Source of the DNA: Anaerobaca lacustris
GTDB taxonomy: Bacteria > Planctomycetota > Phycisphaerae > Sedimentisphaerales > Anaerobacaceae
Direction: 5' to 3'
DNA: 64,000 bases
Assembly (NCBI RefSeq): GCF_030012215.1
Contig: NZ_JASCXX010000009.1
Location: forward strand, 1-64,000
A program made the position numbers and the translations under genes. This document shows, piece after piece, positions 1 to 64,000 of this stretch (its first letter is position 1; every line of letters begins with the position of its first letter). The notes under the pieces are model-generated. The model was not told the origin of the DNA and ran no database searches. It was given only the letters and a program-made list of their open reading frames with translations.

Positions 1-192
1 TAAGTGCATCAACGACTGCTTGTCTCTCTCTTTGAAGAACGGTGTCCTATTACCATGTATATCCAAATCCTGGCTCTGGCCTTCTATGAAGCGCCGGAAG
101 TCTTGTCGGAGATAGTCCACGATCGCCCCATGTTGCGTCTTCAAGTCCGCTATGGCAGGGCTCTGCCCTTCTTCACTTGCTGTCACTGTCAT
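1..192 (-). CDS. hypothetical protein, N-terminal part, cut by the left edge
   Basis: An open frame of 64 codons runs from an ATG at 192-190 down to base 1 with no stop, so the gene continues outside the window. A GGAG Shine-Dalgarno sits 6 bases before the ATG. The visible part (starting MTVTASEEGQ) is hydrophilic, has no signal peptide or membrane segment, and has a mixed charged helix-like composition (residues 25-64). I do not recognise a family. It is divergent from the operon starting at 796 and shares the 193-795 gap with it. It may be part of the same element or its left neighbour; the short fragment does not decide. Confidence 0.55.
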   Translation of the reverse strand, partial: MTVTASEEGQSPAIADLKTQHGAIVDYLRQDFRRFIEGQSQDLDIHGNRTPFFKERDKQSLMHL

Positions 193-795
193 GGTTGACT
201 CCAACCGGGTCTCTTGCTGAATCGTGCCGCATATCGTGTACTGTTTCGAAAGCCATAGACAACTATTCCTGGTGGAAGAGCGAACGGATCGCACTTATGT
301 CAATGATACTGTCGTGCGGGCAGTAGTACGTGTCAAGTCTCGGTCGTTCTGATTTGTATGCCGACGGTGTTGTATCCGCCCGAACATCCTTGCCTGCGAA
401 CAACAGGCCACACATGACGGTCCGCTAGGAACGCTCTCTTGGCTGTAAAGGGAGACGCGCGGTCGTAGGGTCAGCTCGCAACACAATCATGTATTCAGAC
501 TGAAGATTGTGGCACGGCGGCACCCTCATCTGGGGGCATGTCTGTTGAAATCGTGTTGATTCACAACACCGTATCTCGTTGTATCCAAGGCCCTTACAAG
601 CAACAACAAGTCGTCAACAAATTCCCTAACTATTGGATACACATGGACTTACAAGAACATTGTATATATGGATGCCGAGGCCGGATTGCTGTGTGCCTAG
701 CAGTTGATGTGTGACAATTGTGAATACAGGAATGGCTGTCGCGCCTGTCCCGGCCAGCGCGCGGTCCAGCCGGCTTTGATGCAAGGGCAATCGAA
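193..795. other. non-coding divergent intergenic region
   Basis: About 600 bases between the truncated minus-strand gene and the first small gene of the plus-strand operon. It is visibly richer in A+T than its surroundings. I see no credible coding frame in it. An AT-rich stretch near 655-670 could contain a promoter, but no good -35/-10 pair stands out. The one distinct structure is the inverted repeat at 553-569, listed separately. The region probably holds the divergent promoters of both flanking units. Confidence 0.5.
553..569. promoter_or_regulatory. 6-5-6 inverted repeat, operator-like
   Basis: GTGTTG-ATTCA-CAACAC is a perfect inverted repeat with 6-base arms and a 5-base spacer, about 230 bases before the first gene of the accessory operon. 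The size suits a dimeric repressor site. A short repeat like this can also arise by chance, and no cognate regulator is assigned. Confidence 0.3.
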
Positions 796-969
796 ATGAT
801 CAAGAAAATATTCGAGGCGATTGAATCGTTTTGTAGGGCAGTCATCTACATGCTCGTACTCGTCATGGGCATGACTGTTGCCAGTATTGCGACCTATGCC
901 GTCCTGTTCTGCGCGTTTCGCTTGGCACAATTTCTCTGGCTGGCATTTTTTCGGGAGTCATGGTTATGA
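796..969 (+). CDS. 57-residue membrane protein
   Basis: ATG at 796 follows an AAGGG Shine-Dalgarno by about 8 bases and the frame stops at TGA 967-969. The protein has a short charged start (MIKKIFEAIESF) and then a long hydrophobic stretch from about residue 16 to 52, enough for one long or two short membrane helices. Its stop overlaps the next start as ATGA (966-969), which implies translational coupling and supports it being real despite its size. It appears to be the first gene of the operon. Function is unknown; single-pass helpers of membrane ATPases are one possibility. Confidence 0.6.
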   Translation: MIKKIFEAIESFCRAVIYMLVLVMGMTVASIATYAVLFCAFRLAQFLWLAFFRESWL

Positions 970-1586
970 GCCTGATCGATATCCTATTTCGGCGTTCGCC
1001 GAAGAACGCGGCAACTCCAAACGTCCAGCCCGCCCCGCCAGCTACGTCAGCGCAGTCCAGCGCCAGCGCACCCATCGAACCCCTGGAGCGGAATGTCGAG
1101 GTCCGTTCAATCCGGGGCCTACTGAACGATCTGCACCGCCTGGATGGCCGGTACCGCAGCGCCGAGGGCGAGCTGATCAGCCGCTGTGAGGCCGAGGAAG
1201 GCATTGTTTTGACCTGCGGCCATATCGGGACGGCGTTTCGTCCCAGTCCTGAAAAGGACCGTGCGGAAACATGGATTGCCGGCCTGTGCACCTACTGCGT
1301 CCGCGAATACCAGTCCCTCGTCGAGAAGGGCGAACTCGATGCGCTCCAGGCCGAGCGACTTTCACTCATCTGCAACGAGTGCGCCCGAATGACTACATCG
1401 GGCCACTTGTGTTGCCCCCGGCATTCCACGAAGGTGACTGCCGAGGACGGGAGCACAAAGTACATCGACCCCGACACGGCCAAGAGCGCATCGCGGCAAA
1501 GCACGATCGTCAAGGCCCTCAGCGTCCTCCAATATCTGTTCGGTGACCCACAAAACCCGCAGAAGCAAGGGACCAATCAGGAATAG
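966..1586 (+). CDS. multi-cysteine putative zinc-binding protein
   Basis: A 206-residue protein started at ATG 966, which overlaps the upstream stop and has GGGAG about 8 bases before it; ATG 960 is in frame but too close to that site. Residues 12-40 are a Pro/Ala/Ser-rich linker. Residues 74-153 hold Cys74, Cys84-x-His86, Cys108-x2-Cys111, Cys136-x2-Cys139, Cys149-Cys150 and His153. This pattern fits two zinc-binding knuckles such as zinc ribbons or treble clefs. The C-terminus is polar. No known family is recognised. The position directly before the HerA-like ATPase suggests a partner in DNA or protein handling, but that is inference. Confidence 0.7.
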   Translation: MSLIDILFRRSPKNAATPNVQPAPPATSAQSSASAPIEPLERNVEVRSIRGLLNDLHRLDGRYRSAEGELISRCEAEEGIVLTCGHIGTAFRPSPEKDRAETWIAGLCTYCVREYQSLVEKGELDALQAERLSLICNECARMTTSGHLCCPRHSTKVTAEDGSTKYIDPDTAKSASRQSTIVKALSVLQYLFGDPQNPQKQGTNQE

Positions 1587-1590
1587 ACTC

Positions 1591-3909
1591 ATGCTTGGAT
1601 ACATACACTTCATCTCGTCCGTTTGGTTGCTCCTGTTGCCGTCGGTGCTGACACCGGCCGAACCGGCTTGCCCGGGGCAGGCCGAGGCCGTGTACTCGCT
1701 GAATCGTTACGCATTCACAGATTGGGAGGAATTTGCCATGGGCAGAAACAAAGATCCATCGACTCGACGCTATCTCTTCGAGAAGCCGGCGCATCGATTC
1801 ACATCGCTGGAGCCAGATGAGCAACTCCTGGCCCTTGAGGCAGAACTGCGGCGTCGTGAGAAACTCCACGACCCATATGTCCAGTGGCTCATCGAAAAAG
1901 CGGCGATGTGCAGTGACACCAACCGGCAGTGGGCCCGTGACCAATTGCGCATGGTCATCGAGGCCGACCGCATCGAAGACATGCGCACCGGCGACGCCTT
2001 TCGCCCCCTGGCACCACCCCAACTCCTGGGCGACGGCGACCTGCATCTGCTCGATCAGGTGGATGGCGTGCCCTGGAAAGTCCCGTGGACAGCGCTGCCG
2101 CGTGGCCTGCTCGTTACCGGTCCCCAAGGCGCAGGCAAGACGCGGCTTATGATCTGGCTGTGCAAGCAGCTCAACGCCGCCAACCCCCCGATTCCGTGGT
2201 TTTTGGTCGATCCAAAGCTCGAATTCAAGAACTGGGCCAGCCATCTGGGCGCGATCTACATCGACGCCGAACGTCCCGACATCGGCATCGACCTGTCGCC
2301 CCCGCCGGGTCTGACGTACGAAACATGGCTTCCATCGCTCGTCCCACAGATCGGCGAGATTGTCGGCGTGATCTATGGCACCGAAATCCTCCAGCAAGCG
2401 GCCCAGATCTGCATCGAACTGCGGGATCGCTACATGAGCCAGTCGGGCCGCTCCACAGAGATATGCCTCCAGGATCTCAATGACGCGATCCCCCTGGTCA
2501 GGGGGGCATCGAGCTGGCGCCGCGGCGGGTACAGGGACGCTGTGCTCACTGGTCTGTCGCGCATCCTCTCCGGCGGCGGCAATCTCTTCAAATGTCGCCG
2601 AGGGATCGATCTCAACAGGCTCTTCGGACGCAATGTGGTCTTTGGCACGCGGTCGGTCACGGACGATTTCGCGACGAGGTTCTTGGCCCTATATCTGTTG
2701 TGGTATCTGCAGGAAGCCGAACGGCATGCAGCGCCGACCCAGCAGCCCAAGAGCGTCCTGATCATCGACGACGCCAGCCGTTACATCGGCGCCAGAGAGG
2801 GCTCCACCGGCAGAGCGCTGTCGAGCATCGGTTCGATTCTGACGACAATGCGATCCAGCGGCAGATGCTTCGTGGCCGTCAGCCAGATTCCGCACCTGAT
2901 CGATCCGGGCGTTTGCGCTCTGATGCACACGGTCGTAGATATCGGAGGCCTTCACCATGCCGCCGACACGCAATTGCTGGCGCGGATGATGGGCCTGACC
3001 GAACCGCAGCGTCAGGCCTTGACGTCGCTGGGTCAACGAGAGGCTGTGGGTCTTTGCGGTGGCTCGGCTTGGCCCCGGGCGGTTCATGGCCGCGTTCCGG
3101 AGGTCGCAGATCCTACGGGTGTGGGGACGGCTCAGGCAACGGACCTTCCCGAACTAGAAACCGAGCCCTACACGAATCTGCCGGACCTGGTCCAAACCCA
3201 TTGTACGCCTGAGGACTCCAGCCGGCCGGCCGGCGAGCCGCCGGCGACAGTGCCGGCGAGCCCGGCGACACCGGATCACGGCGAACCGTCGTCGGATCTG
3301 GCGGCAAATGAAAAGATGCTCGCTCTCGATATCGTGACGTCTCTGGCCTCGACATTGCGCCAGCGTCAGCAGCGCCTGGGCCTATCCGCCAGGCAACTCG
3401 AAGATCGCAAGCAGGCACTGGTCAACAAGGGGCTCATCGTAGAGGTGCCGCTTGGAAAAGCCTTGATGCTGGCGCCAACGCAGCAACTCTATCGGCTACT
3501 GGGCATCGAATGTCCCTACAAGCGCAACGCATGGGAAATGCATTCGTTCCTCGTGCTTCTCGCCGCCAAACTGATCGAATCCGATCCCCTGGTCAAATCC
3601 GTCAAGACCGAGGTCTCTCTGGGTGACGCGAACTCGACGGTGGACCTGATCGGTTATCTACACGACGGAGAGCGTCACGCATTCGAGGTTATCCATCGAA
3701 CGGTCACGAATATCGCTGCCACCGCCGCCAAACTCGAGGGCAAGGCCTTCTCACAGGTCCGGTTCTTGTGCTCCGACTTCAACATCAAAGAGCGCGTCTG
3801 GGCCACGCTTCGCAATGCCGGTTTTGGCGATGAGTTTTTGGCCACGATCCGCTGCGATCTCTTCGGGGCCTTGCTGCGGGCACACCAGGGCAGGAGGAAA
3901 AACGCATGA
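1591..3909 (+). CDS. HerA/FtsK-type ATPase with a possible nuclease-like C-terminal domain
   Basis: A 772-residue P-loop ATPase. The Walker A motif GPQGAGKT is near residue 177 and a Walker B motif VLIIDDA near 389-395, followed by a polar sensor-like stretch (VAVSQIPHLID). This order matches the HerA/FtsK/VirD4 translocase superfamily. The region from 680 (STVDLIGY, then AFEVIHRT) resembles the D...E-x-hydrophobic core of PD-(D/E)xK folds, but the lysine position is unclear. ATG 1591 has AGGA 8 bases upstream and adds a hydrophobic N-terminal segment (residues 5-20), as in membrane-anchored coupling proteins. ATG 1738 has a stronger GGAGG site and would give a soluble form. The product could pump DNA through or to a membrane; conjugative coupling is possible, but no relaxase is nearby. 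Confidence 0.75.
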   Translation: MLGYIHFISSVWLLLLPSVLTPAEPACPGQAEAVYSLNRYAFTDWEEFAMGRNKDPSTRRYLFEKPAHRFTSLEPDEQLLALEAELRRREKLHDPYVQWLIEKAAMCSDTNRQWARDQLRMVIEADRIEDMRTGDAFRPLAPPQLLGDGDLHLLDQVDGVPWKVPWTALPRGLLVTGPQGAGKTRLMIWLCKQLNAANPPIPWFLVDPKLEFKNWASHLGAIYIDAERPDIGIDLSPPPGLTYETWLPSLVPQIGEIVGVIYGTEILQQAAQICIELRDRYMSQSGRSTEICLQDLNDAIPLVRGASSWRRGGYRDAVLTGLSRILSGGGNLFKCRRGIDLNRLFGRNVVFGTRSVTDDFATRFLALYLLWYLQEAERHAAPTQQPKSVLIIDDASRYIGAREGSTGRALSSIGSILTTMRSSGRCFVAVSQIPHLIDPGVCALMHTVVDIGGLHHAADTQLLARMMGLTEPQRQALTSLGQREAVGLCGGSAWPRAVHGRVPEVADPTGVGTAQATDLPELETEPYTNLPDLVQTHCTPEDSSRPAGEPPATVPASPATPDHGEPSSDLAANEKMLALDIVTSLASTLRQRQQRLGLSARQLEDRKQALVNKGLIVEVPLGKALMLAPTQQLYRLLGIECPYKRNAWEMHSFLVLLAAKLIESDPLVKSVKTEVSLGDANSTVDLIGYLHDGERHAFEVIHRTVTNIAATAAKLEGKAFSQVRFLCSDFNIKERVWATLRNAGFGDEFLATIRCDLFGALLRAHQGRRKNA

Positions 3910-4124
3910 ATCAGATCAGCTTGAAAAAAGTGCTATGGGCTTTCATCGCCCTGCTGTTGCTATCGCGGACCGGACGAATCGTCCAGTTCTTCGAGACGCT
4001 GGACCTCGGTGGCATCCTGACGCTGGAGCCGCTTCGCAACTCACCGGAGGGGGGCCGTTTTCTCGTCACGGTGGCCCTCCTGGCCCTGGCCTTTGTCACA
4101 ATCCACTCGTTCTTTCGAAAGTGA
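3906..4124 (+). CDS. small membrane protein
   Basis: A 72-residue protein whose ATG overlaps the ATPase stop (ATGA, 3906-3909), so it is probably translated by re-initiation. Two hydrophobic segments lie at about residues 8-20 and 52-67, separated by a polar loop, and the chain ends in a basic tail (FFRK). No family is recognised. Its tight coupling to the ATPase gene suggests a small membrane partner. Confidence 0.6.
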   Translation: MNQISLKKVLWAFIALLLLSRTGRIVQFFETLDLGGILTLEPLRNSPEGGRFLVTVALLALAFVTIHSFFRK

Positions 4125-4133
4125 GGTTTCCCC

Positions 4134-4832
4134 ATGAACGAAGAGCCACAACTGCAGCAAGACGATGACAACTCCGAAAGTACCTTCCCCAACGATAGCG
4201 AGAATCCAGGCAATCCTCCGGAAGATCACGTCGCCGATGAACCCGTCGTCGACCCTCAAGCCGATGACACTGCGGGTCTGCGAGGTCCGTCCGCATCGCA
4301 GGTCAGACGGCTCGACACACGCCTTCGCCGGTTGACGCGGGCATATCTGAACCAGACGAACCGATTGGAGTCGTATCTGCAGATCGTCACCGCGTGCCAG
4401 AAGCAGACCGCTGAGTTCGCCAACCATGTAATCGAGCGCCACGCGCTGCACCCGGCGGTCGAGGCCGTCGATCTCCTGACCGGTTTGATCGGCCAACTGA
4501 ACGACCAGGCCAACGATCTCCTCGATGCCGCAGCGCATTGCCCGATGTTTGATCCCTTATTCGGTTCGATCGCCGAGGCGACCAGGATGGCACACGCCAA
4601 GTGTGAGCATCTGGACATGCGGTCCATCTGTCCGGCGCCGCTCGACGAGCTCGACATTGACAAGCATGAGATCCGCCAGGCCGTCTGCACCGACGACCCC
4701 GACAAACACAGGAGAGTCGAACGCACCCTCATCTCCGGCCTGATCTATCGCGGCGCCGTGCTGCGACGGGCCAAGGTCTCCGTGTATCGCCACATCCCGC
4801 AAGAACCACAGAATCGAAAGGAAAACCCATGA
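4134..4832 (+). CDS. GrpE-like nucleotide exchange factor (divergent)
   Basis: A 232-residue protein with GAGG about 7 bases before the ATG. Residues 1-45 are strongly acidic, 53-155 are predicted to be long helices (RLDTRLRRLTRAYLNQTNRL), and 165-222 look like the small GrpE beta domain: DIDKHEIRQAV matches the F-D-P-x-x-H-E-A-V region, and GLIYRGAVLRRAKVSVYR matches the conserved GY-x-x-x-x-R-V-L-R-P-A-x-V-x-V end. The same domain order is known from bacterial GrpE. Its stop overlaps the start of the Hsp70 gene (ATGA at 4829), which strongly supports a cochaperone role: release of ADP from that Hsp70. The assignment rests on pattern and context, not a database hit. Confidence 0.65.
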   Translation: MNEEPQLQQDDDNSESTFPNDSENPGNPPEDHVADEPVVDPQADDTAGLRGPSASQVRRLDTRLRRLTRAYLNQTNRLESYLQIVTACQKQTAEFANHVIERHALHPAVEAVDLLTGLIGQLNDQANDLLDAAAHCPMFDPLFGSIAEATRMAHAKCEHLDMRSICPAPLDELDIDKHEIRQAVCTDDPDKHRRVERTLISGLIYRGAVLRRAKVSVYRHIPQEPQNRKENP

Positions 4833-6409
4833 AGACCAAAACAGACAGCATCCAATTCTACCTGGGCATCGACCTGGGCACCACGACGACGCAGATGGCC
4901 GTCCTCGATGAAACGGGCGCTGCGAAGGTCATCCCCAACGCCGACGGCGACCTGACCACACCGTCGATCGTCTCGGTCGCCGGCAAGAACCCCGTGGCCG
5001 GCCGGGCCGCCAGGCAGGACAAGTTCGTCGAACCCGAACGGGTGGCTGAACTCTTCAAGCGGTACCTGCACGTCGAGCCGCCGCCGGCGCTCGTAACCTC
5101 AGCGGACGGCACCCCGTTCAATCCTGTGATGCTCTCGGCCGAACTGCTGCACTATCAAAAGCACAGCGCCGAGCGAATCACAGGCCACACGTTCAAGAAG
5201 GCCGTCATCGGGGTCCCCGCCTACTTCGAGCAGCCGGCCCGCCTGGCCACCAAACAAGCCGGCCTCGTCGCCGGTTTCGAAGAGGTCCGCATTGTCGACG
5301 AACCGACGCTCGCCGCCGTCTTCTACGGCCTGGCCAAGGGCAAGGCCGCCAGGATCGCCGTCTTCGACTTCGGTGGCGGCACTTTCGATATCAGCATCAT
5401 GGACGCCAAAGAAGACGGTCAGATCGAACCGCTGGCCGTGGACGGCGACCCGGAGTGCGGCGGCAGCAATGTCGATGAAGCCATCTTCCAGCAGGCCAGG
5501 CAGTTCGTCTCGGGCAAAGGCGGCCAGTTGAGCCCGGAAAAGGACCTCGCCGAATGGCTCGAGGTCCTCGACCGGTGCCGACAGGCCAAAGAGACCCTCG
5601 CGCGCAGGGACACCGCCGTGATTCCCGTGCGGATCGGCGAGACGCGCACTTCGATGGAACTGACCTACGACCAGTTGAAGGAGCTTTGCCACGACATCAT
5701 CGAGAACCTGCGGCAGTGCTGCCAACGGGCCCTGGAAAAGGCGAAACTCCAGCCCTCACAAATCGACACCGTCCTGCTGGTCGGTGGCAGCACGCGCCTG
5801 CGCTTTGTCCCGGAGTTGGTCCGGGAGATTTTTGGCAAAGACCCGGTGACCGACGCCGACCCGGACATGACGGTAGCCAAGGGCGCCGCCATCGTCTCGG
5901 CAGCCTGTTTTGGCAAGCCCGATCAGACCATCCTCGTCGAGAACAGAAAATACCTGGCCTCGGCGGTCCGGCCCCAGATAACAATCGCGCCGCGAGACCT
6001 CTGTGTCGCCGTTGTCAGGAAAAAGAACAACGGAGACAGGGAGGAGTACAACGTTCCCATCATCCCGGCCGGGTCCCGACTGCCGTACGAGGCGAAGGAG
6101 CGATTCAGTCCGGTCGATGCCGCAACGAATGCCGTATACGTGAAACTCTACGCCGGTCACGCCGGCGAACGGTCCAGTAGCTGCACGCCGTTGCAGGAAG
6201 CCGAGGTCCAGGTCCAGCCCACCGATCAGGCGAACAACACCGACCGCATCGAGTTCGCCATCCACATGGACGCCGAAGGTCTCGTCGATCTCAATGTGCG
6301 CGACATGCTGCTGGATCGGCCTGTGCCGATCCGGTTCAAGCTCGATACCGGGCTCTCGGACAGTGATATCGAAGAGGCCCGAAAACAGCTTCGGGCTAGG
6401 CACAAATAG
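4829..6409 (+). CDS. lidless Hsp70 (DnaK-like) chaperone
   Basis: A 526-residue Hsp70, shorter than the 610-640 of ordinary DnaK. The nucleotide-binding domain is complete: phosphate-1 loop GIDLGTTTTQMAVL (about 12-25), phosphate-2 AVFDFGGGTFDIS (about 177-189) and adenosine loop VLLVGGSTRLRFVPEL (about 314-329). A beta substrate-binding domain follows (about 390-510), ending VDLNVRDMLL as in other Hsp70s, and the chain stops soon after, so the alpha-helical lid is absent. ATP-driven binding of peptides is expected, with faster or weaker substrate holding. It lies between a GrpE-like and a vWA gene in the mobile operon and is unlikely to be the housekeeping dnaK. Confidence 0.9.
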   Translation: MKTKTDSIQFYLGIDLGTTTTQMAVLDETGAAKVIPNADGDLTTPSIVSVAGKNPVAGRAARQDKFVEPERVAELFKRYLHVEPPPALVTSADGTPFNPVMLSAELLHYQKHSAERITGHTFKKAVIGVPAYFEQPARLATKQAGLVAGFEEVRIVDEPTLAAVFYGLAKGKAARIAVFDFGGGTFDISIMDAKEDGQIEPLAVDGDPECGGSNVDEAIFQQARQFVSGKGGQLSPEKDLAEWLEVLDRCRQAKETLARRDTAVIPVRIGETRTSMELTYDQLKELCHDIIENLRQCCQRALEKAKLQPSQIDTVLLVGGSTRLRFVPELVREIFGKDPVTDADPDMTVAKGAAIVSAACFGKPDQTILVENRKYLASAVRPQITIAPRDLCVAVVRKKNNGDREEYNVPIIPAGSRLPYEAKERFSPVDAATNAVYVKLYAGHAGERSSSCTPLQEAEVQVQPTDQANNTDRIEFAIHMDAEGLVDLNVRDMLLDRPVPIRFKLDTGLSDSDIEEARKQLRARHK

Positions 6410-6449
6410 CCCCGGCCGCCATGGCCACAAGATGGAAAAGGAGCAGATC

Positions 6450-7175
6450 ATGAACGAACTCTTGGAGTTGATCGACTCGGCAACGCGCGCAGGCGCCGAT
6501 CTTCTCAAGCGGCTGTCGGCCGGCGCGTTCAAGGCCAACACAGCCGTCAGTATGCGGCAGCCGCCTTCACCCTCGGTCACCGACGACAACGCACCACGGG
6601 ATACAGCGATAGTGATCGACGTATCCGGGAGCATGGGAGCCTGTGACTATCCGCCTTCGCGGCTCGATGGCGGAATCCAAGCGGGCATGACGTACGCCCA
6701 CGCCCGCGCCATGACGCATCCTGGCGACCGGATCGCGGTCATCTCGTTCAGTGATGAGGCCCAGGTCGTACTGCCGCTGACGCCTGTCACCAAGAGAAGG
6801 ACAATCCAAACGGCGCTTCGCAAGTTGACAATTGAAGGCGGCACGGATCTGGCCAAGGGGCTTGAGGCCGCGGCCCGGCTCTTTGAAGACGAAGGGTCAA
6901 CCGGCCGTCGAAGGCACGTCGTCATGCTCACCGATGGGCGGGGAGGCGAGCCGCTGAAGCAGGCCGCCAAACTCAAGAACAAGCTCGGCGCGGTAATCGA
7001 CGTCGTGGGCATCGGCGGAACGCCCGACGCGGTGAACGAAGCGCTGCTGCGCCAAGTCGCCACGACCGATCCCGGTGGCTTCTGCCATTACCGGTTCATC
7101 CGGGACCCCGAGACGCTGTCGAGCCACTACAAGCAGTTGGCCAAAGGCCTCGTCTGGAACGGACCTGCAGAATGA
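6450..7175 (+). CDS. von Willebrand factor A domain protein
   Basis: A 241-residue protein started at ATG 6450, which has AAAAGGAG 6 bases upstream; longer in-frame starts lie inside the Hsp70 gene. After an N-terminal helical part (1-45), a complete metal-ion-dependent adhesion site is visible: DVSGS at 57-61, Thr132 in GGTD and Asp162 in TDG. There is no signal peptide or membrane segment, so it should act in the cytoplasm as a metal-dependent protein-interaction module. vWA proteins are often paired with ATPases, here possibly the Hsp70 or the HerA-like protein. The 3' end contains an 18-base sequence repeated at 10837. Confidence 0.85.
   Translation: MNELLELIDSATRAGADLLKRLSAGAFKANTAVSMRQPPSPSVTDDNAPRDTAIVIDVSGSMGACDYPPSRLDGGIQAGMTYAHARAMTHPGDRIAVISFSDEAQVVLPLTPVTKRRTIQTALRKLTIEGGTDLAKGLEAAARLFEDEGSTGRRRHVVMLTDGRGGEPLKQAAKLKNKLGAVIDVVGIGGTPDAVNEALLRQVATTDPGGFCHYRFIRDPETLSSHYKQLAKGLVWNGPAE
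7155..7172 (+). repeat. 18-base direct repeat, copy 1
   Basis: TGGAACGGACCTGCAGAA at the end of the vWA gene recurs exactly at 10837-10854. The match continues, with one extra base, through GATGGAG and resumes at an ATGG. By chance an exact 18-mer would rarely repeat within 64 kb. Confidence 0.7.
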
Positions 7176-7189
7176 TGGAGGTCGCGACC

Positions 7190-7276
7190 ATGGCGCTATG
7201 CTCACAGACCATCAGTATAACCGTCCGGAGTCCGCCGATTCCGGTCACAGTGACGACCTTGTCGACGAGCATATGA
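7190..7276 (+). CDS. possible 28-residue peptide (uncertain)
   Basis: ATG 7190 has a strong GGAGG about 8 bases upstream and lies at the place equivalent to the ATG of the gene at 10870 within the repeated initiation region. The frame runs 28 codons (MALCSQTISITV...) and its TGA (7274-7276) overlaps an ATG at 7273 that is in frame with the membrane protein at 7288. It could be a coupling leader peptide or a decayed start. Composition gives little support. Confidence 0.25.
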   Translation: MALCSQTISITVRSPPIPVTVTTLSTSI

Positions 7277-7287
7277 AAGGGATAACG

Positions 7288-7590
7288 ATGGGCCTGCTCA
7301 CAAACCTGATCCTCGGCCTCGGTCATCTGCTGCTGGTGGCAGTGGACCTGCTGTTTGTCCTTCTGCTGGCCAGAATGCTCAGCTACCGATGGCACAGCCG
7401 CTGGCTGATGGCTGTCAACGCAGCGGGCAAGCCGTATCTCGATTGGCTTACCGGACGAATCGAGCGGACCTTGCGCCGTGTCGGTCAGAAAGCCCCCTCC
7501 GAAAGGATTGTGCTGTTTGTCGCGATGGTGGCGATCAGCCTCATGCGGCTTCTGTTCACCGGCTGGCTTGCTGGGAAGCGCTATCTATGA
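7288..7590 (+). CDS. two-helix membrane protein, YggT-like
   Basis: A 100-residue protein with two hydrophobic segments (about 8-27 and 76-93) around a basic, helical middle (residues 28-75). This layout and the Leu-rich first helix resemble the YggT family, but I am not sure of membership. ATG 7288 has GAAAGGGA 5 bases before it; in-frame ATGs at 7273 and 7198 would add a short acidic N-terminus. Its stop overlaps the next start (ATGA at 7587). Function is unknown; it would place a basic loop at the membrane near the chaperone proteins. Confidence 0.6.
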   Translation: MGLLTNLILGLGHLLLVAVDLLFVLLLARMLSYRWHSRWLMAVNAAGKPYLDWLTGRIERTLRRVGQKAPSERIVLFVAMVAISLMRLLFTGWLAGKRYL

Positions 7591-8180
7591 CCACCGGCCA
7601 AGCGTATCACATCCTGGGCCTCAGACCGGGCGCCGGCCGAATGGAAATCGAGCGGGCGTATATCGCCGCACTGGGGCGGCTGCAGCGGCAGTTGGTGCCC
7701 GGCACGCCATTGGCCGTTCGCCGGAAGGCGCAGGAGAAGATCACCGAACTGACGTGTGCGTACCAGCTTCTTAAGAGCGTCGCTGCCCCGACAGTCCAAC
7801 CGACGCCGCCGGTGTCCGTGCCCTCGGGCCCCACACCTTCACGCCCAGCCCACTCATGGGTCCTGCCGGCCGGTTTTGCTGTGGCCGCCCTCGTGCTCGT
7901 TGCCGTGGTGTTCGGCATGCGGTCTTCACCTGCCCCGCAAGAACCGAAGACGGCACGGCTTCGCGTCCTGTCGGTGCCCTGGTCCTATGTGACCGTGGAC
8001 GGCCAATCTCTGGGGCCCAGCGGTCAAGTCGAGGCGTTCATACTGACGCCGGGAGATCGCACAGTCGTGTTGCGCCAGGGCGAGCGAATCCTGTCACAAA
8101 CTGTTCATCTGGCAGAAGGCTCTGAGACCATCGTCAAGGCACAACTTGAGAAAGGGTACATCGATGTGGCACAAAAGTGA
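7587..8180 (+). CDS. membrane J-like protein with PEGA domain
   Basis: A 197-residue protein. Residues 1-64 resemble a J domain: QAYHILGLRPGAGRMEIERA for helices I-II and TELTCAYQLLKS for helix III. The HPD tripeptide between them, needed to stimulate Hsp70 ATP hydrolysis in canonical J proteins, is missing (the loop reads RQLVPGTPL). A Pro-rich linker (70-89), one membrane helix (91-110) and a PEGA-type beta repeat (124-168, VPWSYVTVDGQ) follow. The predicted topology has the J-like part in the cytoplasm and PEGA outside. With an Hsp70 and a GrpE-like gene in the same operon, it probably tethers or modulates that chaperone at the membrane. Confidence 0.65.
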   Translation: MTTGQAYHILGLRPGAGRMEIERAYIAALGRLQRQLVPGTPLAVRRKAQEKITELTCAYQLLKSVAAPTVQPTPPVSVPSGPTPSRPAHSWVLPAGFAVAALVLVAVVFGMRSSPAPQEPKTARLRVLSVPWSYVTVDGQSLGPSGQVEAFILTPGDRTVVLRQGERILSQTVHLAEGSETIVKAQLEKGYIDVAQK

Positions 8181-8820
8181 ATTCGATCACCACAGCGGCG
8201 TGGCAAATCGCAGTGCGAAGTCGCACTGGACGCAACGGCCTCGACGGCTGCTGTGTGGCCTCGTCGCTGTCGCAGCCTTGCCGTTCGCCGCAGGCTGCTC
8301 GCCGGAGTTATACGCTCTAAGTGCAATCGTCGTCCCGCTGGCGTACAGGCATATGAATCAAGGCGGGCCAGGAAGCAGACCCAATGCGGTGCAGATGCGT
8401 ACCGATCGGCCTCGCATCCACACACAGCCGGTTCATACAGGCATCCTGCATGCCGCACATGACACCCGACAGCCCCAAACTTCAAGCTCGTCGGCCCATC
8501 AAGAAAGGTCGCAGGGCCCACAGCCAACAACACCATCACTCGTCACACAGGGCGCTCTGGCCTACAGGGAGATGCGCTGGGAGGACGCGAAACGATTCCT
8601 CACCGAAGCGATCGTCGAAGGAACGTGTACAGACTCTGAATTGAGCACCGCACATGCCCTTCTGGGGGCCATTGAGTACCAGCAGGGCAATGCCCGGGCC
8701 GCCAGGACGCACTTCGTGGCGGCGTATCGATACGACAGGCAGATGCAGTTGTCACCAGATGTGTTTCCGCCGCACCTGGTGGACTTCTACAGAACGGTCA
8801 ACGGTGTCAAAGGTCCGTAG
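8164..8820 (+). CDS. lipoprotein with TPR-like repeats
   Basis: A 218-residue protein. ATG 8164 has GAAAGGG about 8 bases upstream and overlaps the end of the previous gene; TTG 8146 is a weaker alternative. A basic n-region and hydrophobic core lead to a lipobox FAAGC with Cys45 as the lipidation site. The middle is polar and low in complexity. Residues 130-210 contain helix pairs typical of tetratricopeptide repeats (ALAYREMRWEDAKRFLTEA, AHALLGAIEYQQGNARAART). It should sit in a membrane facing the periplasm, where it could bind the PEGA protein encoded just upstream. The partner is inferred. Confidence 0.7.
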   Translation: MWHKSEFDHHSGVANRSAKSHWTQRPRRLLCGLVAVAALPFAAGCSPELYALSAIVVPLAYRHMNQGGPGSRPNAVQMRTDRPRIHTQPVHTGILHAAHDTRQPQTSSSSAHQERSQGPQPTTPSLVTQGALAYREMRWEDAKRFLTEAIVEGTCTDSELSTAHALLGAIEYQQGNARAARTHFVAAYRYDRQMQLSPDVFPPHLVDFYRTVNGVKGP

Positions 8821-8833
8821 ACGAGGCTCTCCG

Positions 8834-9994
8834 ATGCATACCGCCAACGACAACGTTGCAGATGAAACAATCGAGACGGTGATCTGCATGCATCTCGACA
8901 TCCTGGGGCATGCGAATCACGGCGTCACGGAACTGCGCATCTTCGATCCGTTTGCCCAGGTGGCCTACGCCGATCGCGCAGACGCCGTTATCGGCCTGTG
9001 CCGCCAGATGGATGGCAAAGCCTCCGGCATCTACGTCGGGGTCCAGCCGCGTCCGGTCCATCTGTTCGATCTGGCGCCCAACCACTGGGTCCCGGCGCGT
9101 GGCGGCGCCGGCGGCAACTGCAGCCGCGATGAGGACGTCGAGTACATCACGGCCGCATTCTTCGATATCGATGTGACATCGCCGACGCGGCAAGAAGGCC
9201 ACCCCGCGTCCGATGACGAACTCGCAGCAACCCTTCGCGTCGCCCAACAGATGGCCGGACAAGACGGTCTGGCCGGACATTCGACCGTCTGTTGCAGCGG
9301 CAACGGCCACTATGTCCTGGCCCCGATCGCTGCCGTGCCCGTAGACGGCCCCGATGTCGCGCAAAAGTTCACCAGCCTGTGCCGGCAACTGGCCGCCGGC
9401 ATAGCAGGTCCACTGTCCGGCGTGCGAATCGACGCCGTCTACAACCCGAGCCGCGTGATGCGTGTGATAGGGACTGTGAACCGCAAGGGCAAGCCTCTGC
9501 CCAATCGGCCACATCGACGGGCTTGCTTCGTCACCGAGCCGGCGCAGGACAGGTCCATGACCCTGCACGAGATGGTCCGCAACACTGATGTTGCACAGAT
9601 TACCACAACCCCACGAGAGTTGCCGACAGGCCTGCGATGCAACCTGAGCAAGATCGAGGAGTGCGAATTCATCCAATGGTGTCGTCGCCGCCCCCAAGAG
9701 GTCAGCGAGCCGGCGTGGTTCGCCCTGATCAGCAACCTTGCATACCTTCAAGGCGGCATCGACCTCATACACGAGATCTCCGCACGGGACACCAACCGTT
9801 ACGACTACGCCGACACCGAACGCGTGATCGAACGCATGCTTCGCGAGGGCTATAAGCCCGTCCGGTGCGCGACGATCATGGGCCCCGACATGGTTCGGCC
9901 CGGACGAGGGGTCTTTCGGTGTTCTCAGGCAGCCCGGTGCCCGGTCAGGACACCGATGTATCTGGCTGCAAGCCATACGGTCTATACGAGATAG
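8834..9994 (+). CDS. archaeo-eukaryotic-type (AEP) primase
   Basis: A 386-residue protein with the three AEP motifs in order: AAFFDIDV with Asp111 and Asp113 (hDhD), SGNGHYVL at 155-162 (the s-x-H-like motif, GNGH form), and VRIDAVYNPSR with Asp200, followed by RVIGTVNRKGK. These are typical of primases or primase-polymerases of plasmids and phages. The C-terminal part has several cysteines (RCATIM, FRCSQAARCPV) that may form a zinc-binding unit. It should make primers for replication of the element. No helicase domain is fused. The gene lies 13 bases after the lipoprotein gene. Confidence 0.8.
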   Translation: MHTANDNVADETIETVICMHLDILGHANHGVTELRIFDPFAQVAYADRADAVIGLCRQMDGKASGIYVGVQPRPVHLFDLAPNHWVPARGGAGGNCSRDEDVEYITAAFFDIDVTSPTRQEGHPASDDELAATLRVAQQMAGQDGLAGHSTVCCSGNGHYVLAPIAAVPVDGPDVAQKFTSLCRQLAAGIAGPLSGVRIDAVYNPSRVMRVIGTVNRKGKPLPNRPHRRACFVTEPAQDRSMTLHEMVRNTDVAQITTTPRELPTGLRCNLSKIEECEFIQWCRRRPQEVSEPAWFALISNLAYLQGGIDLIHEISARDTNRYDYADTERVIERMLREGYKPVRCATIMGPDMVRPGRGVFRCSQAARCPVRTPMYLAASHTVYTR

Positions 9995-10006
9995 GAGGTA
10001 CATACC

Positions 10007-10336
10007 ATGCAAGACGAAATGCGAAACAAACCGGATAAGGCCTTCCGATGCGGGGCCGTCCAGGCGGCCATCTGGGCCAACCGACGCGTGGTCGACAATA
10101 CCATCGTCGAGGTCTATTCGATCAGGATCGACAAGTCCTACAAGGCCGGCGAGGAATGGAAGCGAACGACGTCGTTTGTCGCCGAGGACCTTCCCAAGGT
10201 CTCCGTCGTGGCCATGGCCTGCTACGAGCACTTGCGCCTGCGCTCCTCGGAAGATGGGCCCAGTCCCCCCGAGACTCTGTTCGAGACAGGACGTGTGCAC
10301 CCCAACGAGAAACCCAACAAACATGAGGAGATGTAG
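10007..10336 (+). CDS. small protein of unknown function, possible ssDNA binder
   Basis: A 109-residue protein with an excellent AGGAGG 9 bases upstream. The core (residues 13-80: FRCGAVQAAIWANRR, SYKAGEEW, SFVAEDLPKV) has alternating hydrophobic and basic/aromatic strands and then a helix. I recall similar small proteins from uncultured bacterial genomes but cannot name a family. The strand-rich basic core just after the primase gene would suit a replication accessory or single-stranded DNA-binding protein; this is inference only. Confidence 0.6.
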   Translation: MQDEMRNKPDKAFRCGAVQAAIWANRRVVDNTIVEVYSIRIDKSYKAGEEWKRTTSFVAEDLPKVSVVAMACYEHLRLRSSEDGPSPPETLFETGRVHPNEKPNKHEEM

Positions 10337-10339
10337 AAG

Positions 10340-10879
10340 ATGAACGCGATTGACTCTTCCAACTTGGCGCCGATGGTTGTGCTGTGCGCTGTGCCCATCT
10401 TTGTGATCCTCTTTGCGATCATCCTGAGGACGCTGCGGCAGATGCCCTTCTTCGATGGCAGCAACCCCGTCCCAATCGCTGTGTGCGTCACGCTGCTGTG
10501 CATCCTCGGTCTGCACCAGCTCGTCGTTCAGCCCGCCGGCACAGAGACAGCCCCGGCCGATGATGCGCGCCGGTCGCTGGACTTCTTGCTCTTGCCCTAC
10601 ACGGCGATGGCGCTGGCGATGCTCCTGGCGTTGTGCCTGTTGCTGCTGGACAAGGTGGTGAAATCTCGAGGGTATGCAAGACTTCGAACCGAGATCGTCA
10701 AGCGTAGAGAACGTCGGGGCGCACTGAGAGATTCGTCAAAGCGAGCGCCGCAGGATTGCATATCGCCCAGACCCTCGTGGTCCCACGACGAGGACCGAAG
10801 CGGCCCGGTCAAGCATTCAAAGCGTGCAAAGGAACTTGGAACGGACCTGCAGAAGATGGAGATTCGAAAATGGAAATGA
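10340..10879 (+). CDS. three-helix membrane protein, copy A
   Basis: A 179-residue protein with hydrophobic segments at about 10-30, 45-62 and 84-104, then a long basic cytoplasmic tail (108-179). Its layout (two helices, a polar extracytoplasmic loop, a third helix, a charged tail) is the same as in the next gene, and the helix-2/loop region is loosely similar, so the pair may be old duplicates. Its last 10 bases overlap the next gene. No family is recognised. Confidence 0.6.
   Translation: MNAIDSSNLAPMVVLCAVPIFVILFAIILRTLRQMPFFDGSNPVPIAVCVTLLCILGLHQLVVQPAGTETAPADDARRSLDFLLLPYTAMALAMLLALCLLLLDKVVKSRGYARLRTEIVKRRERRGALRDSSKRAPQDCISPRPSWSHDEDRSGPVKHSKRAKELGTDLQKMEIRKWK
10837..10854 (+). repeat. 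18-base direct repeat, copy 2
   Basis: Exact copy of 7155-7172, placed so that the following GATGGAG serves as the Shine-Dalgarno of the gene at 10870. In one frame it encodes WNGPAE, the same residues that end the vWA protein. This suggests a duplicated gene-end plus initiation segment. Confidence 0.7.
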
Positions 10880-11448
10880 TGCCGAGCACCCCACACGTAT
10901 TGCTGGCCATGTCAATGGCCGCGGCCCTGACCGTCGTGTTTGTGGCCACCTTGAAGATCCTGGCGCGTTCGTTTCATCGCGCCACAGCGGTCGTCTTGGC
11001 CCTGGGAGTGACGATCCTGGCCGTGGTCGGAACCGCCCAGATCATCTTTGCAGGGCCACAAGCCGACGAGTCCATACCGTCCTCGGTCGTCAGCGGCAAC
11101 GCGTTGATGCTCTGGCCCTTCCTGGCCTGGGCGATCGCGGCGCTCCTCGCCCAACTGCTGGCCGCCGCCGGCGCGACCGCACCACCGGAAGAACCAGAGC
11201 AAACCAGCCAGGGCGCTTTTGATTGCGCCGCAGACGTGCAACCCGATGCAAAGCCACAGGAGAATGCGACCAAAGAGGCCAAGCCGCGCGGACGGCCCAG
11301 GAAGGCGTCGCCCAACCTCTTTTCGCAGGGACGAACGGATGACTCCAAGAAGAAGACGAGTTTGCCCAAACCGTCACAGCCGGCCAGCCCGGAGCCGGTC
11401 GCAACGTACAGTGCCGACGGCGCGGCAGAGCCGACGAAACAGTCCTGA
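10870..11448 (+). CDS. three-helix membrane protein with AT-hook-like tail, copy B
   Basis: A 192-residue protein; ATG 10870 is preceded by GGAG. Hydrophobic segments lie at about 8-28, 38-58 and 76-98. The tail (100-192) is charged and low in complexity, and contains KPRGRPRKASP, an AT-hook-like Gly-Arg-Pro core that binds the minor groove of AT-rich DNA in other proteins. A membrane protein with a DNA-contacting tail could anchor the element's DNA, but no such role is shown. It overlaps the preceding, similarly built gene and ends 6 bases before the HTH gene. Confidence 0.6.
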   Translation: MEMMPSTPHVLLAMSMAAALTVVFVATLKILARSFHRATAVVLALGVTILAVVGTAQIIFAGPQADESIPSSVVSGNALMLWPFLAWAIAALLAQLLAAAGATAPPEEPEQTSQGAFDCAADVQPDAKPQENATKEAKPRGRPRKASPNLFSQGRTDDSKKKTSLPKPSQPASPEPVATYSADGAAEPTKQS

Positions 11449-11454
11449 TGCAGA

Positions 11455-11715
11455 ATGTCCAAACGAAAGAACAACCCGATCCGACGACAAAGCCCGAAAG
11501 ACGGCTCGGATGCATGCGCGGCGCCGGAATCGTTCAGAGCCGTGAGCCTCAAGGCCATCGCCGAGCTTCTGGACACGACACGATCGTCGGCGCGTCGTTG
11601 GCTCAAAGAGGCCGGCATCCGGCCTATCTCGCTTGGGCGCGGCGCCAAGGGCGCGATCCGCTACCGCTGGGCCGAGGTGGAAGCCTGGCTCAAATCTCGA
11701 CAATACGTTGAGTAG
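11455..11715 (+). CDS. excisionase-like helix-turn-helix protein
   Basis: An 86-residue basic protein. Residues 30-82 form a winged helix-turn-helix of the MerR/excisionase type (VSLKAIAELLDTTRSSARRW, then the wing and RYRWAEVEAWLKSR). Such proteins bend DNA at attachment sites or regulate the integrase. It is the last gene of the operon and lies convergent to the integrase across a terminator, which fits a recombination directionality factor. A simple transcriptional regulator is the alternative. Confidence 0.7.
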   Translation: MSKRKNNPIRRQSPKDGSDACAAPESFRAVSLKAIAELLDTTRSSARRWLKEAGIRPISLGRGAKGAIRYRWAEVEAWLKSRQYVE

Positions 11716-11722
11716 GACCTGT

Positions 11723-11753
11723 CCCTGCAGCTCAGCTGCCTACCCCGCGGTCA
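11723..11753 (-). repeat. partial tRNA-fMet-like sequence / possible attachment-site remnant
   Basis: Bases 11740-11753 are identical to 13334-13347, the 5' end of the initiator tRNA gene plus four flanking bases, in the same orientation. Read on the minus strand, the next bases (GCAG, CTG, AGCT) also match the D-arm of that tRNA if three short gaps are allowed. It may be a decayed tRNA fragment left by integration. A 14-base match alone is not rare in 64 kb, so the claim rests on the extended match and on its place beside the integrase. Confidence 0.4.
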
Positions 11754-11774
11754 TGACTGACAGACGACAGGTTG

Positions 11775-11806
11775 GAGCCCCCGGCTATCCGGGGGCTCTC
11801 TTCTTT
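11775..11806 (+). terminator. intrinsic terminator of the accessory operon
   Basis: A perfect 10-base stem (GAGCCCCCGG / CCGGGGGCTC) with a CTAT loop is followed by TCTTCTTT. It lies 60 bases after the HTH gene and before the convergent integrase. Confidence 0.85.
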
Positions 11807-11855
11807 GCATCCACTTCTACGGCAACCTCATGAACGACTCTGTATGGATCGGCCA

Positions 11856-13130
11856 CTACGATGCCGCCTCGTCCCCCGCCGTTCGGATGAGCCGCAACTT
11901 CGGTCCGACCGGCACCGGTTCCTTTTGATCGAGCTTCTCGAGTATCTGCTTCAGGATGACTTCGGTCTTGTCCGCCGTTGGAGACCTGCCGGGACTGAAC
12001 TCCACCACGTCGTGCATCTTCTCGGGCATGAGGGCGGCGTAATGTCGGCGGCAGATCTCCGGCGAATTGCCCATGAGCTCGGCGATCTTGTACAGCGATT
12101 CGCCCTTCTGGGCCAGGTGACTACCGAAGGTGTGCCGAAAGTCCAGGCACGACCAGCTCAGGCCGTGCGACCTGTTGATCTCCCGCAAACCCTGCGAGAA
12201 GTTGTCAGCGTCCCACCGCCGTCCCCGAGTAGAAGGAAAGAACCACGGCTCGGTGCGCTGCGGCAAGTAGGCCGCAAGAATCTCATGCAGCGCCCCGCTG
12301 ATCGGCACGACACGATTGCGTTTGGTCTTGGGCTGCCAGTGTTTTCCGTTGATGAGCTTGGCGCGAACGTAGATCAGCCGCTTGTCCAGATCGACGTCGT
12401 CGACAGTCAGCCACAGCCCTTCCTCCCGGCGAAGACCGGCGTAGATGAACGTCGCTACCATGGCTTTTAGGGTGGGCGAGTCGCGGAGGAAGACCAGTTG
12501 TTCGCAGATCTGCTCTTGCGTGAGCCAAGTGATAAGTGGAGCACTTTCCTGTGCTCTCCTCACACCCTCCACGGGATTGCGGTACCGGTGATCCGGACAA
12601 ACATACCCATGGTGTTCGATCGCATAGCTGAACATCCGGTGAAGAACCTCACGAATCCGATTCGCCGTCTTGGGAGCTATGTGGTCCTCAATGACGCGTT
12701 CACAGATGTACCCGCTAATGGTCTCTGGGGAAAGCTCCTCCAGGTGCCGTGCAGGTACAGCTCGGTCATATGCTCTTGGGGTCGACTGGGATACGGATGC
12801 TCCACCATCTCGGAACCTATGGTTCACTTTACTGCCCGGCTGCAAGGCAGGACAACGAGGTCCGAGGAACATGCGCAGATATGAGATATCGTTCTTGGCG
12901 CTCTTACGAGTCCGAGTCCGCCACAGAAACTCACAGAACGACTGCACAAAGTCGTCAACCGGCGTATTGGACGGCTTCCTCAGTTGACCGGTAACTTCAA
13001 GTGCTTCCAGGCGTTTCTTTTTTTCGAGTGCCACCCGTTCATGGGGGGTTCGCAGGGATCTCGAAACGGACTTCCCGCCGATCAAGTAATGAACCCACCA
13101 GATGCGTCCGCGTTTGTAGATGCTAGCCAT
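11856..13130 (-). CDS. tyrosine recombinase (phage-type integrase)
   Basis: A 424-residue integrase. ATG 13130 has AAAGGAG about 7 bases before it, better than the longer in-frame start at 13157. After an N-terminal arm-binding/SAM-like half, the catalytic domain has the first Arg in YAGLRREEGLWL, a Lys in the beta hairpin, box II as LDFRHTFGSHL and the nucleophile in RRHYAAL. The two histidine positions of box II/III read Leu and Asn (LDFR, MGNS) instead of His and His/Trp. I associate this variant with many planctomycete integrases and do not read it as decay. It lies 140 bases from the 3' end of tRNA-fMet, its likely target. Confidence 0.9.
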   Translation of the reverse strand: MASIYKRGRIWWVHYLIGGKSVSRSLRTPHERVALEKKKRLEALEVTGQLRKPSNTPVDDFVQSFCEFLWRTRTRKSAKNDISYLRMFLGPRCPALQPGSKVNHRFRDGGASVSQSTPRAYDRAVPARHLEELSPETISGYICERVIEDHIAPKTANRIREVLHRMFSYAIEHHGYVCPDHRYRNPVEGVRRAQESAPLITWLTQEQICEQLVFLRDSPTLKAMVATFIYAGLRREEGLWLTVDDVDLDKRLIYVRAKLINGKHWQPKTKRNRVVPISGALHEILAAYLPQRTEPWFFPSTRGRRWDADNFSQGLREINRSHGLSWSCLDFRHTFGSHLAQKGESLYKIAELMGNSPEICRRHYAALMPEKMHDVVEFSPGRSPTADKTEVILKQILEKLDQKEPVPVGPKLRLIRTAGDEAAS

Positions 13131-13221
13131 GGCAAGGCTCCTTTCGACCGTCGCCACAGCCCATTCCCGGGGTCACCCTGAAGCAGGAATTGCTACATTC
13201 CTGCTACAGTCCCCATTGCGC

Positions 13222-13253
13222 AAAAAAATAGGACAGGCCTAAATGCCTGTCCT
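13222..13253 (-). terminator. intrinsic terminator downstream of tRNA-fMet
   Basis: On the minus strand a perfect 9-base stem (AGGACAGGC / GCCTGTCCT) with a 6-base loop is followed by A and seven T. It ends the transcript of tRNA-fMet and possibly of the genes upstream, and isolates them from the integrase gene. Confidence 0.85.
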
Positions 13254-13269
13254 TGTGCGACTTACGCAA

Positions 13270-13343
13270 TAGCGGGGGGAGGATTCGAACCTCCGACCTC
13301 CGGGTTATGGGCCCGACGAGCTACCAGACTGCTCTACCCCGCG
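13270..13343 (-). tRNA. initiator tRNA-fMet (CAT)
   Basis: The cloverleaf reads from 13343 leftward: acceptor CGCGGGG, D-arm with GGTAGCTCG, anticodon loop CCCATAA with anticodon CAT on a stem ending in three G-C pairs, and T-arm GGAGG-TTCGAAT-CCTCC. The unpaired first position (C1 against T72) and the GGG/CCC anticodon stem identify it as the initiator and not an elongator tRNA-Met. CCA is not encoded. It follows the alpha-operon/HIT genes on the same strand and borders the integrase. Confidence 0.95.
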
Positions 13344-13347
13344 GTCA
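13334..13347. repeat. 14-base match to 11740-11753 (possible att core)
   Basis: CTACCCCGCGGTCA covers the first ten bases of the tRNA-fMet gene and four bases outside it, and occurs again at 11740-11753 in the same orientation with the integrase between the copies. Confidence 0.35.
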
Positions 13348-13470
13348 ATATCAACGAAATACGCTCGGAACCGTCAACTGTTCAGACGTCCCACAGCGTT
13401 CTTCAATCGCGAACCACCATATGTCGGGAGATTAACACAAATCGTCCGCGACATCAAGTACAAGATTCGA

Positions 13471-13884
13471 TCACATCAGAGTTTTGCGAATCTTTTCTGC
13501 GATTTCCGAGATGCGGCCCTCCTCGTACTTGTAGGCAGGCCACTGCCGGAAAACGCCATCGCCGGCCTTGCGCGGTATGATGTGAAAATGCAGATGCTCT
13601 ACGACCTGGCCGGCCGCCCTACCGTTGTTGCACAATATGTTGTAGCCGTCCGCATTCATCGCCCTCGCCACCGCCCCGGCGATCCGTCCGAGACACGGCC
13701 CCACCTTCGCCAGGGTCTCAGGTTCGCATTCGTGCGCGTTCGTGCAGTGTGCCTTCGGGATCACCACTGTATGCCCATCGCTGACCGGACCGATGTCGAG
13801 GAACGCCAACACCGCCCCGTCCTCATAGACCTTGACTACCGGAATCTCTCCGGCAACCATCCTGCAGAAAACACATTCATCCAT
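13471..13884 (-). CDS. HIT family nucleotide hydrolase/transferase
   Basis: A 137-residue histidine-triad protein. CVFCRMVAGEIP near the start is a typical zinc-type N-terminus, and the triad HLHFHIIPRK near residue 100 carries the catalytic histidines. Such proteins cleave adenosine 5'-phosphoramidates or dinucleoside polyphosphates in the cytoplasm. Length is normal for bacterial HinT-like proteins. It is the last protein gene of the long leftward ribosomal cluster, 29 bases after rplQ, and is followed by tRNA-fMet. The exact substrate cannot be read from sequence. Confidence 0.93.
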   Translation of the reverse strand: MDECVFCRMVAGEIPVVKVYEDGAVLAFLDIGPVSDGHTVVIPKAHCTNAHECEPETLAKVGPCLGRIAGAVARAMNADGYNILCNNGRAAGQVVEHLHFHIIPRKAGDGVFRQWPAYKYEEGRISEIAEKIRKTLM

Positions 13885-13913
13885 GCGCGCTCGATCGTGT
13901 CGTCGATCCCGTG

Positions 13914-14471
13914 CTATTGTTTCTCTTCGGCGCCCTCAGGCGACTCGGTCGGTTGTGCATCGGTCGGCTCCGGAGCAGCCTTCGCCTCTTTGCTGGGCTT
14001 GGCCGGTGCGGCGGCCTTCTTGGTCTTGCCTCTCTTCGTTGCGGCCTTGCGTTCCTTCTTGATCGGCTCATCCTGTCCCAGGAGCTGGAGCAGCACAAGC
14101 TCCCCGTTGTCGCCCAAGCGCCGCAACGACAGACGGATGATTCTCGTGTAGCCACCCGGCCGTTCGAGGTAGCGCGGTCCAAGCTCGCTGAACAGCTTGC
14201 CGACCACGGTTCCCTTCTTCGTGCTCTTGCCGTCCGCGATTTCGAGAATATCCCGGTTGCCGACCAGGGCGATGGCGCGCCGCCGATGCTCGAGCTTGCC
14301 CTTCTTGGCGAGCGTGATCAGCTTCTCCACAAACGGCTTGACCTCTTTGGCTTTCTCGATCGTGGTCGAGATCGTCTCATGCTCGATCAGCGATTGCGCC
14401 AGATTCCGACGCAACGCCAGACGATGCTCGCTCGTTCTACCTAACCGACGTCCTGCAACTCGATGACGCAT
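13914..14471 (-). CDS. rplQ: 50S ribosomal protein L17
   Basis: A 185-residue L17. The conserved start MRHRVAGRRLGR-x-x-x-HR and the body to about residue 120 (ETISTTIEKAKEVKP) match the family. The last 60 residues are a Lys/Ala-rich then acidic tail that is absent from the 120-130 residue forms. L17 binds 23S rRNA near the exit tunnel. It follows rpoA, the usual end of the alpha operon. Confidence 0.97.
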   Translation of the reverse strand: MRHRVAGRRLGRTSEHRLALRRNLAQSLIEHETISTTIEKAKEVKPFVEKLITLAKKGKLEHRRRAIALVGNRDILEIADGKSTKKGTVVGKLFSELGPRYLERPGGYTRIIRLSLRRLGDNGELVLLQLLGQDEPIKKERKAATKRGKTKKAAAPAKPSKEAKAAPEPTDAQPTESPEGAEEKQ

Positions 14472-14528
14472 ATGCCAACGTTCCTATTCTCGATAGTGTC
14501 AGACCGTTCTCAAGACCGGCGTGGAGGC

Positions 14529-15530
14529 CTATTGCCCCCCGTCCTTCATCCCCAACGACAGACCGATGTCGGCGAGCTTTCGTTTGATCTCACGGAGCGA
14601 CGTCTTGCCGAAACTTCGGATCTTCAGCAGGTCCGCTTCGTTCATCGTCACCAACTCGCGCACGGTTTCGATCTTGGCCGATTCCAGGCAGTTGCTGGCC
14701 CGGACCGACAACTCCAACTCCTGAATGGGCGTGTTGAGCTTGGCTTCCAACTCTTCATCAATCGCCGCTTCCGGCTCTTCGGCCGCCAACTCCCCGGCGA
14801 CCGTCTCCTCGCCCACCTCGAAGTACTGGACGAAGGGATTGATGTGCTTGCGGAGGATCTTGGCGGCCTCGACGAGCGCCATTTCGGGCGACACCGTGCC
14901 GTTGGTCCAGATCTCCATGATGAGCCGGTCGTAGTTCGTCCGCTGGCCGACGCGCGTGTTCTCCGTCGTATAGCGAACGCGCGTCACCGGGGAATAGACC
15001 GCATCGAGGTGAATCAGCCCGATCTCCTGATCGAACCGGTCCGCATCGGCAATCCGCTCGGAGACGGGCACGTATCCGCGCCCGTTCTCGACGACCATTT
15101 CCATCTCGAAACGGATGTTGTCCGTCAGCGTGGCCAGCACCTTGTCCTTGCTGAACACCTCGATGGCCGGGTCGGCCACGATGTCCGCCGCCGTCACGAC
15201 GCCCACTTTGTCGGCCGAAACCTTCATCGTCTTCGGCCCGTCCCCCTGCAACCGGATGACCAGACTCTTGACGTTCAACACGATGTCGGTGGCATCCTCC
15301 ATCACGCCGGCGACGGAGGTGAACTCATGATCCACTCCACTGATCTTGACCGAGGTGACCGCACTACCTTCGAGCGACGAGAGCAACACGCGCCTCAGGC
15401 TGTTCCCGACGGTCGTACCGAAACCCCGCTCGAACGGCTCGATGAAGAACCGGCCGTAGGTATCCGTCGAGATAACGCTGTCCTTTTCAACACGAGTCGG
15501 CAATTCTAACCCACGCCATGTCACTCGCAT
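14529..15530 (-). CDS. rpoA: RNA polymerase alpha subunit
   Basis: A 333-residue alpha subunit. The N-terminal assembly domain (about 1-230) includes FERGFGTTVGNSLRRVLLSS, which drives dimer formation and beta/beta' binding. The C-terminal domain (about 255-320: ELSVRASNCLESAKIETVRE) is the helix-hairpin-helix unit that contacts UP elements and activators. Length is typical. It lies between rpsD and rplQ, the standard alpha-operon order. Confidence 0.98.
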   Translation of the reverse strand: MRVTWRGLELPTRVEKDSVISTDTYGRFFIEPFERGFGTTVGNSLRRVLLSSLEGSAVTSVKISGVDHEFTSVAGVMEDATDIVLNVKSLVIRLQGDGPKTMKVSADKVGVVTAADIVADPAIEVFSKDKVLATLTDNIRFEMEMVVENGRGYVPVSERIADADRFDQEIGLIHLDAVYSPVTRVRYTTENTRVGQRTNYDRLIMEIWTNGTVSPEMALVEAAKILRKHINPFVQYFEVGEETVAGELAAEEPEAAIDEELEAKLNTPIQELELSVRASNCLESAKIETVRELVTMNEADLLKIRSFGKTSLREIKRKLADIGLSLGMKDGGQ

Positions 15531-15634
15531 ATATAGGCCTCCGATCTAAACTTTCGTCCGTACACTGCACAGCACCATGCAGAACCGATTCCCGTTGTTC
15601 GGGCCACCCCATTCCGCATCTTCCGCCTCCGAGC

Positions 15635-16267
15635 CTATCGCGAACAGATTTCGACGACCAGTTGCTCTTCCACAGGGATCTGCACGTCTTCCCTGGTCGG
15701 CAGGGCCACAATGGTCGCCGCCGGTTTTTCGCGGTCCAACTGGAGCCACGCCTGGGTCGTAAAGTTCGGATTGCTCTCGAGTTGCTGTTTCACCTCTTTT
15801 CGGCTTCTCTCAGAGTCCTTCACCTCGATCCGATCCCCCACCTTGGTGGTATAATCGCTCACGTCCACCTTGCGACCGTTTACGTAGATGTGCCCGTGGG
15901 CAATCAGTTGTCGCGCTCCCTTGCGAGACGGCGCGAAATTCAGCTTGTACACCACGTTGTCCAACCGTCGTTCCAGCAGTTGGAGCAGGTTCTCCCCGGT
16001 GTTGCCCTTGAGGCGCTCGGCTTCATGGAAATACCGTATGAACTGCCGTTCATACAGACCATAGTACCTCTTGACCTTCTGTTTCTCACGAAGGCGCACC
16101 CCATATTCGCTCAAACGCGTCCGGCGCCACCCATGCATGCCCGGCGCCAGATTGCGCTGTCGGCGCTCGACCTGGCACTTGGCGGTTTCACACTTGAGGC
16201 CTTTGAGGAACAGCTTCATCCCCTCGCGGCGGCACTGTTTGCACGATGGACCGAGATAACGTCCCAT
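15635..16267 (-). CDS. rpsD: 30S ribosomal protein S4
   Basis: A 210-residue S4. It starts MGRYLGPSCKQCRREG, with a cysteine pair of the zinc-type N-terminus, and has the S4 RNA-binding domain at about 95-160 (RRLDNVVYKLNFAPSRKGAR, HGHIYVNGRKVD). S4 is a primary 16S rRNA binder that nucleates 30S assembly and often represses its own operon. It lies between rpsK and rpoA. Confidence 0.98.
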   Translation of the reverse strand: MGRYLGPSCKQCRREGMKLFLKGLKCETAKCQVERRQRNLAPGMHGWRRTRLSEYGVRLREKQKVKRYYGLYERQFIRYFHEAERLKGNTGENLLQLLERRLDNVVYKLNFAPSRKGARQLIAHGHIYVNGRKVDVSDYTTKVGDRIEVKDSERSRKEVKQQLESNPNFTTQAWLQLDREKPAATIVALPTREDVQIPVEEQLVVEICSR

Positions 16268-16305
16268 ATCAATCTATCTCCTGCAGAGTCTTCTGGAGCC
16301 CTTGC

Positions 16306-16686
16306 CTATACCCGTCTACGCTTCGGCGGCCGACACCCGTTATGCGGAAGCGGTGTCACATCTTCAATCGAAGCGATCCGAAGGCCGGCGCCCTGGAGCG
16401 CGGAAATCGCCGATTCGCGACCCGACCCCGGCCCCTTGACCTTGATCTCGACCTCGCGCACACCGTTTCGCATGGCGGTGCTCGCACATCGCTGCGCCGC
16501 CTGCTGCGCCGCAAAGGGCGTGCTTTTGCGCGACCCTTTGAACCCGACGCACCCGGCCGAACCGGTGCAGATCGTGTCGCCATCCATGTCCGTCACCGTG
16601 ATCAATGTGTTGTTGAACGTCGCCTTGATATGGATGATCGCTCGAACAACGTTCTTCCGAACTTTTCGTTTTCCGCTCTTTGCCAT
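16306..16686 (-). CDS. rpsK: 30S ribosomal protein S11
   Basis: A 126-residue S11 with a basic start, the core [20 protein letters not shown] and the conserved C-terminal [17 protein letters not shown]. It forms part of the 30S platform and helps shape the mRNA exit channel with S7 and S18. It lies in the standard order rpsM-rpsK-rpsD. Confidence 0.98.
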
Positions 16687-16747
16687 CTGGATCTCTTACC
16701 GATGAATTCTGCTCTTGCGTTCCCGGCCCCAACGACCCGTTCGGGCG

Positions 16748-17131
16748 TCAGCGTTTCTCTTTGACGCCCTTCTTGCCCGCCACGGTCTTGCGCGGCCCCT
16801 TGCGCGTCCTCGCGTTGCTCTGGGTGCACTGGCCTCGCACGGGCAGCCCCCGACGATGCCGAATTCCGCGATAGCACGCGATGTCGCGCAGGCGGGCGAT
16901 GTTCTGCGCCACCTGCCGGCGAAGCTGGCCCCCGATCACGTAGTTGCGGTCGATGATCTGGGTGATCCGGCTCAGCTCATCTTCGCTGAGCTTGTTCGCC
17001 TTGGTCATCTTCTCGATCCGGGCCTCCTTGAGGATCAGCTCGGACGTATGCCGGCCGATGCCGGGGATGTACATCAGAGACACCCAGATCGTCTTGTTGT
17101 CCGGAATATCGATACCCACTATACGCGGCAT
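16748..17131 (-). CDS. rpsM: 30S ribosomal protein S13
   Basis: A 127-residue S13: [15 protein letters not shown] start, the helix-hairpin-helix-like [17 protein letters not shown], and a basic C-terminal tail ([17 protein letters not shown]) that reaches the P-site tRNA. It sits in the head of the 30S subunit and bridges to L5. It directly follows rpmJ. Confidence 0.98.
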
Positions 17132-17200
17132 ATTGGCTCCCTTTTAGCACCCATCTGCAATCCAGCGGGCTGGTCCATCGTCCGTTGCTCCTGTGGCTTC

Positions 17201-17314
17201 TCAACCTTGACGCTGCTTGTGCCGGGGATTCGAGCAGATGACCCGAACGACCCCGCGACGACGGACGATCTTGCAATTCTCACAGATCCGTTTGACTGAG
17301 CTTCGTACCTTCAT
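17201..17314 (-). CDS. rpmJ: 50S ribosomal protein L36
   Basis: A 37-residue L36 between infA and rpsM, too short for many gene finders. It starts [15 protein letters not shown] and has the zinc ligands Cys11, Cys14, Cys27 and His32 of the C+ form, ending HKQRQG. It binds 23S rRNA near the base of the L7/L12 stalk. The place between infA and rpsM is the conserved one. Confidence 0.96.
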
Positions 17315-17377
17315 CTTCCATTCCACGCTTTCCGACGACTCTCATACCCTGCGGTCCGCCGACCGGCGGCCACACTC

Positions 17378-17593
17378 TCAGTGCCGCAGCACGATTCGCC
17401 CTCGATTGAGGTCGTACGGCGACATCTCCACGGTCACCATGTCCCCCGGCAGAATCCGAATGAAATTCATTCGCATCTTGCCCGAGACATGGGCCAGGAT
17501 CTTGTGACCGCCTTCCAACTCGACCCTGAACATCGCGTTAGGCAAAGCTTCGATCACCTTCGCTTGTAGCCGTATCGCGTCTTTTTTTGCCAT
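17378..17593 (-). CDS. infA: translation initiation factor IF-1
   Basis: A 71-residue single OB-fold protein ([39 protein letters not shown]). IF-1 occupies the A site of the 30S subunit during initiation. Length and both hallmark segments are normal. It lies between map and rpmJ, as in many spc/alpha clusters. Confidence 0.97.
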
Positions 17594-17654
17594 CGACCTC
17601 TCTACATTCGTCGGAGCACACGGCCCCGCACGCGTTTCCTCGCGCCGGGCGCCG

Positions 17655-18437
17655 CTACTCCCTTGCCGTCAGGACTTCACAACCGCCCCTGACCATCGCT
17701 ATCGTATGCTCAAAATGAGCCGAACACCTGCCGTCTTTCGTCACCACCGTCCACCCATTGGCCAGCAACCGGACGTGATGGCTGCCCGCGTTGACCATCG
17801 GCTCGACCGCCAGGACCATTCCCTCGGCCAGGAAGATGTCGTCCGCCAGCAACTCGGCGCTGACGAAGTTCGGCACCTTCGGCTCTTCGTGCATCTTCGT
17901 TCCGATGCCATGCCCGACGAAATCCCTGACAACCGAGAACCCTGCGTCCTCGACGTACTGCTGCATCTTCCGGGCGACCTGGCTCCATCGGACCCCGGGC
18001 CGGGCCTCGGCAATCGCCACGTCCAGCATCCCTTTCGTTGCGTCGAGGAGCCTTCGTTTCTCCGGCGAGATATCGCCGACCGCCACCGTCATGGCCGAAT
18101 CACCGCAGTAGCCGCCGAGCCTGACGCCGAAGTCAATGCTCAGGACGTCGCCTGCCTGAAGGACCGTCGTCTCGGAGGGAATCCCATGGACCACCTCCTC
18201 ATTGACGGACGCACAGATCGCTCCGGGAAAGGGTCGCCGCGCCTGCGGGCTGCGCACCCCCTTGAACAGGGCGTCCGCTCCCGCTTCGGCGACCATCTCC
18301 AGCGCCACACGGTCCAACTGGCCCGTTGTGACACCCGGCTCTGCCATCTCCTGTAGTTTTGAAAGAACGCCGGCGACAACCGCACCAGCCCGACGCATCA
18401 ACTCGATTTCTCTGCGGCTCCGAAGCGTTACAGCCAT
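17655..18437 (-). CDS. map: methionine aminopeptidase, type I
   Basis: A 260-residue enzyme that removes the initiator methionine from new proteins. The five metal ligands of the pita-bread fold are visible: Asp in SIDFGV, Asp in GDSAMTVAV, His in GHGIG, Glu in VLAVEPMV and Glu in FEHTIAM. No zinc-finger N-terminal extension is present, so it is the short form. It follows adk in the spc-type cluster. Confidence 0.97.
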
Positions 18438-18495
18438 CGATCCAACTTCATTATCCCTGGGCCGATGCCTTCGTCGGTCACGACCCCGCGCCGAC

Positions 18496-19143
18496 TCATC
18501 TCAGCGCATCCAATTCTTCAAACAGGACGGCCGCCACGGCATCGGCATCCCCATCCGCCGGCACATCGCGAACATCCCTTCTGGCCTTGTAGTACTCGAC
18601 CACCGGCTCGGTCTGCTCGTAGTACGTCGCCAGTCGGTTCTTCACCACGTCCGCCGTGTCATCCGGCCGCTGAACGAGGGCGGCGCCGTCATGGTCACAG
18701 ACGCCCTCCTGCTTCGGCGGCATGTTCTTGACATGGTAGACCGCGCCGCACTTCGGACAGCTTCGCCGTCCCGTGATCCGATCGACCACGATCTCGTCAC
18801 CGACCTGAAGATTGACCACCACGTCGATGCCACTGCCGTCCTTCGCCAGCGAACGATCCAACGCCTCGGCCTGATGGACGGTGCGTGGAAAGCCATCAAG
18901 GACAAACCCCCCGTCGGGCGCCCCCTTGACGGCCTTGCTCATCATTTCGACGATCAGATCGTCGGGCACCAGCGTCCCGGCGTCCATGTAGCCCTGCGCC
19001 TTCTTGCCCAGGTCGCTCCCCTCGGCGCGCTCGCGCCGGAGGATGTCGCCGCTGGACAGATGCAACAGACCGTATCGGCCGACAATCTTCTTGCAGTGCG
19101 TTCCTTTGCCTGCGCCGGGAGCTCCCAACAACACTACTCTCAT
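18496..19143 (-). CDS. adk: adenylate kinase
   Basis: A 215-residue kinase that equilibrates ATP+AMP with 2 ADP. The P-loop GAPGAGKGT is at residues 7-15, and the AMP site includes DGFPRTVHQAEALD. The LID (about 125-160) is of the zinc type, with CPKC and then CDHD as ligands. Its start overlaps the secY stop by 4 bases, so the two are probably coupled. Secretion and nucleotide genes often adjoin here in bacteria. Confidence 0.98.
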   Translation of the reverse strand: MRVVLLGAPGAGKGTHCKKIVGRYGLLHLSSGDILRRERAEGSDLGKKAQGYMDAGTLVPDDLIVEMMSKAVKGAPDGGFVLDGFPRTVHQAEALDRSLAKDGSGIDVVVNLQVGDEIVVDRITGRRSCPKCGAVYHVKNMPPKQEGVCDHDGAALVQRPDDTADVVKNRLATYYEQTEPVVEYYKARRDVRDVPADGDADAVAAVLFEELDALR

Positions 19144-20492
19144 GCATAGGCCCCTTTAATCCTGCCCGAGGAACTGAATCCGTCGTAGCTCCGCATGATC
19201 AGGTTGGCCTCGATCTTCTGAACGAGGTCCAGCGAGACGCTGACGACGATCAGCAGGCCCGTTCCCCCGATGAACGTCGTGATCGTCCAGTCGATATTCA
19301 GGAAGTACGTCAGGAACGTCGGCACCACCGCGATTACGGCCAGGAACGCCGCACCGAAGTACGTGATGCGCGTCATGACCGTCTCAAGGTACTCGGCCGT
19401 GCGCCGCCCCGGACGAAGACCGGGGATGAAGCTTCCCGAATCGCGAAGGTTCTTCGCCATCTCTCTCGGCTGGAACTGGACCGTGACCCAGAAATACGCG
19501 AAGAGGAAGATCAGAAGCATGTACAGCACATTGTAGGTATACGCATCACCTCGCAGCGCGCCGACCATCGCCTGCAAAACCACCGACCCTCGGAAGCGAT
19601 CGGCGATCATCTGCACGATGATCGGAGGAAACATCATGAAGCTTGAGGCGAAGATGATCGGCATCACGCCGCCGTGATTGACCCGCAGCGGCAGATAATG
19701 TCGCTGCCCGCCGTACATCCGCCGCCCACGCATCTGCTTGGCCTGCTGAATCGGAATCCGCCTCTGGCCCTGCGTGATGAGGATCGCCCCGGCCACCACG
19801 AAGATGAACGCGCCGATCAGAAACAGGATCCGGGCCGGCCCGATCGACCCCGTCGGCGCGCCCACCGTGAAGTCCACCTGCTGAGCCAGACGCAGGATCG
19901 CCCACGGCATCTGCGCGATGATACCGGCCATGATGATCAAACTGATCCCGTTGCCGATGCCGTACTCATCGATCTGTTCGCCCAGCCACATGAGAAACAC
20001 CGTCCCGGCCGTCATGCCGAGGATCCCCATGATGTAAGCCTGGACCTGCATGCCCGGATAGGTGTATCCTCCGAGCATCTTCATGTACATCACCGCCTGG
20101 ACGATGCAGATCAGCACCGTCAGGTATCGGGTGTATTCCTGGATCTTCTTGTGTCCCGTCTGCCCTTCCTGGCGCAGCTTCTTCAGCGCCGGAACAACCT
20201 CGCCCAACAGCATCAGGATAATCGAGGCCGTGATATAGGGCATGATGCCCAACCCAAACAGGCTGCTGCGGCTGAGCGTACCGCCCGTGAACATCTGCAG
20301 GTACTCGGCCGCCCGACCCAGGGGACTCTCCGTATCGCGTCCCGTCTCGAAGACGGCCGCGATCCGGCCATGATCGAATCCGGGGTTCGGGATGTGGAAG
20401 CCCACCCGATAGATGATCAGCAGCGCAATCGTGAACAGGATCTTGTTCCGCAAGTCCCGTATCCGAAAGATATTGACAATCGTTCCGATCAC
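19140..20492 (-). CDS. secY: protein translocase subunit SecY
   Basis: A 450-residue polytopic membrane protein with about ten hydrophobic helices. It forms the SecYEG channel for protein export. It begins MIGTIVNIFRIRDLRNKIL; the plug/TM2 region LFGLGIMPYITASII and the late loop SFIPGLRPGRRTAEYLE that contacts ribosome and SecA are clear. It lies between rplO and adk; secE is 25 kb away in the same cluster. Confidence 0.98.
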   Translation of the reverse strand: MIGTIVNIFRIRDLRNKILFTIALLIIYRVGFHIPNPGFDHGRIAAVFETGRDTESPLGRAAEYLQMFTGGTLSRSSLFGLGIMPYITASIILMLLGEVVPALKKLRQEGQTGHKKIQEYTRYLTVLICIVQAVMYMKMLGGYTYPGMQVQAYIMGILGMTAGTVFLMWLGEQIDEYGIGNGISLIIMAGIIAQMPWAILRLAQQVDFTVGAPTGSIGPARILFLIGAFIFVVAGAILITQGQRRIPIQQAKQMRGRRMYGGQRHYLPLRVNHGGVMPIIFASSFMMFPPIIVQMIADRFRGSVVLQAMVGALRGDAYTYNVLYMLLIFLFAYFWVTVQFQPREMAKNLRDSGSFIPGLRPGRRTAEYLETVMTRITYFGAAFLAVIAVVPTFLTYFLNIDWTITTFIGGTGLLIVVSVSLDLVQKIEANLIMRSYDGFSSSGRIKGAYA

Positions 20493-20550
20493 TTACCTGT
20501 TCTCCGCGGTCTGCTTCGGACCCATTCGCCACCGGCAAACACGGCCGTCC

Positions 20551-21033
20551 TTAGGCGCGTTTGCGTCGGGCACTCTTGTTTTCCTTGCCGCCCACTTTCG
20601 TCGCGGTGCCGCCGCACCCGATGATCTTCTGCTCGGCCGCCTTGCTGAACTTGTGGGCCGCCACCTGCAATCTCTTCGTCAGTTCGCCGTCGCCGAGGAT
20701 CTTGACCTTGCTCTGCACGTCATCGACCAGGCCGGCCCGCAGAAGCTGCTCGACGCCGATCTGCGCCCCGTCCTCGAAACCTTCCAACTGCGAGACGTTG
20801 ACAATCTCAAAGCGCCTGGCAAACTGCTTGTTGTTGAACCCGCGTTTCGGCACGCGTCTGAACAAAGGCATCTGGCCGCCCTCGTAGAGCGCGAGCCTCA
20901 TCGCCCCAGCGCGGCTGCGGCTGCCCTTGTGTCCGCGTCCGGACGTCTTGCCGACCCCGGTGCCGCGGCCCCTTCCCAAGCGCTTGCGTGCTTTGTGTTT
21001 GCCTACGACAGAAGTTATCTCATGACTCAACAT
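20551..21033 (-). CDS. rplO: 50S ribosomal protein L15
   Basis: A 160-residue L15 with the glycine-rich RNA-binding N-terminus (RLGRGRGTGVGKTSGRGHKG) and the C-terminal globular part (LQVAAHKFSKAAEQKI). It binds 23S rRNA late in 50S assembly. Only about 30 bases separate it from rpsE, so rpmD (L30), usually found here, is absent from this place. Confidence 0.97.
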   Translation of the reverse strand: MLSHEITSVVGKHKARKRLGRGRGTGVGKTSGRGHKGSRSRAGAMRLALYEGGQMPLFRRVPKRGFNNKQFARRFEIVNVSQLEGFEDGAQIGVEQLLRAGLVDDVQSKVKILGDGELTKRLQVAAHKFSKAAEQKIIGCGGTATKVGGKENKSARRKRA

Positions 21034-21062
21034 TTAGATCACCCAATTGGTCATCGTGGCCG

Positions 21063-21599
21063 CTACGAAATGGCGACACCCCGTAACGCTTCAATCGTCT
21101 CTTTGTTGCGCAGCTTCAGCAACCCATTGAGCGTGGCCTTCACCACATTCTTGGCCGCCGTGCTTCCGTACACCTTCGTCAACACATCGTGGACGCCCGC
21201 ATATTCGAGCACCGCTCTGGCGCTCGAGCCGGCGATCACGCCCGTGCCCGGACTGGCCGGAACCAGGACGATCTTCGTCGCCCCAAACCGCCCGATCACC
21301 TGGTGCGGGATCGTCCGCTCCAGCAGGGGCACACCGTGCATCGACTTCTTCGCGTCCTTCATTCCCTTTTCCACCGCCAGCGGGACCTCGTTGGCCTTTC
21401 CGTAGCCGATCCCTACATTCCCGGCACGGTCGCCGACCACCACCAGGGCCGCAAAGCTGAACCGCCGTCCACCTTTGACCACCTTGGAACAGCGATAGAT
21501 CTTGACCACCGTATCTTCCAACGGCTTCTCTTCATGCTCGGGTTTTCTCACCGGTTCTGCAGCCAATGTCGTCTCCCAGTTTCCAAGCGCCCTTGTCAA
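21063..21599 (-). CDS. rpsE: 30S ribosomal protein S5
   Basis: A 178-residue S5. The double-stranded RNA-binding-like N-terminal half ([20 protein letters not shown]) and the C-terminal domain (GIIGRFGA-type core, [17 protein letters not shown]) are both present. S5 acts in decoding fidelity and mRNA entry. Its start overlaps the rplR stop by 4 bases. It carries a longer acidic/basic N-terminal extension of about 25 residues. Confidence 0.97.
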
Positions 21600-21961
21600 A
21601 AGGCCAAGCCGGCCTTTCGTGCCGCATCGGCCAAAGACTTCACACGCCCATGGTACCTATAACGGTTGCGATCGAAACACACGCACTTGATGCCCATGTC
21701 GAGGGCCTTCTTGGCCAGCGCCTCGCCCACCGTCTCAGCCGCCTTGCGATTGGCCCCTGCGACCACCTGGTCGCGCAGCAGCTTCGACTGCGTGCTCGTC
21801 GCCACCAGCGTCACTCTGCCCACGTCGTCGATGATCTGTGCGTAAATGTGCCTGTTCGACCGAAAAATCGACAGTCGCGGCCGCTCCGGGGTTCCGGAGA
21901 CCTTCCTTCGCACGTGTCGCTGGCGCCGCAGCGCCGCCTTCTTGTGTCGTTCACTCTTCAT
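21596..21961 (-). CDS. rplR: 50S ribosomal protein L18
   Basis: A 121-residue L18 that binds 5S rRNA and docks it on the 50S subunit. The basic start ([20 protein letters not shown]), [16 protein letters not shown] and the end [20 protein letters not shown] match the family. It lies between rplF and rpsE with a 4-base overlap to the latter. Confidence 0.97.
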
Positions 21962-21977
21962 AAATCCGACTTCTCAC

Positions 21978-22559
21978 CTATGCCCCGCCTGAGGCGAACG
22001 CTTTACCCATCTTGCGCTGGACCTGCTCGTCCGCGTAACGGATACCCTTGCCCTTGTACGGCTCCGGCGGCCGGATCCGCCGCACGTTGGCCGCAAACTG
22101 ACCGAGAACGCCCTTGTCCATCCCGCTCAGCGTGAACTTGGCCGGAATGTCGTTGCCACGCGTCGCGGGCACGTCGATCTTCACGCTGACCCCCTTGGGG
22201 ATCGCCAGTTCCACCGGATGGCAGAAGCCGATCTGGAGCACCAGCTTGCCCCCCTGTTCCTTGACGCTGTAGCCGGTCCCGTAGATCGCCATCTTGCGCT
22301 CGAACCCTTTGCTCACGCCCGTGACCATGTTGGCCAGCAGCGCCCGCATCGTGCCGTGCAGTTGCTTGCCCTTGCGGTCCTCCGGTCGTGGGTTCACCAC
22401 CTCGACCCGGTTCGCCGAGCCGTCTACGGTCATCGTGATGCGCGGGTGACAGTCCATTTCCAGCGCCCCCAAGGGCCCCGAGACCTTCACCTGCCGGCCT
22501 TTCTGCTCGACCTTCACGCCCTGCGGAATCTCAACGGGTTTTTTTCCAATCCGACTCAT
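21978..22559 (-). CDS. rplF: 50S ribosomal protein L6
   Basis: A 193-residue L6 made of two similar alpha-beta domains. MSRIGKKPVEIPQGVKV opens the first, and the conserved IRPPEPYKGKGIRYADE closes the second. It lies near the factor-binding site at the base of the L7/L12 stalk. It starts one base after the rpsH stop region. Confidence 0.98.
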   Translation of the reverse strand: MSRIGKKPVEIPQGVKVEQKGRQVKVSGPLGALEMDCHPRITMTVDGSANRVEVVNPRPEDRKGKQLHGTMRALLANMVTGVSKGFERKMAIYGTGYSVKEQGGKLVLQIGFCHPVELAIPKGVSVKIDVPATRGNDIPAKFTLSGMDKGVLGQFAANVRRIRPPEPYKGKGIRYADEQVQRKMGKAFASGGA

Positions 22560-22560
22560 C

Positions 22561-22959
22561 TTAGCTTACCGTACACAGGATCTCGCCACCGACTTTGTCC
22601 GCGCGGCAGCCTCGATCGCTGATAACCCCTTTGCTTGTGGAAACGACCGCAATACCCATGCCCCCAAGGACCGTCGGCAGATTCTCGACGCCGACGTAGA
22701 CCCGGCAGCCGGGCTTGCTCGTTCTCGTTATATCACTGATCGCCGGGCAGCCTTCCTGGTCGTACTTCAGGAAAACCTTCAGGATGCCCTGCTTGCCGTC
22801 CTCGATCCGATCGAAGCCCTCGATGTAGCCCTCGCTCTTCAGGACCGCCGCGATGCCTTCGCAGATCTTCGACGCCTTCACATCGACTTGCGTTCTCCGC
22901 ACGCGCGTCGCGTTGCGAATTCGCGTCAACATGTCGGCTATTGGGTCGCTCAAACTCAT
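22561..22959 (-). CDS. rpsH: 30S ribosomal protein S8
   Basis: A 132-residue S8: MSLSDPIADMLTRIRNA at the start and GIAVVSTSKGVISDRGCRA at the end are family hallmarks. It binds the central domain of 16S rRNA and in several bacteria represses the spc operon through its mRNA. It lies between rpsN and rplF. Confidence 0.98.
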   Translation of the reverse strand: MSLSDPIADMLTRIRNATRVRRTQVDVKASKICEGIAAVLKSEGYIEGFDRIEDGKQGILKVFLKYDQEGCPAISDITRTSKPGCRVYVGVENLPTVLGGMGIAVVSTSKGVISDRGCRADKVGGEILCTVS

Positions 22960-23005
22960 AATTCGGTATCCTGCATGCTCCGGCGTTCTCGCCGCCGGCC
23001 AAACC

Positions 23006-23191
23006 CTACCAACTGGCTTTCTTGACGCCCGGGATCTTCCCTTCGTTCGCCAACGTTCGAAAACAGATGCGACAGATCTTGAACTTCTTGTACACCGCTT
23101 TCGACCTGCCGCACAGCTCGCAGCGCGTGTACTGCCTGACCCGGAACTTCTGTTTCTTCTTGACCTTCAGTTCTAACGCTTTCGTCGACAT
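23006..23191 (-). CDS. rpsN: 30S ribosomal protein S14, zinc type
   Basis: A 61-residue S14 of the short C+ type, with CELC and CRIC knuckles separated by 12 residues and the end [11 protein letters not shown]. It binds in the 30S head near the decoding site. The order rplE-rpsN-rpsH is standard. No zinc-free long form is visible in this window. Confidence 0.97.
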
Positions 23192-23227
23192 TCAACGTGC
23201 TCCACACTGTCCTTTTCGCCGGCCGCC

Positions 23228-23791
23228 TCAGCTCGCCGGCTTGGCTTCCGCCTGGCCCCGGAACGGCATCCCGAACAGAGACAACAGCTTGCGTGCCTCC
23301 TCATCCGTTTTGGCCGTCGTCACGAAGCAGACGTTCATCCCCTGCTGCGACTCCACCTTCGCCGGATTGATCTCCGGAAACACGCTCTGCTCGCTCAGAC
23401 CCATCGAGTAGTTGCCCCGACCGTCGAACCCGTTCGGATTCAGTCCTCGGAAGTCGCGCACCCGCGGAATCGCCAGATTGATCAGGCGATCCATGAACTC
23501 GTACATCCGAACGCCCCGCAGCGTGACCTTCAACCCGGTCTCCTGCCCTTCGCGGACCTTGAAGTTCGACACGCTCTTCTTGGCCTTGCACACCGCCGGC
23601 GACTGTCCCGTGATCACGGCCAGGTCCTTCTTGCCCATTTCCAGGAACTTCTTGTCCTGGCAGGCCTTGCCGATGCCCATCGAGACGACCACCTTGACGA
23701 CCTTGGGCACCGCCATCACGTTGCCGTAATGGAACTCCCGGGTCAGCTCCGGAACGATTTTTGCTTTGTATAGATCTCTCAAACGTGCCAT
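23228..23791 (-). CDS. rplE: 50S ribosomal protein L5
   Basis: A 187-residue L5 with NVMAVPKVVKVVVSMGIGKA near the start and the flexible loop region (FRGLNPNGFDGRGNYSMGLS) that contacts P-site tRNA. It binds 5S rRNA together with L18. A short Ala/Lys tail follows the core. It lies between rplX and rpsN. Confidence 0.98.
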   Translation of the reverse strand: MARLRDLYKAKIVPELTREFHYGNVMAVPKVVKVVVSMGIGKACQDKKFLEMGKKDLAVITGQSPAVCKAKKSVSNFKVREGQETGLKVTLRGVRMYEFMDRLINLAIPRVRDFRGLNPNGFDGRGNYSMGLSEQSVFPEINPAKVESQQGMNVCFVTTAKTDEEARKLLSLFGMPFRGQAEAKPAS

Positions 23792-23849
23792 GGTTCTCTG
23801 CCTGTGGCTCCCGTTTCGTGCGCTTCACGGACCCGGGAGACCCGCGTTG

Positions 23850-24179
23850 TCATTTCCCCTTGCGAACCGTTCCGATTTCCGTGCCGTCGGTGGCGACGCG
23901 TTTCTTGGCCCCACCCTGGCTTTCGTAACGGACCCGACTGCCCTTGCCTGACTTCGGATTCAGCGGCAGCACGTTGCTCACGTGGATCGGCTGTTCGATG
24001 CTGATCCGCCCCCCTTGCGGGTTGCGCCGCGACGGCCGCACGTGCCGTTTCGCCACGTTCTGCCCCTGCACCACCACCGTCTGCTTGTCCGGATACACGT
24101 GCAGCACCCGCCCGGTGGCACCCTTGTGGTCCCCGGCGATGATCTGCACCATGTCACCTCTCTTCACGTGTAAGGCCAT
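23850..24179 (-). CDS. rplX: 50S ribosomal protein L24
   Basis: A 109-residue L24 with the N-terminal KOW motif (KRGDMVQIIAGDHKGATGRV) and the family segment NVAKRHVRPSRRNPQGG. It initiates 50S assembly by binding the 5' domain of 23S rRNA. It lies between rplN and rplE. Confidence 0.97.
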   Translation of the reverse strand: MALHVKRGDMVQIIAGDHKGATGRVLHVYPDKQTVVVQGQNVAKRHVRPSRRNPQGGRISIEQPIHVSNVLPLNPKSGKGSRVRYESQGGAKKRVATDGTEIGTVRKGK

Positions 24180-24227
24180 GTTCTCTTCCGCCTCTTGCGT
24201 TCTTGCCGAAAGCGTTCCTGCAACGAG

Positions 24228-24614
24228 TTAAACAACCTCACTCGCCAACGAGATGATCTTCATGTAGTTCTTCTCGCGCAGCTCGCGCGCCACCGCACCG
24301 AAAATTCTCGTGCCGATCGGGTTGCCGTCGCCGTCGATCATCACGGCCGCGTTGCTGTCGAACCGGACGTAGCTGCCGTCGGGCCGACGGACCGGGCTCT
24401 TCGTCCGAATGATCACACACTTGTGGACTTTCTTGTCATCCAACTGGCAGGTGGGCAGCGACTTCTTGATGGCCACACAAACCACGTCGCCCACCCGGGC
24501 CACCGGCCGCGTGTACTTGCCCCGCGATCCGCCTCGGCCGAGCACCTTGATACACAGCGCGGTCTTCACGCCGGAGTTGTCGGCCACGTCCAACATCGTT
24601 TCTTGCTGAATCAT
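24228..24614 (-). CDS. rplN: 50S ribosomal protein L14
   Basis: A 128-residue L14 ([20 protein letters not shown]; later [20 protein letters not shown]). It forms an intersubunit bridge with 16S rRNA and is the docking site for the silencing factor RsfS. It lies between rpsQ and rplX. Confidence 0.98.
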
Positions 24615-24638
24615 CGTCTTCGTATCTCGAAATCGGTG

Positions 24639-24902
24639 TTATACCGTCACGGCCTTCTGCACCACGCGCACCACGCGCCAGCTCTTCGTCTTGCTCAGCG
24701 GTCGGCACTCGGCGATCTCCACGAGGTCCCCCACGCCGCAGTCGTTCCGCTCGTCGTGAACGGCCAGCTTCGAGCGACGCCCGACGTACTTGCCGTACTT
24801 GGGATGCTTGACCTTGTACTCGATCGTCACCCGAATGCTCTTGATGCCGCTCTTGCTGCTGACGAACCCCGTCAGCGTTCTCGGTTCTTTCTTTGTTTCC
24901 AT
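24639..24902 (-). CDS. rpsQ: 30S ribosomal protein S17
   Basis: An 87-residue S17 from ATG 24902 ([16 protein letters not shown]), the start closest to the usual family length; in-frame ATGs at 24911 and 24956 would add 3 to 18 residues and the latter overlaps rpmC. The OB-fold core is clear ([40 protein letters not shown]). It is a primary binder of the 16S 5' domain. Confidence 0.95.
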
Positions 24903-24939
24903 AGAGACCATATCCAACCCGTGCCTGCGACCGTGCCCG

Positions 24940-25128
24940 TTACTTGCTTCGCTCACGCAACAGCGTCTTGATGCGTGCCACGTCGCGACGCGTATTGATG
25001 ATTGCCTTCGAGTTCTCCAGCTTCTCCGTCACCGACTGCGACCGCAGATCGAAGAGGCGCCTCTGCAGGTCCTCCATCGTGCCCTGAAGCTCGTCCTGGT
25101 TCATCTCTCTCAACTGCTTGGCCTTCAC
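24940..25128 (-). CDS. rpmC: 50S ribosomal protein L29
   Basis: A 62-residue two-helix protein started at GTG 25128, preceded by GAGAGGA; longer frames are only run-through of rpl[15 protein letters not shown] and the end [14 protein letters not shown] are typical. It sits at the tunnel exit next to L23, where it contacts trigger factor and SRP. Position between rplP and rpsQ is conserved. Confidence 0.95.
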
Positions 25129-25141
25129 GTTGTATCCTCTC

Positions 25142-25561
25142 TCAGACCGTATGCCTGCGCCGAACGAAACGACACCGGATGGGCATCTTGTGCGCGACTC
25201 TGGCCAGGGCCTCGCGGGCCACGTCCTCAGCGACGCCGCCGATCTCGAAGCACACCTGTCCGGGTCGCACGCGGGCCACCCAGAACTCCGGCTCGCCCTT
25301 GCCCTTGCCCATTCGCGTCTCGAGCGGCTTGGAGCTGACCGGCTTGTGCGGGAAGATCCGAATGTACACTTTGCCTTCGCGATGAAGGAAGTGCGTCGCC
25401 GCCACGCGGCCGGCCTCGATGTTCTTGGCCGTGATCCAGCTCGTCTCGAGCACCTGAAGACCATAATCGCCAAACGCAACATAGTTGCATCGCGTGGCGT
25501 TGCCCTTCATCCGCCCACGCTGGCTCTTGCGGAATTTGACTCGTTTTGGCATCATCGCCAT
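25142..25561 (-). CDS. rplP: 50S ribosomal protein L16
   Basis: A 139-residue L16 ([60 protein letters not shown]). It helps position A-site tRNA in the 50S subunit. ATG 25561 or the ATG six bases later may be used. It lies between rpsC and rpmC. Confidence 0.97.
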
Positions 25562-25617
25562 GTGTTACGACCTTTCCCTACTCATTGCGGCCCCGCGCAC
25601 CCCATTCCCGGCGGCCA

Positions 25618-26412
25618 TCACTCCGCCGGTCCGGACCCTGCCTCAGCGCCGGCCCCTCCGCCACTGCCCGCATCGGAGGGCGCCGCCCTGCTGGGCCCAT
25701 CGGATGTCCTCGGGCCTCCCGTCGGGCGCGTCGGCCGGCGCCGGGGCGGCCGACGCCGCACCAGTTCCTTCTCCTCGCCGAACTTGCCCTTGTAGATCCA
25801 TACTTTGATGCCGATCGTTCCGTATGTCGTCCGCGCCGTGCCGAGGGCGTAATCCACGTTCGCATCCAACGTGTGCAACGGGATGCTCCCAAGCTTCTGC
25901 GTTTCCGTCCGGGCCATTTCTGAGCCCGCCAGGCGTCCGGAGCACATGATCTTCACACCGCGGGCCCCCGCGTTCATCGCGCCTTCGCAGTACTGCTTCA
26001 TCGTGCGCCGGAACGATGCCCGTTTGCCCAACTGCTCGGCAATCCCCTGCGCCACGAGCGCCGCGTTCAGGTCCGGTTCCTTGATCTCGACCACGTTGAC
26101 CGTGACCTTGCGACCGATGAAGCTTTCCAGCTCCTCGCGAACCTTGTCGACCTCGCCGCCCCGCGGACCGATGACCACACCGGGCCGGCCGCTGTGCATC
26201 GTCACGTTCACTTCGTTCCGCGTCCGCACGATCTCCACCCGCGCCACCGCCCCCTTCGGCATCCGCTGGTTGTACCGCCGATCCACGAAATCTCGAATCT
26301 TCTGATCCTCGACCAGGCAGTCCCCGTAGCTGGCCTTCGGGGCAAACCACGTGCTCTGCCACCCGAGGGTGACTCCCGTTCTGAAACCAATTGGCGATGT
26401 CTTCTGGCCCAT
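25618..26412 (-). CDS. rpsC: 30S ribosomal protein S3
   Basis: A 264-residue S3. It starts MGQKTSPIGFRTGVTLGWQS, has a KH domain with the HSGRPGVVIGPRGGEVDKVR loop, and the C-terminal domain VDYALGTARTTYGTIGIKVW. The last 50 residues are a Pro/Arg-rich then Gly/Ala-rich tail beyond the normal end. S3 lines the mRNA entry site. It lies between rplV and rplP. Confidence 0.97.
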   Translation of the reverse strand: MGQKTSPIGFRTGVTLGWQSTWFAPKASYGDCLVEDQKIRDFVDRRYNQRMPKGAVARVEIVRTRNEVNVTMHSGRPGVVIGPRGGEVDKVREELESFIGRKVTVNVVEIKEPDLNAALVAQGIAEQLGKRASFRRTMKQYCEGAMNAGARGVKIMCSGRLAGSEMARTETQKLGSIPLHTLDANVDYALGTARTTYGTIGIKVWIYKGKFGEEKELVRRRPPRRRPTRPTGGPRTSDGPSRAAPSDAGSGGGAGAEAGSGPAE

Positions 26413-26445
26413 AGTCCGCTCGGTATCTTCCCTACATTCTCCTGC

Positions 26446-26994
26446 CTACGCCTGCGTCACCGTCACATGAATGTGGCAGGCCCTTTTGCGAATCGGATGC
26501 GCTCGACCGCGATCCTTCGGGATCCATCGCTTGGTCCCCAACCGGACTCCGGCGTCGTCGACGCGCGCCTCGCTGACGTACAACTGCTCGACGTCCGCCT
26601 GCTGCTCGTCGGCATCGGCCACCGCCGCCTTCAGCACCTTGTCGACCATCGGCGCCGCCCGTTTGCGGGTGAACTTCAGGACGTCCATAGCATCCTGCAC
26701 GCTTCGCCCGACGATCAACTGCGTCACCAGCCGAACCTTTCGCGCCGACATCGGAGCGTACTGGTAGGAAGACCGCCAGTCCGCGATCTCCAACGGCTCG
26801 ACGTCCAGCGCCTCGGCCAGGCGACGCACGTCCTCCGTCCGGGGCTTCGGCTTGAACAGGCCCTTCTGCCAGTTTCGCACCGCCGCAGCCGCCTTCTTGT
26901 CGTCGAATCCGCCCCGGGCAAGGCTCTTGCCCAAGTCGTCGGCCGTCATCCGCTGCTGCTGGCACACTTCTCTGAGTTTCGTTGCGCTAATCAT
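26446..26994 (-). CDS. rplV: 50S ribosomal protein L22 with N-terminal HTH-like domain
   Basis: A 182-residue protein; ordinary L22 has about 110-120. Residues 72-182 are L22 (YAPMSARKVRLVTQLIVGRS, then RGRAHPIRKRACHIHVTV), whose hairpin lines the exit tunnel. Residues 1-68 instead look like an XRE-type helix-turn-helix: KLREVCQQQRMTADDLGKSL, a VRNWQKG segment at the usual W-x-x-G place, then LAEALDVEPLEI. The frame is continuous, with no internal ATG at the domain border, and lies in the normal place between rpsS and rpsC. The extra domain may bind rRNA, DNA or mRNA; that is open. Confidence 0.95.
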   Translation of the reverse strand: MISATKLREVCQQQRMTADDLGKSLARGGFDDKKAAAAVRNWQKGLFKPKPRTEDVRRLAEALDVEPLEIADWRSSYQYAPMSARKVRLVTQLIVGRSVQDAMDVLKFTRKRAAPMVDKVLKAAVADADEQQADVEQLYVSEARVDDAGVRLGTKRWIPKDRGRAHPIRKRACHIHVTVTQA

Positions 26995-27043
26995 ACCTTC
27001 GGTCCCGTACCCGGTGGATCACCATCCAACCCACATGGCCGTT

Positions 27044-27313
27044 CTATTTGATCTTCTTGCTCGAATGTCCTTTGAACGTCCGCGTGAGCGAGAACTCCCC
27101 GAGCTTATGCCCGACCATATCTTCCGTCACGAACACTTTATGGAACAGCTTGCCGTTGTGGACCATGAAGGTGAACCCGACGAACTCCGGAACGATCGTA
27201 CAGCGGCGCGCCCAGGTCTTGATCGGGTTGCGGCTGTTCTCGCTGATCTGCCGGTTCACCTTGGCGAACAGCTTCTCGTCAACAAACGGTCCCTTTTTGA
27301 GCGATCTACTCAT
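27044..27313 (-). CDS. rpsS: 30S ribosomal protein S19
   Basis: An 89-residue S19 from ATG 27313 ([19 protein letters not shown]), the family start; the frame is open further upstream but that part lies in the rplB intergenic stretch. [16 protein letters not shown] closes it. It binds the 30S head with S13. It lies between rplB and rplV. Confidence 0.97.
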
Positions 27314-27382
27314 CTTGGCTCTCTTCACTGTCCGGGTCGCGCTGCGGCCCCGCCGCACCGTGCCCAAAGTGACTGTTCATCC

Positions 27383-28234
27383 TTACAGCGTCAACTGCCC
27401 TTGCCGCGTATTCTTGCGCCGACGAATAATCCGGTTGTTGCTCGTCTTGCGCGGATTCCGTGTCTTGCCGCCCTTGGCCAGCTTGCCCTTGGGCGAACAC
27501 GGATGCCGCCCGCCGTTGGACCGGCCTTCGCCGCCGCCCATCGGGTGCGCCACGGGGTTCATCGCCTTGCCCCGAACGTGAGGCCGACGACCCATGTGAC
27601 GCTTGCGACCGGCCTTGCCGATCCGCACGTTCTGGTGCTCGGCATTGCTGAGCCGGCCGATCGTCGCCCGGCATTCCTTGCGGACCATTCGCATTTCACC
27701 GCTCGGCAGAACCAGCGTCACCCAGTCGCCATCTTTGGCAACGATCCGCGCCGCGTTTCCGGCGCCGCGAACCAGCTTGCCGCCCTGGCCGGCCGTCATC
27801 TCCACGTTGTGCACCTCGAGGCTCGCCGGGATCGCCGACAGCGGCATGGCGTTGCCCGGCTTCGGCTCGCACACCGGGCCGCTCTCGATCACGTCCCCGA
27901 CCTTGATGCCCATCGGGCACAGGATGTACCGCTTCTCCCCGTCGGCGTACTCAAGCAGCGAGATAAAGCAACTGCGATTCGGATCGTACTCGACCGTCGC
28001 CACCTTCGCCGTCATCCCGTCTTTGTTTCGCTTGAAATCGATCATGCGGTAGATCCGCCGCGCGCCGCCCCCACGGAACCGCGTCGTGGTGACGCCGTGG
28101 TGGTTGCGTCCGCCGCGCTTCTTGATCCGCTTGCACAGCGTCTTTTCCGGCCGATTCGTTGTCAGTTCCGAGTAATCGTTCACGGAACTGTTCCGCCGCC
28201 CGGCGCTGGTTGGTCTGTAAATCCGAATGCCCAT
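27383..28234 (-). CDS. rplB: 50S ribosomal protein L2
   Basis: A 283-residue L2 with GRNHHGVTTTRFRGGGARRI-like OB region and the C-terminal loop PVAHPMGGGEGRSNGGRHPC, whose His is near the peptidyl transferase centre. It is one of the oldest 23S rRNA binders and is needed for subunit joining. It lies between rplW and rpsS. Confidence 0.98.
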   Translation of the reverse strand: MGIRIYRPTSAGRRNSSVNDYSELTTNRPEKTLCKRIKKRGGRNHHGVTTTRFRGGGARRIYRMIDFKRNKDGMTAKVATVEYDPNRSCFISLLEYADGEKRYILCPMGIKVGDVIESGPVCEPKPGNAMPLSAIPASLEVHNVEMTAGQGGKLVRGAGNAARIVAKDGDWVTLVLPSGEMRMVRKECRATIGRLSNAEHQNVRIGKAGRKRHMGRRPHVRGKAMNPVAHPMGGGEGRSNGGRHPCSPKGKLAKGGKTRNPRKTSNNRIIRRRKNTRQGQLTL

Positions 28235-28261
28235 AACGCACTTTCTCTCTACCGTGCCGTT

Positions 28262-28543
28262 TTAGAACAGATCGATATGGTAGTCCGGCTGCAGATACAC
28301 AACGGCCTTCTTCCAGCTCGACGTCATGCCGATCGTCCGACCGCGACGCCTGTGCTTGCCCTTTCGGTTGGCCGTTCGCACCTTGTCCACCTTGACCCCG
28401 TAGATCCTCTCGACGGCGTTCTTGACCTGCGTCTTGTTCGCCTTCCGATTGACCTCGAAGGAATACGCGCCCTTCGCATTGGCGAAGTGCATCCCCTGTT
28501 CCGTCACCAGGGGTCGGACTATCACGTTGAAATCATCCATCAC
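28262..28543 (-). CDS. rplW: 50S ribosomal protein L23
   Basis: A 93-residue L23 (VIVRPLVTEQGMHFANAKGA; VNRKANKTQVKNAVERIYGV). It sits at the tunnel exit and is the main contact of trigger factor and SRP. It lies between rplD and rplB. Confidence 0.97.
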   Translation of the reverse strand: MMDDFNVIVRPLVTEQGMHFANAKGAYSFEVNRKANKTQVKNAVERIYGVKVDKVRTANRKGKHRRRGRTIGMTSSWKKAVVYLQPDYHIDLF

Positions 28544-28605
28544 AAGACCGCATTCTCACAATCGTCGCCTCGCCTGGCGAGACGGCTCGTTTCTACGCTC
28601 ACCCG

Positions 28606-29241
28606 TCAGCTCTCGCCGGCGGCATCTCGGTTCAGGAACGCCATAAGGGCATCCTTCGTGAACAGCATTCTCTGGTGCGTGCAAATGTCGCCCGCGTTCA
28701 GATCGGCCACAGGCAGCACGTCCACCTTCTGCACGTTCCGGACCGACTTGTACAGGTTCTGGTCGTACTCCTTGACCGCCACCAGACAACTGCGATCGAT
28801 CTTCAGGCTCTTCAGGACGCTGGCGAACTCTTTGGTCCGCGGCTTGTCGAAGCCCAGCCCGTCGACCACCACCACGTGGTTCTTGCGGAGCTTGGCCAGG
28901 ACCGCCGAATCCCGCGCCAGCCGGCGCTGCTTGCGCGGCATCGCCTGACGAAAATCCCTCGGGACTTTCGCAAAGGTCATGCCGCCGCCGACGCGCTTGC
29001 CCGTCCGACGGTTGCCTACACGGGCGTTGCCCGTGCCCTTCTGGCGAAACAGCTTCTTGTCCGAGCCGGCCACTTCGCTGCGGCCCTTGGTCTTGACCGT
29101 CCCGACGCGCCGATTCGCGTGGTACATCACGACGGCCTGCTTGAGCAAAGCATACCGCACCGCCCCACCCAGCACCTTCTCATCGACGCTGAGCTTCTCG
29201 ACCTCCTGGCCACTGCGGTTGTAAACACTCAATTCAATCAT
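28606..29241 (-). CDS. rplD: 50S ribosomal protein L4
   Basis: A 211-residue L4. The extended loop (KLFRQKGTGNARVGNRRTGK) reaches the tunnel constriction, and the C-terminal alpha-beta domain ends VADLNAGDICTHQRMLFTKD. In some bacteria L4 also represses the S10 operon by binding its leader; the long leader here (30248-30743) is a possible site. Confidence 0.97.
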   Translation of the reverse strand: MIELSVYNRSGQEVEKLSVDEKVLGGAVRYALLKQAVVMYHANRRVGTVKTKGRSEVAGSDKKLFRQKGTGNARVGNRRTGKRVGGGMTFAKVPRDFRQAMPRKQRRLARDSAVLAKLRKNHVVVVDGLGFDKPRTKEFASVLKSLKIDRSCLVAVKEYDQNLYKSVRNVQKVDVLPVADLNAGDICTHQRMLFTKDALMAFLNRDAAGES

Positions 29242-29260
29242 CGCTGGTACACTTCTCTAT

Positions 29261-29914
29261 TTAGTTCTGGGGCCTTTTTGCCGTTTGCACGATGCAATAG
29301 CCGCCCGCCGGGCCGGGCACCGCACCCTTGACGATCAGCAGGTTCTTCTCCTCGTCGATCGCCACCAGGCTGTGGTTCTTGGTCGTGATGCGCCGATGGC
29401 CCATGTGTCCGGCCATCCGCTTGCCTTTCTTCGGGTGGCCGCCGGTACCCGCATTGCTCGCAAAGCTCGATATCGAGCCCGGCGCCCGGTGCTTGCGCTC
29501 GGTACCGTGCGAGGCGGGAAAGCCGCCGAACCCATGACGCTTCATCACGCCGGCGAACCCCTTGCCCTTGCTGGTGCCGACCACATCGACGTATTTCGTC
29601 TCGCTGAACGAAGCCACCGTCAGCGAGTCTCCCGCGTGATACTCCGTTTCGGGTTTTCCGTCGAATCGCCACTCCCGGACGAAGCGCTTCGGAGTCGTGC
29701 CGGCCTTCGCGGTGTGGCCGACCTGCGGCTGTTTCCGCCGCGACTCTTTCACGTCGTCAAACCCGACCTGGATGGCGTCATATCCATCCGTCTCGGCGGT
29801 CTTGACCTGCGTGATCGTGCACGGACCGGCCTCGATCACCGTCACCGGGATCAGCCGACCCGATGCGTCGTACACACGGGTCATCCCCACCTTTTTCCCT
29901 AACAGCATGGTCAT
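29261..29914 (-). CDS. rplC: 50S ribosomal protein L3
   Basis: A 217-residue L3 (MLLGKKVGMTRVYDASGRLI; GKGFAGVMKRHGFGGFPASH; GTGGHPKKGKRMAGHMG). Its W-finger-type loop approaches the peptidyl transferase centre. It lies between rpsJ and rplD, the second gene of the S10 cluster. Confidence 0.98.
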   Translation of the reverse strand: MTMLLGKKVGMTRVYDASGRLIPVTVIEAGPCTITQVKTAETDGYDAIQVGFDDVKESRRKQPQVGHTAKAGTTPKRFVREWRFDGKPETEYHAGDSLTVASFSETKYVDVVGTSKGKGFAGVMKRHGFGGFPASHGTERKHRAPGSISSFASNAGTGGHPKKGKRMAGHMGHRRITTKNHSLVAIDEEKNLLIVKGAVPGPAGGYCIVQTAKRPQN

Positions 29915-29932
29915 GGTCTTACGTTCCTTGCT

Positions 29933-30247
29933 CTACGCCTTGATCTTCACGAAGACACCCGCGGGGACCACTAGGCGGTTCAGCACCTCGGCCGTCCGCG
30001 CGTTCGCCTCGTGGATGTCGATCAGCCGCTTGTGCGTCCGCAACTCGAACTGCTCGCGCGACTTCTTGTCGATGTGCGGACTGCGCAACACCGTGTACCG
30101 CTCGATCCGCGTTGGAAGCGGGACCGGGCCGCTGACGCGGGCGTTCGTCCGACGAGCATGCTCCACGATCTCTCGGGCCGAGGCGTCCAGCGCACGATGG
30201 TCGTACGCCTCCATCCGAATTCGAATTCTCTCTGTTTCGGCAGCCAT
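29933..30247 (-). CDS. rpsJ: 30S ribosomal protein S10
   Basis: A 104-residue S10 from ATG 30247, which has GAGGAG 5 bases upstream; the 6-codon longer frame lacks such a site. [20 protein letters not shown] and [20 protein letters not shown] are family hallmarks. S10 is in the 30S head and is also NusE in antitermination complexes with NusB. It is the first gene of the S10 cluster, after a 496-base gap. Confidence 0.98.
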
Positions 30248-30743
30248 ATTACTCCTCTGGACCACCCGACCACCGCATCTTTCCAGCAGGCAACTCGTCC
30301 TGCCCGGTTGCGGTAATCGCCAACGGCACCAACATCATTATCCAAACCTACACGGCGACCCTTGGAACAGGTGATACACCTGCCCCGGCCTGATGCAACG
30401 CGCTTGGTTACCGGCAGAAAAGGCTTCGACCAAGGCCGGGCCGTTACCAGCGCCCTGCCCACGGCCGAACTCGGCCTTCCTTAAGGGGTTGAGGCTTGGG
30501 CCCACTTGAGACCCCTACAAAGCGCTTGGCGGCTTTGCCAAACCCCAGGTACAACAGAAAACCCATTGAGCCATCCCTGATGGCAATCGTAGATATGCCA
30601 CAGCGTAACTACGTATCGCACCGTCGTCCTGACGATGCTCGCTACAGCCGAAAACCGACAAACTTACCACGAACTCCGTGTCGCGTCAACAGGCCCGTAG
30701 ACAAATATCGAGAAAAAGGAGAATTTTTTCTCGCCGGACCCGT
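30248..30743 (-). other. non-coding S10-cluster leader region
   Basis: About 496 bases between the fusA stop and rpsJ hold no credible gene. The notable structure is the two-tier hairpin at 30432-30478. An AT-rich inverted repeat near 30710-30732 (GAGAAAAA / TTTTTCTC on the minus strand) lies just after fusA and could be a weak terminator. The gap is long for this compact cluster and probably carries the promoter and leader of the S10 operon; tuf, often located here, is elsewhere. Confidence 0.5.
30432..30478 (-). promoter_or_regulatory. two-tier hairpin in the S10-operon leader
   Basis: AAGGCCG (30432-30438) pairs with CGGCCTT (30472-30478), and inside it GGCCGT (30439-30444) pairs with ACGGCC (30461-30466). 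It would fold in the mRNA about 190 bases before rpsJ. It may be a control element such as an L4-responsive leader, or simply a structured spacer. Confidence 0.4.
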
Positions 30744-32816
30744 TCAGAAGAGGATCGCTTTGGCCACCTGTTCGGGAACCTTCTCGTAGCAGAGCGGTTC
30801 CATCGTGAAATTGCCCCGTCCGGCCGTCAGGCTGCGTATATCGCTCGAATAGCCGAACAGCTCGACCAGCGGAACGTTGGCGTCGACCACGCGCATCTCC
30901 CCATGGACGCGACAATCCGTAATCAAACCTCTCTTGGCCATCAGATCGGCCTGCACGACCCCGAAGGCGGACTCCGGAACGATAGCCTGGACACGCATCA
31001 CCGGTTCCAGCAACACGGGCCCGGCCTCTTTCATCGCCCGCTCAAGCGCCATCGCCGCCGCCTGCTCGAAGGCCAGTTCCGAAGAATCCACCGCATGGAA
31101 CGAGCCTCCAACCAGCGCAACCCGCAGCCCCACCACCGGGTAGCCAGCCAGGACGCCGTTACCGGCCCCTTCGCGGACGCCCTGTTCCACAGACGAAACA
31201 TACTCCCGAGGGACCTCCTCGGGCGAGGCTTCAGACGCGAATTGGATATCAGTCAGGTATCGTCCGTCCTGCGAAACCAGGGGCTCGACCGCCAGCACCA
31301 CGTGCCCATATTGGCCGCGTCCGCCGCTCTGGTGGATGAACTTCGCCTCGGCCCGAGCCTGCTGCGTAATAGCCTCTTTATAGGCGACCCGGGGCTTGCC
31401 CACCCGAACATCGACCTTCTTCTCGCGGGTCAGCTTGTGCTGGAGCACCTCGAGGTGAAGCTCTCCCATGCCGCTGATGACCGTCTGGCCCGTATCCGGA
31501 TCGATCTTGTACCCGAAGGTCGGGTCTTCGCGGCGAAGCGACTCGAGCGCCGTGGCCAGTTTCGCCCGTTCGGCGGCCGTTCGCGGCTCGATCGACATCG
31601 TAATAACCGTCTGAGGAAACGTGATGCTGGGCAGCATCACCGGCTTCTTTGAATCGCAGATCGTATCGCCCGTCAGGGTCTGCCGGAGCCCGACAACCGC
31701 GACGATATCCCCCGCCGACGCCGTCTCCAGGATCTTCCGCTCGCTGGCGTGCATCTCGAAAACGCGCGTGATGTTCTCTTTCACGTTCCGGTTGACGTTC
31801 AGCACGCGAGTGCCCGATTTCAAGGTCCCCTGATAGATCCTCAGGAAGCTCAAGTCGCCGTGCGCGTCACTGGTGATCTTGAACGCCAGCGCCACCAACG
31901 ACGCCTTGGGATCGCACTTGACAGGAACCTCCTGCGACTCGTCCCCACCCTTGTGTCCGATAAGTGCGGGCTTGTCAATAGGCGAAGGCAGATAGGCGAT
32001 GACGCCGTCGAGCAACCGCTGGACCCCGATGTACCTCAGCGCCGATCCCACGAACACCGGGTGAAGCGTGCCGGCCAGCGTGCCCTTGCGGACCGCCCCG
32101 TGGATCGTCTCAGGCAGGACGGGCTCATCGTTGACGAAGGCGTCCATCAAGGCATCGTCGTACTCGGCGGCCTGTTCCAGCATCCGGGCCCGATAGCGCT
32201 TGGCCTGGTCGACGAGGTCGGCCGGGATCTCCATCTCGCGAAAGCTGGCGCCCATCTTGTCCGTCTCATAGAAGACCGCCTGCATCGAGACCAGATCGAT
32301 GATGCCGGCAAACGAGTCGCCGGCACCCATAGGAATCTGCATCGCCACAGGGTTGGCCAGCAGCTTCTCGTGGATGCTCCGCAGGCTCATCTCGAAATCG
32401 GCGCCGATTTTGTCCATTTTGTTGATGAAACACAGACACGGCAGGCCATACTTCTGCCCCTGGCGCCACACTGTCTCGCTCTGCGCCTGGACCCCCTCGC
32501 TGCCATCGAACACGGCTACCGCCCCGTCGAGAACGCGAAGCGACCTCTCGACCTCAGCGGTGAAGTCGATATGGCCCGGCGTGTCGATCAGGTTGATCTC
32601 GGCCCCCTTCCACGGGCACTTGGTCGCCGCCGAGGTGATCGTGATCCCTCGCTTCTGTTCCTCCTCCATGTAGTCCATGACCGCGGTACCTTCATGGACC
32701 TCGCCCATTTTATAGGTCTTTCCGGCGTAATACAGAATGCGCTCGCTCACCGTCGTCTTGCCGGCGTCGATATGCGCCATGATCCCGATATTCCGCGTGT
32801 TCGCCAGATCGCCCAT
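30744..32816 (-). CDS. fusA: elongation factor G
   Basis: A 690-residue translocase GTPase. G1 AHIDAGKTT is at 14-22, switch II DTPGH and G4 NKMD follow, and the GEVHEGTAVMDYMEEEQKRG block is typical of EF-G. Domains II-V are complete; domain IV has the HQSGGRGQYGHVVL-type segment. It catalyses tRNA-mRNA translocation and ribosome recycling. It follows rpsG but is separated from it by a strong terminator, so it is likely to have its own promoter or conditional read-through. Confidence 0.98.
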   Translation of the reverse strand: MGDLANTRNIGIMAHIDAGKTTVSERILYYAGKTYKMGEVHEGTAVMDYMEEEQKRGITITSAATKCPWKGAEINLIDTPGHIDFTAEVERSLRVLDGAVAVFDGSEGVQAQSETVWRQGQKYGLPCLCFINKMDKIGADFEMSLRSIHEKLLANPVAMQIPMGAGDSFAGIIDLVSMQAVFYETDKMGASFREMEIPADLVDQAKRYRARMLEQAAEYDDALMDAFVNDEPVLPETIHGAVRKGTLAGTLHPVFVGSALRYIGVQRLLDGVIAYLPSPIDKPALIGHKGGDESQEVPVKCDPKASLVALAFKITSDAHGDLSFLRIYQGTLKSGTRVLNVNRNVKENITRVFEMHASERKILETASAGDIVAVVGLRQTLTGDTICDSKKPVMLPSITFPQTVITMSIEPRTAAERAKLATALESLRREDPTFGYKIDPDTGQTVISGMGELHLEVLQHKLTREKKVDVRVGKPRVAYKEAITQQARAEAKFIHQSGGRGQYGHVVLAVEPLVSQDGRYLTDIQFASEASPEEVPREYVSSVEQGVREGAGNGVLAGYPVVGLRVALVGGSFHAVDSSELAFEQAAAMALERAMKEAGPVLLEPVMRVQAIVPESAFGVVQADLMAKRGLITDCRVHGEMRVVDANVPLVELFGYSSDIRSLTAGRGNFTMEPLCYEKVPEQVAKAILF

Positions 32817-32865
32817 GCCTATGCTGCTATCTCCCCCCGTGCGACCTCACAAGGCCGCTCCGTAC

Positions 32866-32903
32866 AAAAAAAAAGCCACGGCTCATGGAGATCCCGCCGT
32901 GGC
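32866..32903 (-). terminator. intrinsic terminator between rpsG and fusA
   Basis: On the minus strand GCCACGGC / GCCGTGGC form a perfect 8-base stem with a 13-base loop, followed by nine T. It lies 18 bases after the rpsG stop and about 50 bases before the fusA start, inside what is usually a single str operon. Confidence 0.85.
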
Positions 32904-32920
32904 ATGGTCCCTGAAGGGTC

Positions 32921-33394
32921 TTACCAAGCGAAATGCGCAAATGCCTTGTTCGCCTCAGCCATTCGGTGCACGTTGTCGCGGGTCGTCATCGCCCCGCCCT
33001 GCTTGTTGTAGGCGTCGAGAAGCTCGCTCGCCAGACGCTGGCACATGGGCTTGCCCTTCTTGCCTCGCGCCGACGCCAGGATCCATCGGAACGCCAGCGA
33101 CTGCTGTCGTCTCGGGTTCACCTGCATGGGCACCTGATAACTTGCACCGCCGACCCGCTTGCTACGGACTTCCAGCAGCGGTTTGACGTTGTTGATCGCG
33201 GTCTCAAAGATCTCGACCGGAGGGACGTCCTTGAGCTTGCCGCCGACGATCTCCATGGCATCGTAGAAAATCTGCTGCGCGGTGCTCTTCTTGCCGTCCC
33301 ACATCATGCAGTTGACGAACTTGGAGACCAGCTTGCTGTTGAACTTCGGGTCCGGCTTCAACTGGACGCTGGAAGCGGTAAACTTCTTGGCCAT
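32921..33394 (-). CDS. rpsG: 30S ribosomal protein S7
   Basis: A 157-residue S7 ([40 protein letters not shown]). It nucleates assembly of the 30S head and lies near the E-site tRNA; in other bacteria it represses the str operon. It follows rpsL by about 45 bases and is itself followed by an intrinsic terminator. Confidence 0.98.
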
Positions 33395-33438
33395 AACGGT
33401 TCCTGTCGCCTCAAATGCCTGCTAAAAGGTTCCCCGTG

Positions 33439-33810
33439 CTATTTCGCCTTCTTGGCCCCGTACTTGCTGCGGCCCTGCCGGCGCCCGTTGACCCCGGAGC
33501 AGTCCAGCACGCCGCGAACGATATGGTAGCGGACGCCGGGCAGGTCGCGGACGCGGCCCCCGCGGATCATCACCGTGCTGTGTTCTTGCAGGTTGTGGTC
33601 GACCCCAGGGATATAGGCCGTCACTTCCTTGCCGTTGGTCAGCCGCACGCGCGCCACCTTCCGCAGTGCCGAGTTCGGCTTCTTCGGCGTCTGCGTCCGG
33701 ACGATCAGACATACGCCCCGCTTCTGGGGCGAGCCGCTGATATCCGAGACGCGTTTCTTGCCTTTGGACTTCGCTCTTGGTTTTCTCACTAACTGATTGA
33801 TCGTCGGCAT
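33439..33810 (-). CDS. rpsL: 30S ribosomal protein S12
   Basis: A 123-residue S12 ([14 protein letters not shown] start; [40 protein letters not shown]). It sits at the decoding centre; the lysine of TPKKPNS that is mutated in streptomycin resistance is the wild-type residue. It follows rpoC directly, joining the rif and str clusters. Confidence 0.98.
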
Positions 33811-33841
33811 AACCCAAATCTCGATTCAGAACCGTTCTTGC

Positions 33842-38215
<4,374 letters not shown>

Positions 38216-38254
38216 CGAACGCCCCTTATCATGTTAGAAACCGGCACGAGACAC

Positions 38255-42013
<3,759 letters not shown>

Positions 42014-42109
42014 GTGAGGCTCCTACCCTTTGTAGCTGTCTGACTCGCGCACGCGGGCCGACCCGGCCCGGCAACACCCCTGATCCTGAAAGTGGCAGAT
42101 CCTCTGGGA

Positions 42110-42547
42110 CTATTTGATCTCGACTTCCGCGCCGGCCTCTTGGAGCTGCGCTTTGGCCGCCTCGGCGTCTTCTTTGCTGACGCCTTCCTTCACCGGCTTC
42201 GGCACGCCGTCCACCAGCTCTTTGGCTTCCTTCAGACCCAGTCCGGTCAAGGCGCGGACCTCTTTGATGACCTGGATCTTCTTGTCGCCGAACCCCTTCA
42301 GGATCACGTCGAAGCTGGTCTTCTCCACGGCTTCCTCGCCGCCGCCGCCCGCGATCGGTCCGGCCATCATCACGGCGCCGCCGGCCGCCGGCTCGATTCC
42401 GTACTCTTCCTTCAGATAGTCCGCCAATTCCTTGGCTTGCAGCAGGCTCAGGGCCACAATCTTGTCGCCGATCTCTTTGATCCCGGCGCCCCATTGCCTG
42501 GATGCCTTCGTCTCCTGTGCCGTCTCATTCACTTGTTCTTCAGCCAT
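42110..42547 (-). CDS. rplL: 50S ribosomal protein L7/L12
   Basis: A 145-residue stalk protein. After an N-terminal dimerisation part with a longer polar start and an Ala/Gly hinge, the C-terminal domain ([40 protein letters not shown]) recruits translation GTPases. It follows rplJ by 133 bases, and rpoB lies about 100 bases after it. Confidence 0.98.
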
Positions 42548-42680
42548 GTGTACAGACTCCTATAGATCCAACGCCCGATGGTAGCCGGGACTCCACCGTC
42601 CCGTTTAACCCTTGCGGGGCAACCATGCAGGCCGTTAGTGATTCCAACTGACAGATTGAAGGGATCGACCCGACGAGGTC

Positions 42681-43214
42681 TCAGGCCGCCTGTTTTTCCG
42701 CTTTCTCGATCATGGATTTGAGACAACCCGCAATCGCACCGGCCGGCCCCATCACGGCCCCGACCACGTTTGCGCCCGGCGAGGTGACGCACGAGGAGAT
42801 CCGCCCCTGAAGCTCGGCCCGCGTCGGCATCTTCGACAGATCCACCGCACCGGCCGCATCCAGCGCGGTACCGTCCAGAAACGCTCCGCTGACCTCGACC
42901 GGCCCCAGCTTCTTGGCCCAGTCCACCATCTCCTTGGCCACATCCACCACGCTGTCGCCACCGTAGACGATGGCCGTCGGACCGTTGAACAGCGCCGTGG
43001 CCGCATCCATCTCGTGGTTCCGCAGGGCACGACGGAACAGCGCGTTCCTCACCACGAGCAGACGAATGCCCTTCTCCTTGAGCGCCCCGCGCATTACGTT
43101 GTTGTCGACGCCCCCAATCCCTTTGACCCTGACCACGACGAAATCCCGGATTTCATCACCGACGATTTTCTGCTCCAGTTGCGCCTGGAGGAGTTCTTTC
43201 ACGTACTTGCTCAT
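42681..43214 (-). CDS. rplJ: 50S ribosomal protein L10
   Basis: A 177-residue stalk base protein. The N-terminal domain binds 23S rRNA ([20 protein letters not shown]) and the C-terminal helix ([20 protein letters not shown]) binds L7/L12 dimers. It lies between rplA and rplL; L10-L12 autoregulation at the leader is known in other bacteria, but no site was identified here. Confidence 0.97.
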
Positions 43215-43261
43215 TTCGTCTCCCGTCTACACACGATCCCGAGCCGTCACGCCGACGTCCG

Positions 43262-43939
43262 TCAGACGCTCACTGCCACGCCCGGGCTCATCGTCGCCGC
43301 CAGGCAAGCCTTCTTGATATAGGTTCCCTTGGCCGAACTCGGCTTGATCTTCTTGATGTGCGAGACAAACGCCTCGATGTTTTCGATCAGCTTCTTCTTC
43401 TCGAAGCTCTGCTTGCCCACGACGGCGTGGACGTTGCCGCCCGAATCGTTTCGAAACTCGATCTTGCCGGCCGTGAACTCGGCCACCGCCGTGGCCACGT
43501 CGTCCGTCACCGTACCGTTCTTCGGGGACGGCATCTTGCCCTGCGGACCCAGGATCCGACCGAGCTTGCCGGCCTTGCCCATCACCTTCGGCGAGGCGAC
43601 CGCCACGTCGAAGTCCAGCCAGCCGTCCGTGATCTTCTGAACCAGCTCGTCGGACCCGGCTTCGATCGCACCGGCCTTCTTGGCCGCCTCAACGTCCGCG
43701 TCGGCGCAGAACGCGATCACTCTCTTCTGCTTGCCCACGCCGTGCGGCAGAGACAGCGACCCGCGGATCAACTGGTCCGCCTGCTTCGGATCGATCCCAA
43801 GGTGCAGCACGCATTCGACCGTCTGGTCGAACTTCACCGACGTGAACGACTTGACCCGCTCCACGGCGGCATCCAGGCTGAGCGCCTCCTTGCTGACCTG
43901 CTGTGCCTCTTTCGTGTATCGTTTGCTTTTGGCCTTCAT
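43262..43939 (-). CDS. rplA: 50S ribosomal protein L1
   Basis: A 225-residue L1 from ATG 43939 ([14 protein letters not shown]); the in-frame ATG five codons upstream is less likely. Domain I/II hallmarks are [20 protein letters not shown] and [21 protein letters not shown]1 forms the mobile stalk that moves deacylated tRNA out of the E site. It lies between rplK and rplJ. Confidence 0.98.
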
Positions 43940-43960
43940 ATCAACGCCGCCCAAATCCTA

Positions 43961-44386
43961 TCATTGCTCGATGTCAATTCCCATGCTGCGCGCGGTGCCC
44001 TGAATCATCTTCTCGGCCTGCGCCAGGTCATAGGCGTTCAAGTCGTTGAACTTCGTCTCGGCGATCTTCCGCACCTGCTCGGCCGTTACGGTCCCGACCT
44101 TCTCTCTGTTCGGAACCCCACTGCCCTTGGCCACCTCCGCCGCCTGCTTGAGCAGGACAGCCGCCGGCGGGCTCTTCACCTCGAATGAAAAGCTCTTGTC
44201 GCCGTACACGGTAATCACGACGGGCACCGTCATCCCGTTGAGATCGCGCGTCCGATCGTTGAACTGCGAGACAAACTGCCCGATGTTCACCCCATGCTGT
44301 CCGAGGGCCGGCCCGATCGGGGGCGCCGGCGTCGCCTTGCCGCCCGGGGCCTGCAACTTGATCTTCGTTAAGACTTCTTTTGCCAT
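43961..44386 (-). CDS. rplK: 50S ribosomal protein L11
   Basis: A 141-residue L11 from ATG 44386 ([20 protein letters not shown]), the family start. [20 protein letters not shown] and the C-terminal rRNA-binding domain with GTARSMGI are clear. It lies in the GTPase centre and is needed for RelA activation in other bacteria. It follows nusG. Confidence 0.98.
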
Positions 44387-44455
44387 CTCACACCCTTGTG
44401 CTATCGTGCAACCGCCTCGCCGCACTCGCGACGAAGCCCTGTGGTTCACCTGACG

Positions 44456-44998
44456 TCAGACTTTTTCAATCTGCCAGTACTCGATGTCGAGCGGCGTGCT
44501 CCGCCCGAAGATCGTCACAATCACCTTGACGATTCCGCGCTCGGCGTCGATCGAATCGACCGTTCCCTCGAAGTTCTCAAACGCTCCTTCGCGAATCTTG
44601 ATGTGATCGCCCTTCTGAAACTCCACCTTGATGCTTGGGGCCTCCTCGGGCTTCTCGGCGTCGAGGAGCATCTTCGCGACGTCCGTGTCCCGCATCGGGG
44701 TCGGCATGCCCTCGGTCCCGATGAAGTCGCCGACGCCTCCGGTCCCTTTGATCATGAACCAGGCGCCCTCCGGGACGCGGCCGTCCTCCGTGGGCTCCAT
44801 CTCCATGAACACGTACCCGGGGTAGAGCTTGCGCTTGTGGACCGTCTGCTTGCCCGCGCGGATCCGCTTGATCTGCTCGGTCGGCACCTCAATCCGCCCA
44901 ATGACGTCGTTGAGGCCCTCCTGAGCGGTCTTGCGCTCGAGCGCTTCCTTGACCTGCATCTCTTTGTTTGCCGCGACTCGTAAGACGTACCAGTGCAT
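44456..44998 (-). CDS. nusG: transcription antitermination/elongation factor NusG
   Basis: A 180-residue NusG: the NGN domain (MHWYVLRVAANKEMQVKEAL; KRKLYPGYVFMEME) binds the polymerase clamp, and a C-terminal KOW domain (FQKGDHIKIREGAFENFEGT) binds Rho or S10. The gene lies between secE and rplK, the usual place. Confidence 0.98.
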   Translation of the reverse strand: MHWYVLRVAANKEMQVKEALERKTAQEGLNDVIGRIEVPTEQIKRIRAGKQTVHKRKLYPGYVFMEMEPTEDGRVPEGAWFMIKGTGGVGDFIGTEGMPTPMRDTDVAKMLLDAEKPEEAPSIKVEFQKGDHIKIREGAFENFEGTVDSIDAERGIVKVIVTIFGRSTPLDIEYWQIEKV

Positions 44999-45203
44999 CC
45001 TGATGCCTTTGGCTTGCCGCTCCTGGAGCGGTCCACACTCGTTGGGCTACCGTGCCCGGCTTATTGCACCGCTTCAGTCGTTACCGCCAAAGCGACTGCA
45101 CCCGTCAACCACCTGTCACCCTTCGCTGCACCGCCCACCCGTGGTCCGTCACCAGCCGGCTGTACTCTCCGACGCACGGTCCTGCCGGGCGCCGGCCCCC
45201 CCT

Positions 45204-45587
45204 CTAACCGAGGAGGTACCCAAAAACCATCTGGAACACCAGGTCCGTGGTGCCCAGAAGGGCGGCCATGAAGACCACCACGATGATCACAACGACCGTC
45301 GAGACCGCCACCTCCCGGCGGCTCGACCAGTTGACCTTCTTCAACTCGCCTTCAGCCGCGATCATGAAGTCGGCCACCGAGGGTTTGTTCAGCAGCCAGT
45401 AAATCAGCCCGGCCAGCCCCGCAAACACACCCACCGGAACCAGTGAAACCACCCACAGGTTCAGGTCCGTCGCGCCGAGCCTCTGGTAGAGTCGCCAGCA
45501 GCCGAAAGCCACGACGGCCGCCACGGCAAACCCGCTGCATAGCCGCGTGTACTTGCCTTGTCCTGACTTGTATATCCGTGTCAACAT
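45204..45587 (-). CDS. secE: protein translocase subunit SecE
   Basis: A 127-residue membrane protein with three hydrophobic segments (about 16-32, 44-66 and 96-122). The amphipathic helix before the last one (AEGELKKVNWSSRREVAVST) is the SecE hallmark that clamps SecY. The two extra helices make it longer than the single-pass form. It lies between tRNA-Trp and nusG, about 205 bases before the latter. Confidence 0.96.
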   Translation of the reverse strand: MLTRIYKSGQGKYTRLCSGFAVAAVVAFGCWRLYQRLGATDLNLWVVSLVPVGVFAGLAGLIYWLLNKPSVADFMIAAEGELKKVNWSSRREVAVSTVVVIIVVVFMAALLGTTDLVFQMVFGYLLG

Positions 45588-45654
45588 GCAACGCCGCCTA
45601 TCCTGACAACTACCCCACTGAACGCGACACCATCAGCCGCAGTCCAACACAAAC

Positions 45655-45727
45655 CAGGCCAGGAGGGAATCGAACCCCCAACCTTCGGTTTTGGAGACCG
45701 ACGCTCTGCCAATTGAGCTACTGGCCT
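45655..45727 (-). tRNA. tRNA-Trp (CCA)
   Basis: A 73-base cloverleaf read from 45727 leftward: acceptor AGGCCAG/CTGGCCT, D-arm TAGCTCAATTGGCAGAG, anticodon loop CTCCAAA with CCA, and T-arm loop TTCGATT. The 3' CCA is not encoded. It lies between rpmG and secE, a common arrangement in bacteria. Confidence 0.96.
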
Positions 45728-45752
45728 ATCCCACACGGAGACGCCCCCGCCC

Positions 45753-45923
45753 CTACTTTCGCCTGAGCTTGTGCACCGTATGCTTGCGCTCGCTCTTGCA
45801 GAACTTCTTCAACTCCAGCTTCGGGGCGCCCTCGGCAACACTGACATTCGTCCTGTAGTTGCGCTGTCTGCACTCGGTGCATTCCAGCCAGACGTTCTCT
45901 CTCTTGCTCTTCTTCTTCGCCAT
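45753..45923 (-). CDS. rpmG: 50S ribosomal protein L33
   Basis: A 56-residue L33 read from ATG 45923 (MAKKKSKRENVWLECTECRQ). The first zinc pair CTEC is intact; the second reads CKSE, so one of the four cysteines of the full zinc form is missing. The end RKHTVHKLRRK is typical. It lies between tuf and tRNA-Trp. Confidence 0.94.
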   Translation of the reverse strand: MAKKKSKRENVWLECTECRQRNYRTNVSVAEGAPKLELKKFCKSERKHTVHKLRRK

Positions 45924-46060
45924 GCCACTCTATTCCATCCGGTCGCCGTGGCCGCACGCCGAACTCACGTTTCGATGCGCGGCCATGCCCGGTTCTAGTC
46001 CCATCGCTCCAGGGGCAGTCTACTGCGCCACCGGAGAAATCCAGACGTTTCTCAGCACAC

Positions 46061-47275
46061 CTATTGCAGGATCTTCGTAACGACGCCGGCGCCGACGGTT
46101 CGGCTACCCTCGCGAATCGCGAACCGCAGGCCCTCTTCCATGGCGATCGGCGAGATGATCTCGACGTCCATCGTGATGTTGTCGCCGGGCATACACATTT
46201 CGGCGCTCTTGCCTTCTTCGCTGAGCAGCCCGTGGATCTGCCCGGTCACGTCGGTGGTTCGGAAGTAGAACTGCGGCTTGTATCCAGGGAAGAACGGGGT
46301 GTGGCGTCCGCCTTCGCCCTGCGTCAGAACGTACACTTCCGCGTGGAACTTCGTATGCGGCGTGATGCTGCCCGGCGCGGCAATGACTTGCCCTCTCTGA
46401 AGCTCTTTCTTCTCGACGCCGCGGAGCAGGATGCCCACGTTGTCGCCCGCCTGCCCTTCGTCGAGGGTCTTATTGAACATCTCGACACCCGTGACGACGG
46501 TCTTGCGGACCTCTTTGGCCATCCCGATCAGCTCGACTTCCTCGCCGACACGGACGTGCCCACGCTCGACGCGCCCGGTACCGACCGTGCCGCGGCCCTT
46601 GATGCTGAAAACGTCCTCGATCGGCATCAGGAACGGCTTGTCCACGTCGCGCTGCGGCAGCGGGAAATAGTCGTCGACCGCCGCCATCAGATCGTCGACA
46701 CACTTGCACGCCTCGTCGCCCTTGCCTTCGGACTCCATCGCCTTCAGGGCCGAGCCTCGGATAATCGGCAGATCGTCGCCCGGGAAGTCATACTTGCTCA
46801 GAAGCTCGCGGATCTCCAACTCGACCAGTTCGAGCAGTTCCGGGTCGTCGACCTGGTCGACCTTGTTCATGAAGACCACAATGCTCGGCACGTTCACCTG
46901 ACGAGCCAGCAGGATGTGCTCGCGCGTCTGGGGCATCGGGCCGTCGCTGGCGGCGACCACCAGAATCGCACCGTCCATCTGGGCGGCGCCGGTGATCATG
47001 TTCTTGATGTAGTCGGCGTGGCCCGGGCAGTCCACGTGGGCGTAGTGGCGGTTCTCCGTCTCATACTCCACGTGAGCGGTGTTGATCGTGATGCCGCGCT
47101 CCTTCTCTTCCGGCGCGTTGTCGATCTCGTCGTACTTCCTGACGTTCCCTTTGCCCGCCTTCACTGCCAAGCGCATCGTAATCGCAGCGGTCAATGTGGT
47201 CTTCCCGTGATCGATGTGACCGATCGTCCCGATATTGACGTGGGGTTTGGTCCGCTCAAACACTGCCTTAGCCAT
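46061..47275 (-). CDS. tuf: elongation factor Tu
   Basis: A 404-residue GTPase from ATG 47275 ([20 protein letters not shown]). G1 GHIDHGKTT, switch [10 protein letters not shown] and G4 NKVD are intact. It delivers aminoacyl-tRNA to the ribosome. Domain III has the usual RTTDVTG segment. The gene lies between tRNA-Thr and rpmG, not after fusA. No second copy is seen here. Confidence 0.98.
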
Positions 47276-47440
47276 GTTAACATAAACCTCCAATGTGCCT
47301 GGTTAGCGGTTCTTCGCTCTGTCTTTGTTTTTCCGGTTCGTGTCAAAAAACCTTGCGAAGGACGGCAATCCACAGCCGTCCCTGCCATCGCATTACAATT
47401 CTATTGTCTGCAAGCCCGACGGCTTGCCATACCTGCATGG

Positions 47441-47513
<73 letters not shown>

Positions 47514-47636
47514 ACTACACCTGCGGCGACAGAGCAGTATTCTGGGGTCGAGAGACAACATCCCCATGAACGGTTCTCCCGTCTCTAAAGACAAGACCCT
47601 GGCCCTGGTCCGGCATCTGTTGACTATAAATCGATG

Positions 47637-47666
47637 AATATATGAGACTGACGAGGCGAGTGCAAA
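47637..47666 (-). promoter_or_regulatory. possible sigma-70 promoter for tRNA-Thr/tuf
   Basis: On the minus strand TTTGCA (47666-47661) and TATATT (47642-47637) are 18 bases apart, about 125 bases before tRNA-Thr. The -10 is good and the -35 modest. Confidence 0.35.
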
Positions 47667-47773
47667 CAGAAAAACGGGAAAAAAAGGAAAAAAAGCCAAC
47701 CCCGATCGGTTTGAGGCGATCTCAGCGGCCACACCGACTCGCTTGAAGGAGCCGTACGGGGCCACAACCCACA

Positions 47774-50047
47774 CTAATTCACGTTCTCCACTGCCTCCGG
47801 CTTCTTGGCATTGGCAAACGCCTCCCACTCCAGCAGTTGCTTTCGCCAGGCCTTGCGGGTTTCCGGCTGCTCGACCTTGATCTGGCGAAGCCGTGTCAGC
47901 ACGGCGTTGGGATCCGCCGTCGCGGACGGCTTGCTCAGATACGCGCTGAGCGACTTCGCCACCGGGCCATCCGCCGCAAGGTCCTGCACCGAAAGCAGCT
48001 TCTCCACGAGCCCGCCGACAAGGTCGGCCGCAGGATTGGCGGCTTCAAGGCACCTGTCGAGCAGGCCGGCCGTCAAGGCCGATCTCTCCGGACCGTCTTT
48101 CGCCGTCTCCCAGAGGGCATTCGCATACTCCAGGGCACGGGCCGTATCGCCCGACGATGCGTACAGACAAAACAGCTTCGTCCGGGCCTCTCGCAACTTT
48201 TCCGGCTTGTTCTCGCCCTGTGCCTTCTGTTCGAGCAGAGCCAGCAGAGAGGTCCTCCGCTCGACTGACCACTGGGCCGGGTCGGCCTCCATACGTTCCA
48301 CCCATGCAGCTACGACGTCGGCAGTGGAACGACGAAGGATCTTGAGAACGGCCTGCCATACGGGCTCACTCTCGTCATTCGCTGTCAACCCCTTCGCCAG
48401 CCATCCAAGGTCTTCCTGGCCTCCCACCTCGCCGGCCAGGTCGGCCAGCTTCGCACGAATCGCCGCACTGCTCTCATCAGCCAGGGCGGCCCTGGCCCTT
48501 CTCATCGCCACGGCCTTGTCGATATTCACAAGCCCGTCGAGCGCCGCTTGCCGCACCGCCTCCAATTCGTCGCCCAACGCCTTCTCGAACACCGGATGGT
48601 ACAACTTCGCGGCCTGAACCCGGCACTTGCTTCGCTCGGCGCAAAGACGGGCCATGGCGCCGAGCAACTCTGCCCTGAGACCATGGTTCACCGCCGGGTC
48701 CACCTGTCCATACCGAGTCGCCAAGGCCCCCAGGTACTTGTCGATCTCATCGGGCGCGAGCCCGTCCTGCTCCAGCAACCTCCAGATCACCTCGCCGCCA
48801 CTTCGCGTCTTCTCCGGGTCGGGCATATTGAGGAACCTGACGGCCAGGTCCAGGGTCCTTCTCCTGACTTCGTCAGGAACCTTAACACCCGCCGTGGGCA
48901 ACGAGGCGTAATAGCACACGTTGCCGAGGGCGACAAACAGCCCATGCCTGACCTCCGGCTCCTCCTCGACCTGCAATCGATCCAGAAGCTGCGTCGTCGA
49001 GTTCAACTCCCACATCAGCGACAGCAGGCTCGCCGTCCTCAGGCGAACGCGCTTGTCACGATGCGAGATCAGGCTCAGGAGCACGTTTTCGACCTGTTCC
49101 GAAAGCCTCGCCTTGCCCGTACCTCTCCTCAGTTCCTCCAATTTACCCAAGGCCCACAGTTTTACCCCTGGCTCCGGCGAGTTCAACTGCTGCGCAAGAA
49201 AATCGCTTCGGGCCTTCTCGTCAGCCTGCACATCGAAGAGCCGGCCAAGGGCCACCATATACCGCTGCTCCCACGAAGCAAGCGAGGTTGTCAGCTCACG
49301 GATGCGGTTTTCTCTGCTGATAAGCCAGTTTCGCATGATGCCAGGGTTGTTCAGAAATGCTTCAGGGCCTCGGCGATGAAGGGCCTCGTTCAAGGCGCGA
49401 AGCTCGTTCGGGTCATCCGGGACGACCACCCCCAACACCCCGAGCGCCCGCCTCGATTCCTCAGCAACCCCCACGAGGGGGCTTTCGAGCAGACTCATCA
49501 ACTTGAAGACGGCTCTTTCGTCCGGCTGGTATTTCAGGGCGCGGACTGCGTTGCGGCGAGCCATTTCAGGGCCGTTCGCATCAGAAATCAGCGCTTCGAG
49601 GCGCCGCTCGACGTTCTCGTACGGGAAGATCAACAGGGTTTGCGCGGCCAGTTCCGCCTGGGAAAGCTCGTTTTCAGTACCGAGAAGGGCCATCAGGGGT
49701 TCGACGAACTCCTCCCGCCCAGCGATCTGCTGCCTGTTGTCATGCGCCGCGATCATGGCCTTGCAGACGGCCACGCGAGCGGCGGGATTATTGGGATCGC
49801 GGAGGATATGGAGCAGCTCTCTGCGGGCTTCGCGACTGTCGCTGAACAACAAAAGGGTCGCCGCATCGACCCGCGTTCGCTCATCCCTGCCTTCCAGCAG
49901 GATGCTCCTGTTGATCTTGACCTGCTTGTCGATCTCCGCTTGGGCGGCCTGCTGATCGGTCGGCAATGCCGCTTCCTGGGCCAGGACACATGGCAGAGAG
50001 CCGATGGCCAACAGCAGCAAGACGGTACCGCACCGCGGAGCGTTCAT
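47774..50047 (-). CDS. secreted HEAT-repeat protein
   Basis: A 757-residue protein with a signal peptide (hydrophobic residues 8-22, cleavage probably after VLAQ or near). The mature chain is almost all alpha-helical repeats of 30-40 residues with the HEAT look, for example VDAATLLLFSDSREARRELL and WALGKLEELRRGTGKARL. There is no catalytic motif. Such proteins serve as extracytoplasmic scaffolds for protein binding. It stands alone on the minus strand between tRNA-Thr and the Xer gene. Its partner is unknown; large HEAT proteins are common in Planctomycetota. Confidence 0.8.
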   Translation of the reverse strand: MNAPRCGTVLLLLAIGSLPCVLAQEAALPTDQQAAQAEIDKQVKINRSILLEGRDERTRVDAATLLLFSDSREARRELLHILRDPNNPAARVAVCKAMIAAHDNRQQIAGREEFVEPLMALLGTENELSQAELAAQTLLIFPYENVERRLEALISDANGPEMARRNAVRALKYQPDERAVFKLMSLLESPLVGVAEESRRALGVLGVVVPDDPNELRALNEALHRRGPEAFLNNPGIMRNWLISRENRIRELTTSLASWEQRYMVALGRLFDVQADEKARSDFLAQQLNSPEPGVKLWALGKLEELRRGTGKARLSEQVENVLLSLISHRDKRVRLRTASLLSLMWELNSTTQLLDRLQVEEEPEVRHGLFVALGNVCYYASLPTAGVKVPDEVRRRTLDLAVRFLNMPDPEKTRSGGEVIWRLLEQDGLAPDEIDKYLGALATRYGQVDPAVNHGLRAELLGAMARLCAERSKCRVQAAKLYHPVFEKALGDELEAVRQAALDGLVNIDKAVAMRRARAALADESSAAIRAKLADLAGEVGGQEDLGWLAKGLTANDESEPVWQAVLKILRRSTADVVAAWVERMEADPAQWSVERRTSLLALLEQKAQGENKPEKLREARTKLFCLYASSGDTARALEYANALWETAKDGPERSALTAGLLDRCLEAANPAADLVGGLVEKLLSVQDLAADGPVAKSLSAYLSKPSATADPNAVLTRLRQIKVEQPETRKAWRKQLLEWEAFANAKKPEAVENVN

Positions 50048-50210
50048 CGAGAAGACCTTTAGAAGACGGCTGCCTATTCTATCATCCGCTATAATAATCC
50101 TGATAATCGGCCTGAGTCAACTCCATCAACGGCAAATTTCGCCATTTTCCGAAACAAGAACCAAGGTTTTTCCGCCTGACAACCGTTTGGCACCGGCCTC
50201 CGTGCCAGAC

Positions 50211-51149
50211 TCAGGGCCTTGGGTGAAATTCCTTGTGAATCTTCCTGAGCCGCTCGTGGTCCACATGCGTGTAAATCTGGGTCGTTGCCACGTCCACATG
50301 GCCGAGCATCTCCTGGACACTCCTCAGGTCCGCCCCGCCGCTGAGCAGATGCGTCGCGAAACAGTGTCGCAGCGTATGTACCGTCAGGTTCCGCGGCATC
50401 CCTGCGCGGACCGCATACTTTTTCACGAGTCGCCAGATTTCAATACGCGTCAACGGCCGCCCTGTTCGTGACAGCAGAAGGTGCGTCCCGCTGCCGGGCT
50501 TGGCCAATTGGGGTCTCAGATGCACCAGGTAGTCCCTAATGGCCGAAACGGCTGCCTTTCCAACAGGAATCACCCTTTCTTTCCTGCCCTTCCCAAGGCA
50601 CCTCAAATACCCACAATCAAAGTTGACATCGGAAATGCACAGCTCTGCCAGCTCACTGGCCCGTACGCCGGTCGCGTAGAGAATCTCGAGCATCGCCCTG
50701 TCTCGGTGATAGAACGGCTCCTTCGGGCTGGGCGCCCCCAGCAGCCTGGCCACCTGCTGCTTGCTGCAAACCACCGGCAATCTATACCAGGTCTTGGGTG
50801 TTTCCAGTACGCCAGCCCCGTCGTCGTCAATCAGGCCCGTCAGCTTGGCGAACCTCAGCAGCATGCGAATCGCCACCAGGGCGCGCTTCACCGTGTTCTC
50901 ACCGTTCGGGCCGCGAGCCTGCTCGTGAACATACCCTTGAACGACACGGGGTTTCAGATGGGCAAGCGTCTTGATTTCGTGAGCCTGGCAGTATGTAAGA
51001 AACCCTCTCAGATCGCGGCCATAGGCAAGAATGGTGTTCTCCGAGAGGCCGGCCTCGACGACGAGATAATCGAGGAAGGCGATGGCCGTCGAGCCCAAGG
51101 GCAGCGAACGGAGTTCGGCGGTAACGGATTGCCTCTGGATCGAAGACAT
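50211..51149 (-). CDS. XerC/XerD-type tyrosine recombinase
   Basis: A 312-residue recombinase with a SAM-like core-binding domain (about 20-105: FLDYLVVEAGLSENTILAYG) and a full catalytic set: Arg in ATGVRASELAEL, Lys in LGKGRKERVIPVG, HTLRHCFATHLLSGGADLRS, LGHVDVATTQIYTHVD with the Tyr nucleophile. Size and motifs fit the chromosome-dimer resolvase XerD, but an orphan integrase cannot be excluded. It is divergent from the lipoprotein-galE operon. Confidence 0.9.
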   Translation of the reverse strand: MSSIQRQSVTAELRSLPLGSTAIAFLDYLVVEAGLSENTILAYGRDLRGFLTYCQAHEIKTLAHLKPRVVQGYVHEQARGPNGENTVKRALVAIRMLLRFAKLTGLIDDDGAGVLETPKTWYRLPVVCSKQQVARLLGAPSPKEPFYHRDRAMLEILYATGVRASELAELCISDVNFDCGYLRCLGKGRKERVIPVGKAAVSAIRDYLVHLRPQLAKPGSGTHLLLSRTGRPLTRIEIWRLVKKYAVRAGMPRNLTVHTLRHCFATHLLSGGADLRSVQEMLGHVDVATTQIYTHVDHERLRKIHKEFHPRP

Positions 51150-51366
51150 TGCAGCAATGCACTCCCGTGGTCGAGCGGTCTACCATCAGCCATATCGGCT
51201 CGGAAGGAACCCCGGCTTTAGGACAGAGGCCTGCGTAAAATGGGCAAAATAGCCTGGTCGAGAGAAGACCCGAAGCCCGGCTCGGCCCGGATGGGCCTGC
51301 GCTCGCCGATCCGCGTCAAGCCGGTCTCCGTCGCGCGATCCGCAGGAGATTCTTTGCCAATCGCGC

Positions 51367-51395
51367 TTGAGAGACGCCGGGTCGCACTGTACAAT
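51367..51395 (+). promoter_or_regulatory. sigma-70-type promoter of the lipoprotein-galE operon
   Basis: TTGAGA (51367-51372) and TACAAT (51390-51395) with a 17-base spacer, about 35 bases before the lipoprotein ATG. Both hexamers miss the consensus by one base. Confidence 0.65.
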
Positions 51396-51429
51396 CGCGG
51401 TTTGCGTGCAGGCAAGATTCGGGGTTGAT

Positions 51430-52023
51430 ATGGGTAGACAAGCGAAATTCAGCGCGCTGTGCCTGTTGGCGGGAACGATCGTGCTGACCGGCTGTGGGGA
51501 ACGACAACGCCGTCCCGATCCGCCGCAGACCGTAACCCTTTCGGGTGTCACGGCTTGCGAGGCGGTGAACGTGGCCGAGGCGGTTCTCCGCCAGATGCAC
51601 TTCAACATCGACAAGGCCGACCCCGACGCAGGCGTCGTAAGGACCTTCCCGCTAACCGCCGGCCAGTTCTTCGAGTTCTGGCGATCCGACAATGTCGATG
51701 CCGCCAGCGCCATGGAAGCCAACCTCCAGACCCTGCGCAGGTCGGTCCAGGTGGATTTCCTCCAGACCGATGGCCAGGTCCGCATTCAGTGCGCCATCCG
51801 CGTGCAACGGCTCAGCCTTCCCCAGAATGAGGTTGCCAGCGTCTCCCAGGCCTATCGGATTCACTCGCAAAGCAGGCCGACGACACAGCACATCGATTTG
51901 CACCCCTCGCAGAGGGAGGCCATGCACTGGATCGAGCTGGGCGACGACCCGAAGCTTGCCGCAGAGATATTGAGAAGAATCGCACGAAACATCGAGCAAC
52001 AAAGGAAAGACCAGACGACATGA
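51430..52023 (+). CDS. lipoprotein of unknown function
   Basis: A 197-residue protein starting at ATG 51430. A basic n-region, a hydrophobic core and the lipobox LTGC (Cys22) indicate a lipoprotein. The mature part contains an alpha-beta domain (residues 35-150) with no motif I can name and a charged helical end. It is preceded by a good promoter and its stop overlaps the galE start (ATGA at 52020), so it is co-transcribed with sugar-metabolism genes, but a role in that pathway is not evident. Confidence 0.8.
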   Translation: MGRQAKFSALCLLAGTIVLTGCGERQRRPDPPQTVTLSGVTACEAVNVAEAVLRQMHFNIDKADPDAGVVRTFPLTAGQFFEFWRSDNVDAASAMEANLQTLRRSVQVDFLQTDGQVRIQCAIRVQRLSLPQNEVASVSQAYRIHSQSRPTTQHIDLHPSQREAMHWIELGDDPKLAAEILRRIARNIEQQRKDQTT

Positions 52024-53003
52024 GGATCCTTGTTTGCGGCGGCGCCGGGTATATCGGTAGCAACATGACTGCTCTGCTGGCCGCCGAGGGCCACGAGCCG
52101 CTGGTCTACGACAATCTCAGCAAGGGCCATCGAGGAGCCGTCGGAGACGTAGAGTTCATCGTCGGTGACCTGGCGGATTACGATCTGTTGCTCAAGACGC
52201 TCAGAGGGCGGCGCATTGAAGCGGTGATGCACTTCGCCGCGTGGATCGAGGTCGGTGAGTCGGTCCAGGAACCGCTGAAGTACTACAGGAACAACACGTC
52301 GAACACGCAGAATCTGCTCTCGGCGATGGAGGCGGCCGGAGTGGGACGCTTCGTTTTCAGTAGTACAGCGGCCGTCTACGGCATGCCCGAGACCACGCCG
52401 ATCACCGAGGAGATGCCCAAGGCCCCGATCAACCCCTATGGGGAGAGCAAGTGGGCCGTCGAGAGGATGTGCCATTACCAGAGCGAGGCGGGCCGGCTGC
52501 ATTACGCGGCCCTGAGGTACTTCAACGCCTGCGGGGCCGGCAACAACGGCCTGTGCGGCGAGGACCACCGGCCCGAGTCGCACCTGATCCCGCTGACCAT
52601 CCAGGCCGCGATGGGCAAGCGCCCCGACATCCGGATCTACGGAACCGACTACGACACCCCCGATGGGACCTGCATCCGTGACTATATCCACGTCGATGAC
52701 CTCTGCCGGGCCCACCTGTTGGCGCTGGGCAAGCTGGACGAACAGCCCGAACAGGTCTATAACCTGGGCAATGGGCAGGGATATTCAGTTCGAGAAGTGA
52801 TCGAGACGGTCCGGCGCGTCTCGGGCAAAGACTTCACGGTCGTCGAGGCCGACCGTCGGCCGGGCGACCCGGCGGTGTTGACCAGCGACGCGAACAAGGC
52901 CAGACGAGAGCTGGGCTGGACCTGTCAGAAGCCGGAGCTGGAGACGATGGTGGCGACCGCCTGGCAGTGGCACAGCGAACACCCGAATGGATATTCCGAC
53001 TGA
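52020..53003 (+). CDS. galE: UDP-glucose 4-epimerase (GalE family)
   Basis: A 327-residue extended SDR enzyme. The NAD-binding GGAGYIGSN is at 8-16, the catalytic Ser in FSSTAAVYG and Tyr-x3-Lys in NPYGESK. It interconverts UDP-glucose and UDP-galactose, and some members act on the N-acetylated forms. It overlaps the lipoprotein gene by 4 bases and is followed by a hexokinase and a NagB-like gene, so an aminosugar substrate is possible; the gatekeeper residue was not assigned. Confidence 0.92.
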   Translation: MRILVCGGAGYIGSNMTALLAAEGHEPLVYDNLSKGHRGAVGDVEFIVGDLADYDLLLKTLRGRRIEAVMHFAAWIEVGESVQEPLKYYRNNTSNTQNLLSAMEAAGVGRFVFSSTAAVYGMPETTPITEEMPKAPINPYGESKWAVERMCHYQSEAGRLHYAALRYFNACGAGNNGLCGEDHRPESHLIPLTIQAAMGKRPDIRIYGTDYDTPDGTCIRDYIHVDDLCRAHLLALGKLDEQPEQVYNLGNGQGYSVREVIETVRRVSGKDFTVVEADRRPGDPAVLTSDANKARRELGWTCQKPELETMVATAWQWHSEHPNGYSD

Positions 53004-53044
53004 CCAGACCAACGGAGCAAACCAAAACAGAAGGAGACCGGCCA

Positions 53045-54355
53045 GTGGATGAGATCAGAGGCAAGATCGAATCGTTTCTCAAGAAGCATGGCATGTTCCA
53101 CGCCGATATCAGTATTGAAAAGACCTGTGATTCGTTCGTAGACGAGATGGCCAAGGGCCTGGCCGGCCCCGAAAGCTCCCTGGCCATGCTGCCAACCTAT
53201 ATCGAGACCGAGCGGGAGCTGCCCCGGAACAAGCCGGTGATCGTCATGGACGCCGGCGGGACCAACTTCCGCGTCGCGACCGTCTGTTTCAAGGACCAGG
53301 GCGATCCCGAGATCGCCGATTTCCGGGTCTTCCCCATGCCGGGCATCAAGAAGGAGGTCAGCCGGGAGCACTTCTTCGGCACGATGGCCGGCTACGTCGC
53401 CGACATCATCGACAAGAGCGACTGCGTGGGGTTCTGCTTCTCTTACCCGATCGAGATGTCGCCCAACAAGGATGGACGCGTGCTGTATTTCTCCAAGGAG
53501 ATCAAGGCCCCGGAGGTGGTCGGCAAGATGATCGGCGAAGGGCTCAACGCCGCCATCGTCGAGTCCACCAGCTCCGACGCCAAGCAGATGGTGCTGCTCA
53601 ACGACACGGTTGCCACGCTGCTGGCCGGCCGGGGCGCCTCCGACGGCCGCAACTACGACAGCTACATCGGGTTCATCCTCGGCACGGGGACCAACACCGC
53701 CTATGTCGAGCACAATGCCAACATCGCCAAGGCCAAGGGCCTGGACGCCGCCAGGAGCCAGATCGTCAACGTCGAGTCGGGCGGCTTCGGCAAGGCGCCG
53801 CGCGGTGATGTCGACGAGCAGTTCAACGCCGCCAGCGCCAATCCGGGGATCAACACCTTCGAGAAGATGATCTCGGGCGCCTATCTCGGGCCGCTGTGCT
53901 TTGCGACGATCCGCCAGGGGGCCGAGGAAGGCCTGTTCGGCCAGGCCGCCGCCGGGAAACTGCTGGCGCTCAGAGAAGTGACAACCAAGGACGTCAGCGA
54001 GTTTCTCAGTCGCCCGGAGAGCGCCGACAACGTGCTGGGCAAAGCCCTGGCCGGCGCCGGGCCCGACGTCTCGGCGGTGTATTATCTGGTCGATGCGCTC
54101 ATCGAGCGGGCGGCCAAGCTGACCGCCGCCAATCTCTCGTCGGCCGCCATCAAGTGCGGCAAGGGACAGGACCCCTGCCGGCCCGTCTGCATCGTTGCCG
54201 AAGGCACAACGTTCTACCACCTCAAGGGCCTGCGCCCCAAGGTGGAATACTACCTCAAGCAATATCTCGTGGACCGGAAGAACATCTATTATGAAATCGT
54301 CAGCGTCGAGAACGCCACGCTGATCGGAGCGGCCATCGCGGGCCTGACCAACTGA
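53045..54355 (+). CDS. hexokinase (eukaryotic-type fold)
   Basis: A 436-residue protein from GTG 53045, with AAGGAG 9 bases upstream; the longer frame begins inside galE. The motifs are those of the hexokinase family proper rather than bacterial ROK/glucokinase: VIVMDAGGTNFRVATV (phosphate 1), GFCFSYP (sugar-binding), LLNDTVATLLAG with the catalytic Asp, and ILGTGTNTAYVE (phosphate 2). It phosphorylates a hexose at C6 with ATP. The neighbours galE and a NagB-like fusion suggest that glucosamine-type sugars could be substrates. Confidence 0.85.
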   Translation: MDEIRGKIESFLKKHGMFHADISIEKTCDSFVDEMAKGLAGPESSLAMLPTYIETERELPRNKPVIVMDAGGTNFRVATVCFKDQGDPEIADFRVFPMPGIKKEVSREHFFGTMAGYVADIIDKSDCVGFCFSYPIEMSPNKDGRVLYFSKEIKAPEVVGKMIGEGLNAAIVESTSSDAKQMVLLNDTVATLLAGRGASDGRNYDSYIGFILGTGTNTAYVEHNANIAKAKGLDAARSQIVNVESGGFGKAPRGDVDEQFNAASANPGINTFEKMISGAYLGPLCFATIRQGAEEGLFGQAAAGKLLALREVTTKDVSEFLSRPESADNVLGKALAGAGPDVSAVYYLVDALIERAAKLTAANLSSAAIKCGKGQDPCRPVCIVAEGTTFYHLKGLRPKVEYYLKQYLVDRKNIYYEIVSVENATLIGAAIAGLTN

Positions 54356-54361
54356 GACCCA

Positions 54362-56716
54362 ATGCAAGAGAACACATCCGTAATGCTGACACCGGTGGAG
54401 GCCGCCGCCGTCCGGGCCTCGTCCTTCGACATCCTGTACCATCCGACGGAGAAGATCCCTACGATCGTCGTCGAGAACTTCCCGTCGCTGGGCAAGCTGG
54501 CGGCGATGCGCTTCATCGAATGGGTGCAGAACCACCCCGGCGGGGTCATCAGCCTGCCCACGGGCAAGACGCCCGAACACTTCATCCGCTGGGTCCAGCG
54601 GCTGCTGGCGGACTGGGACAAGCCTGAGACGCGCAAGATCCTCGATGGGGCGGGGATCGATCCGGGCACGAAGCCCGACATGGCAAGCCTGCACTTCGTT
54701 CAGATCGACGACTTCTACCCGCTGGATTCGGCCCAGCACAACAGCTTCTACCACTACGTGAAGAAGTTCTATATCGAAGGCTTCGGGCTCGATCCGGCCA
54801 AGGCCCTGCTGATCGACTCGACGGCCATCGGCCTGCGACCGGGCGAGAGGCTGACCGACGTCTGGCCCGACAAGCACGTGGACCTGACGCTTCGGTACCG
54901 TCTGGCACAGACCAACCTCGAACGCCGGCAGAAGACGCTGCTCGAAGACGTCGATCAGTGGTGCATGGAATACGAACGCCGCATCCGCACGCTCGGCGGG
55001 ATCGGGTTCTTCCTCGGCGGGATCGGCCCGGATGGGCACATCGGCTTCAATATCAAGGGCTCCGACCACAATTCGACGACGCGCTTGTGCCCGACCAACT
55101 ACGAGACGCAGGCGGCCGCCGCCACCGATCTGGGCGGCATCGAGATCTCCCGCCAGTGCCTGGTCATCACCATCGGTCTGCGGACCATCACGCGGAATCC
55201 CGACTGCACGGCGATCATCATCGCCGCCGGTCAGGCCAAGGCGGCCCTGGCGGCTGAAGCCATTCAGGCGCCGAACCACATCAACATCCCGGCCAGTTGT
55301 CTCCAACAGTTGCCCAACGCGCGATTCTACGTCACACAGGGTGCGGCGGCCGGTCTGACCGAGCGACGGATCGTCTCACTGGGCCAATCCAAGACGGTCA
55401 GCGACGACGACGTCGAGAAGATCCTCATGGAACTGGCGGTGCAGTGCAACAAGCGCCTCGTCGATCTGACCGACGACGACGCACGCACGCACCCCCTCGC
55501 GGCAATGGTCCTGCAACGTCGCAGCGAGACGTTGCGTGAACTGACACAAGCCGTTCACGACCGCCTGATCGGCAAGATCGAAACGGGGGTCAGCATCTAC
55601 AAAGAGAAGTGCTTCCTGCACACCGAGCCGCACCACGACGACATCATGCTCGGCTACTTCGCACAGGTCGTTCGCCATTTCCGCCGTGTGACCAACCGGC
55701 ATCATTTCATGACGCTGACCAGCGGCTTCACCGCCGTGACCAATGAGTTCATGCGGGCCCAGATCGCCAACCTCCGCCGGTTCATCGAGGCCGGCACCTT
55801 CGCCGAGCTGATCGCGCAGGGCTACTTCGCCCAGAACAACATGATCGACCGCAATCGCGACGTGTGGCAGTACCTCGACGGCGTCGCCGGCCGCGACGAT
55901 CACGAGAAGGCCGAGGGCAACGCCCGCCGGATGCTGCGAAACCTGATCGAGCTGTTCGACGGGGACTTCCTCAACGACATCGACCGGTACACCCGTGAGA
56001 TCGAGGAGTATTTCGCCACGACGTACCCCGGCAAAAAGGACCCTGAGCCCATCCAGAAACTCAAGGGCATGTGCCGCGAGTGGGAGGCGGAGTGTCTCTG
56101 GGGCTACTATGGCTGGCAGTGCGAGGATGTCCGCCACCTGCGACTGGGGTTCTACACCGGGGACATCTTCACCAAGGACCCGTCGATGGACCACGATGTC
56201 CCACCGATTGTCGCGGAGTTGGAGCGCATCGACCCCGACGTCATCACGGTCGCGTTCGACCCGGAGGCCAGCGGCCCGGACACCCACTACAAGGTCATGC
56301 AGGCGCTGGCCGAGGCGATCCGGATCTATCTAAAGAAGCACGCCAAGCCCGACCTGAAGATCTGGGGCTATCGCAACGTCTGGTTCCGCTTCGACCCGTC
56401 GGAGGCCAACGTCTTCGTGCCCATCTCCCTGGCCATGTTCGCCACCACGCACGACGCCTTCATGAACGCGTTCATCACGCAGAAGGACGCGTCATTTCCG
56501 AGCCACGAATACGACGGGCCGTTCTCGCTGCTGGCCCAGCGCGTCCAGGTCGAGCAATACCGCAGGATCAAGACCTGCCTGGGACGCGAGTGGTTCCACA
56601 ACCACCCCAGCGCGATGATCCGCGCGGCGCGGGGCATGGTCTTTCTGCGGGAGATGTCACCCGGCGAGTTCTTCCAGTCCTGTCGCGAGCTGCGCCAGTC
56701 CGTCGAAGCCCGCTGA
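54362..56716 (+). CDS. glucosamine-6-phosphate deaminase-like / PIG-L-type fusion protein
   Basis: A 784-residue two-domain protein. The N-terminal part (about 30-350) is NagB-like: GGVISLPTGKTPE, QIDDFYPL with the catalytic Asp, and GGIGPDGHIGFNI with the active-site His. The C-terminal part (about 405-780) resembles PIG-L N-acetylglucosaminyl deacetylases: TEPHHDDIMLGYFAQ in place of the usual P-H-x-D-D and AFDPEASGPDTHYKVMQA near the end. It may deacetylate and then deaminate an aminosugar phosphate. Similar fusions are known in other phyla. It lies 6 bases after the hexokinase gene. Confidence 0.85.
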   Translation: MQENTSVMLTPVEAAAVRASSFDILYHPTEKIPTIVVENFPSLGKLAAMRFIEWVQNHPGGVISLPTGKTPEHFIRWVQRLLADWDKPETRKILDGAGIDPGTKPDMASLHFVQIDDFYPLDSAQHNSFYHYVKKFYIEGFGLDPAKALLIDSTAIGLRPGERLTDVWPDKHVDLTLRYRLAQTNLERRQKTLLEDVDQWCMEYERRIRTLGGIGFFLGGIGPDGHIGFNIKGSDHNSTTRLCPTNYETQAAAATDLGGIEISRQCLVITIGLRTITRNPDCTAIIIAAGQAKAALAAEAIQAPNHINIPASCLQQLPNARFYVTQGAAAGLTERRIVSLGQSKTVSDDDVEKILMELAVQCNKRLVDLTDDDARTHPLAAMVLQRRSETLRELTQAVHDRLIGKIETGVSIYKEKCFLHTEPHHDDIMLGYFAQVVRHFRRVTNRHHFMTLTSGFTAVTNEFMRAQIANLRRFIEAGTFAELIAQGYFAQNNMIDRNRDVWQYLDGVAGRDDHEKAEGNARRMLRNLIELFDGDFLNDIDRYTREIEEYFATTYPGKKDPEPIQKLKGMCREWEAECLWGYYGWQCEDVRHLRLGFYTGDIFTKDPSMDHDVPPIVAELERIDPDVITVAFDPEASGPDTHYKVMQALAEAIRIYLKKHAKPDLKIWGYRNVWFRFDPSEANVFVPISLAMFATTHDAFMNAFITQKDASFPSHEYDGPFSLLAQRVQVEQYRRIKTCLGREWFHNHPSAMIRAARGMVFLREMSPGEFFQSCRELRQSVEAR

Positions 56717-56795
56717 CAACGGGCGCGCGGCCGGCATGACCGCAAAGATAACGAATCCCGTCTTGGCCTTCTCCTGACGCGTCATGATTTCCTCG

Positions 56796-58136
56796 TCAGA
56801 GGGTGAATCGTTCAACATGAACGCGAGAGTCCGGCACGCCCATGGCCTTCAGATCCCTCATGACGCTGCTCATCATTGCCGCCGGCCCACACAGAAACAC
56901 GTGGGTTTGCGGATCGGAAAGCCGTGCCGCCGCGAAGGTCTCCAGGACGTCCCGGGTGACGTAACCGCGCGGCCCCTGCCAGTCATCTGCCGGTTCGCTC
57001 AGGATGTGGACCGTCTCGACGTGGTCGGGCAGCGCGTCGAGTTCCTCGCGAAACAGGATGTCGCGCTCGGTCTTGTTGCCATAGAGCAGCAGGACGGGCC
57101 GCAGGTCGTCGGTCTCCTTCAGGTACCGGAGCATGCTCACGATCGGTGTAATGCCCACGCCCCCAGCGATGAAGACCAGGCCGCCGCACCGCTGGTGCAC
57201 GAGGCTGAATCGGCCGTAAGGCGCTTCGATGCGGGCGCCGTCGCCGACCCTGGTCTGATCGATGGTGTCGGTGAAGTTGCCCGACTGCTTGATCGTGGCT
57301 TGCAGGATTCGGGTCTTCAACGGCGAGGCGGAAATCGTGAAGGGGTGTAGCTCTGACGGCCGGCCGGGACGGATGAACTTGACGAACATGAACTGGCCGG
57401 GATGACGGGGCGTGGGTTTGCCGTCCTGTGGCTCAAACGTAAGCGTGTACGTATCGTGCGTCTCCTGTTGGACGTCAGTGATGGTGAAACGGCGCCGGAC
57501 CCACAAAGGCACGACGAGATTGCGGTAGGCAAAGATGCCGGCCGCCACAACAAAAAGCAGCCACCAGTAGATGCGGACCGGGGTTCGCTGGATATCCGAG
57601 CCGATCCATAAGCCGTGAACGAAGCCCAGAATGACGACGAGCACCATGCCCTTGTGCGCGAAGCGCCAGGTGTTGTAGTCGACGCCCAGCTTGCTGAAAT
57701 AGAGTGCGAACAGAATGCCGAGCACGAGCAGCGCCAGAGCGGCCTTGCCCACATCGACCCGCCACGAAGTCTGAAAGGACAGCAGGCGCAGGTTTCCATG
57801 GGCGACCATCAGCAAGATCGGGTGAAGGACGAGCAGGACACCGGCCAACAGGGCGACTCGAGAGTGAAATCGCATGACGACATCCAGGCCGAATGGAGAA
57901 TCCAGCCATTTGGATCGAGACGCCAGGACGACCTGAAGCGTGAGAATGGCGAAACCGACCAGGCCGCAGCCAAGGGCGAGATCCAACACGAACCCGCGCG
58001 AGACACCCGAGTTCAACTGGGCCAGCGCAACGATCGAAACGACGATGACGACATAGCCGATGAACAAACACACCGCCCACGTGCGCGAGTGCCTCCAGGG
58101 CAAATTGAACTGGCCGGGCTTGCGTTCCGCTGCCAT
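56796..58136 (-). CDS. ferric-reductase-like transmembrane flavocytochrome
   Basis: A 446-residue protein. Six hydrophobic segments (about 18-215) include FHSRVALLAGVLLVLHP and AHKGMVLVVILGFVHG, whose four histidines can bind two b hemes as in the NOX/FRE superfamily. The C-terminal half is an FAD/NAD(P) reductase: HPFTISASP (FAD), IAGGVGITPIVSML (NAD(P) ribose) and FLCGPAAMMSSVM. It should carry electrons across the membrane to iron or another acceptor. Start ATG 58136 has GAAAGG nearby. It is convergent with the NagB-like gene. Confidence 0.9.
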   Translation of the reverse strand: MAAERKPGQFNLPWRHSRTWAVCLFIGYVVIVVSIVALAQLNSGVSRGFVLDLALGCGLVGFAILTLQVVLASRSKWLDSPFGLDVVMRFHSRVALLAGVLLVLHPILLMVAHGNLRLLSFQTSWRVDVGKAALALLVLGILFALYFSKLGVDYNTWRFAHKGMVLVVILGFVHGLWIGSDIQRTPVRIYWWLLFVVAAGIFAYRNLVVPLWVRRRFTITDVQQETHDTYTLTFEPQDGKPTPRHPGQFMFVKFIRPGRPSELHPFTISASPLKTRILQATIKQSGNFTDTIDQTRVGDGARIEAPYGRFSLVHQRCGGLVFIAGGVGITPIVSMLRYLKETDDLRPVLLLYGNKTERDILFREELDALPDHVETVHILSEPADDWQGPRGYVTRDVLETFAAARLSDPQTHVFLCGPAAMMSSVMRDLKAMGVPDSRVHVERFTL

Positions 58137-58521
58137 ACGAGCGACCTTTCCATGTCCGGATTCAGGCGTATGTTCAAACTTCCGCCCACATCGCCGCGCA
58201 TGTCACTGGCTGCGCTCGGCGCTGTATCCAAACATTGCTTCGTATCGCCTGGTGCGGCTATGAGGAAATGCCTGCTTTGCCATGCTCCCATTGCTTGGGA
58301 TATGACAAGGCGCGTCTCCTCCCTTGCACCCGCTCGGCTTTGGCTGTGGCGAGAGCACACAGCAAGCGGCCCAAGCACGACCGTCCCGCTCGCAATGCGG
58401 CCGAGACAGCCAGAGAAGTGGCACACCCCTCCGGAAGACGCTCAATGCCTGGCGAAGTGAAAAAAAGGCCCCGACAGTGTGCGCGGGGCCTTGGGTTCAG
58501 CTATGTGTTCGTCGTTGGCGC
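58137..58521. other. non-coding interval
   Basis: About 385 bases between the flavocytochrome start and the cold-shock gene. No credible frame is seen. The left part should hold the promoter of the flavocytochrome; the right part holds the cold-shock terminator (58460-58492). Confidence 0.5.
58460..58492 (-). terminator. intrinsic terminator of the cold-shock gene
   Basis: On the minus strand AAGGCCCCG / CGGGGCCTT form a perfect 9-base stem with a 10-base loop; the stem ends in TT and the T run continues for five more bases. It starts 30 bases after the stop codon. Confidence 0.9.
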
Positions 58522-58725
58522 TCAGCAGGGGGTGACGCCCTGCGCCTCGGGGCCTTTGCGGCCCTGGGCCGGGACATACTCCACCGCTTGCCCTTCGGCC
58601 AGCGTCTTGAAGCCGGCGCCGTTGATGTTGGAGTGATGGACGAACAGATCCTCGCTACCATCGTCAGGAACGATGAATCCGAAGCCCTTTTGATCGTTGA
58701 ACCATTTTACTGTACCTTTTGCCAC
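58522..58725 (-). CDS. cold-shock domain protein
   Basis: A 67-residue CspA-type protein from GTG 58725, with AAGGAG 7 bases upstream. [20 protein letters not shown] carries RNP1 (KGFGFI) and DLFVHHSNI carries RNP2 (VHHS). It binds single-stranded RNA and DNA as a chaperone. The C-terminus ([12 protein letters not shown]) is slightly extended. Promoter and terminator are both visible and the leader is about 95 bases, typical for temperature-responsive csp mRNAs. Confidence 0.95.
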
Positions 58726-58828
58726 AATGTTCTCCTTGGGTCCGGAGAGACCCACAACACACGTTCCCTCTGTTTTTTCGTAAGGGGCAAACTCCGAGGG
58801 GGAAAGTATACACCTTGACTGAGGGTGC

Positions 58829-58858
58829 ACTCTACCGGACGAACCGCCGAACTGTCAA
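58829..58858 (-). promoter_or_regulatory. sigma-70-type promoter of the cold-shock gene
   Basis: On the minus strand a perfect TTGACA (58858-58853) is followed after 18 bases by TAGAGT (58834-58829). Transcription would start near 58822, giving a leader of about 95 bases. Confidence 0.6.
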
Positions 58859-58918
58859 CAAAATAAACCCCAAAATGACAAAAAAGGCTCAAGTTTCAGG
58901 GCACACACGGTTCGGCGT

Positions 58919-60499
58919 TCACTGCAGCGAGGTCGCTTCCGGCGGCTCGCGTCGATGATCGACATACTGCCCGATCAGTCGCCGGACCTCATTGTGTTGT
59001 GGCGTCTCTTCGTCGTTCAGCGCCTGCGTCGCCCTGGCCAGCCGGTCCGGCTCCGTCTCGTGAAGCCGGCGCAGAAGCGCCAGCGTCTCCCGACGCAGTT
59101 GCGGCACGTGCAGATCCATCATCAAGCCCGCATCGGCCCCGCGACCGTACACGCGTTCGAGAGACCCTCTCTTGGCAAAGGTCTGGAGAAACGCCTTTTC
59201 GAGAAGGACAATCTCCTGAACGTTGAGCAGCCGCGCCTCAATCCGCCGGTCCAATTCGGCTCGATGCGCGACCCCGAGCATGTACCAGAGATGCTCCGGC
59301 GTTCGACACGGCAGCATCCGGGTCCGGGTGATCTGCGGCAGCGCCTTTCTTTCGGCGCTCAGAAACACCACCAGCATTCGCTGCGCCTCGTCCCGCAGGT
59401 GCAACTGCTCCTGTCGTCGCACCAGCTCGAACTGCCAGGCACAATCCCGGTTCGGCAGGCTGGCGCTCTGCACCTTCGCCACCAGATTGACCGCCTCCCT
59501 GGCCGCGGCCTCCTGAATGGCCGGCAGGGTCTCTTCGTTCAGAACGTCGGGGACCGCCGGCTGCGACGGGTCTTCCGCTACGGTCGAACGGTCCTCCGTC
59601 GAGGCCGGCGCCGCCGGTTCGGCCAGCGGCCGGCCCTCCTTGATCCTCCGGATGAACAGCAGGAAGCTGTCGATCGTCTCCTGGTTCTCTCCCCGCTCGT
59701 GGAGGCGGCCCAGCAGCTTCCTCCAGGCTCTGTAGCGCCGCTCGTCCTGGAAGTACTCTTGGGCATCGACCGCCAGACTCGACGGGACGCCGCCCGCGAT
59801 GCTGTCTTCCGTCATCGTTTTGATACCCTTGAGGACCGTGTACATGTAGTCCTTGTATCGCTGGGCATGGCCCTCCTGGAATCCGCGCAATCGACTCAAG
59901 GCCACCCGCACGTTGTCGAGCATCAGATCGTTGACCGTCAGAACGTAGGAAGGAACCTGCTCGGCGTGGCTGAACTGGGCCACTTCGGTCATGCCGGCCA
60001 GCAGACCGCCCTCGGTCGCCTCCTCCTGCGGTTCCGGCTCGGCGGACTCGGTTTCCTGCTGAATCCTCTTGAGCAGCTCGTCCACGCCGCGAACCGCCCG
60101 CTTGAGCAGTCGGTCCTGCGAGCCGTAGTAGAACCGAAGCGGATCGATGATCTTGATCGCGACGATGACCAGAAGACCCGCCGCCACCCAGACGAAGATC
60201 TTGCCCCAGCGCTGCAGGGCCTCCTGAATGCGGTCGATCTGCTCGAACCCGCGCCGGTCGATCTGTGTCTCCGTCCCGTCATCGGATCCGATCTGCCCGC
60301 CGACGCCCGTCGCGAGGACCAGCACCAGAAGACAGGCCAGGACCAATGCCCGGACGCCGACCCGCCTCGATGGGACGCGGCAGTCTCGCACATTCCACAG
60401 CGCACCGAACAGCTTCTCAGTCCCAGGAACGAGCATCAGGCGACCTTTCCGAACGCCGACAGGACCCTTCGCACTGCTCTTCGAATCTGATTTGTCCAA
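58919..60499 (-). CDS. membrane protein of unknown function, largely helical
   Basis: A protein of up to 526 residues. A signal-anchor-like segment (about 48-68, VRALVLACLLVLVLATGVGG) and a second membrane helix (about 98-118, IFVWVAAGLLVIVAIKIIDP) precede a long charged helical region (130-300) and a C-terminal helical domain (330-500). ATG 60436 with AAGG upstream is an alternative start. No motif is recognised. It may scaffold a membrane complex. The SDR gene lies 26 bases upstream on the same strand. Confidence 0.65.
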   Translation of the reverse strand: MDKSDSKSSAKGPVGVRKGRLMLVPGTEKLFGALWNVRDCRVPSRRVGVRALVLACLLVLVLATGVGGQIGSDDGTETQIDRRGFEQIDRIQEALQRWGKIFVWVAAGLLVIVAIKIIDPLRFYYGSQDRLLKRAVRGVDELLKRIQQETESAEPEPQEEATEGGLLAGMTEVAQFSHAEQVPSYVLTVNDLMLDNVRVALSRLRGFQEGHAQRYKDYMYTVLKGIKTMTEDSIAGGVPSSLAVDAQEYFQDERRYRAWRKLLGRLHERGENQETIDSFLLFIRRIKEGRPLAEPAAPASTEDRSTVAEDPSQPAVPDVLNEETLPAIQEAAAREAVNLVAKVQSASLPNRDCAWQFELVRRQEQLHLRDEAQRMLVVFLSAERKALPQITRTRMLPCRTPEHLWYMLGVAHRAELDRRIEARLLNVQEIVLLEKAFLQTFAKRGSLERVYGRGADAGLMMDLHVPQLRRETLALLRRLHETEPDRLARATQALNDEETPQHNEVRRLIGQYVDHRREPPEATSLQ

Positions 60500-60524
60500 G
60501 ACAACCGAGCCGGCATCCCTCCCG

Positions 60525-61343
60525 TCAGACGCCGCTGAAGGCGCTGAAGCCGCCGTCGACGGGCACGACCACGCCCGTGACGAACCGGGCGGCGTCGCTG
60601 AGCAGCCAGATGAGCGTGCCGATCAGCTCGTCCGGCTCGCCGAACCGGCCCATCGGCGTGTGATCGACAATCGTCCGGCCCCGCGCCGTCAGCTCGCCCG
60701 TCTTCTCGTCGGTCAACAGGAAGCGGTTCTGCTCGGTCAGGAAGAACCCCGGCGCAATCCCGTTGACCCGGATCTTCGGCGAGTGGCGCTGCGCCATATA
60801 GGTGGCCAGCCAGGCCGTGAAGTTCGTAACCGCCGCCTTGGCCGCCGAGTACGCGGCGATATTCGTCAGCGGACGATAGGCACACATCGACGAGATGTTG
60901 ATGATTGTGCCCTCGCCCCGCTCGGCCATGTGCTTGCCGACGATCTGGCTGGGAATGATCGTGCCCATGCAGTTCAGATCGAAGACCGTGCGGATGGCCT
61001 CCTCAGACAGTTCGAAGAACGTCCGAGGCGGAACGCAGGTCGCCTCTTTGTTGTTGCCGCCGGCCGCGTTGATCAGCACGTCGACGTAGCCCAGCGACTC
61101 GGTGGCGCAGACCACGGCCTCCAGGACCGTCTTGCGCTTCAGGACGTCGATCTTGACCGGTAGGGCGAATCCCCCCTCGGCCTCGATCTCCTTGCAGACC
61201 TCGTAGGCCCGCAGGTCGTCGTAGTCGGCCACGCACACCTTCGCCCCCTGCCGGGCCAGGTCCCGCGCCATCGCACTGCCCAGGACGCCGGCGCCGCCTG
61301 TGATGACCACGTTCTTCTTGCTCACGTCGAACAGATCGTTCAT
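60525..61343 (-). CDS. SDR-family oxidoreductase, possibly D-mannonate oxidoreductase
   Basis: A 272-residue short-chain dehydrogenase from ATG 61343 with AAAGGGA upstream. It has the cofactor motif TGGAGVLGSAMA (about 15-26), NAAGG, and catalytic Ser in INISSMCAYRPL and Tyr-x3-Lys in AAYSAAKAA. GMDVL-type acidic residue after strand 2 (ADYDDLRA) points to NAD(H). SDRs of this look often reduce fructuronate to mannonate in uronate breakdown, and the insert NNKEATCVPPRTFFEL supports that subgroup weakly. The divergent cupin gene may belong to the same pathway. Confidence 0.85.
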   Translation of the reverse strand: MNDLFDVSKKNVVITGGAGVLGSAMARDLARQGAKVCVADYDDLRAYEVCKEIEAEGGFALPVKIDVLKRKTVLEAVVCATESLGYVDVLINAAGGNNKEATCVPPRTFFELSEEAIRTVFDLNCMGTIIPSQIVGKHMAERGEGTIINISSMCAYRPLTNIAAYSAAKAAVTNFTAWLATYMAQRHSPKIRVNGIAPGFFLTEQNRFLLTDEKTGELTARGRTIVDHTPMGRFGEPDELIGTLIWLLSDAARFVTGVVVPVDGGFSAFSGV

Positions 61344-61526
61344 CCCATCCCTTTCACTGGGCCTCGCACAACGGTTGCGGCCGAACCGGCGACTCCCCTC
61401 GCGCCACGGCGGCCCATCTATTGTATTGCCAAAACACCCACGGCGCAGCACAATATACACCGCATGGGCCGGGATTTCAACGGCCCAACGAACCGTTCGA
61501 GCGGCAAACCGTCTGAACGAGGCAAC

Positions 61527-61868
61527 ATGGCGAACTACATCGTGGCTCACTTCGACCAGATCGACCCGGTGAAATGCCCGTGCGGCTTGGCCCGGCGGGC
61601 CTTTGCCCTGCCCGAAAACACGACGGCGACGATGCACATCGTCGATATCCAGGCCGATTCGAAGGCCCACTACCACAAGGCCCACACCGAGATCTATCTC
61701 GTCCTCGAAGGCGCCGGCCACATCGAACTCGACGGCCAAATGGTCCCCGTCCGCCCCTTCAGCACGGTTTTGATCAAGCCCCACTGCCGCCACCGCGCCG
61801 TCGGCCAGATGCGCATCGTCAACGTCTGCATCCCCCCCTTCGACCCCGCCGACGAACACTTCGATTAG
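61527..61868 (+). CDS. cupin-domain protein
   Basis: A 113-residue single-domain cupin. Motif 1 reads AHYHKAHTEIYLVLEGAGHI, with His-x-His and Glu as metal ligands, and motif 2 includes VLIKPHCRHRAV with the fourth His. An early CPCG pair is unusual. Small cupins act as sugar isomerases, dioxygenases or ligand sensors; the neighbouring SDR hints at sugar metabolism, but the substrate cannot be read. Confidence 0.85.
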   Translation: MANYIVAHFDQIDPVKCPCGLARRAFALPENTTATMHIVDIQADSKAHYHKAHTEIYLVLEGAGHIELDGQMVPVRPFSTVLIKPHCRHRAVGQMRIVNVCIPPFDPADEHFD

Positions 61869-61885
61869 CCCCGGCGCCATCCGTG

Positions 61886-61894
61886 TGGTATAAT
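61886..61894 (+). promoter_or_regulatory. extended -10 promoter for a possibly leaderless gene
   Basis: TGGTATAAT is a perfect extended -10 element. Transcription would begin 6-8 bases downstream, at or next to the ATG at 61901, so the mRNA may lack a leader. No good -35 is seen. Confidence 0.55.
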
Positions 61895-61900
61895 GACGGT

Positions 61901-62098
61901 ATGATTCGATTGCAGAGAGACCAAATCAGAGTGAGACAACTCGCGGACGAGGACGACGACTACATGGACGCATCTCCGGCTGAGCGTCTGAATTTCATGT
62001 GGGAACTAACCGCCGAAATCTGGTCACTCCAGGGACGAGACTGCGTTGAACGACGACTACAGAGACATGTTGTGCGTCTTGTGCAACCACGGAGTTAG
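61901..62098 (+). CDS. small partner protein of a nucleotidyltransferase
   Basis: A 65-residue protein from ATG 61901, directly after an extended -10 box and without a Shine-Dalgarno. The segment SPAERLNFMWELTAEIW and the end RRLQRHVVRLVQPRS look like a recurring small protein that precedes DUF6036/MNT-type nucleotidyltransferase genes in many bacteria. It overlaps the next gene by 53 bases in another frame. Such pairs resemble toxin-antitoxin or abortive-infection modules, but which member would be toxic is not known. Confidence 0.6.
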   Translation: MIRLQRDQIRVRQLADEDDDYMDASPAERLNFMWELTAEIWSLQGRDCVERRLQRHVVRLVQPRS

Positions 62099-62495
62099 GT
62101 TCCTCCTCGTTGGGGCCTATGCCATGGGCGCTCATGGTTATCCTCGCGCCACGGCTGATATCGACATTTGGGTCGAGCCCTCCCCGGAGAATTCCAGAAA
62201 GGTTTATCGCGCACTGGCCGCGTTTGGCGCCCCACTGCAGACGATCCGTGAGGACGACTTCGTCAAGCCGGGGGTCGTCTTTCAGATCGGCATCGCACCC
62301 CGGCGGATCGACATCATCACCGCCATCAGCGGTGTCGAGTTCGACCGCGCCTACGAGCACCGCCAGACCGTCGAGTTGGAAGGCCTGCCCATCGCCGTCC
62401 TGTCCTACGACGACCTCGTCACGAACAAACGCGCCACGGGACGAGACAAAGACCAGATCGACCTCCGCCGTCTCGAGAAACACCCGCCGAAGTAG
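62046..62495 (+). CDS. nucleotidyltransferase-fold protein (MNT/AbiEii-like)
   Basis: A 149-residue protein. RFLLVGAYAMGAHGYPRATA with DIDIWVE has the G-[GA]-x(9,)D-x-D-like layout of minimal nucleotidyltransferases, with Asp-x-Asp as metal ligands, and RRIDIITAISGVEF gives a third acidic site. NKRATGRDKDQIDLRRLE at the end is typical of the DUF6036/AbiEii-related group. TTG 62046 (with GGGA upstream) gives the usual N-terminus; ATG 62064 is an alternative. With the small upstream gene it probably forms a two-gene module. Confidence 0.8.
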   Translation: MNDDYRDMLCVLCNHGVRFLLVGAYAMGAHGYPRATADIDIWVEPSPENSRKVYRALAAFGAPLQTIREDDFVKPGVVFQIGIAPRRIDIITAISGVEFDRAYEHRQTVELEGLPIAVLSYDDLVTNKRATGRDKDQIDLRRLEKHPPK

Positions 62496-62580
62496 GCCCA
62501 CACACCGGCAGAAGCGTCGGACTCACACGCACCAGCCGCATGCACGTCCCAAACCCAGACCCGCACCAGCCACCCCTTTG

Positions 62581-62614
62581 TCATGTTGAGCGGAGCAACA
62601 CGAAGTCGAAACAT
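62581..62614. repeat. possible dispersed intergenic repeat
   Basis: TCATGTTGAGCGGAGCAACA followed by CGAAGTCGAAACAT. I recall near-identical motifs from intergenic regions of several uncultured bacterial genomes. Only one copy was noticed in this window, so its repeat nature rests on memory. Confidence 0.3.
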
Positions 62615-62910
62615 ATGGCCATGGAACACGCGTAATGCGCTGCTGTTCGGACTGAGGCATCGTTGGCGTCCAGCATGACACCAGACGCTGTGCGCAGCGG
62701 CATGCCCGACTCCGTTCTCCGGCTCGTGCGCATGGCGGAACCTTGCTGTTTTCAGTTGTCTCGTCAGGGTGCTTCCGTTCGGCGCGTATATCGGCGGGCC
62801 GGTGGGGCCAGATAAGGGAAAAGTGGGCCGACGGGGAGAAAAAGTACCGTCGGGGTTTTCAGGGTTCGACAGGGCGGTTCGCCTGTGCGTTAGCAGGGTA
62901 TGCCCCGGCC

Positions 62911-62934
62911 GGCCGCCGGAGGGGGAAGGCGGCC
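62911..62934 (-). terminator. GC-rich hairpin after the secreted-protein gene
   Basis: GGCCGCC / GGCGGCC form a perfect 7-base stem with a 10-base loop, about 30 bases after the stop at 62964. No T run follows, so termination by this hairpin is uncertain. Confidence 0.3.
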
Positions 62935-62963
62935 GGGTGGGCGCTATGGGGCGGGCCGGGCGG

Positions 62964-63497
62964 TCAGTCGGCGTCGGGCTGCTCGTCCTCGGAGTCGTCC
63001 GCGCATGGGCGGCATTCCTGGCTCTGGTAGACGACGACCGTGGCGCTCTGGGTCACGACGGCCGAGCCGCCCTCGCTGGTGCTGACGGAGGCGTACTGGA
63101 CGCCGCCGACGTACTGGCTCTGGGTGCCGCAGTCGTTGGTCTGGGTCTGGCCGGCGACGCCGCCCTGAATCCCCACGGCCGATCCGTCGCCAGAGTTGGC
63201 CACGACCTGACTCATGCCGGCGGTCATGCCCTGCTCCTGCCAGTCGTCGTCGCCGTCCTGATGCCCAGCGGCCCATTCGGTCTGAACGACGAGTCCGACA
63301 CCGGTCGTCCCATCGGTGTCGGCGTACTGGAACCCGGCCGAGTTGGCGTTCCAGCCGTCGTTGTAGGAAGGCCCTGTGGTGAAGCCTCCCAGTCGGAACG
63401 AGCCGTTGGTCAGCAGGCCCGCCCAGAACTCGGCGGCCGGGGCGGCGGCGGCCAGGGCCAGCACCGCAGCCATGAGAAACCACATTCCCTTGCGCAT
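62964..63497 (-). CDS. secreted Gly/Ser/Gln-rich protein
   Basis: A 177-residue protein with AGGAG before its ATG and a clear signal peptide (MRKGMWFLMAAVLALAAAAP, cleavage near AEF). The mature chain is rich in Gly, Ser, Gln, Thr and Val in alternating patterns (GSAVGIQGG, SVSTSEGGSAVVTQSATVVV), which suggests beta-strand stacking as in surface or amyloid-like proteins. It ends in a Cys-containing, strongly acidic tail (CRPCADDSEDEQPDAD). No known family is recognised. It stands alone, with non-coding DNA on both sides. Confidence 0.75.
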   Translation of the reverse strand: MRKGMWFLMAAVLALAAAAPAAEFWAGLLTNGSFRLGGFTTGPSYNDGWNANSAGFQYADTDGTTGVGLVVQTEWAAGHQDGDDDWQEQGMTAGMSQVVANSGDGSAVGIQGGVAGQTQTNDCGTQSQYVGGVQYASVSTSEGGSAVVTQSATVVVYQSQECRPCADDSEDEQPDAD

Positions 63498-64000
63498 CGC
63501 TCACTCTCCTTGTCTCTGTACGCCCCTCCCCCGCCGGACGAACGCCGCACCGGTCGCCGACCGGTCGCGCGATGGCTGCGCACCGCGGCGGGCGGACAGG
63601 GTCGAAAGCGTGGAATGGCACTTCGGAACGGGAACGGCACAGGCCGGCTCGGCGAGCAGGCCCTCGCCTGCAAAACAACCTCTGCGACCGATCTGTACAC
63701 GGCCATCGGCAGCCCCCCGGTAGCTCGGTCCCCCCGAGCGTCAGAGTCTCCCATCGCCGGGAGAACGCAATGATACACCGGCTCTACGAGCAGACATTAG
63801 GAGCCCAACAATGCCTGTCAAGGGGAATCTGCTGCCAGAGGCATCATCAATTCTGATGATACACCCACCGGGCGCTCCCCCCCTGCTGAGAACCGCAACG
63901 GCGGGTCTGCGCCCACGGCGATGGGCCCAGGATTTCCAGGGAAAGGGGGTTTACAGGGTCGGGGGACCGTGGTAGAATATGGGTTTGTGGCGCCGATGTA
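63498..64000. other. non-coding interval at the right edge
   Basis: About 500 bases without a convincing gene. The left part is the upstream region of the minus-strand secreted protein. The right end carries a good plus-strand promoter (63950-63978) that points at a gene beyond the window. Confidence 0.5.
63950..63978 (+). promoter_or_regulatory. sigma-70-type promoter reading out of the window
   Basis: TTTACA (63950-63955) and TAGAAT (63973-63978) with a 17-base spacer and a TGG extension before the -10. Each hexamer is one base from consensus. The gene it serves begins beyond base 64000. Confidence 0.65.

Follow-up and report, generated by a model that had tools for sequence, protein, structure and literature searches.

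Why would an integrative element carry an Hsp70 and a GrpE of its own, and why between a DNA motor and a vWA protein? The question is raised by a stretch of 64,000 nucleotides, hereafter the window, from Anaerobaca lacustris (GTDB lineage Bacteria; Planctomycetota; Phycisphaerae; Sedimentisphaerales; Anaerobacaceae), namely positions 1 to 64,000 of the forward strand of contig NZ_JASCXX010000009.1 in assembly GCF_030012215.1. A sequence-only reading of this DNA had proposed that a mobile operon rebuilds the Hsp70-J-GrpE chaperone machine. In our opinion most of its gene identifications hold, while the machine, as proposed, is not supported.

The window lies at a draft-contig edge and takes in the integrase-bearing end of an element that has integrated at a tRNA-Met gene. 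The tyrosine integrase (11856-13157, reverse strand; Phage_integrase 3e-18) adjoins the 3' end of this tRNA gene (13270-13343, reverse strand); the attachment site is presumably at that 3' end. All other window genes named here are on the forward strand. Ahead of the operon is a single-TM protein of 57 amino acids (796-969, found by direct reading; a similar ORF lies at L011 7401-7688). The conserved order begins with a gene for a Cys-rich, zinc-binding-like protein (960-1586; BLASTP 35%, E 3e-40 against L011 7679-8284); L012 has a CxxC-rich counterpart at the corresponding position (13776-14228). The operon then runs from a HerA-like ATPase (1591-3909) through a GrpE-like nucleotide-exchange factor (4134-4832), a lidless Hsp70 (4829-6409), a vWA protein (6432-7175), a YggT-like small membrane protein (7288-7590; counterpart at the same position in L106, matching Pfam YGGT at 3e-4 and so short of the curated cut-off) and a J-like/TM/beta-domain protein (7587-8180) to a TPR lipoprotein with lipobox AAGC (8164-8820; TPR_2 18.9 bits, under the cut-off; homologue at L012 5994-6530 with lipobox LAGC). 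Next, before the integrase, come a replication protein of the archaeo-eukaryotic primase-like, RepB/prim-pol type (8834-9994; a weak PHROG DNA polymerase/primase match at 4e-4, primase-type motifs by eye, a homologue in L100) and two TM2-type membrane proteins (10340-10879 and 10756-11448, the true start of the second being probably internal to the ORF). The four ORFs singled out by the sequence-only reading are where it placed them, including the ATGA junction of GrpE and Hsp70 at 4829-4832, and its picture of a single element-borne operon of these genes and a TPR lipoprotein, next to a HerA-like ATPase, is supported. A search within reach for far att sites gave none besides a truncated, degenerate 99-bp copy of the tRNA-Met 3' half on C36, a contig of the same genome, and did not reveal the element's far end; a look for circular or terminally redundant short contigs, as excised forms would be, gave none.

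The Hsp70, made up of a nucleotide-binding domain and the beta part of the substrate-binding domain, is genuine. It matches Pfam HSP70 at 3e-85, and the residues corresponding to DnaK K70, P143, E171, D194, T199 and D201 are kept in 40 of 40 element Hsp70s, so the nucleotide-binding motifs noticed earlier are real. The lid is indeed absent, since every one of these aligned sequences ends at most 4 residues past host DnaK residue 520. In a tree the element Hsp70s form two clades, separate from DnaK and from the chromosomal short Hsp70. As a side observation, lidless Hsp70 genes linked to GrpE are common on the chromosomes of these genomes.

The GrpE-like assignment is borne out at the level of the family. 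The window protein alone gives no GrpE match in a Pfam search; its orthologues exceed the curated cut-off (29.5, 40.1 and 34.6 bits vs 25.8), the family profile matches PDB GrpE 3a6m at 8.8e-5, and hhalign against the host GrpE gives 96.8%. The vWA protein matches Pfam VWA_2 at 8e-23 and has a conserved HYRFI-type C-terminus, and the complete metal site claimed for it is seen as a MIDAS motif, D-x-S-x-S/T/D, in 11 of 11 aligned members.

The J-like protein requires more care. Against Pfam DnaJ the window sequence reaches 18.8 bits, under the 27.8 cut-off; the family aligned with host DnaJ by hhalign gives 96.4% (E 1.2e-9; negative control 0.2%), and residues 1-69 of the structure model match 6rzy with Z 8.7 (rmsd 3.0 over 65), so the J-like fold stands, though the HPD motif is missing in 8 of 8 members. 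The same residues fit the HPD-less Tim16 about equally well (Z 8.6, rmsd 2.2 over 61). With its Hsp70, GrpE and membrane-tethered J-like protein the operon resembles DnaK-DnaJ-GrpE and the mitochondrial PAM motor (Tim14/Tim16-Hsp70-Mge1), and it differs from both in adding a vWA protein and a DNA motor. The ATPase catalytic residues and GrpE of the canonical system are present, whereas its alpha-helical lid and HPD J domain are not. Beyond the TM helix, residues 119-197 are modelled as a transthyretin-like beta-sandwich (AlgF Z 10.0); the proposed PEGA domain is only partly confirmed, because a Pfam PEGA match is missing.

The motor domain of the ATPase spans about residues 130-510 and is followed by a winged-helix region and a PD-(D/E)XK-like C-terminal domain. 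PDB sequence matches include 8yho (1e-16) and HerA 4d2i (1e-11), and the structure model matches DptH first (Z 30.0), then HerA (Z 28.5), VirB4 (Z 27.5) and TrwB (Z 25.0). The FtsK/SpoIIIE domain PF01580 gives no match to the window protein, which is of the HerA/DUF87 type; the L106 ATPase clears PF01580 at 26.1 bits, lower than its DUF87 score. In clade II the C-terminal domain has a homologue that stands alone as a protein (hhalign 96.2%, independent sets), and in the clade of the window the active site of the domain is degenerate. Replic_Relax (PF13814) was rejected as a name for this domain, as nothing scored above the cut-off, and so was a TraB-like membrane anchor, the hydrophobic N-terminus not being conserved among the ATPases. 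A plasmid search with the ATPase gave one weak Exiguobacterium match.

Is this set of genes peculiar to one genome? We found 44 Hsp70-vWA loci in Planctomycetota genomes, and the gene counts that follow refer to the fetched stretches. GrpE was detected at 36/44, a Tyr or Ser recombinase at 38/44, a tRNA within 600 bp of the recombinase at 24/44, a YggT-like membrane protein at 30/44, TM2 at 22/44 and the J-like protein at 8/44, while primase (the window and six others) and a Xis-like HTH were each found at 7. The order is constant: HerA-[nuclease-like]-GrpE-Hsp70-vWA-TM-TM2-recombinase. The sequence-only reading had staked its case on co-occurrence in other genomes, and dozens of loci with conserved order answer to that. 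By comparison, a search with the same models around 13 chromosomal Hsp70 genes of the short or DnaK-like kind, in stretches of 7-20 kb, gave no recombinase, vWA or HerA match. Relatives of the window integrase adjoin tRNA-Met in several other genomes. Strict linkage of integrase and module was considered and rejected: two close relatives of the integrase (L209, L211) sit at tRNA-Met with the module missing, hence the two are separable. Further cargo at these insertion sites is defence-like.

What the chaperone genes do is best judged from what stands in their place elsewhere. At no fewer than five loci (L018, L106, L185, L186 and C42, a contig of the same genome as the window, which thus carries a kinase-type element as well) PP2C, FHA and Ser/Thr kinase genes occupy the GrpE-Hsp70 slot, with the HerA motor on one side and the vWA gene on the other; PP2C and kinase are present in L106 and L018, and by HMM in L185, L186 and L204. 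Element vWAs of both kinds group together against background vWAs at 94/80, a separation that rests on 8 outgroup sequences, and the kinase-linked ones form a single group at 80/93, whose nesting inside the Hsp70 type the tree leaves unsettled. Because a kinase-phosphatase pair replaces the chaperone in sister elements, the chaperone looks like a switch and not like a protein-folding machine. Since, moreover, HPD is missing throughout and the J-like protein is far rarer than GrpE (8 vs 36 of the 44 loci), a regulatory switch is favoured, and the rebuilt machine of the sequence-only reading is not upheld. All this suggests that GrpE-Hsp70 is an ATP-driven switch coupled via the vWA protein to the HerA motor.

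Such a device might work as follows. The ATPase, with its winged helix and PD-(D/E)XK-like domain, would act on DNA; the vWA protein would link it physically to the switch, which in the window would be the Hsp70, its ATP/ADP state set by the element's own GrpE, and in sister elements the Ser/Thr kinase, PP2C phosphatase and FHA protein. Tethering or positioning of the complex at the membrane would fall to the lipoprotein and to the J-like and YggT-like proteins. The likeliest output would be controlled activation, transfer or maintenance of element DNA, akin to the single-motor AICEs of actinobacteria, and to this output we give nearly even chances. AICEs have the layout att-tra-rep-int-att (PMC3218068). 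The family resembles them in a tra-rep-int order, a tRNA-sited recombinase of the Tyr or Ser kind, a prim-pol (at 7 loci), a single motor of the FtsK superfamily and no T4SS seen; the window itself has the recombinase at a tRNA 3' end (as do many relatives) and the primase-like protein. The family differs in its HerA-type, not FtsK/SpoIIIE, motor, in the chaperone or kinase switch and vWA within the operon and in its planctomycete hosts. The fully kept Hsp70 ATPase residues, the HerA/VirB4/TrwB fold and the primase and Xis-like genes at some loci argue for this reading; the absence of primase from most loci, the separable integrase, the want of a TraB-like hydrophobic N-terminus, a scan of the ORFs that recognised neither a relaxase nor a T4SS gene, the failure to find the far end of the element and a motor fold that VirB4 and TrwB share with the defence ATPases DptH (the top match) and SIR2-HerA argue against it. 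The whole reading, in which the operon forms the conserved core of tRNA-targeting integrative elements in Planctomycetota and has both the switch and the AICE-like output, has in our estimate a chance just under even.

Another possibility, doubtful in our view yet the strongest competitor, is an anti-phage or inter-element exclusion system on a compact integrative element, in which GrpE-Hsp70 (or kinase/PP2C) and vWA form a sensor or threshold unit. The HerA motor with its nuclease-like domain would then be the effector directed at DNA, and killing might be the task of the small membrane proteins. The motor is structurally near DptH and SIR2-HerA/DUF4297-HerA, PADLOC mad8 matches reach 3e-17, and other cargo at these sites is defence-like. 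TerY-P-like modules work as stand-alone defence (PMC11090510), predicted conflict systems include HSP70/GrpE (PMC7159879), and KKP, the kinase-kinase-phosphatase module of prophages, combines control and defence (PMC11341870); KKP is likewise an element-borne switch, comparable to the kinase/phosphatase of the sister elements, whereas the window has GrpE-Hsp70, vWA and HerA. The separability of module and integrase also agrees with exclusion. However, at most loci the module, its gene order fixed, adjoins a recombinase instead of lying in a defence island that has none, the nuclease-like domain is degenerate in the window clade, and some loci also have primase and Xis-like genes. Unlike SIR2-HerA, DUF4297-HerA and the DptH/SspH-type motors, with which it has the HerA-superfamily fold in common, the window HerA is flanked by the Cys-rich protein and GrpE, and its operon includes neither SIR2 nor DUF4297 nor a Dnd/Ssp partner.

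DnaK/DnaJ/GrpE remodel lambda P-DnaB or P1 RepA in replication. An analogous role here, in which the Hsp70 would free a replication protein locked in an inhibitory complex, agrees with the complete ATPase residue set and with the primase in seven elements, but is unlikely given that most loci have no primase, that the J-like protein lacks HPD and was not found at 36/44 loci, and that kinase and phosphatase can take the place of GrpE-Hsp70. That the genes are just an ordinary extra chaperone set by which the host copes with stress is very improbable: homology is genuine for Hsp70, GrpE and the J-like protein, and chromosomal GrpE-linked lidless Hsp70s are common, yet lid and HPD are missing, coupling to vWA and usually HerA is regular, and the element Hsp70s are clades of their own. 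That a tailless virus has integrated here, its packaging ATPase being of the HerA/FtsK type, is barely credible, for while STIV B204 is among the structural matches and size, integrase and primase are compatible, no window ORF is a capsid candidate, and viral contigs yielded no direct relative of the window Hsp70 or vWA (the Hsp70s met with in phage records were all DnaK-like, with about 28-33% identity).

The switch reading is not without precedents. The TerY-P triad consists of vWA, PP2C and Ser/Thr kinase-zinc ribbon and lies beside FtsK/HerA/VirB4-like ATPases in Type III-A CoCoNuTs (PMC11090510). The window likewise couples a vWA with intact MIDAS to an NTP-driven regulatory pair and an FtsK/HerA-superfamily ATPase, and the five sister elements have a TerY-P-like triad; the window operon differs in having GrpE-Hsp70 where PP2C and the kinase-zinc ribbon are absent, no McrBC, and a recombinase at a tRNA. 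The GAP1-N2 GTPase conflict systems combine HSP70, GrpE and FNIII-DnaJ/TPR proteins (PMC7159879), and like the window they join HSP70, GrpE and a DnaJ- or TPR-containing partner in one predicted non-housekeeping system. No GTPase family was found among the scanned window proteins, nor FNIII, and the element has a HerA motor, vWA and recombinase instead. The claim that no such system had been described is right for the exact gene set, as far as searched; TerY-P, GAP1-N2 HSP70 systems and KKP are precedents for parts of it. A targeted full-text search for Hsp70-bearing integrative elements of planctomycetes found nothing, and no description of the family or of an Hsp70/kinase exchange turned up in a search largely outside subscription papers.

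It is quite possible, if short of an even chance, that we are dealing with an undescribed class of integrative element outside actinobacteria, whose HerA motor would be gated through a vWA adaptor by an exchangeable Hsp70-GrpE or kinase-phosphatase switch, the chaperone cycle serving as a signalling device for DNA transfer. Regulatory modules based on vWA usually partner kinases and phosphatases, as in TerY-P, or MoxR ATPases. Here GrpE-Hsp70 takes the position of such partners, flanked by a DNA motor of the same type and by vWA; this amounts to a natural exchange experiment and predicts that an Hsp70 nucleotide cycle can replace a phosphorylation cycle. A family so widespread in Planctomycetota, with several kinds of element in one genome, is a setting where this can be tested. 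The modules can be near-identical even when the recombinases are unrelated: of the loci L094 and L095 one has a Tyr and the other a Ser recombinase, at different tRNAs.

In the draft assembly the window begins at base 1 of a contig 187 kb long. The first 13.3 kb carry an element's integrase-side portion: a plus-strand operon, a minus-strand tyrosine integrase and, beyond the integrase, tRNA-Met (13270-13343), to the right of which the window's ORFs read as ordinary host genes (a HIT-family protein, a ribosomal protein and the RNA polymerase alpha subunit). The genes that the sequence-only reading named here are indeed real and tightly coupled, with ATGA at the GrpE/Hsp70 junction; further, the YggT-like and J-like genes overlap by 4 bp.

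The Hsp70 is a clear match (Pfam HSP70, 3e-85) and consists of the NBD and SBD-beta, ending where the lid would start; the catalytic residues are kept in all 40 element Hsp70s compared. Searched singly, the window's GrpE-like protein gave no GrpE match; its syntenic orthologues exceed Pfam's curated GrpE cut-off, and the family profile matches both the sequence of a solved GrpE structure and the host GrpE, which bears out the proposed identity. The vWA metal site also stands, its MIDAS being intact. The claim of a J-like fold fused to a PEGA domain holds in part. Taken singly, the J-like protein is a weak match; the family as a whole matches host DnaJ firmly in profile comparison (96.4%, against 0.2% for the control), and the predicted fold is firm evidence of J homology too, yet none of the eight J-like proteins has HPD. 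"PEGA" is a fair description of the C-terminal beta domain, which resembles AlgF/transthyretin-like domains, although no Pfam PEGA match was seen. In one element only (L012, in another planctomycete genome) a RuvB-like AAA protein with the RuvB C-terminal winged helix (7846-8817) lies between the vWA and J-like genes. At two loci (L089, L090) the Hsp70 gene is interrupted or 5'-truncated, and the vWA, J-like and TM genes are still open.

In the operon's ATPase a HerA/FtsK-superfamily motor is followed by a winged helix and, at the C-terminus, a domain of PD-(D/E)XK-like type. In clade II of the element Hsp70s this last domain is a separate gene, whose product conserves the R-G-H...E...D...E-x-E...K positions that are degenerate in the window clade.

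An initial search for relatives turned up this operon in two more families of the order, and profile searches added members from across the class. Of the order's 161 genomes, 21 have matches to the vWA profile, 32 in all; the five further genomes of the window's genus have none. Read with one set of HMMs, 44 of 52 loci carry Hsp70 and vWA together. Among these 44, a few of which are near-copies of others within the same genome, we count GrpE at 36, the HerA ATPase at 29, the nuclease-like domain at 26, YggT-like TM proteins at 30, TM2 at 22, J-like proteins at 8, primase at 7, Xis-like HTH at 7, a recombinase at 38 and a tRNA within 600 bp of the recombinase at 24, each number meaning "at least", because at several loci a contig end truncates the region or the genes diverge from the models. 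The same models detected neither vWA nor HerA nor a recombinase at 13 chromosomal Hsp70 loci. The adjoining tRNAs vary (Met, Asp, Ser, Arg, Phe, Thr, Pro, Val, Glu), and both Tyr and Ser recombinases occur. The recombinases that adjoin tRNA-Arg(CCT) at L090 and L095 are serine ones, a type whose integration into tRNA genes is described as rare (PMC3218068).

The J-like protein accompanies the Hsp70s of clade I, to which the window belongs, and is absent from clade II. The two clades are separate from host DnaK and from a GrpE-linked lidless Hsp70 encoded on the chromosome; the tree's long branches do not separate one from two origins of the element Hsp70s. The chromosomal protein (about 515-520 aa) is common in these planctomycete genomes (L013, L132-L143); upstream of its gene there is often a 450-520-aa ORF, part of which is GrpE-like.

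In some elements GrpE-Hsp70 is exchanged. The order at L106 is Cys-rich protein, HerA ATPase, PP2C, FHA protein, Ser/Thr kinase-zinc ribbon-FHA, vWA, YggT-like TM, HTH and integrase. The same PP2C-FHA-kinase triad occurs at L018, L185, L186 and on A. lacustris contig C42, whose element appears to have its vWA tail on contig C33; at L054 an Hsp70-vWA pair lies beside a kinase/FHA gene and a second vWA. The vWAs of Hsp70 and kinase elements group together against background vWAs (94/80), the kinase-linked ones forming one group (80/93). The one A. lacustris genome thus has three element kinds: clade I Hsp70 (window), clade II Hsp70 (C21) and kinase (C42/C33).

The exchange places GrpE-Hsp70 where a regulatory switch would sit, beside the vWA, and gene order suggests that the HerA motor would be what is regulated. 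In our opinion the motor's output may well be transfer or maintenance of the element, with a likelihood a little short of even: the window-type layout is like that of AICEs (PMC3218068) in its recombinase, tRNA, sometimes prim-pol and one FtsK-superfamily motor, and no T4SS was recognised among the ORFs scanned. Defence or exclusion is a less probable output, though a serious one; defence ATPases are an equally good match for the modelled motor fold, TerY-P-like modules and KKP are linked to defence, and some islands served by the window's integrase family lack the module. The rebuilt Hsp70-J-GrpE folding machine first proposed is disfavoured, because HPD is missing, the J-like protein is rare and GrpE-Hsp70 is exchanged for kinase and phosphatase.

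Precedents for the components are known, namely TerY-P beside FtsK/HerA ATPases (PMC11090510), HSP70/GrpE/DnaJ in GAP1-N2 systems (PMC7159879) and KKP (PMC11341870); for the HerA-GrpE-Hsp70-vWA combination itself, a literature search of limited extent found no description.

The TM2 genes of the window (10301-10970) and of the C21 element (L051, 10189-10861) are 91.6% identical over 675 bp of DNA in two otherwise different elements of the same genome, which suggests recombination between them. On A. lacustris contig C36 (L111, from 7480-8404 rightwards) a truncated tRNA-Met 3' half adjoins another integrase of the window's family, which is interrupted, and after these come genes resembling type III restriction-modification as well as a SIR2/HerA-like pair; this stretch may be the window element's far end or a partner in tandem with it. 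The start of the L101 contig resembles sequencing-adapter sequence, an assembly artefact, and ORFs reading as CRISPR cas3 and cas5 (15480-18385) adjoin the element at L012.
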